NCBI RefSeq assembly: GCF_036669915.1
Contig: NC_089318.1
Location: 16,693,012-16,757,011, forward strand
DNA length: 64,000 nucleotides
Source: Pocillopora verrucosa
Taxonomy: Eukaryota > Cnidaria > Anthozoa > Scleractinia > Pocilloporidae
Direction of reading: 5' to 3'
How positions within the stretch are numbered: the first letter of the stretch is position 1; every line of letters starts with the position of its first letter. A program made the translations under genes and the position numbers. Below the pieces are notes generated by a model. It ran no database searches, was not told the origin of the DNA, and saw nothing but the letters and a program-made list of their open reading frames with translations. Below, in pieces: positions 1 through 64,000 of this stretch.

Positions 1-551
1 TTACTCAAATAATTCTTAACTGATCTACAAGAAGCTGGATTACCTACACCTAACAAAGACTGCCATTCTGCGCCTCGACCACTCTCTGCAAATATAGCAC
101 GCAACTTGCCAATCAGTGAATCTATAGTCCCAAATGCCAAACGTTTAGGGCACTCACAAACTAGCCCTGCATTACCTCCCCAGGTGTGACAATCCTGTCT
201 ATGAACTCGTGTCCTTCCCTTTCCATCCTTCCACACAAGGAACGCAATAACATCCGAAGGAAGCGCTGACGACAAAGACTTGGGGACTGACAAGTTTCCC
301 AGAAAATTTATAAACTCCAATTCCAGAGCTGATTTCTGTTTAGAATAACGAGACGAACTACGTTGCTCATTCAACTCGCGTACTCGTTGGGCAATGCTGC
401 CTTCATCAATATCCAATTTCTTTAGTGGTCCTTGGATTGAAGCACGTCTAATATAACCACATTTCTGACAGAAATTGAAATCCTCATCGTTCGGATGTGA
501 GCATCGTGGGCACGCAACGTAGGGAGTGAATAACTTCGGAACTTCGGAACT
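1..551 (-). pseudogene. DIRS tyrosine recombinase, N-terminal part (runs off left edge)
   Basis: An uninterrupted minus-strand frame runs from 551 to base 1 and is partial at the window edge. It opens with a CPRC..FCQKCG zinc ribbon, then a helical stretch (SIAQRVRELNEQRSSSRYSK), then LPSDVIAFLVWKDGKGRT and later SLIGKLRAIFAESGRGAEW. That pattern is the zinc ribbon plus core-binding (SAM-like) domain seen in cnidarian DIRS recombinases. The catalytic R-H-R-Y half lies outside the window. An 8-bp tandem duplication (ttccgaag) at about 535-551 throws the upstream frame out and places a TAG at 552-554, so the link to the rest of the polyprotein is broken. Confidence 0.75.
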
Positions 552-600
552 CTAGGTCTATGTCTGTAGGGAACAAAAACGAAACAAACAATGAGCCCGA

Positions 601-1300
601 CTCTACACCTAGAACTGAGACACGCGAAACGCCCACATAGAAAAGGGACAAGGTGTTGGACTATAACCCGACTTTGATGGGGATAGCAGAACACTCAAGT
701 CACCCTGTGTACACCAATAGCGATGAGGAACAAACTCTGGAGCCACAATAGTGAACGGGATCTTAAAACTCAAGAGAAACTTCAACAGTGGACCAATCAA
801 AGAAAATGGCGGGAAGACATAAGGATTGGACATGGACGGAAAACTCGCAAGTCTTGACTGAAGACATTCACACCGTTGGAGTGTGGGCTTGGAAAAGGAG
901 TAAAATGTGGCAAGGAAAACCCATCTTTGTTCTTCATTACATTTGAGTCCAAAGACATCAAGTCAAACGAATGACCTTCAACTCCACCAAACTCTTTATC
1001 GACCCTCTCAAAAGCTGACATTGACAATTTGGAATCCTCACGTGACATTGTCCTAGACGGAAAATCGGCCACATTTTCCTTAGATGGTACATAGGATAAG
1101 TTCAACTGAACATTACGAGAAGATAGAGCAAAATAAAGTCGTTTTGTAGCTGACTTTAACTGGGGGGATCTCCTACTGCCAGACCCCTGTCACGCACCTA
1201 ATACTGCCATACTGTCAATAGAAGCATCAATTCGGCAATCCTTAATTCCGTCAGGAAGAGCTTTAATAGCATACAACAAAGCTAACATTTCCTTTGTAGA
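601..1300 (-). pseudogene. DIRS RNase H C-terminus and conserved tail domain
   Basis: Minus-strand translation gives KEMLALLYAIKALPDGIKD (about 1290-1230), a TGA stop, then SATKRLYFALSSRNVQ, YVPSKENVADFPSR (the end of the RNase H fold), HSFDLMSLDSNVM and PHFTPFPSPHSNGVNVFSQDL. In another frame follow NPYVFPPFSLIGPLLKFLL and VAPEFVPHRYW. The tail after RNase H is characteristic of DIRS polyproteins. The frame changes near 830 and the in-frame TGA near 1190 show decay. It follows the RT/RNase H segment and precedes the recombinase. Confidence 0.75.
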
Positions 1301-1315
1301 AATATCGAGACACAG

Positions 1316-2216
1316 TTACTCTTGACTCCAATAATCTCGAAAAATCTGATCATCCGAAGGTGAATGAACTGCACAACCCCACCCATAACCGGACGCATCG
1401 GTAGAAATCGCAATACGCACATGCTTCTCGTCTCTCCACGGAAGAGTGTCCTTCCAGTCGTCAAGGTAACGCCAATGCGAAATTTCCTCCCTCAAAGCGT
1501 CGGTCATAGACACTTGCCCATCATCCAAGCCAGAAGCGATCGCTCTACTCATTTCTCTAATGAACAATTTCGCGGCTGGAACAGCCAAAGAGGAAGATAT
1601 GCATTTCCCCTGAAATCGTTGTAAAGTTTTGATCCAAACAGTTTTCTTGCAGGCAAGAATTTTCTCCCTAATTAAGGCCCAGGACTCAATCTTACGGCGC
1701 GGCACCAAAAACGATTGTCGAACGGAATCCACGATCAGACCCAAGATACCCCAGGGATGTGAACGGCACAAGAACCGACTTCTTGATACCAATGGTATAA
1801 CCGAGATCAACCAACACAGACCAGCAACCTGAACTGCAGAGATCTGTCCGCTGGTAATATGGACCAAGGCCCAGTCGGTCGCAAAAGCTCTCCATTTAAG
1901 CGATCGTCTATATAGGGAGAACAAGGAATCCCTTGAGCTCTCAAGAAACCTGTGGCGGCCAGACCAATGGTATGATAAACATAAGGGGAGATTTTCCATC
2001 CGAACGGAAGAGTCGTACAAACAAACCACAGGCCATCAAAACTAAACCCAAAGTATGATTGCGAGGACTCTGTCAACATCACGTGATCATACCCGGACTT
2101 GTCGTCGCACTTGGTCATGAACGATCCGGGGTAAACATACCTAGCCACTTCACTCAGTTTATCCAGGGAAAACGGCATATCTTTCATCCAAAGGTTTAGA
2201 AACCTCGCATCAATAC
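1316..2216 (-). pseudogene. DIRS reverse transcriptase / RNase H core
   Basis: RT motifs appear in sequence but over three frames. CIDARFLNLWMKDMPFSLD (about 2210-2155), TKCDDKSGYDHVML, FGFSFDGLWFVCTTLPFGWK and SPYIDDRL (the YIDD catalytic box, near 1905) are in one frame. LVDLGYTIGIKKSVLVPF is in a second. SFLVPRRKI and the RNase H start AISTDASGYGWGCAVHS (near 1415-1370) are in a third. At least two indels therefore separate the catalytic box from the thumb and RNase H. The N-terminal continuation (PPHLVLPLTVEPTKPRL) is found 2.6 kb away at about 4880-4830, across the nested transposon. Rejoining the flanks across one copy of AAA restores a continuous RT frame at the junction. Confidence 0.85.
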
Positions 2217-2320
2217 AAACACGCCGGGCTGGCGCGTGCCGTGAAGTGGAACTTTGTCGCCCGCTGTTGTTTGAGATTGTACAGCGGAAATGCGAATAAA
2301 AGTACCAAGCAGTTTTCAAA

Positions 2321-2920
2321 ATGGCGGCTGAAAATAGCATTTTGAATGCTATTGTGGCTCTTCGTCCTTTACGTGATGAAGTCGATAATTTCTTTTTGTT
2401 TGAAGAAGAAGTAAAAACAGCTCTCACTTCAATTTTTGAAAAAAACCGTGTGGGCCAAAGCTCTTTGAAACGAGCTAAAATGTCACAAATTCCAGCGACA
2501 GCACTCCTGGAAGGAGAAGTGAAGATGTGGCTTAAGATGCTCCATAGGCGCCTCAGTCCAAGAATGAAGGCCCGAAGCGCTTGGACTGTAGAGTTTAAAA
2601 GGGTGATGTCCTCGGAAATATTTTCCTTAATTTTACAGATGGTTAAAAAGGCCCGTTCCGCTTATGGTGTTGTGCACAACGAAGAAAAACACACAGATAT
2701 AATCTACTATAACAGAGAGAACAGACTGATTCGAGATTTTGCCCAGTTATCTGAGCTAAGCAGAGACTCAGTCCGAGAATTCCTTATTAAGCAGAGTAAA
2801 GGAACAAGAAAAGGAACTTCAAAAGTTTCCATAACTTCTGAAACGCCTTTCACCATCACATTTATTAAGAGGACACAGCAAGTGGTGGGTATTGTCTCAA
2901 GTCTCTATATGTACCATTGA
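2321..2920 (+). CDS. unknown ORF of the nested transposon, probably 3'-truncated
   Basis: A 199-codon ORF starts at the ATG in AAAATGGCGG, 69 bp inside the left inverted repeat. It begins MAAENSILNAIVALRPLRDE and is rich in charged helices (for example MLHRRLSPRMKARSAWTVEF, IFSLILQMVKKARSAYG). I recognise no domain. The last 15 or so residues (after about 2865) are the antisense of the convergent gene's end, so the two units overlap tail to tail and the native C-terminus of one or both is probably missing. It could be an accessory or transposase-fragment protein of the element; function unknown. Confidence 0.5.
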   Translation: MAAENSILNAIVALRPLRDEVDNFFLFEEEVKTALTSIFEKNRVGQSSLKRAKMSQIPATALLEGEVKMWLKMLHRRLSPRMKARSAWTVEFKRVMSSEIFSLILQMVKKARSAYGVVHNEEKHTDIIYYNRENRLIRDFAQLSELSRDSVREFLIKQSKGTRKGTSKVSITSETPFTITFIKRTQQVVGIVSSLYMYH

Positions 2921-4381
2921 CTTGGTTTTCAGTTTCTAAGCCCTCTAGATAGTCTGGGTCAATTTCATGAACAGTCCCAATGTCAATCGTTTTTAACTGT
3001 TCTACAAGGTTACTATAAGTTAGAAGCTTTGGAACCTTACAGCCTTTACAAATTGAAATACTTTTTCTTTTCCCTGGTTTGCCTTCATTTGATTTCATTG
3101 AAAGCACCAGTCTTACACTTTTGTACTTTCGTTTCCCCATTACACCACTTGCATAATATGTTGCAATACTTCGAACAATGTTGTCATCTGACTTTTCAAA
3201 TTCTAACACACTCTTCTTATACTCTTTACAAACTATTCTATTGGTCAACTGCTTGTTCTCTGTCACATATTTTGTTAACTTATCTAACTTGCATCTCTTT
3301 TGCAGAGTGTCAAACATTCCCTCGAAACAGGCTGAGGAATGTTCATTTGAGCTCCCATGAATTTTGGCAGCAGCTTCAATGGTTTCATGCCTCCTTTTTC
3401 TTGCGGTCCTTGGTCCCAGTGTTGATTCTCCATTGACAAGTGCAGTAGGGCTTCTTGTTCGTGCCTGAGATACCTGTCCCTGTGACTAAAATATTGCTAA
3501 ATTAGACACTGGGTAGTAACACAATTATTTAAATTAGATGTGGTTGGATGATAGCAAAATAGATATTTAGCCAAATCTTACATTCAATATGTTGATGTTT
3601 ACAATTTAGAGACACTGTCATTTATGACAGTCTTTACTGACCAAATGAACACAGGCACTCGCTCAGGTTTCTTGCATAGGTACCGGCATAGAAGCCTGAC
3701 CATGGCTGTCATTCTGGCACTGGCTCTGTGTTAAGTGGTTAGTTCACCGAAATTGAACTTGCAAAATATTTTTTTTTATTTTTACAAAATTGAATATTTT
3801 TCTGTTCACATTATTAATAAAATTTGGCATAAAATTAAACCTCATCCAACCACTAATCAATGCAAACCTACAGACTTAGTTGGAGGTTGCACCCAGCAGT
3901 TTTTTGCTGCATATTTACTGGTACTGGTAAAACAACCACAATAAAGAATCAAGAATATACTCACAGGAATATTTTCTAATTCATTTCTTATGTCTTTGAA
4001 GTGTTCCCTGACTGTGGCCAACTGAAAGCAATTATTATACAAGTGATTTCATAAGCACTGATTGTTTAATTTCAAGTGTCATTTAGAGTTTAAACACATA
4101 AAAAGCTTTTACCCTGTCAAAATTGAAATTCAAGCCTCCCTACACATGGAATTCCACCACTTTCCTATAATCCTTTGTTACAATATTCTCTGATATTGAA
4201 AATAAAAATCTTCCCAAAACATTAATACTGGACAAATTTATCTCACCTTTTCTTGGGCTCGCTGGACTTTTTTTTACTCTGCCGATAGCTTGCGATTTTC
4301 ATCAACAGCTTTCTCCCTTGCAACCTTGCGAGCTTTCATGAATTGAGCCAAGTTAAAGCGCGTGTTCTTTGTGTGCGGCAT
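2865..4381 (-). pseudogene. three-exon gene of the nested transposon, broken by an in-frame stop and 3' truncated
   Basis: Exons are 4381-4247, 4021-3965 and 3485-2865 (minus strand), all joined in phase 0. Junctions are AAG|GTGAG ... TTTCAG, CCT|GTGAGT ... TTTTAG. Exon 1 begins MPHTKNTRFNLAQFMKARK and contains a TAA at 4276-4274, nine codons before its donor. Exon 2 encodes LATVREHFKDIRNELENIP. Exon 3 carries MFDTLQKRCKLDKLTKYV, RSIATYYASGVMGKRKYKSV, a CKGC pair and DPDYLEGLETENQVNG, then stops where it overlaps the convergent ORF. I recall multi-copy uncharacterized cnidarian proteins of this type that continue much further, so the C-terminal part is probably deleted. A transposase role is inference from position only. 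Confidence 0.6.
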
Positions 4382-4826
4382 CCTAGAAATTAACTCATAA
4401 AAAACTAAGGAAAGAAGGCAAAATTAGGAAAACAAAAATCATAGAGCTTTTGTCAAAGCTTTGAAGTTTCGGTTCGTAGCACAAATTCTCGGATAAGTAG
4501 AGAAACTTAAAAAACTATCCTAGCCAAAAATACGATAGAAACGACAAATAAACCTTACCTTTTCTTTTACTATTTCCTCTACTGTCTCTTGCTAAGCGAA
4601 CATCGAAGAAACCATGGCATATTTAGTATCAAAATGACGGGAAAACTGTGTACTTTCAGCACATTCGAGTTTTGGCGCCTTCGGACTAACTCCAGGACCG
4701 CTCGGAGGCAGTTTTCAACAGGCGTTAACTCAGTTCCAGGCTTCTCTAAAAACCACACGGTCACAAACACCATATTTGTGGACGCCGATTGTTCCGCTTC
4801 AGAGCGCTCACCAGCCCGGCGTGAAA

Positions 4827-5545
4827 GTCGAGGCTTCGTAGGTTCAACCGTGAGTGGCAACACAAGATGAGGGGGGGGGATCATCGACACCCACTACCCC
4901 CAGACTCTAACAGCGCCGGTTAAAACACGATTCCGAATCTCCTTGGATATAAATTCCGTAAAATTTTACAGTTTACATGCTTCGGGAAAATCTTCTTAGG
5001 TGGAACAGTAGACGAATATTTAGCTCTCTTGAAAACTCCCGCAAAAGGTCTTGAAAAACTTAAGATGTCAACTTTATTTCTAATCCAATCTAGAATAGTT
5101 CCTCAACGGATGACCCTCAAGTACCAGCTCCCAGGCGGCTGAATTACGGTGAAGACCACCTGCCACAAAGGAATCCGGATCCCTTGAATGTAAAGTCCCC
5201 AGATCCGGAACCTTACCAGATGAGATAACACTTCCCCAACACACAGCCGCACCCCCTGAACGGGAACCCCAGTCATATCCACCCATAGGGTCTCGTTTCT
5301 TGGTTTAATTGCCGTTGTTTGTAATTGAAATTCCGTAAGAACGTAAAAGTTATCCACAGCAGCTTCACGCTTAGTACCACCCAAAATCTAAGGAAAAGAG
5401 GGCAAAAAGAGAGATCACCTATGGGAAGACCTGGGGTTCCCGATCAGGAGGGAGCAGCCTCAATTCGCCTGAAAACAGGTCGTCTGGTGGTCACCATATG
5501 TGATGAACCAGCAGGAGCTACTCTACCCCGATCCAGAACTTAGAA
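4827..5545 (-). pseudogene. DIRS polyprotein segment between zinc knuckle and RT
   Basis: Minus-strand reading gives SSHMVTTRRPVFRRIEAAPS (near 5500), then in alternating frames NSAAWELVLEGHPLRN and TILDWIRNKVDILSFSRPF (near 5100-5040), KIFPKHVNCKILRNLYP and PPHLVLPLTVEPTKPRL (near 4880-4827). The WELVL..HP.....ILDWIR pattern and the ...P..VLPLTVEP.KPRLC approach to the RT are typical of cnidarian DIRS polyproteins. A frameshift lies at about 5095 between the HPLRN and ILDWIR pieces. The segment ends exactly at the nested transposon's AAA duplication. Confidence 0.65.
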
Positions 5546-5559
5546 GAGTGAATTAAAAT

Positions 5560-6232
5560 TGAAACAACAACAGACACCGATTGACACAATGAAAAGGGAG
5601 CCTTTAATGCCGAGAAACACACGGCATAAATACTGGAAACTGATCAAAAAACATTGGGAAAATGCCTTAATCCTGTCAATACATTCATTGTTTTTGAGGT
5701 GCCTCAACTCCTTGATTATAAAGGCGAGGCCTCTTAGACTGAGGACCTGGCTGTGGACGCGAGGAACAGAACCTCTGATAATGCTCATATAGGCCACACT
5801 GAAAACACTGGACTTGTGATCTATCCCTGCCTCTCCCCCTTGGCATGAAAACGATTTGCACCAACTCCAGGCACTCGCAACGCTTTATCTACGGCAGCAA
5901 TCCGCTTGAGTACCACTTCATCCTCCTTATCTCCTAAGAGGGCTTCAAGATAGCGCTTAAATTGCATGTTTTAGGCCCACATTTTATTTTGCATTGCTGT
6001 TAGCACTGCAGAATAAAATCCAGCTTTCGCGTGTTTTGTTTCCTTAGTCACAATCTTCAGATTCACTAGGTAATCAATTGCCTGGTCCTTCTGGAACAAC
6101 GGAGAACGTATTAGGTGCTGTAAATCCTCCAACACTGATTCAACAGATTTCTTTTGGGAATCTTCCAACTTCTTAAGTCTCTCTAAGACACGAGCAAGAT
6201 CACACTCCTCCTATATAACAGAATTCAAAAGG
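5560..6232 (-). pseudogene. DIRS ORF1 (gag-like) with CCHC zinc knuckle
   Basis: From about 6217 the minus strand reads LARVLERLKKLEDSQKKSVE, then a gag-like helical region (HLIRSPLFQKDQAIDYLVNL, FYSAVLTAMQNKMWA), then in the next frame LEALLGDKEDEVVLKRIAAV and, after a one-base shift near 5835, GRGRDRSQVQ followed by CFQCGLYEHYQRFC, a C-x2-C-x4-H-x4-C knuckle at about 5801-5760. A TAA near 5970 and the frameshift disable it. Upstream of LARVLERL a TAG is met, so the true start is not clear; the ATG at 6168 is the first in the longest open piece. It supplies the nucleic-acid-binding coat of the element. Confidence 0.7.
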
Positions 6233-6250
6233 CAAGATAAAAAATCACTG

Positions 6251-6867
6251 ATCCATTCATTTCCTTTTTTTTCATTACTCAATCTCATAACTGATCAAGC
6301 ACAGTATAATACAGGCCGAAAAAGAACAACACCGATTAGATTACAAGTTATGAAATATTACATTACATTAAGTTAGATTAAATTAAATAAAAATTAAATT
6401 AAATTATCAAAACCTCAAACTTCCAGCAATAACAATGAACGCTCCTAGCCTCACAGGCCAAAAAATGTTTTAAAAACACACAACGGCAGAGCAGTCTTTC
6501 GTTTTTTTTTTTTTTGTTTTTTTTTTACATACCGTACAACTCAAAGCTACTACACGTAAGCTTGCACAAGCAAATGAACGGCGACTGATGCTCAGGCATC
6601 ACACTCCAACAAAGCAAAGCACGGCAACAGAACTTTCTACATCAGCAAGCAATTTCTTAAACGAGGGGCTACAAAGTAAAATTCAAGCCACAAAAACAAA
6701 AAAGGCTAAAGGAGAAAAAATTTATTCTTGCGCGCCAGCATCACACTACCACAACCGAAGGTGAACATAAAGCATTCCATCCCAAAAAGCAAAATACCGA
6801 AACTACTTTCGACCCCAGAAGCACAAACAAAAAATTTTTAAATGACAGTGCAGACAAAGAAACTTTC
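6251..6867. other. AT-rich spacer, no gene seen
   Basis: Short ATTAAATTAA repeats near 6365-6405 and a 30-bp T/G tract near 6500-6530. It may hold the DIRS 5' leader, but nothing in it is diagnostic. Confidence 0.4.
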
Positions 6868-7395
6868 ACGGCCTCGCAAGCAAAGAAAAAACTTTGATCC
6901 CCGCAGACAAAGAAAACTCTAACAGCCCCGCAGACAAAGCAACTTTCGCGGCTACGAAGACAAAGAAAATTTCTCGGCCTCCTAAGCAAACGAAACTTCC
7001 ACGGCCCCGCAGGCAAATAAATCCAAACGGCCTCTCAGGCAAAAGAAAAAAAAAAACAAACAACAACTTCCTACACGGCCCCACAGGGGACGAAAACTTT
7101 AACGGCCTCGCAGGCAAAGGAAAACTTTCTGCACAGCCCCGCAGGCAAAGAAACTTTCACGGCCACGCAGACAAAGAAAACTTTCACGGCCCCGCAGGCA
7201 AAGAAAACTTCACAACCCCGCAGGCAAAGGAAACTTTCACAGCCCCGCAGGCAAAGAAAACTCTCACGGCCTCGCAGGCAAAGAAAAAAAAAACTTTCAC
7301 GGCCCCGCAGGCAAAGAAAACTTTCACGGTCTCGCAGGCAAGTAACTTTAACGGCCCCGCAGGCAAAGAAAAAACCTTCACGGCCCCGCAGGCCT
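6868..7395. repeat. minisatellite, about 26-30 bp unit
   Basis: Roughly twenty imperfect copies of a unit like CTTTCACGGCCCCGCAGGCA followed by AAGAAAA. Length varies mostly in the A run, and units diverge towards the left end. Several frames on both strands stay open only because the unit lacks stops; these are not taken as genes. Confidence 0.85.
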
Positions 7396-8616
7396 GACAC
7401 AATTTCACATCTACAGAAAGTAAACCAAATCTAAACTCTACCGATAAAAAATTAGCCACTGAAATATAATCAACCACATGGTAAAAAAAGTTATAGAACG
7501 CCTCAAGCAGTACACAGCCCAAGGCCTCAAGTGAAGTGACAAGGAGTGATACAAAACAATCTATTATATCCAAAATCCCTAGGGACTAATTACCAATGCT
7601 TATTGAGTTAGCTTAACACTTTCTTAAACTTTTTAACCAAGTATTAACACATTCTTAAACTTCTTAACCAAGTAAATTATTGGTGATGGAGAGATTCTTG
7701 GGCAGATAGTTTGTTTGAGTCTCTTTACGTGACTTTAATTACGAATGGTTCTCATTTCTCGTTTCTGTTTTGTTGTGGTTTTTTTCTTAATTAATTCTTT
7801 TTTATCGAGCTCGTCATCCCAGTTGATATATTGTAATATTTTCTAACTCTCTATCACTTCTTTATCAATTTATTAATTTGTTTGTATTTTGTATTCGAAC
7901 ATGTGAAAAGTTTACACTCGTAAATTATATTATCTGCCTAGTCTTCTTTTGTTATGCCGCTTATTTGTGTCAGCTGGAATGGTTTTTGTGTTTATTGCGC
8001 TCGTAAAGTTAGATTTTTGCCTCAGTCGTGGCTAAATTTTTCTCCATTAAATAACTCTCAACGTCAGGGAATATCGAGAAATTTGCGATTCCTGCTAGAT
8101 ATGTAGCTTTTGAGGAATAATATATTCGGAAGAAGAAGACAATAAAGATTTTGTAATAAAGATCTTCTGTAATGACAAACCCTTTGCAAACATTCTTTGT
8201 TCATTGATCTGGTTCATTCATGGATTTCTTCAACGATTCAGTCCACTTTACAAATTAAAACCGGCGAACTTCGTCTTCACTTAGAAAATAAACTTCTTTT
8301 TATTTTTGGGGAATTTTCGAATGGAAAATCTTCTTATTTAAATATGTGCATTTTTTGTGGAAATTAACTGCCATCTGCAAGTTTCCTGCAGATGGCAGTA
8401 CGAATAATTGCCTGTAATTTATCTAGAAAGGTATTCATCTAGAAACTAAAATGGAAGATAAAAAGGGAAGCAAATGGATGGATGAATTGAAATAAATGTA
8501 TTCCAACGGAGAAACTATCAGTGAATGCTTAATTGTTATCATCATTTTGACGTCTCCTATGGCCATCTCTTTTACCAGTGTTCACCTTCTTTCGTATTTT
8601 TTTATAAATTTTAAAG
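7396..8616 (+). other. 5' flank / first-intron homologue of USOMP5-like copy A
   Basis: From about 7605 this block aligns with the first intron of copy B (18274-19221) and with 58915-59797, including the hairpin at 8368-8398. The signal-peptide exon that precedes this intron in copy B (18065) is absent here: left of 7605 the homology stops and repeat DNA begins. A frame open from 8496 runs directly into the PAN exon with a hydrophobic stretch ([16 protein letters not shown]). Confidence 0.6.
8368..8398. other. conserved 12-bp-stem hairpin in the first intron
   Basis: CTGCCATCTGCA and TGCAGATGGCAG are perfect inverted repeats around a 7-nt loop. The same hairpin is kept in copy B (about 18988-19016, one or two changes) and partly in the relic at about 59588-59616. 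No function is known to me. Confidence 0.6.
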
Positions 8617-11600
8617 GCTTTTGTGACGCAGACCAATGCCGACAGTTGGAGTTTACCCCTGAAAAAGCATTTGACGGCAAACGTCTTATAAACCACGCCA
8701 TTCGCATCGTTGAAGTTCTGACAATGAGTTTTTGTGACAACATATGTTATATGGAACCTGACTGTGTCAGCATTAATGTTAATAAACGAGTGAGTAGTCA
8801 TGGACGCTACAAATGTGAATTGAATAATGTTACTCACGGAAGACACGAACACGACTTGGAGAAGAAAGACGATTATTTTTATCATGCAGCTGAGGTAGGT
8901 GTTGCATCACTAGCAAATATTCATTTCAAGTGAAAGAAAAAACTAGTTTTCCGGTCTTAATCGTTGCAATTGTTGCTTGAATTCTAATATCACTGTCAAT
9001 ATTTCTATCTTTAGCATTATCATTATTGTTGGTTTAAATGCTGCTCGTTTTCCTTTTTATTCATATTTCAATATATGATATTATTTTCTCTTCAGAGCGC
9101 TTGTGTTGATAACCCTTGCGATAACAATTCTACTTGTCAGAGCGGTTTTACTGACAAAGGATATCGCTGTTTGTGTACCACTGGATTCAAAGGTCCAAGG
9201 TGTAAGAAAGGTAATCCCTGTCATGTCAAACCGGCCGTAAGCTCGTGTTCACTACAGTTTTATACACAACTTCTAAAGGCACCTGTAAAAGTTAAAAGGT
9301 CCGTTTTTTTTTCTAAACTCACACAATAACCATGTAGCTGTTAACTAACCCTTGCCTAGAGAGCTGCTTCAAAATTGCAGGACTATCATGTCGGATCTCA
9401 CGTAGGTCTCAATTTGTTTTTCACATCTTATTTTCATATCTGCAATGATGACGTTCTAATTAAGGAAGATCATTTTCAGATATCGATGAGTGTGCTTTAA
9501 GAACACAAGACTGCAGCGAAAATGCTGTTTGCAACAATACCAATGGTTCCTATAACTGTTCATGTAAACCTGGATATTCTGGAGATGGACGGACTTGCGA
9601 AGGTAAACGTGACCAAAGCCCTGATTTTATTTAACGAACAAGGGAATGGAAACTGAAAACACAAATTTCAACCCTTAAAATGATAAAATTGGTCATGTAT
9701 TCAGGGGATTTCCCTATTGAATTGGTTGCCACAAATTTTGCAGATGTAAACGAGTGTGCTGACGGAACATCCAATTGCAGTGCTGATGCTATGTGTATCA
9801 ATACCAAAGGATCATATCGCTGCAAATGCAAAACTGGATCTACTGGGGATGGACGGACTTGCAAAGGTAAAACAGAGCCTATAGTTTCTGAGTCTAATGT
9901 TAATCAATTAGATACTGAGAAATGTAAATATATGTTGTTTCTTATTGGTATCACCAAGCAAAGTGGCGGACAATTTTGTATTTTTAAAAGTAATGTACTT
10001 TATAAAAATAGTGAATTTGAAAGACGGACAACTTCTGTTGCTCAATTATCTATACCCAAATGGGATGAGTTACTCTTGCACGGCCAAGAGAACTGCAGAA
10101 AAATTGCAAGAATTTTAAGACATCGAATCCAACTGGGGTCTCCAGTTGCTGTCTACACTTTATTTTTAAAACTGCATCAGTTTTAAAATAAATAGCAGTG
10201 ATGATGTTCTAATTAAAGGAGAGTCTTTTTAGATATCGACGAGTGTGCTACAGGAAAAACCAACTGCAGTGCTGATGCTGTGTGCAATAATACTAAGGGA
10301 TCGTACAACTGTACATGCAAAAAAGGATACTATGGAGATGGAAATATCTGCCGTTTGGGTAACATTTCTCCTGCTGTATTTTTTAAGCTAGTCTTTGCAC
10401 TGTTTTTGTCTGTTTAGACACTGCAACGAGAATTTCGTTTATAATAATTATTTATATCGACATATAGATATATAGTAAATCGATAAAAACTTCGATAAAT
10501 GCCTCGTTATAAATTATTGAGAATTCAAACTAAAAACAAGCTAACTTATTGATGGACTTGAAAATGCTTGCCTGCGTAGATAGCAGTCTCATGGTGTGTA
10601 TTTAAAGCGTCGAGCGGCTGGAGTAAAAACGGCGAGGCCGCGAGGGGTTTGGGATGCTGCTTAAATTCTCGGCTCCGCTGCTTTTATTCTTATCTGGCGC
10701 ATTAGACACCGCTAACGATGCAAGTTACGAAAACACGAGTGACCAAGAACGTTATGTATTTCCTATTCCACACGTAAATTTTCCCTTTGAGACCATTTTA
10801 AACCTCCATCCCATCTTTTTTTCTCAAAGGGTTTATTGCTGTTGATATGCCTTTCCTTTTTTTCAGCTTCGACGTATAAGGAAATTTTCAACCGGAATGT
10901 GTAAGTCAATTATTCACTAACAACAAAGCTAGCGCGGAATTTAATGAGAGAATATGAAAATAACAGTAGTACTAATAATGAAAGTTCTGAAAATGATACT
11001 GCATTAAGCATAGAAACCTTGATAATAAACTTGCACACTAGCTTCCATCTTGAAAACTTTCGTCTGATTCATTTGGATGCGGAAATGAAGGACGGACGCC
11101 GATCATGAAGACTAGTCGCAATAAGGTAGCAATTTATCTGCAAAGGAATTCACTGTTGATACAGGACAAAATAAAAACCCAACTGTTCGGTGTATAACTC
11201 CCAGTCCACTTCCACAACCTACTTTGTCACTTTTCCGATGGCTTGACTCGTGTTGACGTTCGACGCTTCGTTCGGCATTTCCTGCCGTGCCCTCGTCAAC
11301 TTCAGACGTGATTCGTGTTTACCGCTTGTGCTTGGCCAAAAAAAGATCCCATTCTCGTCGCCAGCTTTGATTTATTAGCCCAAGGTCCAGAAAACAAGAC
11401 AATATTAATTAGACAAGATCTGCCAAAAACTTCAACCACCTGGTCAAACCCAAGTATGGAAAACTGGTTGCGTGACATTGGGTATAAGGAAAAATCCTAA
11501 CGGAAAGATTTAACAATTCTAATATCAATGGACTTTTCTAGCCTGTAAACAATTATACCTCAAGAAGAAGGAACGAATATAGTGTGTGAAGCATATGAAA

Positions 11601-13799
11601 AGTTCCACAACCATTACGTACCGATCCCAACGCACTACCTCAGGGAAATGTTTGGCTTAATCCTTTAAGAAAATTCGTTTCAATTCAATGAGGAGAACTT
11701 CCTCGAAACACATGGCATTGCTATAGGTACGAAAATGGCAGTGTTATAAGTACGAAAATGGCAGTGTCATTTGTTAATATTTTCATGGCGTTAACTGAAA
11801 CAAAATTAATCCAACAAAGCGAAACTAAGCATAGAGAATGGAAATGTTGTATAGATGACGTTTTGTTTTCTCTTTCTCTCGCTGACCGAGACTTTTTTTA
11901 ATTTGCGCACTTTGCCTCGTGCCACCGACCAGACGTAAAATATGGTATCAAGAAAGGCGAAACAATAACATGGCCTGGAACTAATTCTTCGAAAGAAACA
12001 TTTGAGGAGCACCTTTTGAAATTTAAACAACGCCTCAAAGCAAGAGGGTACCCAGAAAACATCATAAAATGGTCTCTGTCAGGGGTCAGCTTTGCCTCTA
12101 GACAATCGTTTCTTGCACATACACAAAAGCTAAAAGGTCACTAATGTTTATTGCGGAGGGGGACAGGGGGGCGGGAGAGGGCAGGAAGCGGGAGAACAGG
12201 GGGCGGGAAGCGGGAGCCATATGAGGGCGGGAAGCGGGAGAAGAAATAAAGATAGCGATAGTTTGTTGTTTATTACTGGGTATTATTTAGTCAAAAACAC
12301 TCGTATATTAAAGTTTTGAAATTTCCATTTAATATCCACCAAAGGCCAGAAAATGAACAAGAATGTTAAGTTTTGGCAGAGTTTAAAAATTAAACCCGGG
12401 TTTTTGATCTTCTTGATAACCTGAAGACGGGAGCAACACAATGAAGGATGAGAGTCGGGAGATAAAAGGGCATAAAAGTACGGGAGGCAGGAGACGTTGT
12501 AGGGGAAGCGGGAGACTCTGACCCCCCTTTCCCCCCCCTCCACCACTTAATTGTGTTTTGTCACAACGTACCACCTGGCAGTTAAAAACTTACAAATACT
12601 ACAAATACTGATGGAGCATTGGAGTCTAATACGCAATCAGCTCTTGCTGAAAACAGGTTTTCAAAACATCCAATCATCTCTTAAAAAAAGGGAGCATCCC
12701 TTAAGGACACGCTTGTGAAAGTAAAAACATAATTTGAAGGCGATTATGGGACGCGACTACAAAAGCCACATGGGGAGTCCGTGCTGGTCTCTCTATCCCT
12801 TATCAGATTTCAAGAAAGTAAGCAAGATTTGATGGATTCATCTTTGCTTAACAAGCGGGAGACTGGTTCAAGTTAAAATCGATGACAAATCGATTCTAGC
12901 ACTAACGATTGAGTTTTATCACTAGCGATTGATATTTTTGCACGAACAATTGAGTTTATCACTAGAGATTGATATTTTAGCGCTAACAATTGAGTTTGTT
13001 ACTAGTGATGGATATTTTGGCACAAATGGCTACCCATAGGTTGATTCAATTGTTTTTAATTCCTCTTTTTTTTTTTAGATCGCAACGAAGCCAAGTATAC
13101 CCGCTGATGTTTGGTTCACAAACGATTCCTGTTTTCTGTCACATGAATAATTCTGGATGCGGGGATGGAGGATGGACGCTGGCCATGAAGATTGCCGGCA
13201 CGCAGGTTAACTCCCTGTCTCCTTTGCGAAACTCTTGATATTATTGAAATGAACATAGGCAAATCAAAAATGCAATTCTTGTCTTTCAGAGAACTTTCCG
13301 TTACGATTCCCAATTCTGGAGCAACAGAGATGCCTATAACTTTGCTGGAGGCAAGACTGGCTTTGATTCCCAAGAGACTAAGTTACCAACCTACTGGAAC
13401 ACATCCTTCTCCAAGATCTGCCTCGGTATGAAGATTAATCATCAGCTCAGGTTCATTGTCATCAACAGGCACGCCAACTCACTGTTCTCACTGATCGCTG
13501 ATGGGAAATACCGTGCCACCTCACTGGGTCGTAACACCTGGAAGTCGCTGGTTGGTCCACAGGCTTCCTTGCAGCTCAACTGCAATAAGGAAGGATTCAA
13601 TGCAGTGGGAGACAGCCCTAGTCATTCCAAAGCAAGAATCGGCATCATTGCTAACGAGCAGAATGACTGTGGTTCCTGTGACTCCCGAATTGGTTTTGGT
13701 ACAGGTGATGATTTAAACACGTGTGGAAATCAGGCAACACACTCGCCAGATAATGGAAACAAGCACATCAAAGCCATGGGTTACATCCTGGTACAGTGA
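8617..13799 (+). CDS. USOMP5-like secreted protein, copy A (signal exon not found)
   Basis: Exons: 8617-8894 PAN/apple-like ([13 protein letters not shown]..., six Cys), 9096-9210 EGF ([18 protein letters not shown]...), 9480-9602, 9744-9866 and 10233-10358 three calcium-binding EGFs (DIDEC/DVNEC starts, NGSYNCSC cores), 10867-10900 linker ([12 protein letters not shown]), 13079-13205 ([20 protein letters not shown]) and 13290-13799 last exon ending MGYILVQ. All junctions are AG..GT and phases agree, giving 477 codons with no stop. The C-terminal part resembles fibrinogen-like/intelectin-type folds and the coral USOMP5 family. In the linker exon the Cys found in copies B, C and D (STC) is Tyr. 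Without a signal exon, secretion is uncertain. AATAAA lies at 13882. Confidence 0.75.
11071..11125 (+). pseudogene. relic of a B-type C-G-D-G-G-W-T exon inside copy A
   Basis: The bases match the end of the copy B/C exon (TTTGGATGCGGA...ATGAAG...AATAAGG) but read [13 protein letters not shown] with substitutions and have lost the 5' half. It lies between the linker exon and the Penelope relic, where copies B and C carry their functional exon. Copy A uses instead the downstream exon at 13079. Confidence 0.7.
11520..12145 (+). mobile_element. Penelope-like element RT fragment in a copy A intron
   Basis: Plus-strand translation gives [69 protein letters not shown] and [12 protein letters not shown], then [20 protein letters not shown]. 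These are Penelope-family reverse transcriptase motifs with CIDD at the catalytic box. Stops and shifts show it is dead. The same fragment sits at the matching place in copy D (52030-52460), so it was inserted before those copies separated. Confidence 0.8.
12150..12552. repeat. about 400-bp GC-rich insertion absent from copy D
   Basis: Flanking sequence (TTTATTGC ... TGTCACAACGTACCACC) is contiguous in copy D at about 52465-52500 (TTTATTGCCGTCTGTCGCAACG). The insert has several GCGGGAAGCGGGAG-type units at both ends (12165-12245 and 12425-12525). No coding sign. It may be a short non-autonomous element. Confidence 0.6.
12890..13022. repeat. short tandem repeat upstream of the 127-nt exon
   Basis: Three imperfect units of about 45 bp alternating ACTAACGATTGAGTTT and CACTAGCGATTGATATTTT. 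The same array precedes the matching exon of copy D (52795-52922). Confidence 0.6.
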
Positions 13800-16473
13800 C
13801 AGGAAACGCAGTCCAACTTCCCCAATTTTAAGCCGAGAAGCCATTAAGAAGAAAGTGTAGTGTCCTAAAACCTTAAAGGCTAATAAAGAAATGAGTTTAA
13901 CCTTATATTCTCTTCTGGTAAGCTTTGTCTCTAGTGTAATTTTTTCAATGAAATTCAAAACATTTTATTTGCGCAAAGCCAATTCAGGATTTTTTGACGA
14001 AGTAAATATTGGCAAAGAAACCATATTCGATGTTTACGATACGTCCACGTCGTTAAGTGTGAGCGAGTGTAACACAGAAAAGAAGAAGCACAGAAAATGT
14101 GACTTCCTTTATGTTCTTTTTGTTTTTTCTTTCCCGCGCGTATTGTTCTTTACGCTCGCCTCGCGCATCTTTCTGCTCGAGTGAAAAACATGAAAAATGA
14201 CGCCAGTTTTTACAAACTAACTAGGAACCCACGGGCGTTAACGATTTTTATAGTAAATAATTAGCTCAGAGTATGAGAACTAACAGAATGCAAAAGTAAT
14301 ACCCTCCCGAAGTATTGCTTGCCTTTCTCGCTTTCACCAGAAATGACGGAATTTTTATGCACCATTTGTTCCGGACGTCATTCTCTCAGTTAAATACCAT
14401 ACTAATATTAACAAGATGATTATTAGCTCACCATTCGAACGGATTTCTTTCCGGAATGTTACGCGAGGTCATTACAGATATTCTTCGTTAAATTCGAAAA
14501 GTTGACCAAAAAAAAGGATCGGTACGATCTCATCTCGTGATGTCACCGGCTTTTCGCGTAAATCGGTCCTATTTGGTTTAAAGTTCAGATAGGAAGAGGT
14601 AAAATCAGGAAGTAACGGCCATTTTAAAAACACGATGAAGAAGAGTGCCCCGCCAAACTATCTTTTAATGTCTTTAGTTACATTTTTCGCTCGCAATTTT
14701 TGGATTTTACGATTCCAGGGAAACAAAGGTTACACTAGTCCTGACACTACTCTTAAGCCAAACTGTTCTTGAGATGGTGTCTCCTCACACCTTTTTAGTT
14801 GCCTCTTTTCGCAGACGCACACGTATGCTGAAACAAAAAAGAAAAGGAAATCCAAAATTACAATATTTCATCAGAACTAGCTTGATGAAGTTAGCCATTG
14901 GTATCCTTATCCTCGATTATTTGATTCCGTACAACCATTTTTTGTCTTTCTTCAGTCCATTGGGAACTGTAGCAATTAAATGAACAAACTCATCTGGAAA
15001 ATTTTCAATTCATTAATCGATATATTATGAAAGCATGATTGAAAACTAATACTCTTTGTTTTCTTTCCTTTCTGGGGTAAGCTCCAATGCCAGTTCTCAG
15101 GCCCTTCCTAACAATCTCTCGGTTATGACTCCGGCAATTCGATCGGATTTCGCTGGTGACGGAAAGAGGTAACGATAGTTTTCTTCCGTTTCTTTGTTTT
15201 GATTTTCACTTGATCGTATCGCTCTGCATGTATAATAAAACCTCCAGAAGTGTTGGCTTGATACAGCCTTTGGATCACAGAGGGCTCAATCTTAATAAAC
15301 GCGGGGTGCTGACCACAGATTCGTATTACAATAACAGTAACTGTCACTTAAACACTACCCATAAAAATAGATTTTGTCAGTAAAATGGCTTTGGAATGGT
15401 TAAACCGTTTAAGCTCTCTTTTGCAACATTTATTTGATATAACAGCAATTAAAACCGAAATGATAATGATGATGATGTTGAAGGTATTGATGCAGTGTTC
15501 CAGTTTTTACAATATGATTCATCAGAATTTATACATGTATAAAAATTTTATTTTTGCTGGTTGAACCGTATTTAACCGTAAAATTAACAAATTTGAAAAA
15601 TTAGTTTACAATTGAGTTATCTCGAGAAAAGTGTTCATCAACCTGCAATTCCTTAGGTATGTTACTTAATGTAAGACTAGCGCATGAGTCATGCTTAGCC
15701 AGTTACAGGCCTTCAGTTGGTAAAACCGAGCGAAATGGTAGACGGCGCAATAGCAAGCGAAGGAGGCTTGGGTCGGGTCAGGTCATTACGCACTCGACCC
15801 AAAACCTCCCTTGTATTTTTTCGCTCCTCTGCTACCGCACTGAGGCTTAGTATAGCACTTTGTTTTACTGGCAAAACGCTTGGAACAGGATAGCGATATT
15901 AGGCCGCTACATCATTCCAATTTTTATCTGGATGGACATTATTATATGCTGTTTGCAGAAAATTCCAAGATGTCTGAACTCGGAAAGTTAGTAGCGGGGC
16001 GAGCTTAGAATGGGGCGAGACCCTCAGATACGCGGAAAGGAGATCATACAAAAAAGATGCAAACTGAATTTACTCTTAGAAACACTGAAATATAGATTTA
16101 AACAGGCTTCAACCGATTAATACATTAAACCCTTAACCGTTAAGAGAGACAAAAAAAATTTCCCCCGAGAATTATTTCCCCTGAATCAAACATTATAACA
16201 AACAATTGAAGAAAATCTTAAATGTTAAATTCCCCTCAACAGCTCCATAGGAAATGTAAACAGAAAGGTTTGGAGAACATGAGTGTTTATGTTTGGGTGC
16301 AAATTGTTAATTAATTCAGAGAATTAATTCAGAGAACCAGTTTGCTTTTTCTTTGGCTATTTTGGTTAAGAAATATTATCTTCAGGAAAGATGGATTTGT
16401 TTTCCATGTTAGAATGAAAAGCTGAAAATCTCAGAACTTGAGACAACTTTGTTGGAGGACAAATGCATGAAGC
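13800..16473. other. copy A 3' flank and intergenic DNA, no gene supported
   Basis: AATAAA at 13882-13887 is the likely polyadenylation signal of copy A. 13890-14220 is the diverged counterpart of copy B's 3' flank (22700-23010). Beyond that only short non-homologous open frames occur. Confidence 0.5.
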
Positions 16474-16686
16474 TTAACCCTTTAACCCCTTAGAGTGATT
16501 AGCATCTAAATTCTCCTCACGATATCACCCCTTGTATCACACATCAAGGTCATGAGAATAAAGGAAATAATCACCAACTAAAGAAGCTCTTGATTGTTAA
16601 ACAAATTCTCCTTGTCAGGACTTCAGGAAATATATAGAGAACAGTATGGACAATATTAATACCGATTTTGGGGTGTAAACGGTTAA
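16474..16686. mobile_element. MITE, coral-type TTAACCC...GGTTAA repeat
   Basis: The 213-bp unit begins TTAACCCTTTAACCCC and ends GGGGTGTAAACGGTTAA, imperfect terminal inverted repeats. The body (GTGATTAGCATCTAAATTCT, GAAGCTCTTGATTGTTAAAC, GAGAACAGTATGGA) is a sequence I recall as a very frequent interspersed repeat in stony corals. Confidence 0.75.
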
Positions 16687-16888
16687 TTTCTATCCTGTTT
16701 TAAAAGCAACATTCTTTGTCGGCAAAATTAATTCATTATATGTTTTGACGATGCAGGCAGTCGCGATAAACAAATCGCGGAAGTTGTTTCAAGCATGAAA
16801 AGGTACTGAATAGGTTATCGAGCAGCGAGACTCACAAAAGATCTGTTGAACGCTTTGAAAAAATAGACGCCAATGTTATGTTAAACTG

Positions 16889-17021
16889 ATACCCCTGTAT
16901 CACACATCAAGGTCATGACAGTATAGGAACTAATCTCCAACTAAAGAAGCTCTTGATTGTTAAACATATTCTCCTTATCAGCACTTTAGGAAATATTTAG
17001 AGAACAGTATGGACAATATTC
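16889..17021. mobile_element. second, truncated copy of the same MITE
   Basis: 133 bp match 16535-16660 (CCCCTGTATCACACATCAAG through GAACAGTATGGACAATATT) but lack both terminal repeats. Confidence 0.7.
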
Positions 17022-17317
17022 TCATGCCGCCACAGAAACAAAACGTTTCTGAGTAACAATTGAAGTATCATCTTTAGGCAAATTTATAGAGTATATAAAC
17101 GATGGTACGAATATTCTTAACAATAAAATCCCCTGATTAGTGCGCAATCACGAAACAGGCTTGTAGGGATTAAAGTATAGTCTCTCTGTTTTTTTTCCAC
17201 TATCGCAACATATATCGCGCACTACTTCTACATATCAAGCACTGTAAACGGAAAATCAATACACAAACTTCCTATATATATATATATTTTTTCCTTCTAA
17301 AAGACTCTTTTCACGCA

Positions 17318-17530
17318 GACCAATGTTGATAAATTGTTGAAATTTTACGCCTGAAAAAGCATTTGATGGAAGACGTTTTATAAACTACATGATTCGCATC
17401 TTTGAAGTCCTGTCAATGGATTTTTGTGACAGCATGTGTTTGTGGAACCTGACTGTGTCAGCATTAATCTTGATAAATGAGTGAAGAAAGACAAATAAGA
17501 AGGACCATTATTTGGATCATCCAGCTGACA
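17318..17530 (+). pseudogene. degenerate PAN exon of a USOMP5-like copy
   Basis: The bases follow the copy A/B PAN exon (ACGCAGACCAATG, CCTGAAAAAGCATTTGATGG, GACTGTGTCAGCATTAAT, ATTATTTGGATCATCCAGCTGA) with several indels, stops and a missing middle. It is followed at 17531 by the same GGTGTTGCATCATTAGCAAA donor flank. Confidence 0.75.
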
Positions 17531-17575
17531 TAGGTGTTGCATCATTAGCAAATACTCATTTGTGGAAAAAGTGGA

Positions 17576-18064
17576 AAAAAGTTTCTGAAATATTCATTAC
17601 TATTTGTCGTTAAATGATCCAGGTACTCTAGTTTTCAACAATTTGTTGCAGGGACGAAGACGATTTTGGGCCTAATAAGGGCAAAATTACTCACTCCTAT
17701 TTCTACCAATGAAGCCAAGTAAAGCATCAGAAGCATTTATATTTTCTGTTTAGCTTCTTGCTAAGAATATGAATACCGATTTTTAGACTTAAACCGCTGT
17801 CACGTCCGAACGATTGATTATTAGATAACCCGTCGAGAGGCTTCGTGAAAGTTAATTTATTTTCATCCAGTGAATTGTTTTCGTGCTGGAACAAGGGTCA
17901 AAGATATCAAATTAAAACGAAAAACCGTAAGGAAACACCCAAGTCTCATTGTTTAAAAAAAAAAAAAAAAATTTTTACCATAACAAAAACAATTCAAATA
18001 AGTTTTTCGCATCAATTTGCGCATAATTCCAGAAGTCGGTCGCGGAAACCTGGCGATCCGCGCG
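17576..18064 (+). promoter_or_regulatory. conserved upstream block of copy B
   Basis: The block starting TTTCTGAAATATTCAT recurs upstream of copy C (from 23954), before the dead signal exon at 57483 (from 57000) and in part at 55290-55530. It covers the ~490 bp before the signal-peptide ATG, so it is likely promoter plus 5' leader. No TATA box or start site could be assigned with confidence. Confidence 0.5.
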
Positions 18065-21000
18065 ATGAAGAAGTCAATTTTTATCTTTGTTCTGTTACTT
18101 TCGTGCTTCATGATACTTGCTTATGTCTCATCACAAGGTGAGCCTCACCATTACTCATTTATGTAGAGAAGAGACATTAGTCCTTCATAGTCACAGTAAC
18201 CGTTTAACACCTGCATGTTATATGTTTTAAGGAAGTTTTGTTATTCATCTCCACAATGGAAAAAATGTTTAAAGATAGCTTAACACTTTCTTAAACTTCT
18301 TAACCAAATAAATTATTGGTAATGAAAAGATAATTTCGCAGATAGTTTGTTTGAGTACCTTTATGTGAATTTAACTGCGTATGGTTTTCTTTTCTCCTTT
18401 TTGTTTTGTTGTGGCTTTTTTCTTAATTAATTCTTTCTTTTATCGAGCTCGTCATCCAAGTTGATATATTGTAATATTTCCTACCTCTCTATCACTTCTT
18501 TATCAATTTATTATTTTTTTTGTATTTTGTTTTCGAACATGTAAAAATTTTATTGTCTTCTTAGTCTTTTGTTATGCCGCTCAGTCTTCTTATTTGTGTC
18601 GGCTGGAGTTGTTTTTGTGTTTATTGCGCTGGTAAAGTTGGATTTTTGCCTCAGTTGTGGTTAAATTTTTCTCCAGTGAATGATAACTTCAGGGAAGATC
18701 AAGAAACTTGCGATTCCTGTTAGATATGTAGCTTTTGAGGAGTAATTTTTTTCGGGAGAGAAACACGTTTTGCAATAAAGATCTTCTGCAATGACAAGCT
18801 CTTTGCAAACGTTCTTTGTTCATTAATCTGGTTCATTTATGGATTTCTTCAACAATTTAGTTCGCTCTACAAATCAAAACCGGCGAACTTCCTCGTTACT
18901 GAGAAAATTTACTGCTGTTTATTTTTGGGGAATTTTTTCAATGGAAAATCTTCTTACTTAAATATGTGCATTTTTGTGGAAATTAATTGCCATCTGCAAG
19001 TTTCCTGCGGATGGCAGTACGGATAATTGTCTGTAATTTATCTAGAAAGGTATTCATCTAGATGAAAAAGGGAAGCAAATGATGGATGAATTGAAATGAA
19101 TATATTCCAACGGAGAAACTATCAGTAAATCCTCAATTGTTATCATCATTTTGACGTCCCTTATGGCCATCTCTTTTTCTAGTGCTTTCCTTCTTTCATG
19201 TTTTTTTTATGAATCTTAAAGGCTTTTGTGACGCAGACCAATGCCGCGTGTTGGAGTTTACCCCTGAAAAAGCATTTGACGGTAAACGTCTCATAAACCA
19301 CGTCATTCGCATCGTTGAAGTTCTGACAATGAGTTTTTGTGACAACATGTGTTATATGGAGCCTGAATGTGTCAGCATTAATGTTCATAAACAAGTGAGT
19401 GGTCATGGAGGCTACAAATGTGAACTGAATAATGTTACTCACGAAAGACACGAACACGACCTAGAGATGAAAGACGATTATTTTTATCATGCAGCTGAGG
19501 TAGGTGTTGCATCATTAGCAAATACTAATTTCAAGTGAAAGAAAAAACTAGTTTCCGGTCGTAATCGTTGTAATTGTTGCTTGAATTCTAATATCACTGT
19601 CAATATTTCTATCTTTAGCATTATCATTATTGTTGGTTTAAATGCTGCTCGTTTTCCATTTTATTCATGTTTCAATGTATGATATTATTTTCGCTTCAGA
19701 GTGCTTGTGTTGATAACCCTTGCGATAACAATTCTACTTGTCAAAGCGGTTTTACTAACAAAGGATATCGCTGTTTGTGTACCACTGGATTCAAAGGTCC
19801 AAGGTGTAAGAAAGGTAACTCCTGTCATGTCAAACCGGTCGTAAGCTCGTGTTCACTACAGTTTTATACACAACTTCTAAAGGCACCTGTAAAAGTTAAG
19901 GTTCGGTTTTTTTATAAACTCACACAATAACCATGCAGCTCTTTACTAACCCTTTGCTAAAGAGCTGCTTCAAAATTGCAGGACTATGACGTCGTATCCC
20001 ACGTAGGTCTCAATTTGTTTTTCACATCTTATTTTCACATCTCCAATGATGACGTTCTAATTAAGGAAGAATATTTTGAGATATCGATTAGTGTGCTACA
20101 GGAACACAAGACTGCGGTAAAAATGCTGTTTCCAACAATATCAAAGATTCCTATAACTGTTCAAATAAACCTGGATATTCTAGAGATGGTTGCAAAGGTA
20201 AATGTAATCAAAGCCCTGATTTTATTTTAACGAACAAGGGAATGGAAACTAAACACACACATTTCAACCCATAAAATGATTAAATTGGTCATGTGTTTCT
20301 ATTGAATCGGTTGCCATGAATTTTACAGATATAAACGAGTGCGCTGACGGAACATCCAAGTGCAGTGCTGATGCTATGTGCAACAATATCGAGGGATCGT
20401 ATCGCTGCAAATGCAAACCAGGATTTACCGGGAATGGACGGACTTGCAAAGGTAAAACAGAGCCTTGTTTCAGAGTCTAATGATAATTAACTAGATACTG
20501 ATAAATGTAAATATATGTTGCCTTACTGGTATCATCAAGCAAAGCGGCGGACAACTTTGTACTTTTAAAAGTAATAAACTTTATACAAATGGTGAATTTG
20601 AAAGAGGGACAACTTCTGAAAGTACTTGTAAAAGTTTAGTTCTGGTATATTATAATCGCACTCAATAATCCATACCCAAATGGGTTGATGGTACTCCTGC
20701 ATGGCCAAGATAACTGCAGGAAAATGGCAAGACTCTCACGACATCAGGTCCAACGTGGGTCTCCATTTGATGTTTACACTTTAGTTTTAAATCTGCATTA
20801 GTTTTAAAATTAATTGCAGCGTTAACGTTCTAATTAAAGGAGAGTCTTTTCAGATATCGACGAGTGTGCTACAGGGAAAACGAACTGCAGTGCTGATGCT
20901 GTGTGCAAGAATACTAAGGGATCGCACAACGGTATGTGTAAACCAGGGTACTATGGAGATGGAAATATCTGCCGTTTGGGTAAAATTTCTCCTGCTGTAT

Positions 21001-22617
21001 TTTTAAAGCTAGTTTTTTTACTGTTTCTCTCTGTTTAGACTATTATAATAATAAGTTTTGTAATAATTATGTATATCGAGATATAGATATATAGTAAATC
21101 GATACAAACTTCTGAGAATTCACACTAAAAACACACTAACTTCTTGATGGACATGGGAACGCTTGCCTGCGTAGATAGCAGTCTTACAGTGTGCATTTGA
21201 AGCGTCGAGCGGCTTGAGTAAAAACGGCGAGGCCGTGAGAGGTTTTGGATACTGCTTAAATTCGCGGCTCCGCTGCTTTTATTCTCATCTCGCGCATCAC
21301 AAACCGCTAAGAATGCAAGCTACGAAAACACACATGTAACCAAGAACGTTGTGTATTTCCTATTCCACATGTAAATTTTCCATTTGAAAACGCTATCCCA
21401 TCTTTTTTTCTTAAAGGGTTTATAACTGTTGACATGCCTGTTATTTTTTTCAGCTTCGACATGTGAGGAAATTTTGGACCGGAGTGTGTAAGTCAATTAT
21501 TCACTAACAAGAACAAAGCCAGAGCGGAATATGATGAAAGAATATGAAAATAACGGTGCTATTTCTAATGATAATCCCGAAAATAATATTGCACTATGCA
21601 TAGCAACCTTGATAGTAACCTTACACATTAGCTTCTCTCTTAGAAGGAATCGCCTCATCGAAAAGTACTTCATGTTATTTACTTAGTATATGGAGGCCAT
21701 GGCCCTCATCAAGTTTCAACTGTCTCTTCCTTAAAGAAGATTCTTTATTTCGTAGGTCGAAAAAGAGTGGCGAGGTTACCCTGCTCTTAGACTCAAAGCC
21801 AATATCTGTTTTCTGTCACATGGGAGACTTTGGATGCGGAGATGGAGGATGGACACCGATCATGAAGATTAATGGCAATAAGGTAAAGATTCGCCTGCGA
21901 ACAAATTCACTTTTGATACACGACGGTGAAGAGAAGCGACAAAGGGAATGGGCAAAATCTGCAGGTTTTCCCTGAAAAACTTCGAGTCGTCATAAGTCGC
22001 TCACTTGTCTTCGCTGAGTGGAAGCCTGAAACAGACTTTCACTGATGTCCTATTGAAAATAAGAAAATAAATATTGTATTTTTTTTCATTAATTTCAGAG
22101 TACATTCCATTACGATTCCCATTTTTGGAGCAACAGAAGTGCTTATAACCTCCCAGGAGGAAAGACTGGCTTTGACTTACAAGAGACAAAGTTACCTACA
22201 TACTGGACCACATCCTTCTCCAAGATCTGTCTCGGTATGAAGATCGACAATCAGCTCGGATTCACTGTCATCAACCAGCAGGCTGACTCTCTCCACTCCC
22301 TTATCGCTGATGGGAAATACCGCAACACCTCACTGGGTCGTGACATGTGGAAGTCGCTGATTGGCTCGCAAGCCTCCTTGCAATCTTACTGCAATAAGGA
22401 AGGATTCAATGCGGTGGGAGACGACACTCGTCTATCTAAAGCAAGAATCGGCATCATTGCTAACCAGGAGAATAACTGTGGTTCCTGTGACTCTCACATT
22501 GGTTTTGGCACAGGAGGTACACAAGATGACTCCAACACGTGTGGAAATGAGGCAACGCATTCGCCAGATAATGGAAACAAGCATATTAAAGCCATGGGGT
22601 ACATCCTCGTACAATGA
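18065..22617 (+). CDS. USOMP5-like secreted protein, copy B
   Basis: Exons: 18065-18137 signal peptide ([20 protein letters not shown], ending VSSQ), 19222-19499 PAN/apple-like, 19700-19814 EGF, 20329-20451 and 20854-20979 calcium-binding EGFs, 21454-21487 linker ([12 protein letters not shown]), 21756-21882 ([20 protein letters not shown]), 22099-22617 last exon ending MGYILVQ. All phases fit and give 464 residues. The first calcium-binding EGF exon (about 20080-20199) has a TAG and is left out; its symmetric 1-1 phase lets it be skipped. In the last EGF a core Cys is Gly (SHNGMC for SYNCTC), so one disulphide is lost. Likely extracellular matrix or adhesion protein; family assignment from memory of coral skeletal proteome entries. 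Confidence 0.8.
20078..20199 (+). pseudogene. dead calcium-binding EGF exon in copy B
   Basis: Aligned with copy A exon 9480-9602, it reads GATATCGATTAG: the DIDEC start becomes DI-D-stop. It also has Cys losses (TGCAGCGAA to TGCGGTAAA, TGTTCATGT to TGTTCAAAT) and a deletion before its donor. Confidence 0.75.
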
Positions 22618-23940
22618 CAGGATCAAAGTTAATTTCCCAAAGTTTTAAGAGAAGTCACCTGGAAGTAGACAATGTAGTACCCTAAAGCTTAAAAGCTAAT
22701 TAAACAATGGGTTAAAAATTGCCCTCTGGTCGGATTTGTCAAAAACATACCTTTTTGAAATGTTGTCAAAGGTCTTTCAATTTTTGCGAAGCCAATCAGG
22801 GTCTTGTAAATGATGTAGAAAATTGGCAAAGAAGTCATATTTTATGTTCAATATACGTCGATTTCGCACAGAGAAGCCACGCAGTTAAGGAAGGGCACGA
22901 AAATTAGGACTCCCATATTTTTTTTCTCGCACGTGTCCCTTTAGTGCTTGCCTCGCGCTTTTTTTCGCTTGGTTGAAAAACGCGAAAAAACTATGCCTGT
23001 TCTGCAAAGTAACCAGGAGCTAACAGTTCCTATTTGTGAATGGTTTCGTCCACATGCAAGCAATTATCCTTTTGTTGCGCCGTCCTTCCGCTTTGTGTGC
23101 TCTGGATCTATTTGGGTGCCGGTGAGTAATCCCTTGTCTGTAAAGAAATTTAATGAAACATCCACGTTCAAGGAAGACAGACAAATTGTTAACTCTTCTC
23201 TTAGAGTCTTAAGCAGAGGGTCTTCAGGGGATAAACCATTAGCCTTAAAAATGAAAAAGATTTTCACATTTAGGCTTGAAAATTGACATTTTTTAACGGC
23301 TAGTCCTAAAATACTGAGTTAACCGTAAAAAATGTTTCTTTAAAACGTAATGGAAAGAGAGTAGCCGTTACCCATAAAATGCAACATTTTTAACTGTAAG
23401 CCGTAAAAGCCACGAGACCCTATACTCAGATGTCCTGCAATGAAATAGTTAAGGAGTGCGGTCGTTATACAACTCTTTGTCGGTGAGAACAGCTCAGCTA
23501 TTTTCTTAGAACTGCTCAATAGATTTAGCAGAAGATTTTTTTTGAATTAAAATCTGAAATCTGACAGGCAGCTACACTAAGTGGTTTTATTGATCTGTTC
23601 TTACTGTTAGTTTTAATATTTCAAAATCCAGTTTCTGTACTCTTTCCTTATCTTACGCACATAAACAAACTGCATTTGCACTTAGACCGACTAACCATAT
23701 GACGCAATTGTTCACTGGCCAGACGGAATTTAAAATATCATGTTTTAGTTAATGAATGTACATTTAAGCCTTGAAGTAAGTTGTAGTCAATGGATAGAAA
23801 AAAGAATCGATCGTTTAGTATATAGATAAATATTGAACTACCATTTTGAACTCAATGGTTTGATGATCTCGATCATGATCAACGTTAACCTCATATTTTC
23901 GTATTTCCGTCATGCCAGTTTGTCATATGATGTACACCTG
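22618..23940. other. copy B 3' flank, no gene supported
   Basis: ATTAAA at about 22699 may serve as polyadenylation signal. 22720-23010 matches the 3' flank of copy A. 23280-23415 holds small inverted AACGGCTA / TAACCGTAA repeats. 22948-23286 is open but shows no similarity I recognise. Confidence 0.45.
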
Positions 23941-24250
23941 TATAATGACAATAAAAGTTTCTGAAATATTGATAACGATTTGTCGTTAAATGCGCCAGGT
24001 ACTCTAGTTTTCAGCAATTTATTTCAGGGAGGGAGGAGGACGATTTTGGGCCTGAGAGAGATAAAGTTGCTCACTCCTAGTTCTACTACTGAAAGTCAAG
24101 GAAAACAACAGGAGCATTTATATTTTATGTTTAGTTTCTTCCTAAGAATATGGAAACGGATTTTCAGACTTTAAGCACTGTTATGTCTGTACGATTGATT
24201 ATTAAGTGACTCATCGAGAAGCTTCGTAAAAGTTAATCAATTACTTTTGG
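23941..24250 (+). promoter_or_regulatory. upstream block of copy C, fused directly to its linker exon
   Basis: Matches 17570-17870 (copy B upstream block: TTTGTCGTTAAATG, GGTACTCTAGTTTTCA, GACGATTTTGGGCCT) and then switches at about 24245 to intron sequence before the 34-nt linker exon. Signal, PAN and EGF exons are missing between. Confidence 0.65.
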
Positions 24251-24267
24251 TATGCCTTTTTTTTGAG

Positions 24268-25343
24268 CTTCGACGTGTAAGGAAATTTTCGACCGGAATG
24301 TGTAAGTCAATTATTCACTAACAAGAACAAAGCTGGTGCGAAATTTAATGATAGAATATGAAGATAACAGTACTACTACTAATAATAATTCTGAAAATAA
24401 TATTGCACCAAGCATAGCAACCTTGACGATAAACTTCCACATCAGCTTCTCTCATGAAAGGAATCGCATTATCGAAAAGTACTTTTTGTGTCATTTACTG
24501 AATATATGAAAGCTATGGCCCTCATCACGTTTCCACTGAATTTCAAAAGAAAATTCTTAATTTATTAGATCGAAAAAGAGTGGCGAGGTTACCCTGCGCT
24601 TAGACTCAAAGCCAATTTCTGTTTTCTGTCAAATGGGGGATTTTGGATGCGGAGATGGAGAATGGACGCCGACCATTAAGATTAATGGCAATAAGGTAAA
24701 AATTAATCTGCGAATAAATTCACTGTTGATACAAGACAGTGGAAAGAAGCGGCAAAGGGGATGGGCAAAATCTGCGGGTTTTCCCTGAAAAACGTCAGGA
24801 GTCGCTCGCTTGTCTTCACTGAGTGGCAGCCTGGAACAGACTTTTACTGATATCTTATTGAAAGTAAGAAAACAAAAATTGTATTTATATATATATATAT
24901 ATATATGTCAATTTCAGAGTACATTCCATTACGATTCCCAGTTTTGGAGGAACAGGAGTGCTTACAACCTTCCAGGAGGCAAGACTGGCTTTGACTTACA
25001 AGAGACAACGTTACCGACAAACTGGACCACATCCCTCTCCAAGATCGGTCTTGGTATGAAGATCGACAATCAGCTCAGATTTATTGTCATCAACAAGCAG
25101 GTCGACTCTCTCCACTCCCTCATCGCTGATGGGAAATACCACAACACCTCATCGGGCCGTAAAACGTGGAGGACCATGATTGACTCAACAGCTCCCTTAC
25201 AGCGCCACTGCAACACGGAAGGGTTCAATGCTATGTTTAAGAACCGGGCCTCCAAAACAAGAATCGGTATTATTCACTTGGCTTCAAGGTATAGTTTTTA
25301 TCTTCCTTATTTAACGAGGCTCCGTGAGAGATCTTTCGAATGA
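24268..25343 (+). pseudogene. USOMP5-like copy C, 5'-deleted and 3'-truncated
   Basis: Linker exon 24268-24301 (STCKEIFDRNV) follows a TTTTTTGAG, not the CAG used elsewhere. Exon 24569-24695 encodes [20 protein letters not shown] (the conserved His-Met and Gly-Gly-Trp are altered). The last exon starts at 24918 and matches others up to about TRIGII (25275), then runs into unrelated sequence and stops at 25343, losing the Cys-rich final 60 or so residues. There is no signal, PAN or EGF exon. Coding frame is otherwise kept, so decay is recent. Confidence 0.75.
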
Positions 25344-27012
25344 GATTCATCACGTTTAATATCAGAACATTTAATTCATGACATGCAAGAAATTAGCTAA
25401 TACTTTCAGAAGAAATGAAAGGGTTTTCCCATCGATTAAATTTCTTGGGCGTAATTTAATTATTTTACCAAAAAGACAAAAGAATTTAAAATGAAGTCAA
25501 TAAAACTTGGCATTTGTGGCTAAAACGTCCAAGACACAACGTTAAAAACTTTTTTTGGTTCGAATGAAGAGAAAACTTGTCAAATTATCGTTTACATCAG
25601 CTTTGCCCATTGTTACGGGTAAATTTACTGATTTTCCGTGTGTTTGGTTGGAACATAATTATTCGTAAACTTACACATCTAACCATTTCTAATTTATTCT
25701 AGTTCATTCAAGTTCTTTCATTCTAGTAAATCAAAAAATGTATAAAAAAAAACCACAGTAGCTTTTGGAATAGATTTTGCTTGTTACACGCTTTCATTAT
25801 GCACCTGCATGTCGGTACTTTTGTTCATCATTACTAGTGAAATTTTAGGTAAATGTAAGAGTTAATGGTCCATCTGGAAAATTTGGTTTTCATGGTAGTT
25901 AGCAGCTGAGTTTATAGGTAGGTTTCCACACCAACCTTGCATAGCTAAGCAGAAACTTTTATTTACTGTTCCACTTTTATTTCCTAAGCTGCTCCACTGT
26001 AATTAAGATAGGTATATTTTCTATATCAGAGCTGTGAATTCTCATCTAAGTTTCCTATTTTAATGGCCTCGAGTTTATTGTATCCGTCCTTTTAATTTTG
26101 AGATTCTTTGAGAGATGGAATATTTAAGTAGCTTTCGTTTAACTTCAAAGAGACTTTTTTCCTCTCCTTTTTGTCCTTATTCAAATATTGTGATTTGTGT
26201 AACAATGGAACCTCACACCAGTTCATATTTAAGCAAGTACTTTGTAAAGCTTTTTCGATTACATACATGACGGCGTGCCGATTAGATTACATACGACGGC
26301 GTGCCGATTAGAGATCACTAGTTTTGACTCTGGCATGATGTGTGTCAGAGTGCTCTTCGAATAAAAGTCTACTGTGGAACCCTAACACTGTCTCTTCCTT
26401 GACGTCCGTACAAGCTCACTCGAAGTAGATCTCCGTGTACTAGGAAATCGTGACGAGTTTCCGTTCTCGTTAGCCGGGTGGTCTCTACCGAGCTCACGAA
26501 ACCTTATCGTCACACCATAAATCCATCTGTGTTATTCATTCTTCATCTATTCATTAAACGGCTTGCACATAACAAACCAAATAAGCCTCAGTGGAAAATG
26601 TTAACGGCACAGAAGAAGTAAAACCCAGTAACTATATCGCTTTTGGCATTTAAGACAAAGTATTTTCTCTTACGGAAAATGAGTCTGCACGCACTGTGGA
26701 TAAATGTTCTTAATTTTTGGTCAGTTTTCAGCTATCAGGTTTATCTACGAGAGCTAAGAAAGCCTTTTTATGTGATAATTATCCTTTAATATATGAAGCA
26801 TACGACCCCGCGCGCTCTTTTCTTCGAAAATGCATGACAAAAATCTTCCTCTGAGGGCGGTGCGCGATGGCGTAAGTTGGGTCGCTAAGATACCTACTGC
26901 TTTGCGCAGTGTGAGCTAATAAAAAAGTAAAAAAAAAATAATAATAATAAGTAGCATTCAATATTATGATTAAGATTACCTCTGATGAAATCCTCAGTCC
27001 TCAGACTCTATT
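25344..27012. other. intergenic; possible solo LTR at about 26200-26520
   Basis: No gene supported. 26265-26310 has a direct duplication of TTACATA..ACGGCGTGCCGATTAGA. Then come an AATAAA (26360) and a GC-richer stretch ending CGTCACACC, a layout seen in LTRs. No second LTR, primer site or coding region supports it, so this is only a suggestion. Confidence 0.3.
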
Positions 27013-27016
27013 GAGA

Positions 27017-27095
<79 letters not shown>
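27013..27095. repeat. (GA)n microsatellite, left boundary of unit 1
   Basis: About 40 GA dinucleotides with one GG interruption, followed after 12 bp by the first TATTTGCTAC motif. Confidence 0.95.
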
Positions 27096-27097
<2 letters not shown>

Positions 27098-27107
27098 CGA
27101 TTCAAGT

Positions 27108-27247
27108 GCGTATTTGCTACAATGAGTGAGTATTTGCTACCATAGCAAATACCCATTAGTGCGTATTTGCTACCATCAATGGGTATTTGCTACGGTAGCA
27201 ATTACCCACGGTGCGTATTTGCTACACTAAACGAGTATTTGCGACCG
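27108..27247. repeat. subterminal motif array of unit 1
   Basis: Seven or so copies of a 13-mer like GGGTATTTGCTAC in both orientations. Where face to face they form near-palindromes such as TATTTGCTACCATAGCAAATA. The array ends at the last GTAGTAAATAA. Confidence 0.85.
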
Positions 27248-27469
27248 TAGTAAATAATCAAGCTTTAGTTTTACGACTACCAAACCACTAAGTACATAAC
27301 AAAGACAATGCTACATCGTTTATAGTATTTCTTTTTTAAAAAGATATTTCCCTCTTCATATTGCCCTTGTCAACGTGTTAAGTTTCTACGTTCTACTTTT
27401 AAGTTGCTATGAGACTGTTTTAACCTTTATAAAAAATACACGTAAAGCCAAAATAAGCATGTAGCATTG

Positions 27470-30400
27470 TTTACCACAGTTGAACGCACTACATCGCAAG
27501 GTGACTGTTTTCTACAGTTCAGTGTAGTGCTGTTCACTATAGTTCAACGCACTGCAGAGCTAGATTTTACAGTTTTCTATACTTGTTCAGTACAGTGCGA
27601 GGCACTGTATAGAAAGATTTAACAACCTGTTGTGTTGTTAAGTGCAATTCAGTGCGCTGCATAAAAAGATTTAACAGTTTTCTACAGTTTAATGTAGAGA
27701 TGTTCAGTACACAGCGTACAGAATAGCGCACTGCATAGCAAGATTTTACAGTTCTCTACAGTTCAGTGTAGTGTTGTTCACTGCAATTAAGCGCTTCGCA
27801 TAGCAAGATTAAACTGATTTTCTACAGATCAGTGTAGTGTTGGTCACTACAGCTCAGTGCAATGCATAGCCCGATTTGACAATTATCTACAGTTCAGTGT
27901 AGTGTTGTTCAGTACTGTGCAGCGCTCTGCATAGATATATTTTACAGTTTTCCTCAATATATTGTTGTGTTGTTAAGTATAGTAGGGCGCACTGCATAGA
28001 AATATTTAACAGTTTTCTACAACTGTTTCTAGAACTGGTCAGTACATAGAGTACAGCTTAGTGCACTGTATAGCAAGAATTTAAAAGTTTCTACAGTTCA
28101 GTGTAGGTTGTTAAGAACAGAGCAGCGCTCTGCATAGCAAGATTAAACAGCTTTTATACCTCAGTATAGTGTTGTTAAGTACAGGGCAGCGCTCTGCATA
28201 GAAAGATTAAAACAGTTTTCTACTGTTTTGTGCTGTGTTGTTCAGTGAAGTACGGCGTTGAACTAATGCGTGGCAAGATTAAACAGGTTTCTACAGTTTA
28301 ATGTAGTGTTGCTAATTACAGTACAGCGCACTGCATAGTAAAGATTTTACAGTTTTCTACAGTTTAGTTTAATGTTGTAAAGTACAGTGCAGTGCTCTCC
28401 ATAGCAAGATTAAACAGACTCGTTTATTCCCAGTTCAGTGTAGTGTTGTTCACTATAGGGTTGTTCACTACAGTTCAGCGCAATGCATAGCAAGAGTTAA
28501 AAGTTTTCTACAGTTCAATGTAATGTCGTTCAGTACAGTACAGCGCACAGCTACATAGTAAGATTGAACAGTTTTTTACTCTTCAGTGCAGTGTTGTTCA
28601 CTACAGTTAAGCGAAACGCATTGTAAGATTCAGTAGTTTTCGTAGTTTTCACGATTAAACAGTTTTCCACGGTTTAGTTTAGTGTTGTTCACTACATTGT
28701 AGCGCTCTGCATAGCAAGATTAAACCTATTTTCTACAGATCAATGTAGTATTAGTCACTACAGCTCATCGCACTGCATAGCTAGATTTAACAATTGTCTA
28801 CAGTTCAGTGTAGGGTTGCTCACTACAGTTAAACGGACCGCATAGCAAAGTTACACGTTTTCTGCAGTTCAGTGTAGAGTTCTTCACTACAGTTTAGCTC
28901 AATGCATAGCTAGATTTTTTCAGTTTTCTACAGTTTAATGTAGTGTTGTTCAGTTCAGTGCAGCGCACTGCATAGAAAGATTTTACAGTTTTCCACAGTT
29001 TAGAGTTATGTTTTTCAGTACAGTAGGGCGAACTGAATAGAAAGATTTACCGGTTTTTTACAGTTCAGTGTAGAACTGTTCAGTACATAGAGTACAGCTT
29101 AGCGCAATACAGAGAAGTAGTTTACAGTTTTCTACAGGTCAGTGTATTGTTGTTAATTACAGGGCAGCGCTCTGCATAGAAAGATTTAACAGTTTCCTAC
29201 TGTTTAGTGTAGTGTTGTTCAGTGCAGAACGGCGTTGGACTACGTAGCAAGATTAAACAGGTTTCTACAGTTCAGTGTAGTGTTGTTAAGTACTGTACAG
29301 CGCACTGCATAGTTAGATTTTACAGTTTCCTACAATTTAGTGCAATGTTTCTCAACACAGTGCAGCGCTCTGCATACCAAGATTAAACAGAGTTCCACAA
29401 GTCAGTGTAGTGTTGTTCACTACAGTGTATCCCTTTGCAAAGAAAGAGTAAGCCATTTTCTACAGATCAGTGTAGTGTTGTTCACTTTAATTCAGCGCAC
29501 TGCATAGCAATTAAGAGTTAAAAGTTTTCTACAGCTCAGTGTATTGTTGCTCAGCACAGTGCAGCGCAGCGCACAGGTACATAGCAAGATTTAACAGTTT
29601 TCTACTGTTCAGTGCAGTGTTGTTCACTACAGTTTAGTGCAACGCATAGCAAGATTCAGTAGTTTTCGACAAGTCAGTGTAAAAATGTTTACTATACTTC
29701 AGCGCACTGCAGAGCAATATTTAACAGGGTTGTGTTGTTTAGTACAATGCAGCGCGCTGTATGAGCAATACTTAACAGCTTTCTATAGTTTAGCGTAGAG
29801 TTCTCCACTACAGTGCACTGCATTGCATAGCAAGATTAAACAGTTTTCCACAGTTCAGTTTAGTACTGTCAATACAATGCAGCACTTTGCATAGCAAGAT
29901 TTAAATGTTTTGTACAGTTTAGTGTTGTGTTTTTTCAGTGCTGTTCAGTGCACTGCATACCAACATTTAACAATTTTCTACAGTTTAGAGTCGTGTTTTC
30001 CAGTACAGTACGTACAGCGCACTGCATAGAAATATTTAACTGTTTTCTACAATTCAGTGTAGACTTAATTGTTCAGTACAGTGCGGCGTACTGCACTGAA
30101 AGATTGAACAGTGCTCTACAGTCAATTGTAGGGTTGTTTAGTATCGCTCAGCGCATTGCATTGTAACGTGTAACAGTTCTCTAGAGTTCAGTGAAAGTCA
30201 TATATTTGTACTGCGGAAAATACATTTTAAGCAAATGAAGATCATCGCAGTATATACTCAACTTAAGCAGTTGAGAAATAGTTTAGTTTAGTGTTTTATT
30301 ATTCAGTACAGTGTAGCGCACTGCATAGAAAGATTTTACAGTTCTCTACAGTTCAGTGTAGCGTTGTTAATTACGCAGAGTACAGTGCTTTACTCTGCAT

Positions 30401-31120
30401 AGCTAGATTTTACAGTTTTCTACAATTCAGTGCAGAGTTGTTCAGTGCAATGTAGTGCACTGCATAGTAAGACGTTGCAGTGTTCTACAGTTTAGTGATA
30501 TGTTGCTCAGTATAGTGCAGCGTCCTGCATAGTAAGATTTAACCGCTTCTACCGTTCGGTGTAGTCTTGTTCACTACAGTTCAGCGTAAAAGCATAACGC
30601 GATTGAGAAGTTTTATACAGTTCAGAGTAGAAATGTCTACTAATGTTAGAGCAATGCCTTCCAAGATTTAACATTGTAGTGTTCTTCAGTTCAGTGCAGC
30701 GCAGCGCACTGCATAGCAAGATTTATCAGTTTTCTACAGTTCAGTGTAGTGTTCTTCAGTACAATGCAGCGCTCTGCATATCACTGAGATTGAACATTTT
30801 TCTACTGTTTGGTGTTTTGTTGTGTAGTACAATTCAGCGCACTGCATAGAAAGATTTGATAGTTTTCTCCAGTTCAGTGTAGATTTGTTCACTTTACCTC
30901 AACGCACTGCATAACAAGAGATTATAGTTTTCTACAGTTCAATGTAGTGCTGCTCAGTACAATACATCGTAATGCATAGCAAGATTTAACGGGTTTTATA
31001 CACATCAGTGTAGTGTTCTTTAGTACAATACAGCGTCCTGCATAGCAATATTTAACAGTTTTAACAGTTCAGTACAGTGTTGTTCTGTACAGTGCAGCTC
31101 ACCGTATAGTAGTTATCCTA
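27470..31120. repeat. satellite, about 65-bp unit, about 56 copies
   Basis: Unit resembles GATTTAACAGTTTTCTACAG, TTCAGTGTAGTGTTGTTCAC, TACAGTTCAGCGCACTGCAT, AGCAA. Units differ by 10-25% and some are shortened. Each unit contains two dyads (CTACAGTTCAGTGTAG and TGCAGCGCACTGCA). Short open frames across it are not genes. Confidence 0.9.
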
Positions 31121-31660
31121 TGCCGTGAAATGCACTTTTCTAAACAACAGTACACGGGCTGGACAGAACTGTTCACTCGTACGGTAATCGGGAAGTTAAA
31201 CCAATCCCGCGTGTAATCTGAAGCAATGGCTGCCATTGTTCAAAACTGGTGCTATACGGTCATATTTTGCTTGTATAACAATGGCCATTGTTACCAAAGT
31301 TGAAGCACATTACTTGATAAGGGTAGCAAATTAAGACCATGACAAAATGTAAAGTGCAAAAAGTCAAGCGTTAGGCGGCAATCAAGCAATCATGAATCTA
31401 GCACCCTGTTATTTTCAAGTGTTTCAGTCATGCAGTAAAAAAGAACACGTTAACTATATGTGCCATTCTGAAACTGGGTGTGTTGCAAACTGGACTAAAG
31501 CCTAAGGCTAAACTGGCATTGGCACTGACTTACATGTCCGCATGAATTTAAAACTAAACTAGGCGTACACTGAGCTCAAAATTTAACTGAGCTATACTGT
31601 AAAATTTGTTCATTGACAAAGTTGTTTTGATAGCCTCTTCCGAGCAAAAACACATAACTC
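31121..31660. other. unit 1 interior, nothing recognised
   Basis: Unique-looking AT-rich sequence between the satellite and the Penelope relic; no coding or repeat signature. Confidence 0.4.
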
Positions 31661-31669
31661 CTTCAATCT

Positions 31670-32530
31670 TTTTTTGAATTAGCCGTCTCCTCCGAAAATA
31701 TGAGTCTCAGTCTCCTCAATGCTAGGGAGTACGAAATGCCTTTTTAAAAAAAATAAAATCTTGCGGGCATTCGGGTGGCAAGGTGTATGGTGAAGATGTT
31801 GATGTTTGTCGGCTGGTTTTATATAAACATCCTTGAGCCTCCTTAACTGCCCGCAATTAATCATTCATCATGTGGTACATGGAGGGTGGAGCCCGACAAA
31901 ATCAACTAGTGTGCATATGAAAGTCCCTTCGGATAAGTAGCCTATGTCCCTTATTCCTTCAAGAAAGTCGTTTGCATCATTATACAAAAATTGAGTACCA
32001 GCGGTCTTAAGTGATGGTCTACAAATTGTAAGATTCTCTCCGTAGCAGTATTAAAATCTGATATTAGTAATGGTCTCCCGGGGCATCCTTCCTTGTGAAT
32101 TTTGGGCAGTGAGTAAAATCTCCCCGTTTGTTCCTCTCCTGATGCCATAATAGTTATTTTTTCGTCAACTAAAATGCCATTTGCGGTGGAATCCCCTTAC
32201 TTTTTCATTGATCTTTTTAGTCATGTCCTTAGTTAGATCTTTTCCTAATGGTTTGTATACTTTAGAGTCATCACGTGGGCTCTGCAATGCTTTTCATAGC
32301 TATACGCCTCTTTATCTATGACAGGGACTGCAGATCCTTTATCGGCTTGTTTAATAATGATGTAATCATATCCAAGCACATCAAGTGCTTTTTGTTCCTC
32401 ACACGTAAGATTTCGTTCATACGTGGAATCAAAGTCATGAGATAAAATTTCTCTGTCAAGTGACTCTGCTGATATGATTCAATCGCTAGTGAGCTCCCTA
32501 TTCCTGTCAGGGGCCGGTCCACGTCAATCT
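31670..32530 (-). mobile_element. Penelope-like element, internally deleted, minus strand
   Basis: In minus-strand order: LGYDYIIIKQADKGSAVPVI (about 32380-32320), GRFYSLPKIHKEGCPGRPLL (about 32130-32065), TERILQFVDHHLRPL, then directly DVYIKPADKHQHLHHTPCHP (about 31835-31775). The catalytic YIDD region between HHL and the YIKP..KH motif is missing, and several stops occur. These motifs are Penelope-family RT signatures. Confidence 0.8.
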
Positions 32531-32843
32531 TTTCCTAGATGTTGGAATGTCAGAAAAGTAGCCTCCTATATCATCTTCCGAATGAAAATACCGTGGTTTA
32601 ATTTAAGTAAACATAAAATATTATTCCCACAACGCTTTTAATTGCTACTTTTCAGCCGTATGCCGTGAGTTAAACTATTGCCTACAAAAATGAGCGTGTG
32701 TGCACTTTTTTTCGGTAAAGACGTGTTATATTTTAACTTAGCACATACATAGGAGTTAATTCTTCTGAAACAATACGCAGTTGGTTCCCTAAAACGTAAT
32801 CCTTTGACAAATAAAATGTTTTCAGAGCAAAAGAAGTATAACT

Positions 32844-33445
32844 GGGTACTTGCTACAAAAAGCGAGTACTTGCTACGTCAAATGGGTTTTTGCTACGGAG
32901 TGGCTTTTTTGTAATAAATACGTTCAATTGCGACATATAATCCCAAAAACGGTTTTAACATGATTTGTTTAACAAGCGCAGAACCCTCTGAGGAAGAAAC
33001 GCATTTAATGTATAATGAAATGATTTTATAAAGGACTAAGATTCTCGGCCTTCTCAAAAATTCTTGACGTCTTAGGTCTAGTTGTTAGTATATGTTGGAA
33101 TGGGGTTTTGTTCTAAAATGAGGATGGTAAAAAAAGTAAAATATCTGAGACCCCATAGGGGTTTTGTGGAAATAAAAATGACCTAGAGGACCTTTAAAAT
33201 CCGTTTATATCTTTTATTTTCGTGAATTTTTTTATGGATGTACCAAAGATTGATTATTTGCTACATTGGTCGTGTTTAGATGAATATAGTTACTTCAGAA
33301 TTTGTATTGGTTGGTAACTTTGAGTTGATCTATAATTATTGAGAACTAAAAAGCGGTATTTCACTTTAAAAAGCAGGGAAATGTAGCATTTTAATAATTT
33401 GAACGTCAAAAGGAGAAAAGGTATCAGATACGCAGTCATGAATCT

Positions 33446-33446
<1 letters not shown>
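32844..33446. repeat. right tail of unit 1
   Basis: Motifs at 32844, 32864 and 32884 (20-bp spacing), GATGTACC at about 33237, a motif core at 33255, CTAAAAAGC near 33346, and ATGAATCTA immediately before (GA)n. The right tail of unit 2 (42994-43601) carries the same items at nearly the same distances (408 versus 410 bp from first to fourth motif; 195 versus 198 bp to the GA tract). Confidence 0.75.

Positions 33447-33525
<79 letters not shown>
33447..33525. repeat. (GA)n microsatellite shared by units 1 and 2
   Basis: About 40 GA repeats with one AA interruption. It ends unit 1 (after ATGAATCTA) and starts unit 2 (12 bp before its first motif). Confidence 0.95.
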
Positions 33526-33527
<2 letters not shown>

Positions 33528-33537
33528 AGAGTGATCT

Positions 33538-33812
33538 GGGTATTTGCTACGTGGTTAGATTCTTGTGGGTATTTTCTACGGTACAAAATACCCATTGAGG
33601 GTTTTTGCTACGGTAGGAAATACCCATGTGGGTTTTTGCTACGGTAGGAAATACCCATGTGGGTATTTGATACGTTCAATGGGTTTTTGCTACGGTAGCC
33701 AATACTCATCTGGGTCTTTGCTACTCCCAAGTGGGTATTTGTTACCCTAGCAAATACTCAAAATGGGTTTTTGTTACCGTAGCAAATACTCAAAATAGGT
33801 ATTTGACAAATT
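33538..33812. repeat. subterminal palindromic motif array of unit 2
   Basis: About nine copies of GGGTATTTGCTAC (variants GGGTTTTTGCTAC), many followed by its inverted partner GTAGCAAATACCC, for example GGGTTTTTGCTACGGTAGGA then AATACCCA. The arms are about 13 bp with almost no spacer. Confidence 0.85.
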
Positions 33813-33899
33813 TTTTACCTATTTCAAGGTTTCATATTAAAGAAAACTATTTTTTTGGTTCTACGGTTTATTACCGAAGAAGTACATCATTAGCGGTCA

Positions 33900-33968
33900 G
33901 CGTTCACACACTTCAACTTTCGTTTTCGTGTTTCACGTGTTCGTCGATGACGGCAACTTTCAAACGGT
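33900..33968 (+). other. candidate non-coding first exon of the recombinase gene
   Basis: GATGACGGCAACTTTCAAACG is followed by GTAAGA at 33969, a good donor. The next good acceptor before the coding ATG is TTTGTTTGTATTATAG at 36981-37000 (two bases before ACCATGG context). Splicing would remove the whole 41-bp satellite. The ATG at about 33949 would give only a short upstream ORF. The exon start is not known. Confidence 0.35.
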
Positions 33969-34351
33969 AAGAAAATAAGATCAACATAGGTTTCTTGTTA
34001 TATTTCGTCCCTTAAGCAAGTGGTTATCAACGAAATACGCTTTGCAAGCATCCAAGGTATAAGTGTCGATATATTTTTTACAATATTTGAGAAAAAAGCC
34101 GATAAACTTGAAGAATGATTGGCCTTCGTAATATCTTACATAATTATCGGTTTACTTATATTTAACTTCCAAATCATATAGATATGAATCGTAGAATGCA
34201 TTTTTTCTGCTTTGTTCTAACAATGAAGTGGGTGAAAGCTCTTACTTAAAAAATAAAATTGCTTTTTATAAACAGAAATTCCCTTGATAGCAACAAAACA
34301 TCGATCGATGTTTCAGGACTTTGGATAAGTTATTTTCGATGCTATTATTTA

Positions 34352-36960
34352 TTGTGATCATCTCTTATCCTATTTCAATCCCTGTCAAATCATTGCAATC
34401 ATCTCTTATGCTGTGTTGATCACTGTCAAATCATTTTAATCAACTGTTATGCTGTGTTGATCACTGTCAAATCATTCTAATTAACTGTTATGCTTTGTTG
34501 ATCACTGTCAAATCATTCTAATAAACTGTTATGCTGTGTTGATTACTGTCAAATCATTCTAATCATCTGTTCTGCTGTGTTGATAAATTTCAAATCATTC
34601 TAATCAACTGTTATGCTTTGTTAATCACTGTCAAATCATTCTAATCATCTGTTATGCTTTGTTGAGCACTGTCAAATCATTCTAATCATCTGTTATGCCT
34701 TGTTGAGCACTGTCAAATCATTCTAATCATCTGTTATGCTGTGTTGATCACTGTCAAATCATTCTAATCATCTGTTCTGCTGTGTTGATCACTGTTAAAT
34801 CATTTTAATCATATGTTATGCTGTGTTGATCACTGTTAAATCATTGCAATCATTTCTTATACTCTAGTGATCACTGTCAAATCATTCTAATCATCTGTTC
34901 TGCTGTGTTCATCACTGTTAAATCATTTTAATCATATGTTATGCTGTGTTGATCACTGTTAAATCATTGCAATCATTTCTTATACTCTAGTGATCACTGT
35001 CAAATCATTCTAATCATCTGTTCTGCTGTGTTGATCACTGTTAAATCATTTTAATCATATGTTATGCTGTGTTGATCACTGTTAAATCATTGCAATCATT
35101 TCTTATACTCTAGTGATCACTGTCAAATCATTCTAATCATCTGTTCTGCTGTGTTCATCACTGTTAAATCATTTTAATCATATGTTATGCTGTGTTGATC
35201 ACTGTTAAATCATTGCAATCATTTCTTATACTCTAGTGATCACTGTCAAATCATTCTAATCATCTGTTCTGCTGTGTTGATCACTGTTAAATCATTTTAA
35301 TCATATGTTATGCTGTGTTGATCACTGTTAAATCATTGCAATCATTTCTTATACTCTAGTGATCACTGTCAAATCATTCTAATCATCTGTTCTGCTGTGT
35401 TGATCACTGTTAAATCATTTTAATCATATGTTATGCTGTGTTGATCACTGTTAAATCATTGCAATCATTTCTTATACTCTAGTGATCACTGTCAAATCAT
35501 TCTAATCATCTGTTCTGCTGTGTTCATCACTGTTAAATCATTTTAATCATATGTTATGCTGTGTTGATCACTGTCAAATCATTCTAATCATCTGTTATGC
35601 TGTGTTGATCACTGTCAAATCATTCTAATCATCTGTTCTGCTGTGTTGATCACTGTCAAATCATTTTAATCATATGTTATGCTGTGTTGATCACTGTTAA
35701 ATCATTGCAATCATTTCTTATACTCTAGTGATCACTGTCAAATCATTCTAATCATCTGTTCTGCTGTGTTCATCACTGTTAAATCATTTTAATCATATGT
35801 TATGCTGTGTTGATCACTGTTAAATCATTGCAATCATTTCGTATACTCTAGTGATCACTGTCAAATCATTCTAATCATCTGTTCTGCTGTGTTCATCACT
35901 GTTAAATCATTTTAATCATATGTTATGCTGTGTTGATCACTGTTAAATCATTGCAATCATTTCTTATACTCTAGTGATCACTGTCAAATCATTCTAATCA
36001 TCTGTTCTGCTGTGTTGATCACTGTTAAATCATTTTAATCATATGTTATGCTGTGTTGATCACTGTTAAATCATTGTAATCATTTCTTATACTCTAGTGA
36101 TCACTGTCAAATCATTCTAATCATCTGTTCTGCTGTGTTGATCACTGTTAAATCATTTTAATCATATGTTATGCTGTGTTGATCACTGTTAAATCATTGC
36201 AATCATTTCTTATACTCTAGTGATCACTGTCAAATCATTCTAATCATCTGTTCTGCTGTGTTGATCACTGTTAAATCATTTTAATCATATGTTATGCTGT
36301 GTTGATCACTGTTAAATCATTGCAATCATTTCTTATACTCTAGTGATCACTGTCAAATCATTCTAATCATCTGTTCTGCTGTGTTCATCACTGTTAAATC
36401 ATTTTAATCATATGTTATGCTGTGTTGATCACTGTTAAATCATTGCAATCATTTCTTATACTCTAGTGATCACTGTCAAATCATTCTAATCACCTGTTCT
36501 GCTGTGTTCATCACTGTTAAATCATTTTAATCATGTTCTGCTGTGTTGATCACTGTTAAATCATTGCAATCATGTGTTATGCTGTGTTGATCACTGTTAA
36601 ATCATTTTAATCATCTGTTCTGCTGTGTTGATCACTGTTAAATCATTGCAATCATGTGTTATGCTGTGTTTATCACTGTCAAATCATTCTAATCAACTGT
36701 TATGCTTTGTTGATCACTTTCAAATCATTCTAATCATCTGTTATGCTGTGTAGATCACTGTTAAATCATCTGTTATACTCTGTTGATCACTGTCAAATCA
36801 TTGTAATCATGTTATACTGTGTTTATCACTTTCAAATCATTGAAATCATCTTTTATGCTGTGTTCATCACTGTCAAATCATTTTAATTATCTTTTATGCT
36901 GTGTTGATCATTGTCAGATCATTCTACTCATCTGTTATGCTGTGCTAACCATTGTCAACT
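34352..36960. repeat. 41-bp satellite with a 123-bp higher-order unit
   Basis: Over sixty copies of a 41-mer such as TGATCACTGTTAAATCATTT + TAATCATATGTTATGCTGTGT. From about 34858 to 36470 three monomer types alternate strictly; TATACTCTAG recurs at 34858, 34981, 35104 and onward every 123 bp. Monomers at both edges are more diverged. It stops 45 bp before the recombinase ATG. No unique spacers exist, so it is not CRISPR-like. Confidence 0.95.
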
Positions 36961-37004
36961 CTATCATTGAGATCAGTTTTCTATTTGTTTGTATTATAGT
37001 AACC

Positions 37005-40000
37005 ATGGAAGGTAGTTCTGAAATAAGGAAAAAGTCTCGGGAATCTAAAGTGTGTTCGAGATGTGGGAAATCAGTTATAAATTTATCTCGTCATCAGAAG
37101 GATGTACATAAAGTGAATAAGATTTTTCGTCAGGTAGATGTATATATAAATGGAAACAAGAAAGCGCCTAATAGGAAGATAAAGTTTTGTCCGTTATCTC
37201 CATGCAAGCATTCAAAGAAAGGTGTCTTTCAACTTCATCATCATTTACAGTCAAATATCCACAAGCTTAATCCCAACTCAAACCAATACTTAGATGCGCT
37301 TAAATCTGCTCCGAGAATTGGGCTTCAAGAGCTACGAGATCACATTGCCAAGAGAAAGAAATCCAAAGCAAAGAGCGCCACAACTAAAGATGGTCCTAAA
37401 AAGAGAAAAATCGAATCAAAATCACCTGTACGTGGAAAGGCCGCAAAAAGGGTGAAATTTTAGAAGGGTGACAAGGAAAATGAGTATAGTTTGGTGAATA
37501 GAATCGAAGCTGAGGAAGAAATTGAAAATGACTCGGATGATCAATTATTAGAAAATCCTGAAGGAGAAGCAACTATCAGCAGAAACGTGAGTAACCCTGG
37601 GCACCTCGCACCGACCTCCTCCAATAGTAATGCAGAGGAGCGCAAACTACATAATGAAGAAAGTTGTGAATCAAAGGTAAGAGAGACGTACAATGATGAT
37701 GACAGCAAATTAGAGTATGATCAGCAAGTTGATAAAGTGGAACACAAGCTACATAATGAAGAAAGTGGAGATTCAGGCAATGATCATGACAGTAATTTGG
37801 AGTATGAAAAAGTAATGGATCAAATGGAATCAAAGGTAGGTGATACACATGATGACCATGACAGCGATTTGGAGTATGATCAACTTGTGGATAACGTGTG
37901 GAAAAGAAATGAAGAGTGCAAGAAGCGAAGCTTTAAACAGTTAGTGTCTATGATGTCCTCCCAGTGTGAAAGCGATGCCGAGCTATCTGAAGAGTTAAAC
38001 AACCGCAAAAATGCTGACCAAGTAATCCAACCACCTCAACCACCAGTGACGGCTGGTAATACCAAATCTAGTGAAATAGTTATATGCGACAGTGAAGAAG
38101 AGGAAATTTTAGACCCAAACTATCACCCTTCCCTGGACTCCGAATCAGAGTGTAGCACTGGAAGCTTGTCAGATAACTGCTCGTTGCAAGAAAGGGATGA
38201 CATTTTAACTGATTTCGTGGAAAACGTAGATAATCTCGATTTTCTTCGTGTGGAACCAGAATGGAAGAGCGTGGTTGATGTTGTTTTTGAAAGAAAAAAG
38301 AACGCTGGTAATACTGACTCCCAAAGCAATCTTTCACAAGGTAAAGTGCCTAAGGAAGTTATGAATGATGATGAATCATCAGTATACGATAGCGATGATG
38401 ATGATAATGACGACTGTCTTGAAGAGATGGAAGATGATGTCAGTTTTGAAGACAATGATAGTAGTGATGACAGCCCACTGCTTAACGAGTTTCATTCCTG
38501 GTTGATAGACGTAGACGGGGGTTATCGCTGCGCAAAAGTGGCTGGTCAGTACAAGTCACAGGTAAAACGCATCATGAAAGTTCTTTCAGAAGATTTCCCT
38601 CAAGCAGCAAATGAAATAGATCTTGTTACTGTCGAGGGGCATGACGGAGTGGTAATGTTGAGGAAGTGGTTGGGTCAACTATCTGAGGAGTATCAACCTG
38701 GAACCATTAGATCATACCTAATGAGCCTTAGGCTATTCCTTAAATTCCTTGTGCAAGAAGAGAAAGGGCAAGATAGATTAGACACACTTCATGCAAGGAG
38801 AGATCTTTTAACTTCGTGGTCATCTGCTCAAAGAAAGAAGGTGCTGAAAAGGAAATTAGAGAAACATGACATGGACTTTGCAAAACTCCTTTCTAGCGAA
38901 GATCTATATAAAGTGTCAAATGGACAACAGCGAATAAACATAATTAAAGCGCTTGGAACAGCTGCGGAGAAAAGCAAAGCTTGTGGAGAACCTGTGCTGG
39001 TCAACGATCAGACCTTTTGCGAAGTAAGGGATTGGCTGATTACAAGATTAATAATTGACAACTCCGGAAGAAGTGGTATTGCAGCAAATATAACAGTGGA
39101 GGAATTCAAAGATGCTAAACTGTACGCTGGAGAAGAAGATGGAGAGAGATACCGCGTATCAGTTAAGAATCACAAGACAGGAGGTGTTTATGGGGCAGCC
39201 ATTGTATGGTTTCATGCTGATGTTTACAATCTGGTGAATACGTATATCTCAAGGGTGAGGCCTAAGTACGTCAAAGATGCCACAGATAACATGTTCGTTT
39301 CAACCAATGGCGTTAAACTTACTTCATCGCAAGTATCCACGTGTCTGACTCGTACATTTCAAAGGGAGGGTGTGAAGTTTCACGGTCGCATCTCCGCAAC
39401 CTTGATAAGAAAATCTCTGGCATCAGGAGTGCATGTCCATTTGCCTGAAGATCAAGAACAACTGGCTGCCCTTGCACAGCACAAACCTCAAACACAAGCT
39501 CAATATTACCGCATCAATGACAAAGTTAGAGAAACAGATATTGGGCGTCGTGCTGTCAGAAAATTTATCACCATGAACTGCGCAAAGACAGAGGTAAGTA
39601 CTCTTATAATGCATACCAATCGTAGTAATTTGAATAACAATTGGCATACGAATTCTGATTTCTTTTAGGTATCAATAATTCCTGTCGAGTGGACCGAGGA
39701 AGAGACCTCAAAACTTCAAGATTTATTCAAGTCTGAAATTGAGACTGGTAACATAACTGAAAACATTGTCAGAGATAAACTTGGTGCTTCCAACCTGTTG
39801 GAAACACACTCCATGAAGGCAATTGTGTTGAAAGTGAGAAGGCTTCGATCAGAATTTACCAAAAACTTAGAACCACCAACTGAAGTTGAGTCTCCTGAAC
39901 AGAAGATAGAACGGTTTATGTCTTCCAGAGCTCCATCCATCGCATCTGAATCTGCAAAGCCATCATGGAGTAAGTTCACCGATGAACAAACAGACCATCT

Positions 40001-40202
40001 CCTATCGTTAACTCAGGATATGATTGAAAACAACGCAGTAAAAAGAGAGGTCGTTTGGGAACGGGTGATAAATGATGAGAAAGCATGGAAAACCGGGTTG
40101 GTCTTCGGAACCGATGATGAGGAGCTTCTTTTGAGGCAAAAACAACGTTTGGCGGACAAGGTACGAAAAGAAGTCAAACGTCAAAAGATGAAGAGAAAGT
40201 AG
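37005..40202 (+). CDS. tyrosine recombinase with C2H2 N-terminus and SANT-like C-terminus (one in-frame TAG)
   Basis: Exon 1 37005-39593, intron 39594-39668 (GAG|GTAAGT...TTTTAG), exon 2 39669-40202, phase 0. About 1040 codons with TAG at codon 153. The start ATG sits in ACCATGG. Residues 17-35 form a C2H2 finger (CSRCGKSV..SRHQKDVH), and 62-86 a second Cys/His cluster. A basic KKSK..KKRK stretch follows. Residues 160-480 are acidic with three repeats (HNEES...LEYDQ.VD). A core-binding region (about 490-600) precedes the catalytic domain: R689 (NSGRSG), K724 (NHKTGG), T799-x-x-R802 (ATLIRKS, Thr where most have His), H826 (AQHKPQT) and Tyr834/835 (QYYRI). Exon 2 has two Trp/helix modules (VEWTEEETSKLQDLF, SKFTDEQTDHLL) like Myb/SANT. 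Probable recombinase of unit 2. Confidence 0.75.
37461..37463 (+). other. in-frame TAG separating zinc-finger part from recombinase part
   Basis: The frame from 37005 continues past AAAAGGGTGAAATTT-TAG-AAGGGTGAC without any shift and stays open for 710 more codons. No intron that would remove it is visible. The first downstream in-frame ATG is at about 37815. It may be a recent nonsense mutation, a readthrough site, or mark two separate products. Confidence 0.8.
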
Positions 40203-41322
40203 TAGTTTGATCCTGTGGTTCTTGCATTATATTTGAACATTAGTTGACATTGAACATTTCTTGTCTTTATGTATTCAGGGTTACAACATAATTGAGTCCT
40301 ATATTGTTAACATGTTATTTTCTTTAACCGTTTGCCAGTCATTTTATGGTTGATCGTTTTATTTCAAGTAAGTCAATATTCCCTAAAAAGGCCGATTTAC
40401 ACAATGCAATTTCTTCGTGTGTTAAGGTTCGAACGACAAGTCATAGGGTCGTGTACGACCTGACGAATGACCGTTTATATGGTATGATTCGGGTCACATG
40501 CATCAAGTCATATACTACAATCGCATCGTGGAAATCGGCCTTAAGAGTCATATACTACAATCGCATCGTGGAAATCGGCCTTAAGAGTCATAGAATTTGT
40601 CTTGGTGACTGATGTGTGTAGGACATCGACTTCTATGAAAAAGATTTAACTTGTCTTGGTCTTGTTGCGAGGTGTTATAAAGTTGAATTTTTCATAAAGC
40701 AAAAGTTGTCGTTTAAAAACTTAGCTCCAAGTGATAAAGCTTATATCTGGAATTAAAAGAGTTTACTTTGAGACTCGTTGTCATGAACCTGCAATATATT
40801 GTCTTTTTAAGTGCAGTTCCAGTTGAGATTTTGTGGAAGTTTCATGACGTTTTCGAAAAGTTTAGGGTGAAGTCACTAAGCCCGTGAAATACATATTAGA
40901 CTAACACACTTTATTAACCACTAATTTCGTTGTTTCCTTTAGTGTCTATTGAACTATTACATGTTAACAGTTAAATATTTTTTTATGGGTTTAACTTTAC
41001 CCTAGTGCAACTTTTGTCGTCATAATAGAGCGATATCGCATAACCCCCTTCCTAAATATTGGTGTTTTATTCTAAATGAGCCAATACAAAGATAACATTA
41101 GAATACTTAAGACTTTATCTATTGTTGTCTTTCTACGATGTCCATTAACCTTTAACTAATATCCACTTGCTTTTAAAAATATTTATATCGCTCTGTAAAC
41201 CTCACAAACCGGTGAAATTGCAGCTAAAATCGCCATTGTCATAGAGCTTTAAGGATGATCAACACGCACGCCCAAACTTGTATGCGAGCTGTCAATAGGA
41301 TATGTATATGTAATCGCATGGG
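40203..41322. other. recombinase 3' flank, no gene supported
   Basis: No AATAAA close to the stop; AT-rich. A 40-bp unit starting CATATACTACAATCGCATCG is tandemly duplicated at 40507-40586. Nothing else recognised. Confidence 0.5.
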
Positions 41323-41323
41323 T

Positions 41324-41404
41324 CCTCGGGCAATTAAGGATTAATTTCACGCGTATTTCCAAACTTTGAAAACACCAGTGAAATTAATCCTTAATTGCCC
41401 GAGG
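41324..41404. repeat. perfect 27-bp inverted repeat (hairpin)
   Basis: 41324-41350 (CCTCGGGCAATTAAGGATTA...) is the exact reverse complement of 41378-41404, with a 27-bp loop. Imperfect pairing extends further outwards (AATCGCA). Confidence 0.9.
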
Positions 41405-41422
41405 GCACTTGCGATTTCTTGT

Positions 41423-41822
41423 TTATCACATAAAGGGCAAAATTATCGCGGGAATCCATTCACGCGCGACGTTATTCTTTTAGGAAGCCCGTTCAATGCC
41501 GCGACATTGCTCATTTTTTCCTCTTGTCTTTGCCCATTGTTGGAAAATGTTAGTCCAGTAGTCCGTACTTCTTTTTGTGTTTTTGTGCTCACTTGTGTTT
41601 AGTAGTTCCTCAATAAACTCTTCAACAAAATGGGAAGCCATTGTTGCAGAAAATTTTAATCGGCAACAAATCTAAGCAATAACTTCATTACAAAGCAACT
41701 TTAAACCAATCAAGATCAAGTAATCATGCCCTTTTGATTACCAAAAGTACCCTCGTGATTAAGAAAAAATGCCCTCTGTCTCAGCCAATCAGCACTTAGT
41801 AATTTTGCCCTGTATGTGATAA
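41423..41822. mobile_element. MITE-like element with 24-bp TIRs
   Basis: TTATCACATAAAGGGCAAAA (41423) and its inverse at 41799-41822 match at 22 of 24 bases. The 400-bp interior is non-coding. No convincing target duplication. Confidence 0.6.
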
Positions 41823-42993
41823 GCTACATAAAATGGGAATTTGCTAGGTGTAGAGTTTTGCTCATAAATCCAATTAACAGCAATAAAATCTATCGAAAAA
41901 CCAGTGGCCATGTTTGTAAAGTAAAGCGTCATGTCTCTTCTGAAAATTAGCCGTTTGCGCATTTAGTAAGAGTATCTAAATTTTGTGCTAGCAAACTTAA
42001 GGTGGAATCCCTGTACATGAAAGGGTATCATTTACTGTTCCCCTCTTTTGTTGGGAATCTACTTCCCTGAAAAAATAAGCTGGAAAAATGTATTTTTACG
42101 CGTTAAGAACTGTGCTTAATTTAAGTAGATCTACTGAGTACAAAGACTGTCTCAGGCCTGCTAGTATGGACACCTTAACCCAAGACGTTTTACTGCGTCT
42201 TTAATCATGTTTAAGGTATACAAGCGACAGGAAGCTTCGTATATTTCTAATTTTTTTACACCTAGAGTCTGTCATTACAATTTGCGCTCCTCTGCTCTTA
42301 ATGTTTCCCAGCCTGTAAATACCTCTAGCCATATTCAGAGCTCTTTTCATACACTATCTCTCATTCTTGGAACCAGTTACCATCTTCAATTAAATCAGCA
42401 ACCACTTTATCGGAATTTAAGTCTGGCCTATCTCGCATAACTACGCTTGGCTGTAAGCCTATAAGTGTATTAGTATACAATTGTAGAGGTAGGGTTATGA
42501 ATTGGTAATTAGGCTTGGGGTTAGGGCTATAATGTTAGGTGATTAGGGCTGGTAGGGTTTCAGGGGAAGTTCAGCATCGGGAGCTAAGTGATATTTTTGC
42601 GTTTTTATCATCTTTGTCGAGCGTTTTTAACATGAGCCATTAGGCTCGGGGGATTGGGTAACCACCCCCTACGTTGCCGACGTGAAAAAAATTGTTGTTG
42701 TCCACGTGATCAGTAAAAAATGGTCTAAAAAAGCTTTATTTTGTTAATTCAATTAGTACACTAGGCAGGGAAATCATCTTAACTGTCAATATTGCTCCGC
42801 TTCTCTTTTTAACTTGAATGTCGCTCAGTCACGATATTTCTGCTTTAATTCAAATAATAACACTTTTAAAAAATGTTTAAATTATTTTCCATGTTCCCTT
42901 TCACAAGGCGTCTTTTAGCTATGCAAACAAATTACCAGAATTCCGCTTTATTCAAGTTTTATAAGTAAAAATGTCCCATCAATTTGGCAAAGT
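41823..42993. other. unit 2 interior, no gene supported
   Basis: AT-rich. A degenerate GGTTAGGG-like patch lies at 42485-42555. No coding region recognised. Confidence 0.4.
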
Positions 42994-43599
42994 GGGTATT
43001 TGCTACTTACAAGTGGGTATTTGCTACATAAAATGGGTATTTGCTACATGCAGAATTTCGCTCGTAAAATTGATAAAAATGAATGGAATAGCTTGTAAAC
43101 ACGTTGTAAATTCTTAAAAAATAATGCGTCATCCATGCATGCGAAAATCATGGCATTAGAATGAACTAAAAGTGAAATAATGCGAAAAACGCATTTTTAG
43201 AAATGTTTGGGTTCCAAAGTTTCAAGTCTTGTACACCTACATACCCAGAAGCGCACTTTTTGCTAAAAATGGTCTTCACAGAAAAAATTTTAAAACGACA
43301 GAACTCAGAAGGCTTTTACGGCAAAGAAGAACATTTAGAAGACCTTTGATATCCGGAAAAGTTTTTGAATTTTATAAAAAAAATGATTGATGTACCTAGG
43401 TTTGGGTATTTGCTACCTTCTGACTTTTCAGTGACGAAATGCGAACAACAATTAAACTTTAATAACGTTGGTTTTGCATAGAAGAGAGCTAAAAAGCAAT
43501 ATTCTTTTGGCTAGAATTGTTAAATACTTTAAAAAAAAACTTTTACTTAATTTAAATAGGCATAGAGAAAACGCGTAGCAAACACTCACTGATGAATCT

Positions 43600-43601
<2 letters not shown>
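42994..43601. repeat. right tail of unit 2
   Basis: Perfect GGGTATTTGCTAC at 42994, 43015, 43035 and 43404; GATGTACC just before the fourth; CTAAAAAGC near 43490; GATGAATCTA before (GA)n. Same layout as 32844-33446. Confidence 0.8.
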
Positions 43602-43643
<42 letters not shown>

Positions 43644-43670
43644 CGAGAGAGAGAGAGACGGAGAGAGATG
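43602..43670. repeat. (GA)n microsatellite, right boundary of unit 2
   Basis: GA repeats with CAGC, ACG and ATG interruptions, more degraded than the other two tracts. Confidence 0.9.
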
Positions 43671-43973
43671 GAGAAAAAAATTTTAATTCGGGCCATAAGA
43701 TGCAAAGCTTACCCATAAGGTCCTGATGACCTTAAGGGCCACAGGGGCGGGGTATAGAAAAGAAAAAACGACGGTGAAAAGGTATTTCACTATAACTCGT
43801 GAGCCAGATGTTCGGTTTAGAGGGATAATTGGACTTGTGACTCGTTGATGAAAAAAGTTATCACCACTTAGTAATACAAATGGTTGAACCACTTCTTGAT
43901 GTAGTCATCATGCTCACCATACGCGCGAATTAAGATTTACAATGCATTGCTGTAGCTATCACCACTCCCATTA

Positions 43974-44326
43974 GATCTGTCTCGGTATGAATCTTTACCA
44001 GCACCTCAGTTTTGTTGCATAAACAAGATGGCTAACTCCCTGCCCTTACTGATGGGCAATACCGCAACGCCTCACTGGGACGTGATAGTGAAAGACGACG
44101 ATTGGCTCAGAAGCCTTCCTAAAGTACAACTGCAACAAGGAAGTGTCAATACCATTGTTGAAAGCAGCCTTTCCAAGGAAGAATTGGCATGTGAGTCCAG
44201 AGGTGGCTTTTTCACAGGACGATACAAGAATGAGCCCAACACGTGTGGCAAAGAAAAGCATGGACCAATTCGTTAGACGGTGCAAACAAACACATCAAAG
44301 CCATTGGATATATCCTGGTCCAGTGA
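43974..44326 (+). pseudogene. relic of a USOMP5-like last exon
   Basis: Bases parallel the last exon (AGATCTGTCTCGGTATGAA, CTGATGGGCAATACCGCAAC, CCCAACACGTGTGGCAA, AACACATCAAAGCCATTGG, ATATCCTGGTCCAGTGACAG) but with frameshifts and deletions. Confidence 0.8.
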
Positions 44327-44330
44327 CAGG

Positions 44331-45009
44331 GAAGACAATAAAATGTCCGAAAAAAGACCATGAAGTTACATAAATTAACAAATAGAGAAGCCTTGACTGT
44401 GCTCTGTTCTGTTATAAAGCACGCAGGAAGCGGCTAGAGCACGAAAGAAGTGTAGGGAGAAACACGAGACGTAGTCGAGTGTTTCTCCCCACTTCTTGAG
44501 TGGACTTGGATATTCAAATAATCTGATTGGTTCTACAGGACAAAAGCTGTCAAAAGTGTCAAACCATCAAAGTTCAAAAGCCATCAAAGTTCACAATCCG
44601 CGATAGTTTACAAACTAATATAGTTCGGCAGGTCGATTTTAAAACTTTTGCCTGAAGTTTTTAATATTGACTTCATATTTTTTTAAGCTGAAATAAAAAC
44701 ACAGTATTAAATTCTTAACATCTAGGCTTTCAAATATAAATATTTTTGGTGCTTTGTCGCCAAAAGATACTCAGCTTATTTACAGAAAACAAAAGAGGAA
44801 TACTACTAATTGCATATCATGATAAAATGATTCTTGTTTCTCCATAAGTTTTGATTTGGATCAAGAATCTATAATCTATATATCTGTTATGAGAGGCTTT
44901 TTACATGTCTTATTACAGCGTTGTATCTCCAGAAGAAGCACGACTTAAGACAAGGGGTTATGGGTCTTAATAAAACGTTTTAAGATTTTTTTTTTCTTTT
45001 TTTTTTTTT
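44331..45009. other. duplicated intron-type sequence, no gene
   Basis: 44680-45000 is a diverged copy of copy D intron 49660-49960 (AGCTGAAATAAAA..CACA, CTTGTTTCTCC). 44460-44500 has a small inverted repeat around ACTTCTT. Confidence 0.55.
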
Positions 45010-45135
45010 TGCATCAGAGTACTTTTGCAAAAACCTTTCAAGAACAAATCCGCTTGTCTGAACGGTTTTACTAACAATAATAATAAGTGTTTGTGTTCCA
45101 CTGGATTCAACAGTTTGCATATTCTAAGTTGTAAG
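45010..45135 (+). pseudogene. relic of a USOMP5-like EGF exon
   Basis: GCATCAGAGTACTTTTGCAA then CGGTTTTACTAACAATAATA and TGTGTTCCACTGGATTCAA match copy D EGF exon 49965-50079 with lost Cys codons and indels. Confidence 0.75.
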
Positions 45136-45374
45136 GAGAAGATGTCATAATTTCCGTCCGTGACTTGAAAATCCTAGTATGAGCTCCACGGATGGAGCTT
45201 GGGAGAAGTTATACAAAGAAATTATTACAAAACTGGTTTCGTTTGGTCAATTGACAATTTAAAGTATTTTTTTGTCATAAGGATAGACGCCCCTTAGTGG
45301 TATTAAAAGACTGACATCTCAGTTTGTGAACCAATACCAGATATCTTTGCCATAAGCCTAAGGGGTACCTTATC

Positions 45375-45460
45375 TCAGAATTGGTTTGGGTACAGGAGGG
45401 CATACGGTCAACTCTAACTCGTGTTATAGCAGGTATATCTTGGTTCAGTAACAAGGAAAC
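45375..45460 (+). pseudogene. relic of a USOMP5-like last-exon 3' end
   Basis: CAGAATTGGTTTGGGTACAG GAGG.. then AACTCGTGTTA, TATATCTTGGTTCAGTAACA correspond to [16 protein letters not shown]-stop with about 60 bp missing. Confidence 0.7.
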
Positions 45461-47252
45461 AATAACCTGCCATAAAGCGGCGCCCAAAGTGTGGCTGTAA
45501 AATGCAGATGTATTTTAAGTAAAAGGCAGAAAACAAAGAAAAACGAAGAAAGCCGAATAGAAGGTTGAAACCGGTTTAGTCTCGTTTGCTCAGAGTCTCT
45601 GAAATGTACTAAGGAAGGGTTGAGTGCTACGGTGACCAAGGTTTTCGATTCAAAGCACGAATTAATCAGTATCACTGGTAACTAAAAGAATATCTACTTG
45701 TGTTGCGACTTCAATATTAAACCTGTTACAGAGGGGCTTCATTATGACTCCAATATCAACCCTAAGAAATAAAGCAGCAAATTCATCGGAATCGTCGATT
45801 GTCTCATCGCAGTGTTTGGAAAGGTGAACCACGAGAAACAATAGGACTTCAGGTAAGAGTTTAGTCATTTTAAGCCTGCTTCTCCTCTGAGTAAGAGATT
45901 CTAATTCAACTCGCTTCCGATTTCGAGGATTAGAAAGCTAGGGGATGTGGTCGCTATCGTCGACCTTGCCATTCCGCCGAGACCTCAAAAACTTATTATG
46001 GAAGCCAGGTCATTTCAAATTTATGAAATGCGAGAGTTTTAAGCGATTTTTCTACCAAAGTAAACATCCCGTGCTCTGGTCACAAAGACACGCTAGATAA
46101 CAACAGGCTATATATTGCGTGCATATGCTAATCAATAAATGACAGATGAAGACATGATGTGATAGGAAGAAAAGAGGGGCACGCCAGTCAAAGCTTGTCA
46201 TCTTCCAGCCGTTTTTCGTTTTGTTTTTTTATCTCACATTTCGTGATACTCAATGCCTTGTTAAATGTTTTGCTGAATAATTCGATAGTTAAATGGGAGA
46301 TAAAAAAGGAGAAGGAGAATGAGAAATATTAGCATATACCAATTGTACCACTGTAAGAAGAGTAAAAAAATTTCAAAATGAATTAAAATGGCCTCGCAGT
46401 TTTGTCATAAAAAATATATTTTAAAAAAGTTATTAAGTTATGATTAATTAACCGATGAAAATTTCAGCTGAGTCGATAGATGAACGGTTTGCATAATTGG
46501 AACAAATTAGAATTATATTATACAGCAAAATTAGGTTTTTTTCGTGAACCACTTTCAGAAATAATTCTCCTTATCCTCCTGAATGATTTTTATCAAGCTT
46601 TGATGTTATTTTGAAAGCAGAAAGTGGCCTGGCTTCTTTATGATAGTCAGACTGATTTACATAAAAAGAAGCTGAAACGCAGTCGTCAGACAATGGAAAC
46701 AAATATATCAAAGAATCAGTAAAAACTAGTTAGTTTGGCCACCTCATATCACAACGTCGTGATAATTTATCAAAGTTTACCTAATGAGTATTGCTAAGCC
46801 TTTATGATAAATCATAGTCAGTGTATATAAAAACAAATTTATAGTAAAGTGCATAAATTCACTTGCAGCACCTCCAATTTTAGCTTATAACTTTAATGAT
46901 CTCGATCGTGACCAACCTATAATTTTGGTATTTTTGCCTTGCCAGTTTTTCACATGATGCAGACCTATAGAATGAAAATAAAAGCGTCTAAAATATTCAA
47001 AACAAACTATCGTAAAATGCACCAGGTGGTGTAATCTTCATGTTCTTGAATGACGCACAAGGCTTGTTGAGTGTTGGTGCAAAAAAGCGTTCTACGATTG
47101 GTTACCAGAGATAGTTACCCCCTTAACTACCATCAATACTCAGATTTCATTGGTTAAAGGAAGTCAGGAAGTTAAAAAAAAGAAAATGATAGAGAATTTA
47201 GGCGTCAATTTGTATGTCTTTCGGGAAGTCGGTCTCCAGAGGGCTCAGAGCC
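45461..47252. other. intergenic, with the upstream region of copy D at its right end
   Basis: 46900-47250 is a diverged version of the upstream block of the other copies (GATCTCGATCGTGACCAACC, TTGCCAGTTTTTCACATGAT, TCATTGGTTAAAGGAAGTC). No gene is recognised in 45461-46900. Confidence 0.5.
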
Positions 47253-50200
47253 ATGAAGAATTTGATCATTATCTTCGTTCTGTTAGTTTTGTGCCTCATG
47301 ATGTCTGCACTTGTGTCTTCGCAAGGTTAGTTTCCCCATTACTCATTTCTGAGCGGAGGTCAGTGAGGGGAAATTAGTCCCTCTCAATTGTAGTTGAGAT
47401 GCAGTCTCTCTAAGAAGTGGTCTAATGAATTTCGGTTAAAAAAATCGATTTCTTTCACATTTTTCCATGAATCTGTTTTAGTCTTAAAGTAGTCGAAACC
47501 ACCTTGTTTTTTGATGCCTGAATGGAGCACTTTGAAGATTTTTATGCTTGAATATGCCATGCGAGAGAGAGAGGAAATTCTCCATTCCCATCCAGAAAAA
47601 ATACCGTCGCCGAAGGTGGTTTTTCGCTGTATAAACGACCTATTGCTTTGTTTATCATTCAATTAAAGAGGAAGAAAGAGGGAATTCACTAAAAGTCAAG
47701 ATAAATTCGAAATAGTCAAGTTAATCCTAAGTCATTATTAGTGTCAATTTGGAAAGTGTTCCTAAGAATGGTATTTAAAGTGCAGTCACTTTAAATTCGA
47801 TTAAGGTTTGTGAGTGTCACTTAATGGAGAGTGCAGATGGTTTTCGTTGCTTTCGTATGTAAATTTTGATTTACTAGACTGGTTCTTCGTTTATATCCAG
47901 TAAATGAACCAAGTTAATCAAGTGTGTTTTTTTTTTCGTTTGGTATTACACCCTCGGGTATAGAAAAAAAAATATGGCAGTGTGAATGCAGCTTTTATCC
48001 TTAAATTATGCCTTCATTATTCTTTGTGTCTCCTGCAATGGTTATTGCCCACGCGTTGTCAACTTTTTCACTAAAAAATGGACTATGACGTCCACAGTCC
48101 ACGGGAAAAATATAATGTGCGACTCATGTTTCGTTTGGAGCCTCTGAATAGGAATCTGTTCGGCTGTGGAACAGGAAGTTCTACAAGAAAGCTCGTCTGT
48201 CGTCCAGGCTGTTTATAAAATTTCTTGTAATAGTTCTGGCAGAATGGGTAGCTCAACCTTTTGGAAACTTAGCAATTTACTGTACTTCACTAAATTTAGA
48301 AATAACGGCCTGGCTGAGCAAAAGCAGCACTTCTAATTTTGAATTTCTCCTATTCAACTTGAATGTATACCGGCGAGTTTGAGATAGTAAATTTCCTATT
48401 TGTGCGTTTATCTCTGGTAATAAACGCCTGCATCACCCAAGTCTTCCACCGGTGGCAATGGATACCATCGACTACAAGACAAACAAAGAGGTTTAAGAAA
48501 AAGGAAAAGGAAGTATACTAGAAAATAATTAGCGTAAAATATTATCACTTTTGAAAGTTTGAAATAATTCGAGGTTCGTTCATAAAAAGTTCATAATCAG
48601 ATCTGCCAAAAGCTGTTGGTTGAAAAGGATCTAGGTAAGATCTGCAAGCTTCCTTTTTTTCTACGCCGGTTTTTATTTTAATAGCTCTTTTTGTTTTGGC
48701 GAAATGAATACCTTTTCGATCTATTGTCGGTCACAATAATTTTAATCGCGAACAATTATTCATGGCAAGTGCAGGTAGACTACGCACTCTAATTAGTTGT
48801 CCCTGAGTAAGTGTCATCAAACATCTAGTCCTAAAAGTAAGCATTTAGAAAAAAAAACAAAACAAAGGAAACATAACGACAAAAGGCGCGTGTACTCTTA
48901 ACCGACAGGAGCAGCCAGTTTAGAGCCCGACGACATACCAGCGACTTCATCACAGATATCCAGGCAAGGTCTGCTCTCGTTCGACAAGTTTCGTTATCTC
49001 GATGTACCTAAGCTTGACGAAATTATGGTGTACGACGACTTTGAATGCACATTTAAATGCCTTCACCATCCTCTGTGTGTTTCCGTGAACCTGGCTGCTG
49101 AAGGTGATTTTTGGTGTGAGTTGCTGTCTTTTGATAAGTACAGCAACCCCAATGAATACAAAGAAAAAAAGAGTTCGCATCACTATTTCTTTGAGGTAAG
49201 GTTTAATTACACCTTGAATGCATGACTTAAGGAATGATTTTGAAACACAGCAGGAAAATGCAGTTGCAAAAAGAACAATGTTACTTAGGGCACGAATCAG
49301 ACTAGATGATTTTAGGAAGCACGAAACCTATTTTTATATCATTCAGCTGAGGAGGTAGTTAATTGAAAAATGCTACGATACCATAGCAATTACGTTTACG
49401 ATCACGAGCATGAAATCATCGTTTCAATTATTAGAATTAAATACATTTGTCATTGCTATTCATCTATATGTTAATTGGAAAAGGATCAATTGTGGTATGT
49501 TTGCCAATCTCGAAAAAAGAGAATTTTAGTTGGAGAAAATTGATTGGGGCTTCATTGCTGTGTTATCATTTTGCTATAAGAGGCTCACACATGGTCAACG
49601 TCAGGTGGACTCTTTCCCAGCTATGATGATTTAATACCGAGTGCAGCGTAGGTTTCTTTGTTTAAAGCTGAAATAAAAGCACAATATTCAATTTTAAATG
49701 TTCAGGCTTACAAATTTAAATACGTTCGATACTTAGCTTACTTCCAGAGCACAAAATGGGAGCATAGCTAGTTGCGTATCATAATAAAACGATTCTTGTT
49801 TCTCCCTTACTTTTGATTTTGATTAAGAGTCTATGTATTTGGAATGTGAGGCTTTTTACAAGTCTTATCACAACGTTGCATCTCCAGAAGGAGTAAGACT
49901 TATAAGACAAGGGGTATGGGTCTTACCAAAATGTCTAGGATTTTTTTTTTTATTTTTGCATCAGAGTGCTTGTGCAAAAAAACCCTGCAAGAACAACTCC
50001 ACTTGTCTCAGCGGTTTTACCGACAAAAGTTATCAGTGTTTGTGTTCCGCTGGATTCAAGGGTCGGACTTGCGAGGAAGGTAAAATACGTCTGCATGTTA
50101 TAAGTTTTATGGAGGAGATGTCAGTATTTCCATCAGTGACTAAATATTCTTTGTATAAGCTCCATGGATGGAGCGTAGGGGAAGTTAAACAAATAAATTA

Positions 50201-53200
50201 TTAATAAACAGGCTTCGATTGGTCAATTGACGATCAAATTCCTTTTTGTCATTAACGAATGATGCACCCCGATGGTATTAAAGACTGTCATCCTCAGTTT
50301 GTGACATGATATTTACCAGAAAATCTTTGGCATAAGCCTAAGGGTTAAATTATTAAAGTACATTGTACTTAACTTTAATATACTCTACATCAATGAGGTT
50401 GAATCTTGCAGACATAAACGAGTGTATCGAGGGAACATCCAATTGCAGTGCTGATGCTGTGTGCAACAATACTAAGGGATCGTACAACTGTACATGCAAA
50501 CAAGGATACTATGGAGATGGAAATATCTGCCGTTTGGGTAACATTTCTTCTGCTTTATTTTTTAAGCTAGTTTTTGTACAGTTTTTGTCTGTTTAGACTA
50601 CTGTAATGAGAAGTTCGTTTACAACAATCATGTATATCGAGAAATAGATATAAAGTAAGTCGATAAGAACTTCCATAAATGCTTCCTTAGAAATTACCGA
50701 GAATTCAAAATAACACCAAGCTAACTTCTTGATGGACGTGTAGATAGCAGTCTTATGTGTGCATTTAAAGCGTTTAGCGGCTTGAGTAAAAGCGGCGAGG
50801 TCGCGCGGGGCTTGGGGTGCAGCTTCAGTTCGCAGTTCCCCTGCTTTGATTTTCATCTAGCGCATTAGACGCCGGTAACAATGCAAATTACGAAAACACG
50901 AGTGACCAAGTCACGATTGCTTTCATCCTCTTCGCATAGTGAGTATCTGCACCAATCACAAAGCTCACCAAAGTCAAACCAGCGCAAAAAACTGGCTCAT
51001 GGAGAATTTCATAGCCATTACAACTAAATGGAGTTGATAACTTTCGTACTTAAGGATTATTCTAATCTGTTATTTCTCTCTAATAGCGACCAATTACTTT
51101 CTTAAACCTGGATTACAATGTTATATATCTGTTATTCCACATGTACATTTTCCCTTTAAGAGCATTCAAGACGCCATCCCATCTTTTTTTTTTTTTTCAA
51201 TTTTTTTTTCCATTTTTTTTTCCCGAAGGGTTTATTGCTGTTGGCATTCTTTTTCTTTTTTTCAGCTTCGACGTGTAAGGAAGTTTTCGACCAGAATGTG
51301 TAAGTCAATTATTCACTGACAAAATCAGAGCCGGAGCGGAATTTAATGAGAGAATATGAAAATAACAGTACTAATAATAGTAATAATTCTGGAAAATAAT
51401 GTTGCACTAAGCATAACAACCTTGATAATTAACTTCCATACGAGCTTCTCTCTTGAAAGGAGTCGTGTGATCGAAAAGTACTTTGTGTCATTTACTGAAC
51501 ATGAGGAAGCCTTGGCTCTTATCATGTTTCAACTGAATCTTTCCTTCAGAGAAGATTCTTTATTTAGTAGATCGTCTAACCGCACTTAGACTCAAAGCCA
51601 GTTTCTTTTTTCTGTCACATGGGTGACTTGATGACATGACTAAGAAATGGCTTTCATAAACTCCCAATCCACCTTGAATACCAGTATTCTGTAGGCTCTC
51701 GAAAATACATAAAACTACACCGGTTGGTAGACCTACAATCTTAGGTTCTGACGGCCCTTCTGAGAAAATATCATCTTTTTGCTACTCCAGCCTATATAAC
51801 AACTGCAAAAATCCTATGTAAAGGATAACATACCAAGTTCTTCGAAAAAACAAAGATAGACAAAGATACTAATCTGAGCCCAAGGTCCAGAAAACAAGAC
51901 ACGATTAGTGAGACAAGATGAGGATAACGGTTTTGGTAATCTGCCAAAAACTTCAACCTCATGTACAATTCTAAATATGAAAAACTGATCCCGCGACATT
52001 ATGTACAAGAAAAAACCTAAACGGAAAGATTGAACAATTCTAGTATCAATGGACGTTTCTAGCTTATACACAAATATACCTCAAGAAAAAGGAACGAACA
52101 TAGTATGTGAAGCATACAAAAAGTTCTACAACCATAATGCACCGATCCCAACGCACTACCTTAGGGAAATGCTTGGCTTAATCCTTTAAGAAAATTCGTT
52201 TCAATTCAATGAGGAGAACTTCCTCCAAACACATGGAACCGCTATGGGTATGAAAATAGAAGTGTCATTTGCCAATATTTTTATGGTGTAAATCGGAACG
52301 AGATTAATTCAACAAAGCGAAACCGACCATAGAGAATGGAACCGTTTAAACAACACCTCAAAGCAAAAGGGTACCCTGAAAACATCATAGAATGGTCTCT
52401 ATTAGGGGTCAACTTTGCCTCAAGACAATCAGCTCTTACACGTGCACAAAAGCCATAAGGTTACCAACGTTTATTGCCGTCTGTCGCAACGTACCACTCG
52501 GCGGTTAAAAATTAAAAATAAAAATACTAATGGATTGGAGTCTGATACACAACCAGCCCTTGCTGAAAACGATTTTTACAAAAGCTCCGATCATCTCTTA
52601 CAAAAAGAAAAAATCCCTGAAAGACACGCTTGTGAGGGCAAAAATATACTTTGAAGGCAATAATGCGACGCGACCACAAAAGCCACGTTGGGAGTCCGTG
52701 CCGGTCTTTATCTCCCTTATCAGATTTCAAAAAAGTAAGCAAGACTTCAATGGTTCATCTTTGATAAAAATTGATGACAAATGAAATCGAGACTAGCACC
52801 AACGATTGAGATTTGTCACTGGTGATTGGTATTTTAGCAGTAACATTTGAGTTTTGTCACTAGTGATTGATATTTTAGCAGTAACATTTGAGTTTGTTAC
52901 TAGCGCTTGGTATTTTGGCACAAATGGGTACCCATAGGTTGACCATTTTTAATTTTACTTCCTCTTTTTCCTTAAGGTCGCGACGAAGCCAAGTATACCC
53001 GCTGATGTTTGGTTCACAAACGATTCCTGTTTTCTGTCACATGGGAAACTTTGGATGTGGGGATGGAGGATGGACGCTCGCCATGAAGATTGACGGCACG
53101 CAGGTTAACTCCATGCCTCCTTTAAGAAAATCTCGATATTATTAAAATTAACAAAGGTAAATCAAAGGTGTAATTCTTTTTTTTCAGAGAACCTTCCATT

Positions 53201-53712
53201 ACGATTCCCAATTCTGGAGCAACAGAAATGCCTATAACTTTGCTGGAGGCAAGACTGGCTTTGATATACTAGAGACCAAGTTACCGACCTACTGGAACAC
53301 ATCCTTCTCCAAGATCTGCCTCGGTATGAAGATTTTTCATCAGCCCAGGTTCATTGTCATCAACAGGCAAGCCAACTCACTGTACGCACTCCTCGCTGAT
53401 GGAAAATACCGCGCAACCTCACTGGGTCGTAACACGTGGAAGACGCTTATTGGTTCGCCGGCGTCCTTGCAGCATAACTGCAACAAAGAAGGGTTCAATA
53501 CTATGGGTAGTAATAACGGCTCTTCCAGAGCAAGGATTGGTTTCCTTGGGAATAATGAGGGAGACTGCGTAACCCCTGATTCTAGAATTGGTTTTGGTAC
53601 GGGAGGATATCATGATGACACCAACACGTGTGGAAACGAGGCAGCTAATGGCCCATCTTCAGATAATGGAGGCAAACACATCAAAACCATGGGATACATT
53701 TTGGTGCAGTGA
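47253..53712 (+). CDS. USOMP5-like secreted protein, copy D, complete
   Basis: Exons: 47253-47325 signal peptide ([20 protein letters not shown], ending VSSQ), 48909-49195 PAN/apple-like, 49965-50079 EGF ([18 protein letters not shown]), 50412-50537 calcium-binding EGF ([18 protein letters not shown]), 51266-51299 linker ([12 protein letters not shown]), 52977-53103 ([20 protein letters not shown]), 53188-53712 ending MGYILVQ. All donors and acceptors are GT/AG, phases agree, and there is no stop: 428 residues. Its PAN exon ([35 protein letters not shown]) differs strongly from copies A and B, and it has one calcium-binding EGF where A has three. AATAAA is at 53806. Predicted extracellular matrix protein; the skeletal matrix link rests on family resemblance. 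Confidence 0.85.
51566..51640 (+). pseudogene. relic of a B-type C-G-D-G-G-W-T exon inside copy D
   Basis: AGTAGATCG..CGCACTTAGACTCAAAGCCA and TTTTTTCTGTCACATGGGTG match copy B/C exons 21756 and 24569, then the similarity ends. It sits before the Penelope relic, as in copy A. Confidence 0.75.
52030..52460 (+). mobile_element. Penelope-like RT fragment in a copy D intron
   Basis: [35 protein letters not shown] and SFANIFM match the fragment in copy A (11520-12145). The segment holding the catalytic IDD is deleted here (jump from HREWN to the [12 protein letters not shown] piece). Confidence 0.8.
52795..52922. repeat. short tandem repeat before the 127-nt exon of copy D
   Basis: Three imperfect 44-45 bp units (CACTAGTGATTGATATTTTA GCAGTAACATTTGAGTTT); counterpart of 12890-13022. 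Confidence 0.6.
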
Positions 53713-53805
53713 CAAGGGTGACAATAAACTGTCCCTAAGCTGATGGACCTCGAGCCACACCCATATAGACCTTAAAAAGTATATGTAGCTTAAGGGGTAA
53801 GAACT

Positions 53806-53811
53806 AATAAA
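53806..53811 (+). terminator. polyadenylation signal AATAAA of copy D
   Basis: AATAAA lies 94 bp after the stop codon of copy D; copy A has the same at 13882-13887. Confidence 0.6.
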
Positions 53812-56746
53812 ACATCAAGATCAAACTGATGCAGTATTTTTTGTTGAGGACTTTATCAAAGGTGATTTCCAGTTTCTAATTTCAGAACAAAGTTGTCTTT
53901 TTCTGAGATTGCACTTGAAGAGCGTAATTCAATTGAATCACTCAAAACAAATTTAAATTTTGTAACGAGGAGAGAAGATACAAGTGGAAAAGCTAAGGGC
54001 GAGAACATATCCACAGTGATTAATATCAGTTCTGGTCAGAAATAACCACAAAAACCACTCAAAACATCGTTTAGATCTTCTGCATAAACTTAGCATCTAT
54101 TCGATCCTTTTTGATCTACTAACGTTTATTGGTTTCCAAAAAGAACTCAGCCTTGCCATTATTCATCTGTTGCGTTGAGCCAATCACTGAACGTTCCATG
54201 TCTTGAAAAAAAAATCAGTTTTACCATCTTAAGTGCTTGGCCTCAAAACACTTAAACGAGCTACAAAATTGAAGGCATTTCTGCTCAAATATTTTTGAGC
54301 AGAAGCTGAGTTCGATTTGATTGTGCTTGATCCGTAAAAATCGGGTTCATGTGGACGGATTGGCCTGTTCTGTCGCAAGTTCATGGGTTGTAGGACTTTA
54401 AAGTGCGTAAGGCAGTCGTGATTGATAATTTTCGATCTTTAGGTACAGTCAGGTCGTTCTGCTTGGCTCTTTTATAATTTAAAAGTCGTGAGTAAGATTT
54501 TTATACGATTGCGGTGGTTGAAGACATCTGTTTAGGAGAGTCTGATCTAGAAGTGATCCACCTTTACAAATGTAGTTGATGCAATTAGTAAGTCCAATGC
54601 AAAGAGTTTCAGTCTCAGTATCAGTCTTTAGAAAAACGTGGTTCGAATCACATTGCTGACTGGGACGTAGCAAATGCCAACCACTTCAAAACTAACCAAT
54701 CAATTTTATACTACCAAGTGGAAGCGTAGGGCGAGGATTATTTCTGTTAGTTCACAGTTAACTTTCCTTCTTACGCGGTCGATGCAATTTTTACGGGGAA
54801 CTATGACGACTCTTAATAATGTTCGCGGATTCGTGTTTCCGTCACTAAAACTAAGAAATATTACACCGCGAATATCTCTCTTAAGTTACCATTCCGAAAA
54901 GGTCTTATTATAGGACCCTTTTTGCTTGTTTCTTTTCGCCGAGGTGAGCTGAAATGAAAGAATTACGTCCTACCTATCTTTTAATCATTTTATTTATTTG
55001 GTACTTATGGATTATAACAGTGAAAAGTGTTAGGGCGTAAACAAGTGGAAACAAGCGATAAACGTAACCGGAAATAATCGCAGCGGAAATTTTACAAGAC
55101 AGTGGTAAAAATCGATGTTGGAGTTTGTTGAGAACAGGAAATACATGTCTTGAAGTGCTATTTGTTTTATTAATCTTTAATGTGGTTTATGGGGCACGGG
55201 TTACAAAAGCAGGTTATTCCACCTCTTTGTTCGTCAGCCACACAGGCTGGCTAGGGTGGGCTAACATTAAAGACACTTAAATAACTCAAACGAAATCAGG
55301 ATGGCCAAGGATGGAGCTTATTAAGGTAATTTTGGTATGTTCCTTTAAATCAAAGCTAAGTGCAGCAACAGTAGCATTCATATTCTCCGTTTGGTTCTTG
55401 TTAAGAAAAAAAAAAGCAATTTTCAAACTTTATCCGTAGTTATGTCAGTACGATTAATCACCCCGAAACTTAGTAAGATAAACAGTCTTTTTTCTCCCGA
55501 TGAATTGAATACCTGCTGGCAAAATAACGAAATTTATTGTTTTTTTAGAGGGCACGGTAACGAATCCTGCAATCTGATTGGTTCTTTACCCGGTCAGTAT
55601 TTTCCTATCTCTGCCCACGGGCCACGGTAACGCTTCCGTGAGTCGCCGAGTACATCCCAACTTTCGTTGTCATTTTTCATAAATATACCTCGTTTTCCGG
55701 CTGGGCAGTATTTTAAAGCAAACAAGTCGGTCACTACCTCAAGCCGATGAATAACTTATGAATCCTCTCTTTTCTCTCTATCAAATCCCTTTGGTTGACA
55801 GAAAAATATTGGTTTCAGAATGAATTTGTATGAACAATAGTGTCATTACGTTGGTTGACAAGCGGCCTAAAAACCGTCTGCAATTAATTTTAATCGTTCA
55901 CAAAAAGTACCCAGAAAGTTAAAACGTGAGGTATTTGGTTACAGTTAAACTGAACGATGGAACTTTCATTAATTTAATATCTGAATTTTCTCGAGAAAAT
56001 TGTTAGTAGAGAAAGAGCGAGCAAAGTTTTAATTTAAGTTCTACAACAAATATAGGCTCCCGGTGAGTCTTTCCAATTCCGTTCAATTTGGACATTTGTA
56101 CCGTAAATTACACAACAGAAACTGAAGGAATTTTTTGAGAAAAGGCCGCATTAAATTCCCTTGTGTCTCGTTGGAGTGTGCCGTTCGAATTTAGTTTTTG
56201 TGAAGGAAAGACCAGATTTACACACGCCATTGCAGCAAACAAACGAGCAAACTCTCACAACTTCAAAATAAAAAGATTGAATTTACTCACAATTACTTTC
56301 CTCGCCGTTTACTTAATGAACAGAGGTAAATCTTCGTACATGAATGAATCGTCGATGAGAGTGAATAATACTTTCCGTTAGATCATTGACTGATTTTGAA
56401 GAAAACATTGTCGTGACAGTCCTTGCCAAACTAGTTCCGTTGTTTTTCAAATGCTCTTATGCTTTTTTTTTTCTTACGCGCTCTCTAATTGACAGGTGTC
56501 AGATTGTGACAGATACTTGTAAAAATAATGTTTCAAAGTTTGTTTGGAAGCCTTTTAAATCACCTTTATCGTTACGGAAATGAAAATGTTTCGCTGAGGC
56601 ATCTCTCTTTAATTTGCATCACCTCTATTTTAACTACCATTTACTCGCTCAAAAATTGTTCAGTTTATGGAAGATCTTGCCGTATTTTCAGCCCTAAATC
56701 ATTCGGGTTCTTTCGGAAAGAATTTCGTTAAGTTTAAAAACAATAG
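53812..56746. other. intergenic; degenerate USOMP5-type upstream block at about 55290-55530
   Basis: 55290-55530 keeps GCATTCATATTCTCCGTTTG, CTTTATCCGTAGTTATGTCA and CCCGATGAATTGAATACCTG, the order seen in the blocks upstream of copies B and E. No signal exon follows. The rest shows no gene. Confidence 0.5.
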
Positions 56747-56903
56747 ATATGTTATTTACCGGCTAAGGGTCGGTCCGTGCGGTGAAAAACTGTGACCTCG
56801 GTCTTGAAAATGCTGCCCTCGGCCTATGGCCTCGGGCAGTATTTTCAAGACCTCGGTCACAGTTTTTCACCGTACGGACCTCCCAGCCGGCAAATAACAT
56901 ATA
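56747..56903. mobile_element. foldback element, about 75-bp arms
   Basis: The arms (ATATGTTATTTACCGGCT... and its inverse ...AGCCGGCAAATAACATAT) pair over about 75 bp with about nine mismatches around a loop of a few bases near GGCCTATGGCC. Flanked on the right by an (AT)n run. Confidence 0.85.
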
Positions 56904-56984
56904 TATATATATATCAAATTAAAACAAAGAACGATAAGATGACCGTCACGTTTGCCATGCCAGTTTGTCATACAATGTAAACCT

Positions 56985-57482
56985 ATAGACTGATAGTAAA
57001 AGTCTCTGAAATATTCATAAAGAGCTGTTATAAGAGGTGCCAGTTGATCTAGTTTTCAGCAAGTTCATTTCAAGGCGGAGGAAAATTTTGGACCTGATAA
57101 AGGCAAAATAGTTTACCCTATATTTCTACAAATTCAAGCCAAAAACAGCAGCAGTAGCATTAATTTTTTTTTTCCGTTAAGTTTGTTGCTAAGAATACAG
57201 AAATCGATTTTCAAACTTTAACAGCTGTTAGTGATAGCAATCATCGAGAAACTTAGTAAAGTGAGATGAAATGATTCTTTTTCTCTCAATGAATTGAAAA
57301 CCCGTTGGTAAAATGGATAAAGATCGATATCAAACTAAAACAAAACACGATAAAGTAACATCCAGGTCTCATTGGTTAAAAGAAGTCTGGAAGTTTTTAC
57401 CATAAGGAGAAAATTAAATAAAACTTATTCGACTAAGTTGCGCATCTTTCGTAAAAGTCGGTCTCACAAAGCGATCTGCGTC
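56985..57482 (+). promoter_or_regulatory. upstream block of relic copy E
   Basis: TCTCTGAAATATTCATAAAG, CTAGTTTTCAGCAAGTTCAT and GGTCTCATTGGTTAAAAGAA match the upstream block of copy B. It ends at the ATG of a dead signal exon. Confidence 0.6.
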
Positions 57483-57555
57483 ATGAAGGATTTGATTCCT
57501 ATATATGTTCTGTGACTTTGGTGCTTCTTGATATCTGTTTCTGTCTCATCGCAAG
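57483..57555 (+). pseudogene. dead signal-peptide exon (copy E)
   Basis: 73 nt with the same length and donor (CAAG|GTGAGC) as the signal exons of B and D. It reads MKDLIPIYVL then TGA, so the signal peptide is cut at codon 11. Confidence 0.8.
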
Positions 57556-59797
57556 GTGAGCTTAAGCCATCGCCCAGAATGCTATTGTCTTTCGCGACAT
57601 GTACTTGCAGTGCCCATTTGATCAGCGGGCAGCATAATAATTTGCATATCCTGAACTAGTCGGTTGTGATTGGTCAGCAGGTAAAGCTTTGGGAATACAT
57701 GAGTCTCTTTGCAGATTTCAGCTGCTGTCAATCAAACGGTTGGATGCGTAAAGTAAATCCCAAGGTGACATAAAGTGAACAATAGCAATAACTAACAATA
57801 GCCACGCTCTTAACAAAGCGTTTAGCAAATTCGTTTGCAGCGAATTCTTATATGGACTGACAGACTCCCGTTGGTCAAAATGTTATCGGAATTATAAAAA
57901 TTAATATCATGAAAATAGAAAATAGAAAAAAGAAAAATTTAGAAAAAAAGTATCATGAAGAATCTACTTCGTTAAAATCGCTTCAATCGGTAGAGAAAAA
58001 TATGAGCGATGCTTCCGACAACCGGCTTGTGAGTGCGACGATCGTCGAGATGGAGCTAGAGTCTATCTTGCGACAATAATAGGAGTGTGGTTTCCATATG
58101 ATAGTAACGATTGCTGAATATTTCTGCAGCGATCTCAGCGATCATATCTTAAAAGCTTTTACGGTTTTTTAAGCATTGTCTAGTTACCACCTCAATTTCA
58201 ATACTAATTAGGCGGCGTGTGCGCGATTGTTTGCGGAGGCGGAGCTTAACATACCTTGATATTCTCGCGGGAAGTTTAAAATAGGTCACTTGTATTCTCG
58301 TGGGGGTCTCCAAAGGACAAATTTGGATAGAACACTACGATGCTTAGCAAACGTTTTCGAAATTCGCGTTTTGCGACTACTTCCAAAGTTTGGAATCCCT
58401 TGAAAATTTCTATGACGCTTTCTAGAATGTCAAATAAAAATAACCATATGGTAAAAGAGAAATCTAGCAATTGAGTGAAGATAAATTACGCCTGAAAGTG
58501 CGCTGAGATCGACTTCTCATACAAGCAGGATGCTAACATAGTCAATTTTCAAGGCAAATTTGCGACCTCTTCTGAAAGCGCAAGAACAAAGTGAGAATGA
58601 TACACTATTCAATTGAACTTTCTTCTTTAAAAGCCGTATGGTAAAAGTAGCATTTGAAAAGTAGTTTATCCGTAAACGAAGAGAACGTAAGCCTTCCTCG
58701 ACATTTTCAGCCCTTTTCCTTTATTGTTTGACAATCATTTTCTAATTAGCATTTAAATTTAGCGCCAGCGTCTCAATGAAAGTCCCGGATATGTCGCTGA
58801 ATTCTGGGCGATGCATTATTCATTTCTGATGAGGAGTGGTTCTTCTCAATTATAGTTACCGTTAAGCACCTGTATCTGTTATTCGGTTAAAAGAGGTTTT
58901 ATAGTTTATCGCGCCAAAAACAATTCGCTTAACGATAGCTTTTTCAACTTTTTTCAAATTCGTGACCAATATGCTGGGAGTGAATAGATGATGAATGAGC
59001 AGATGGTTTTTGTGTATTTCTTTCGCAACCAATCGTGAAAGATTTTCTTTTCTTTATTTCTCTCTCTTTTTTTGTTGTTTTTTTTAGACTGCTTCTTTGT
59101 TATTGAGCTTGTCATCCAAGTTCATCACTTGAAATATTTTATACCTATTTAGCCACCTCTTTCGTCTTATCTTAATTTTTTTTACACTCATGCTCGAAAA
59201 GTTTAAATGCAGGAGTTTTTAATTGTTTTTTATTTTTTGAAGACGTTCTCTTTGTTTGTTTCAGCCCCAGTAGTTATTGTGCTGCTAATTCAGTATTCAG
59301 TTTTGTTCAACTTTTTGTCAAACAAATTACCTGTCAAGATGGATATGTAGCTTTGTGTAGTAATTTAGCCCATTAAAAAACAGGATGTCATGCAGTAAAG
59401 CTCTCCTGCAGTATAGACTCTTTGCATAAGTTATTTGTTCATTGATTTCTTTAACGATTCAACCCGCTTAAGTAATTGAAACTAAAAACTTGCGTTTTAA
59501 CTGAGAAAGTATACTTCTCTTTACTTCAAGGGAATTTTTAAATGTCAATTTCGTACTTAAATATTTACATTTTCTAAGAATTTAATTGCTATCTGGGAGT
59601 TTCCTGCAGATGGCAGCACAGATAATTGCCACCGAGAAATTAAAATGAAGGACAAGTGCCCAAAGGGGTTTTAAATAGTCCGTATAGGAACAGAAATGTA
59701 TCGATGAATTAAAAAATTTAGAATGCTTAAACATTAAGATGGATAAACTGTCGATAAATACCGTCATCATCACGTCTATTATAGTCATCTCTATTAC
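57556..59797 (+). other. relic first intron of copy E, no gene
   Basis: 58915-59797 aligns with the intron before the PAN exon in copies A and B, ending at TCTCTATTACCA, where the PAN exon would lie about 45 bp on. There the repeat at 59798 begins instead. Confidence 0.6.
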
Positions 59798-59901
59798 CAA
59801 TCGCTCTGACGAAGGGCTAACGCTCGAAACGTCAGCTTTTTTACCCTTTACGGTGGCTAATTTACGTTTTCTCAGTTGTTAACACTAAATTACCTGCTAT
59901 A

Positions 59902-59946
<45 letters not shown>

Positions 59947-59960
59947 TTTATCTATTTTTT
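59798..59960. mobile_element. tail of an interspersed element, probably Penelope-like
   Basis: CGCTCTGACGAAGGGCTAAC GCTCGAAACG is a block I recall in cnidarian Penelope-type tails. It is followed by TACCTGCTATACTCTCCCAC and TTTCTTTAGAAACTTACCCC. It can form a CTGACG/CGTCAG hairpin. Family assignment is from memory. Confidence 0.45.
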
Positions 59961-59964
59961 TAAA

Positions 59965-60310
59965 TATAAAAGCCTGGAGACCAGGCAGTTTTATTTCGTC
60001 AATGATATCTATTTACAATTCTAATTGATTAAAGTATTCGAATTCAATTATGAGTTATTTAGGTAATTACAGGTCTCAATTAACTAATGATATTTTCTCT
60101 CACAGGCGGCACGAACAGCGCACGGGTTATAACAGCCCGGAGTAAGCGCCCACCTGTAAGAGGTAACAAAGTTCTATTTAAAAGTTTTCTATTTACTATT
60201 TACAAAGAGATATTTCAGACCATGTGGGGCGCAAACAGCGCGCGGGCCTGTAGCCCGGAGTAGGCACCCCTCATGGGCGAGATTTAACAAGTTTTATTAT
60301 ATCCAAAGGT
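59965..60310 (-). other. 3' region of the LINE, with two hairpin modules
   Basis: Two related blocks, 60101-60165 and 60221-60285, share AACAGCGC..CGGG and AGCCCGGAGTA, each bounded by short inverted ends (ACAGG/CCTGT, CCATG/CATGG). A further perfect hairpin GCCTGG-AGA-CCAGGC lies at about 59972. Such structured 3' UTRs are used by some LINE RTs for template recognition. Confidence 0.6.
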
Positions 60311-63300
60311 TCAGGGGGGAGCAAGAGAGGGGAAGAAGATGGGCTTACCAGCGTCGACCGAACAAAGTACGTTTTTAAAAGACCAAAAATTCCTTAAGGT
60401 ATCAGTGTCGTTACTAAGAATTCTGAGTTGGACATCTTTCTTAATTAAGTCTATAATCGCGTTGGAGCTCAAAAGAGAACCTTCGAAGGTAGCTTTATTT
60501 CTGGCAAGCCAACACCAATATATGATGGTTGCCTTGAGAAAGTTAGATAAGGATATAGCGGTGGTAGATTTGTCTAGGGAAAAAGGGTAGTAGACAGATG
60601 TAGGGGAGATAGAGAAGGGGGAGTCGAGTAGAGCACGGAAAAGGGGGGAGAAGTGGTCCCAGACTTTCACAACTCTGGGACATCCCAAGAAGCAGTGTTC
60701 AATAGTTCCCGTTTTTCCGCAGATCGCGCATTTGTCACTATTGATGTATCCCCAAGACTTAAGGAGATATCTTACGCGGATCATTCTATGGATCAATAGC
60801 CAAATTAGATCGTTCTTCTTGTTTTCAATTAGCTTTAGGCGAGACTTGCGCCACACCCAGGCCCAACGATTGATGGGGCGGTCCATAGCAGACGCCCAAA
60901 AACCGGAGCACCGGGGTGCAACGCAGACGGGGTCAAGCAACAAAAGATATAAATTCTTACCGGTGAGTAAATCAGGTAAGGCACCAGTTTTCTGATGCAA
61001 GGTACGGAAATTATCTAGACAAAGGCGGTAGTAATTGGAAGGAAGGAAGGAAGAGGGAGCAGAATTGGTGGGAAAAGAAAAACGGGGATCTAGAATAGTT
61101 AGCTTATGTCCTAAAAAATATCGAGCTAGGTAATGCCATTTGGATGTGCCAAAGTCATCTCTTAAACTGGAAAAAACAGAAAGGCGCAGGCTAGCGCACT
61201 TAGCTTTAAAATTAACGACGTTGAGGCCCCCGGATGATGGGGGCGCACAACAGCGATCGCGACTAACATTTTCCATTTTTCCTCTCCAGATAAAAGGCCA
61301 AATGATCGACTTAAAGCTATCGTGCACCCAACGGGGTGGGGGGATGACTTTAGCAACGTGCCATAAACGGCTTGCGCCTAAAGTATTTACAATTAAGGTC
61401 CTACCGATAAAAGACAGGTCTCTTTGTTTCCAAAGATTTAGAACCGAACTTAGTTTGTCTAATTTGGCCCGCCAATTGTCGTCGTCGACATTGACGAGGC
61501 CGTTTGAGAAATAAACACCAAGCACTCTCATTTTAGTGACCCATTTGAGGCCATAGGGAGATTCAATTCTAGTTCGCCATTTTCCTAACCACATTGCTTC
61601 AGATTTGGACGTGTTCAGTTTAGCGCCAGATCCTTGTTCAAATTTTGATACGACTCGGAGAAGTGAAGAAAGAGATCTTTCGGATTTTAAGATGCAAGTA
61701 GCATCGTCAGCGTACTGGGATATTTTATATTGAAGGCCCCCTGCTCCGGGGAGCAGGAAACCTTCAATATCTTTACAATTACGGATTTGCGTTGATAATA
61801 CTTCTGAAACTAGCACATAAAGGAGAGGAGATAATGGGCATCCTTGTCTCACCCCTCTTCTTAAGTGGACAGGGGGGGACAGGGAGCCATTAACAATGAT
61901 TCTAGAGAAGGCTTTAGAATAAAATAGTTCGACCCACCCACAAAAGGAGGGGCCGAAACCAAATTTACGCAATACTCTCATCATGAATTCGTGGTCAACT
62001 CGGTCAAAAGCTTTTTCTTGATCTAAGGAAATGAGAATACCCGGTTCATTAGTTTTGTCAATCATGTCGAGGGCATCACGAAGTAAGGCCAAATTTGAGA
62101 AGATAGTGCGGCCGACCACGCCGCACGTTTGGTCTGAATGCACGATGGAGTTCATGACTTTTTTCAATCGTTCAGTGATGATTTTAGATGCTAACTTGTA
62201 GTCAGTGTTTAACAAGGAAATTGGGCGCCAATTTTTTGCGAGGCGTCGATCATCTTTTTTGTGGATGAGTCGTAGGAGGCCCTCGTACTGGCTATCCGCG
62301 AGGGAGCCAGCAAGAAAGGCCTCGTTCAAAACAGAAAGGAGAGATTCGCTCAAATCGTTCCAAAAACACGAGTAAAATTCTGTTGGGAGACCATCAGAAC
62401 CGGGTGACTTGCCGGTCTGAAGGCCTTCCAATGCAGTAAGTAATTCTTTATTAGAAAAAGGGCCTTCACATAGATTGCGCTCATAATCAGTCAGTGAAAA
62501 TTCGAGGCCGTCAATTATTTCAGTTTGAATTTGCATATCAAGAGGATCTTGGGTGAATAAATTCTTGTAAAAATTGGTTAAAATTCTTTCAAGATCATTT
62601 TGAGAATTTCTGAGAACACCGTTCTCGTCAAAAAAAGATTCAAAACTATTCATGTCAGCTCGTTTTTTCTCCAGACGGAAGAAATAGCGTGTTGGCTTCT
62701 CACCTTCTTCGAACCATTGTGCTCGGGAGCGGACTTTAGCTCCTTCGGCTTCTTTCGAGATCAGAGAGGACAATTGGCTTTCCAAATCGCTAATTACACC
62801 TGGGTTATTTAAGCGATTAGAATGTAAAGCGTTTTTAGCATGGGTTAATTGCTTAGTAATTAGGATTCTTTTGGCATTTGCTGTTCTCTGTTTACGGATA
62901 CAGTATGAAATACTTGTTTTGCGGATTTCAATTTTTAGAGCATCCCACCATTCGCGAAGGGAGGCGAATTCGGGGATTTTAAGCTTAAAGTTGTTAATCG
63001 ATTTTGACATAATGTTTTTAAATTCTACATCTGAGAGTAAAGAGCTGTTGAACTTCCAAATTCCAGGACCGTGATTAGAAGGGTTAGTCGTTAGTTCAAT
63101 TTTTACAAAGTCATGATCGGATAGGTCGTATACGCATGGAAGAATATTACATTTCGTTACTAGGGTTAAGCCTTTAGCGACGAGAAAGCGGTCAATTCTA
63201 GATGCCTGGGTATGGTCTTTATTAGACCAGGTGAAAGTTACTTTGCGCGGGTTGTTTTTGCGCCAAATGTCTGTAAGTGAGAAGTCAGCACAAAGGGATC

Positions 63301-63799
63301 GGAGAAGTTTTTGATCAGACAATAGGATGGCGGAACAATTTAATTTATCTAGGACATTGTCCACACAATTAAAGTCTCCCCCGATCACTAGGTCCCCTTG
63401 GGGGAGAAAGTAATTGTGCAGACAAGAGAAAAAACTTTTACGATCCGAAATAGTATTGGGAGAGTAAATGTTCACTAAATTTGGTTTAGAATTATAGTAG
63501 TCAATGAGTAAGCTCAATATTCTTCCTTCGGAATCGGTCAAAAAACGGATAATTTTGCCTGGAAAGTTTAGAGAAAAGAGGATGGCAACACCGGCAGACC
63601 TGCCAGTCCCGAAGGACCACAGACATTTGCCGCGCCAGAGTATTTCGAATTCCTCCGCTTGTTTTTTGCATGAGACATGTGTTTCTTGTAAAAGGATTAT
63701 GTCACAGTTTGAATAATTTAATTCTTGAATAATTTTTCGACTTTTACTGGAGGACCCGAGTCCTCGCACATTTAGAGAAATTATTTTAAGCTTACTCAT
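60311..63799 (-). CDS. non-LTR retrotransposon ORF2: endonuclease and reverse transcriptase, intact
   Basis: A single 1162-codon frame. Residues 1-235 are an APE-type endonuclease (N10 in SLNVRGLGS, E39 in LLQETH, VIGGDFNCVD, LSDHDFV). The RT follows (about 480-760), with GSDGLPTEFY, NWRPISLLNTDYKLASK, RRGVRQGCPLSPLLY and YADD at 696-699. The C-terminus has a CCHC cluster (C1024-x2-C1027...H1035...C1040, CAICGKTGTIEHC) of the zf-RVT type. This layout fits L1/Tx1-like LINEs. All catalytic residues are present and no stop interrupts, so the copy is young and may encode active protein. The start ATG at 63799 lies 17 nt after the ORF1 stop. Confidence 0.92.
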   Translation of the reverse strand: MSKLKIISLNVRGLGSSSKSRKIIQELNYSNCDIILLQETHVSCKKQAEEFEILWRGKCLWSFGTGRSAGVAILFSLNFPGKIIRFLTDSEGRILSLLIDYYNSKPNLVNIYSPNTISDRKSFFSCLHNYFLPQGDLVIGGDFNCVDNVLDKLNCSAILLSDQKLLRSLCADFSLTDIWRKNNPRKVTFTWSNKDHTQASRIDRFLVAKGLTLVTKCNILPCVYDLSDHDFVKIELTTNPSNHGPGIWKFNSSLLSDVEFKNIMSKSINNFKLKIPEFASLREWWDALKIEIRKTSISYCIRKQRTANAKRILITKQLTHAKNALHSNRLNNPGVISDLESQLSSLISKEAEGAKVRSRAQWFEEGEKPTRYFFRLEKKRADMNSFESFFDENGVLRNSQNDLERILTNFYKNLFTQDPLDMQIQTEIIDGLEFSLTDYERNLCEGPFSNKELLTALEGLQTGKSPGSDGLPTEFYSCFWNDLSESLLSVLNEAFLAGSLADSQYEGLLRLIHKKDDRRLAKNWRPISLLNTDYKLASKIITERLKKVMNSIVHSDQTCGVVGRTIFSNLALLRDALDMIDKTNEPGILISLDQEKAFDRVDHEFMMRVLRKFGFGPSFCGWVELFYSKAFSRIIVNGSLSPPVHLRRGVRQGCPLSPLLYVLVSEVLSTQIRNCKDIEGFLLPGAGGLQYKISQYADDATCILKSERSLSSLLRVVSKFEQGSGAKLNTSKSEAMWLGKWRTRIESPYGLKWVTKMRVLGVYFSNGLVNVDDDNWRAKLDKLSSVLNLWKQRDLSFIGRTLIVNTLGASRLWHVAKVIPPPRWVHDSFKSIIWPFIWRGKMENVSRDRCCAPPSSGGLNVVNFKAKCASLRLSVFSSLRDDFGTSKWHYLARYFLGHKLTILDPRFSFPTNSAPSSFLPSNYYRLCLDNFRTLHQKTGALPDLLTGKNLYLLLLDPVCVAPRCSGFWASAMDRPINRWAWVWRKSRLKLIENKKNDLIWLLIHRMIRVRYLLKSWGYINSDKCAICGKTGTIEHCFLGCPRVVKVWDHFSPLFRALLDSPFSISPTSVYYPFSLDKSTTAISLSNFLKATIIYWCWLARNKATFEGSLLSSNAIIDLIKKDVQLRILSNDTDTLRNFWSFKNVLCSVDAGKPIFFPSLAPP

Positions 63800-63816
63800 T
63801 GAATATAAATAAAAAA

Positions 63817-64000
63817 TTAATATCTGTACCGCCTTCTCCTAGGTTTAACTCTCTCCCATCCATCATCATCAGTTTCGGAGCCAGAGTAGTCACGGCGGGA
63901 AGATCTATCGCGGCCATCGTGGCCGCGATAATAATCTCGATCGCTTCTATCTCTCTCTCTTCTGCCGTCTCTCCGGTCATCTCTTCGTTCTTCTCGATCG
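63817..64000 (-). CDS. LINE ORF1, C-terminal part (runs off right edge)
   Basis: The frame entering from the right edge encodes DREERRDDRRDGRRERDR, then SRRDYSGSETDDDGWERVKP and RRRRYRY before TAA at 63819-63817. It is an Arg/Asp-rich, RS-like tail that would bind RNA. Its position just before ORF2 on the same strand makes it ORF1 of the same element. The N-terminal part is outside the window. Confidence 0.7.
   Translation of the reverse strand, partial: DREERRDDRRDGRRERDRSDRDYYRGHDGRDRSSRRDYSGSETDDDGWERVKPRRRRYRY

What the first reader, a model, noticed from the sequence alone, without database searches (positions are those of the whole stretch)
27013..43670. Two tandem GA-microsatellite-bounded units with the same end architecture; one encodes a tyrosine recombinase
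Seen: (GA)n at 27013-27095, 33447-33525 and 43602-43670. After the first two tracts, exactly 12 bp separate GA from an array of GGGTATTTGCTAC motifs. Before the second and third lies a tail with three motifs about 20 bp apart, a fourth 408/410 bp later, GATGTACC just before it, and ATGAATCTA 195/198 bp on at the GA tract. The two tails are diverged copies with preserved layout. Unit 2 holds a tyrosine recombinase gene; unit 1 holds a satellite and no recombinase. Inference: a Crypton-like element that integrates into GA repeats, plus a non-autonomous partner sharing its ends and the middle GA tract.
Basis: partly seen in the sequence, partly recalled or inferred. Interest (0 to 1): 0.87.

Follow-up and report, generated by a model that had tools for sequence, protein, structure and literature searches.

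The report
Coral tyrosine-recombinase transposons bounded by GA repeats
In a Pocillopora coral genome, two related mobile-DNA units sit back to back, each set between runs of GAGAGA, and one carries a recombinase gene of the lambda-integrase type; the layout suggests a jumping element that aims at GA repeats, though other copies could not be checked.

Summary
Every (GA/TC)8+ run in the window lies at the three unit borders. The 13-bp motif occurs 35 times (1.1 expected), 32 of them in the four unit ends. The tails are diverged homologues (363 of 650 columns identical; 0 of 500 shuffles). The host is a Pocillopora coral: the recombinase matches a P. verrucosa protein at 861 of 863 positions; one difference is an in-frame stop. 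Its predicted fold is that of tyrosine recombinases (first 25 Foldseek rows).

Missed before: an inverted motif beside GA at each right end, so the units have imperfect inverted termini; the bases between motif and GA pair less well. Best reading: a recombinase-driven transposon that circularises and inserts where its GA crossover meets genomic (GA)n, with motif arrays acting like lambda arm sites; unit 1 is an older non-autonomous relative. Membership in Cryptons is not shown: animal Cryptons are described without terminal repeats or a C-terminal domain. Copies, empty sites and target preference stay untested, because the genome search did not complete (17 attempts). New variant of a known kind.

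The parts
27013..27095 (+). left GA tract (outer border of unit 1)
   Evidence: 82 of 83 bases fit GA
27096..27120 (+). left terminus of unit 1: 12 bp containing GATTCA, then first motif
27108..27259 (+). head array of unit 1: 9 motif copies (up to 3 mismatches), forming 3 palindromic dyads (13+1+13) and 3 single copies
27460..31098 (.). satellite of unit 1, period about 65 bp
31871..32478 (-). decayed reverse-transcriptase-like fragment, Penelope-like by eye only
   Evidence: translations; Pfam gave no hit for 3 of 3 pieces
32844..33445 (+). tail of unit 1: three direct motifs, a fourth at +408, terminal inverted motif
33421..33445 (-). right terminus of unit 1, inverted relative to the left terminus (AGATTCAT and motif with 3 mismatches)
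33446..33525 (+). middle GA tract shared by the two units
33526..33550 (+). left terminus of unit 2: 12 bp (CTAGAGTGATCT), then motif
33538..33791 (+). head array of unit 2: 15 motif copies (up to 2 mismatches), forming 6 palindromic dyads and 3 single copies
34351..36961 (.). satellite of unit 2, 41-bp unit in a 123-bp higher-order repeat
37005..39593 (+). recombinase gene, exon 1: N-terminal Cys/His region, acidic linker, core-binding and catalytic domains; in-frame TAG at 37461-37463
39594..39668 (+). intron (GT...AG), absent from the P. verrucosa protein model
39669..40202 (+). recombinase gene, exon 2: C-terminal helical region, weakly homeodomain/Myb-like
41823..41932 (+). relic piece of a third tail (68% identity over 110 bp to tail 2)
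   Evidence: blastn E 4e-11, nhmmer E 8.9e-7
42994..43601 (+). tail of unit 2: three direct motifs, a fourth at +410, terminal inverted motif
43575..43601 (-). right terminus of unit 2, inverted relative to the left terminus (TAGATTCAT and motif with 2 mismatches)
43602..43668 (+). right GA tract (outer border of unit 2), degenerate on its outer side

Best explanation
Unit 2 (33526-43601) is a tyrosine-recombinase DNA transposon; unit 1 (27096-33445) is an older, non-autonomous relative with the same kind of ends. Proposed mechanism: the recombinase excises the element as a circle. The joined ends form a site of two inverted core arms (ATGAATCTA and a TAGATTCAT-like partner) around a short GA crossover. 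That crossover pairs with any genomic (GA)n, so insertion leaves GA on both sides without a diagnostic duplication. The head array of 27-bp palindromic dyads and the tail motifs would be arm-type sites bound by extra DNA-binding regions of the same protein (N-terminal Cys/His region or C-terminal helical region), bringing the ends together as in lambda integrase. The second unit landed in the GA flank of the first, so they share a tract. Shown: anatomy, inverted terminal motifs, recombinase fold (predicted), homologous tails, near-identical protein records in other Pocillopora. Inferred: circle, core arms, GA as target, arm-site role, trans-mobilisation of unit 1. This copy is interrupted by a stop codon, while an uninterrupted protein model exists in P. 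verrucosa.
Confidence: 0.57

Rival explanations
1. Local tandem duplication of one ancestral GA-array-tail segment, with interiors replaced later; the GA tracts are duplicated flanks, not insertion targets.
For: Same orientation, three GA tracts, and the surrounding locus is itself a tandem gene array with duplicated blocks (for example 7644-11051 vs 18280-21641 at 85%).
Against: Self-BLAST found no similarity between the interiors, and the stretches just inside the head arrays do not align above base shuffles (score 15 against 13.0 +/- 1.8, 200 shuffles). Near-identical recombinase proteins on other Pocillopora contigs show that the gene is not confined to this locus.
Confidence: 0.13
2. The ends belong to another kind of transposon (DDE type with terminal inverted repeats, or a Helitron-like mosaic with satellites and microsatellites), and the recombinase gene is a passenger.
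For: Imperfect inverted termini, subterminal motif arrays and internal satellites also occur in other transposon classes (recalled); unit 1 carries the ends without the recombinase.
Against: No DDE or Rep/helicase family was hit: the ORFs of 90 aa or more in 27013-43668 were scanned against Pfam (the three recombinase pieces, eight others: 0 of 8 with a hit at E 0.1). Decayed or split genes would escape this. GA lies in direct, not inverted, orientation on both sides.
Confidence: 0.14
3. GA runs are part of the element's own ends that expand by slippage after insertion, and the element has no GA preference.
For: The innermost border bases could seed a GA run; only one locus is available.
Against: Long GA on both outer borders in the same strand orientation; the right tract is degenerate on its outer, host side (63 of 67 bases), as an old host microsatellite would be.
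Confidence: 0.16

Closest known systems
Crypton DNA transposons (CryptonA/CryptonI of animals, CryptonF of fungi)
   Same: Tyrosine recombinase as the recombination enzyme, proposed circle-and-insert cycle, non-autonomous relatives (PMC3212892, outline and sections 3, 5, 6, 8, 17 read). CryptonF, like this protein, has a C-terminal DNA-binding domain.
   Different: Animal Cryptons are reported without terminal repeats and without a C-terminal domain; the sections I read mention no GA-repeat target and no subterminal palindrome array. No DUF3504 or GCR1_C match was listed here (no positive control run).
Endogenous nimaviruses with telomere-specific tyrosine recombinases
   Same: [quoted passage not shown] insertion into simple repeats (PMC10871703, abstract and passages read).
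   Different: Viral genomes of hundreds of kb and a different repeat, (TAACC)n; no sequence comparison with their recombinases was made here.
Lambda integrase and Tn916/Tn1549 type integrative elements
   Different: Prokaryotic; the crossover here would be a dinucleotide repeat; no sequence-level match to E. coli XerD and no PHROGs family for 2 of 2 proteins scanned.
Tyrosine-recombinase polinton-like viruses of cryptophytes
   Same: Recombinase-mediated insertion of eukaryotic DNA elements with terminal inverted repeats (PMC12220804, passages read).
   Different: Much longer terminal repeats, capsid genes, 14-40 kb viruses.

Membership tests
Crypton (animal, CryptonA/I) | Tyrosine recombinase present, no reverse transcriptase in the element | tested here: met
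   YR fold of the model; no RT family hit among the unit-2 ORFs of 90 aa or more. The RT-like fragment, seen by eye, is in unit 1.
Crypton (animal, CryptonA/I) | Catalytic tetrad R-H-R-Y | tested here: inconclusive
   R, R and Y conserved; the HxxR His position is Thr in 38 of 39; mapping by motif only, hhalign failed.
Crypton (animal, CryptonA/I) | No terminal repeats (PMC3212892 section 8) | tested here: not met
   Inverted terminal motif with imperfect arms, about 25-27 bp, in both units; arms alone weaker.
Crypton (animal, CryptonA/I) | No C-terminal domain after the recombinase (PMC3212892 section 8) | tested here: not met
   177-aa exon 2, conserved in those family members that reach so far, modelled as helices at mean pLDDT 79.
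Crypton (animal, CryptonA/I) | Clusters with Crypton recombinases in a tree | not tested
   No Crypton sequences at hand; DUF3504 not listed for any of 39 members at E 0.01, without a positive control.
CryptonF (fungi, oomycetes) | C-terminal GCR1_C DNA-binding domain | tested here: inconclusive
   GCR1_C not listed, no positive control; C-terminal fold weakly homeodomain/Myb-like.
DIRS/Ngaro YR retrotransposons | Reverse transcriptase/RNase H in the same element | tested here: not met
   No such family among the unit-2 ORFs of 90 aa or more.
Nimavirus-type telomere-specific YR | Insertion into simple repeats | tested here: inconclusive
   GA on both sides at one locus; other copies not seen.
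Nimavirus-type telomere-specific YR | Carried by a large viral genome | tested here: not met
   Unit 2 is about 10 kb with one recognised gene.

The most novel reading that the evidence does not exclude
An animal transposon family that works like lambda integrase: inverted core arms, arm-site arrays bound by extra domains, and a crossover that is itself a GA dinucleotide repeat, so that any genomic (GA)n is an attB site. It has a recombinase with Thr in the HxxR His position, and satellite-bearing non-autonomous relatives.
Probability: 0.36. Interest if true: 0.75.

Novelty: new variant of a known kind. Interest (0 to 1): 0.6.

Why it matters
If right, it gives a eukaryotic tyrosine-recombinase transposon with readable core and arm sites, something not described for Cryptons in the sections I read, and a safe-haven strategy of inserting into microsatellites. 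It would be directly testable in coral assemblies, and it would explain why such ends are hard to define: the target repeat hides the junction.

Tried and rejected
Copies elsewhere: the YR profile in viral contigs (7 pattern stretches, none confirmed), the double motif in viral contigs (0) and the YR profile in genome contigs (97 pattern stretches, none confirmed) gave nothing, as expected for a coral element; the tools also say that records near the window's genome may be left out. The profile protein search scored only the 7984 candidates sharing most words; of its 13 rows three were new, P0084-P0086. PDB sequence search with the profile: 0 hits. PHROGs: 0 families for 2 proteins. Of the 83 proteins most have sources marked ena, lgn or jgi without names, so host range beyond Pocillopora, Stylophora and Montipora is not known.

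Selection: 24 of the 83 proteins went into alignment A1 and 39 of the 86 found in all into A2, the one behind the model and the residue counts; 27 proteins plus the window's exon 2 into A3.

Empty site by paralogy: the locus is a tandem gene array, but the flanks 25236-27012 and 43671-43972 have no convincing match elsewhere in the window (best E 0.14). The repeats at 12893-13023 and 52806-52920 belong to paralogous blocks, not to another element. Upstream of the relic tail: score 13, shuffled 12.1 +/- 1.6 (200 base shuffles), so no further homology. The first tail alignment, with free end gaps, was uninformative and was replaced.

Literature: Crypton with microsatellite (13 papers), Cryptons with target site and insertion (34, 25 listed), Crypton with coral (10), CryptonV with CryptonA (2), YR with dinucleotide repeat (0), YR with cnidaria and Crypton (5), YR with telomere repeat (59 with at least 3 of 4 terms, 12 listed), Pocillopora with Crypton (0). 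No listed title or opening of an abstract describes a GA-targeting coral element. Only open-licence papers are held, and Repbase was not searched.
Full report
Source. The window is from a Pocillopora coral. The recombinase frame matches P0001, a P. verrucosa protein, at 861 of 863 positions (one of the two differences is the X that I put at the stop). P. meandrina, Stylophora and Montipora proteins also appear among the 83 hits.

Observation. The three GA tracts, the exact 12-bp gap, the motif arrays and the tail layout are all there. The motif is far above chance (35 against 1.09), and 32 of the 35 hits lie in heads and tails. The four (GA/TC)8+ runs of the 64 kb all lie in the three border tracts. 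The two tails align over their whole length (363 identical of 650 columns) with a score no shuffle reached (0 of 500). Between the motifs 0 of 500 and 1 of 500 shuffles reached the score; the second stretch includes the terminal inverted motif. Stricter local scoring without that motif was weaker: 27 of 300 and 7 of 300. The heads are about 76% identical over 265 bp including GA. Self-BLAST shows no similarity between the interiors: unit 1 has a 65-bp satellite and a decayed RT-like piece (by eye; Pfam gave nothing); unit 2 has a 41/123-bp satellite and the gene.

New: inverted termini. Read from the outside, the left ends are TCCGATTCAAGT+GCGTATTTGCTAC (unit 1) and CTAGAGTGATCT+GGGTATTTGCTAC (unit 2). 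The right ends, reversed, are CTAGATTCATGACT+GCGTATCTGATAC and TTAGATTCATCAGT+GAGTGTTTGCTAC. Over 30 bp the left-right pairs are reached by 26 (unit 1), 15 (unit 2), 7 and 3 (cross pairs) of 20000 random window 30-mers. Most of this comes from the 13-bp motif. For the arms alone the within-unit pairs are reached by 498 and 108 of 20000, the cross pairs by 3 and 14; the two right arms are alike (0 of 20000), the two left arms are not (5687 of 20000). So the inverted motif beside GA is well supported, right arms are conserved, and left arms are uncertain. GA itself is direct on both sides. This is what a recombinase site split by circular integration could look like: inverted arms with the crossover between them.

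New: dyads. The heads contain nine 27-bp palindromes (13+1+13), three in unit 1 and six in unit 2; the tails contain direct single motifs plus the terminal inverted one. A 110-bp relic of a third tail lies inside unit 2 at 41823-41932.

Activity. The cluster of P0001 lists 50 member sequences but one contig, so it is not a copy count. This points to a multicopy, recently spreading gene, but genomic copies were not seen.

Mechanism and rivals. See the best explanation. Circle formation, core arms, GA as target and arm-site roles are inferred. Tandem duplication of the locus, a passenger recombinase in another transposon, and GA grown from the element's own ends remain possible. Because the arms-only test was weaker than the full-terminus test, I lowered the best explanation from 0.60 to 0.57 and the novel case from 0.40 to 0.36, and raised the three rivals by 0.01 each.

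Known kinds. It works like a Crypton or lambda-type integrase system. Membership in animal Cryptons is not claimed: the reported absence of terminal repeats and of a C-terminal domain (PMC3212892, outline and sections 3, 5, 6, 8, 17 read) is not met here. YR elements aiming at simple repeats are known in nimaviruses (PMC10871703, abstract and passages read), so repeat targeting by a YR is not new in itself. Polinton-like viruses combine YR and terminal repeats (PMC12220804, passages read). PMC5753468 and PMC4157794 were seen as passages only.

Limits.

Noticed in passing
window 7644-25235 and 50402-53734: Tandem array of paralogous gene blocks (for example 7644-11051 vs 18280-21641, 85% identity), with degraded exon copies at 43973-44330 just right of the element.
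   Followed up: partly
window 41823-41932: Truncated third copy of the tail start inside unit 2, 68% identical to tail 2; how it got there is unexplained.
   Followed up: partly
window 31390-31401: TCATGAATCTAG, the same 12-mer as at the right end of unit 1, inside unit 1 without GA beside it; chance or an older nested end.
   Followed up: partly
window 27460-31098 and 34351-36961: Both units carry a long satellite just inside the head array, with repeat units of 65 bp and 41/123 bp that look unrelated.
   Followed up: no
window 41300-41420: Inverted repeat around 'ggattaatttca' in the non-coding part of unit 2, seen by eye, possibly a small hairpin-type insertion.
   Followed up: no
window 60311-63838, minus strand: Open 1175-codon frame that looks by eye like an endonuclease/reverse-transcriptase LINE.
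   Followed up: no
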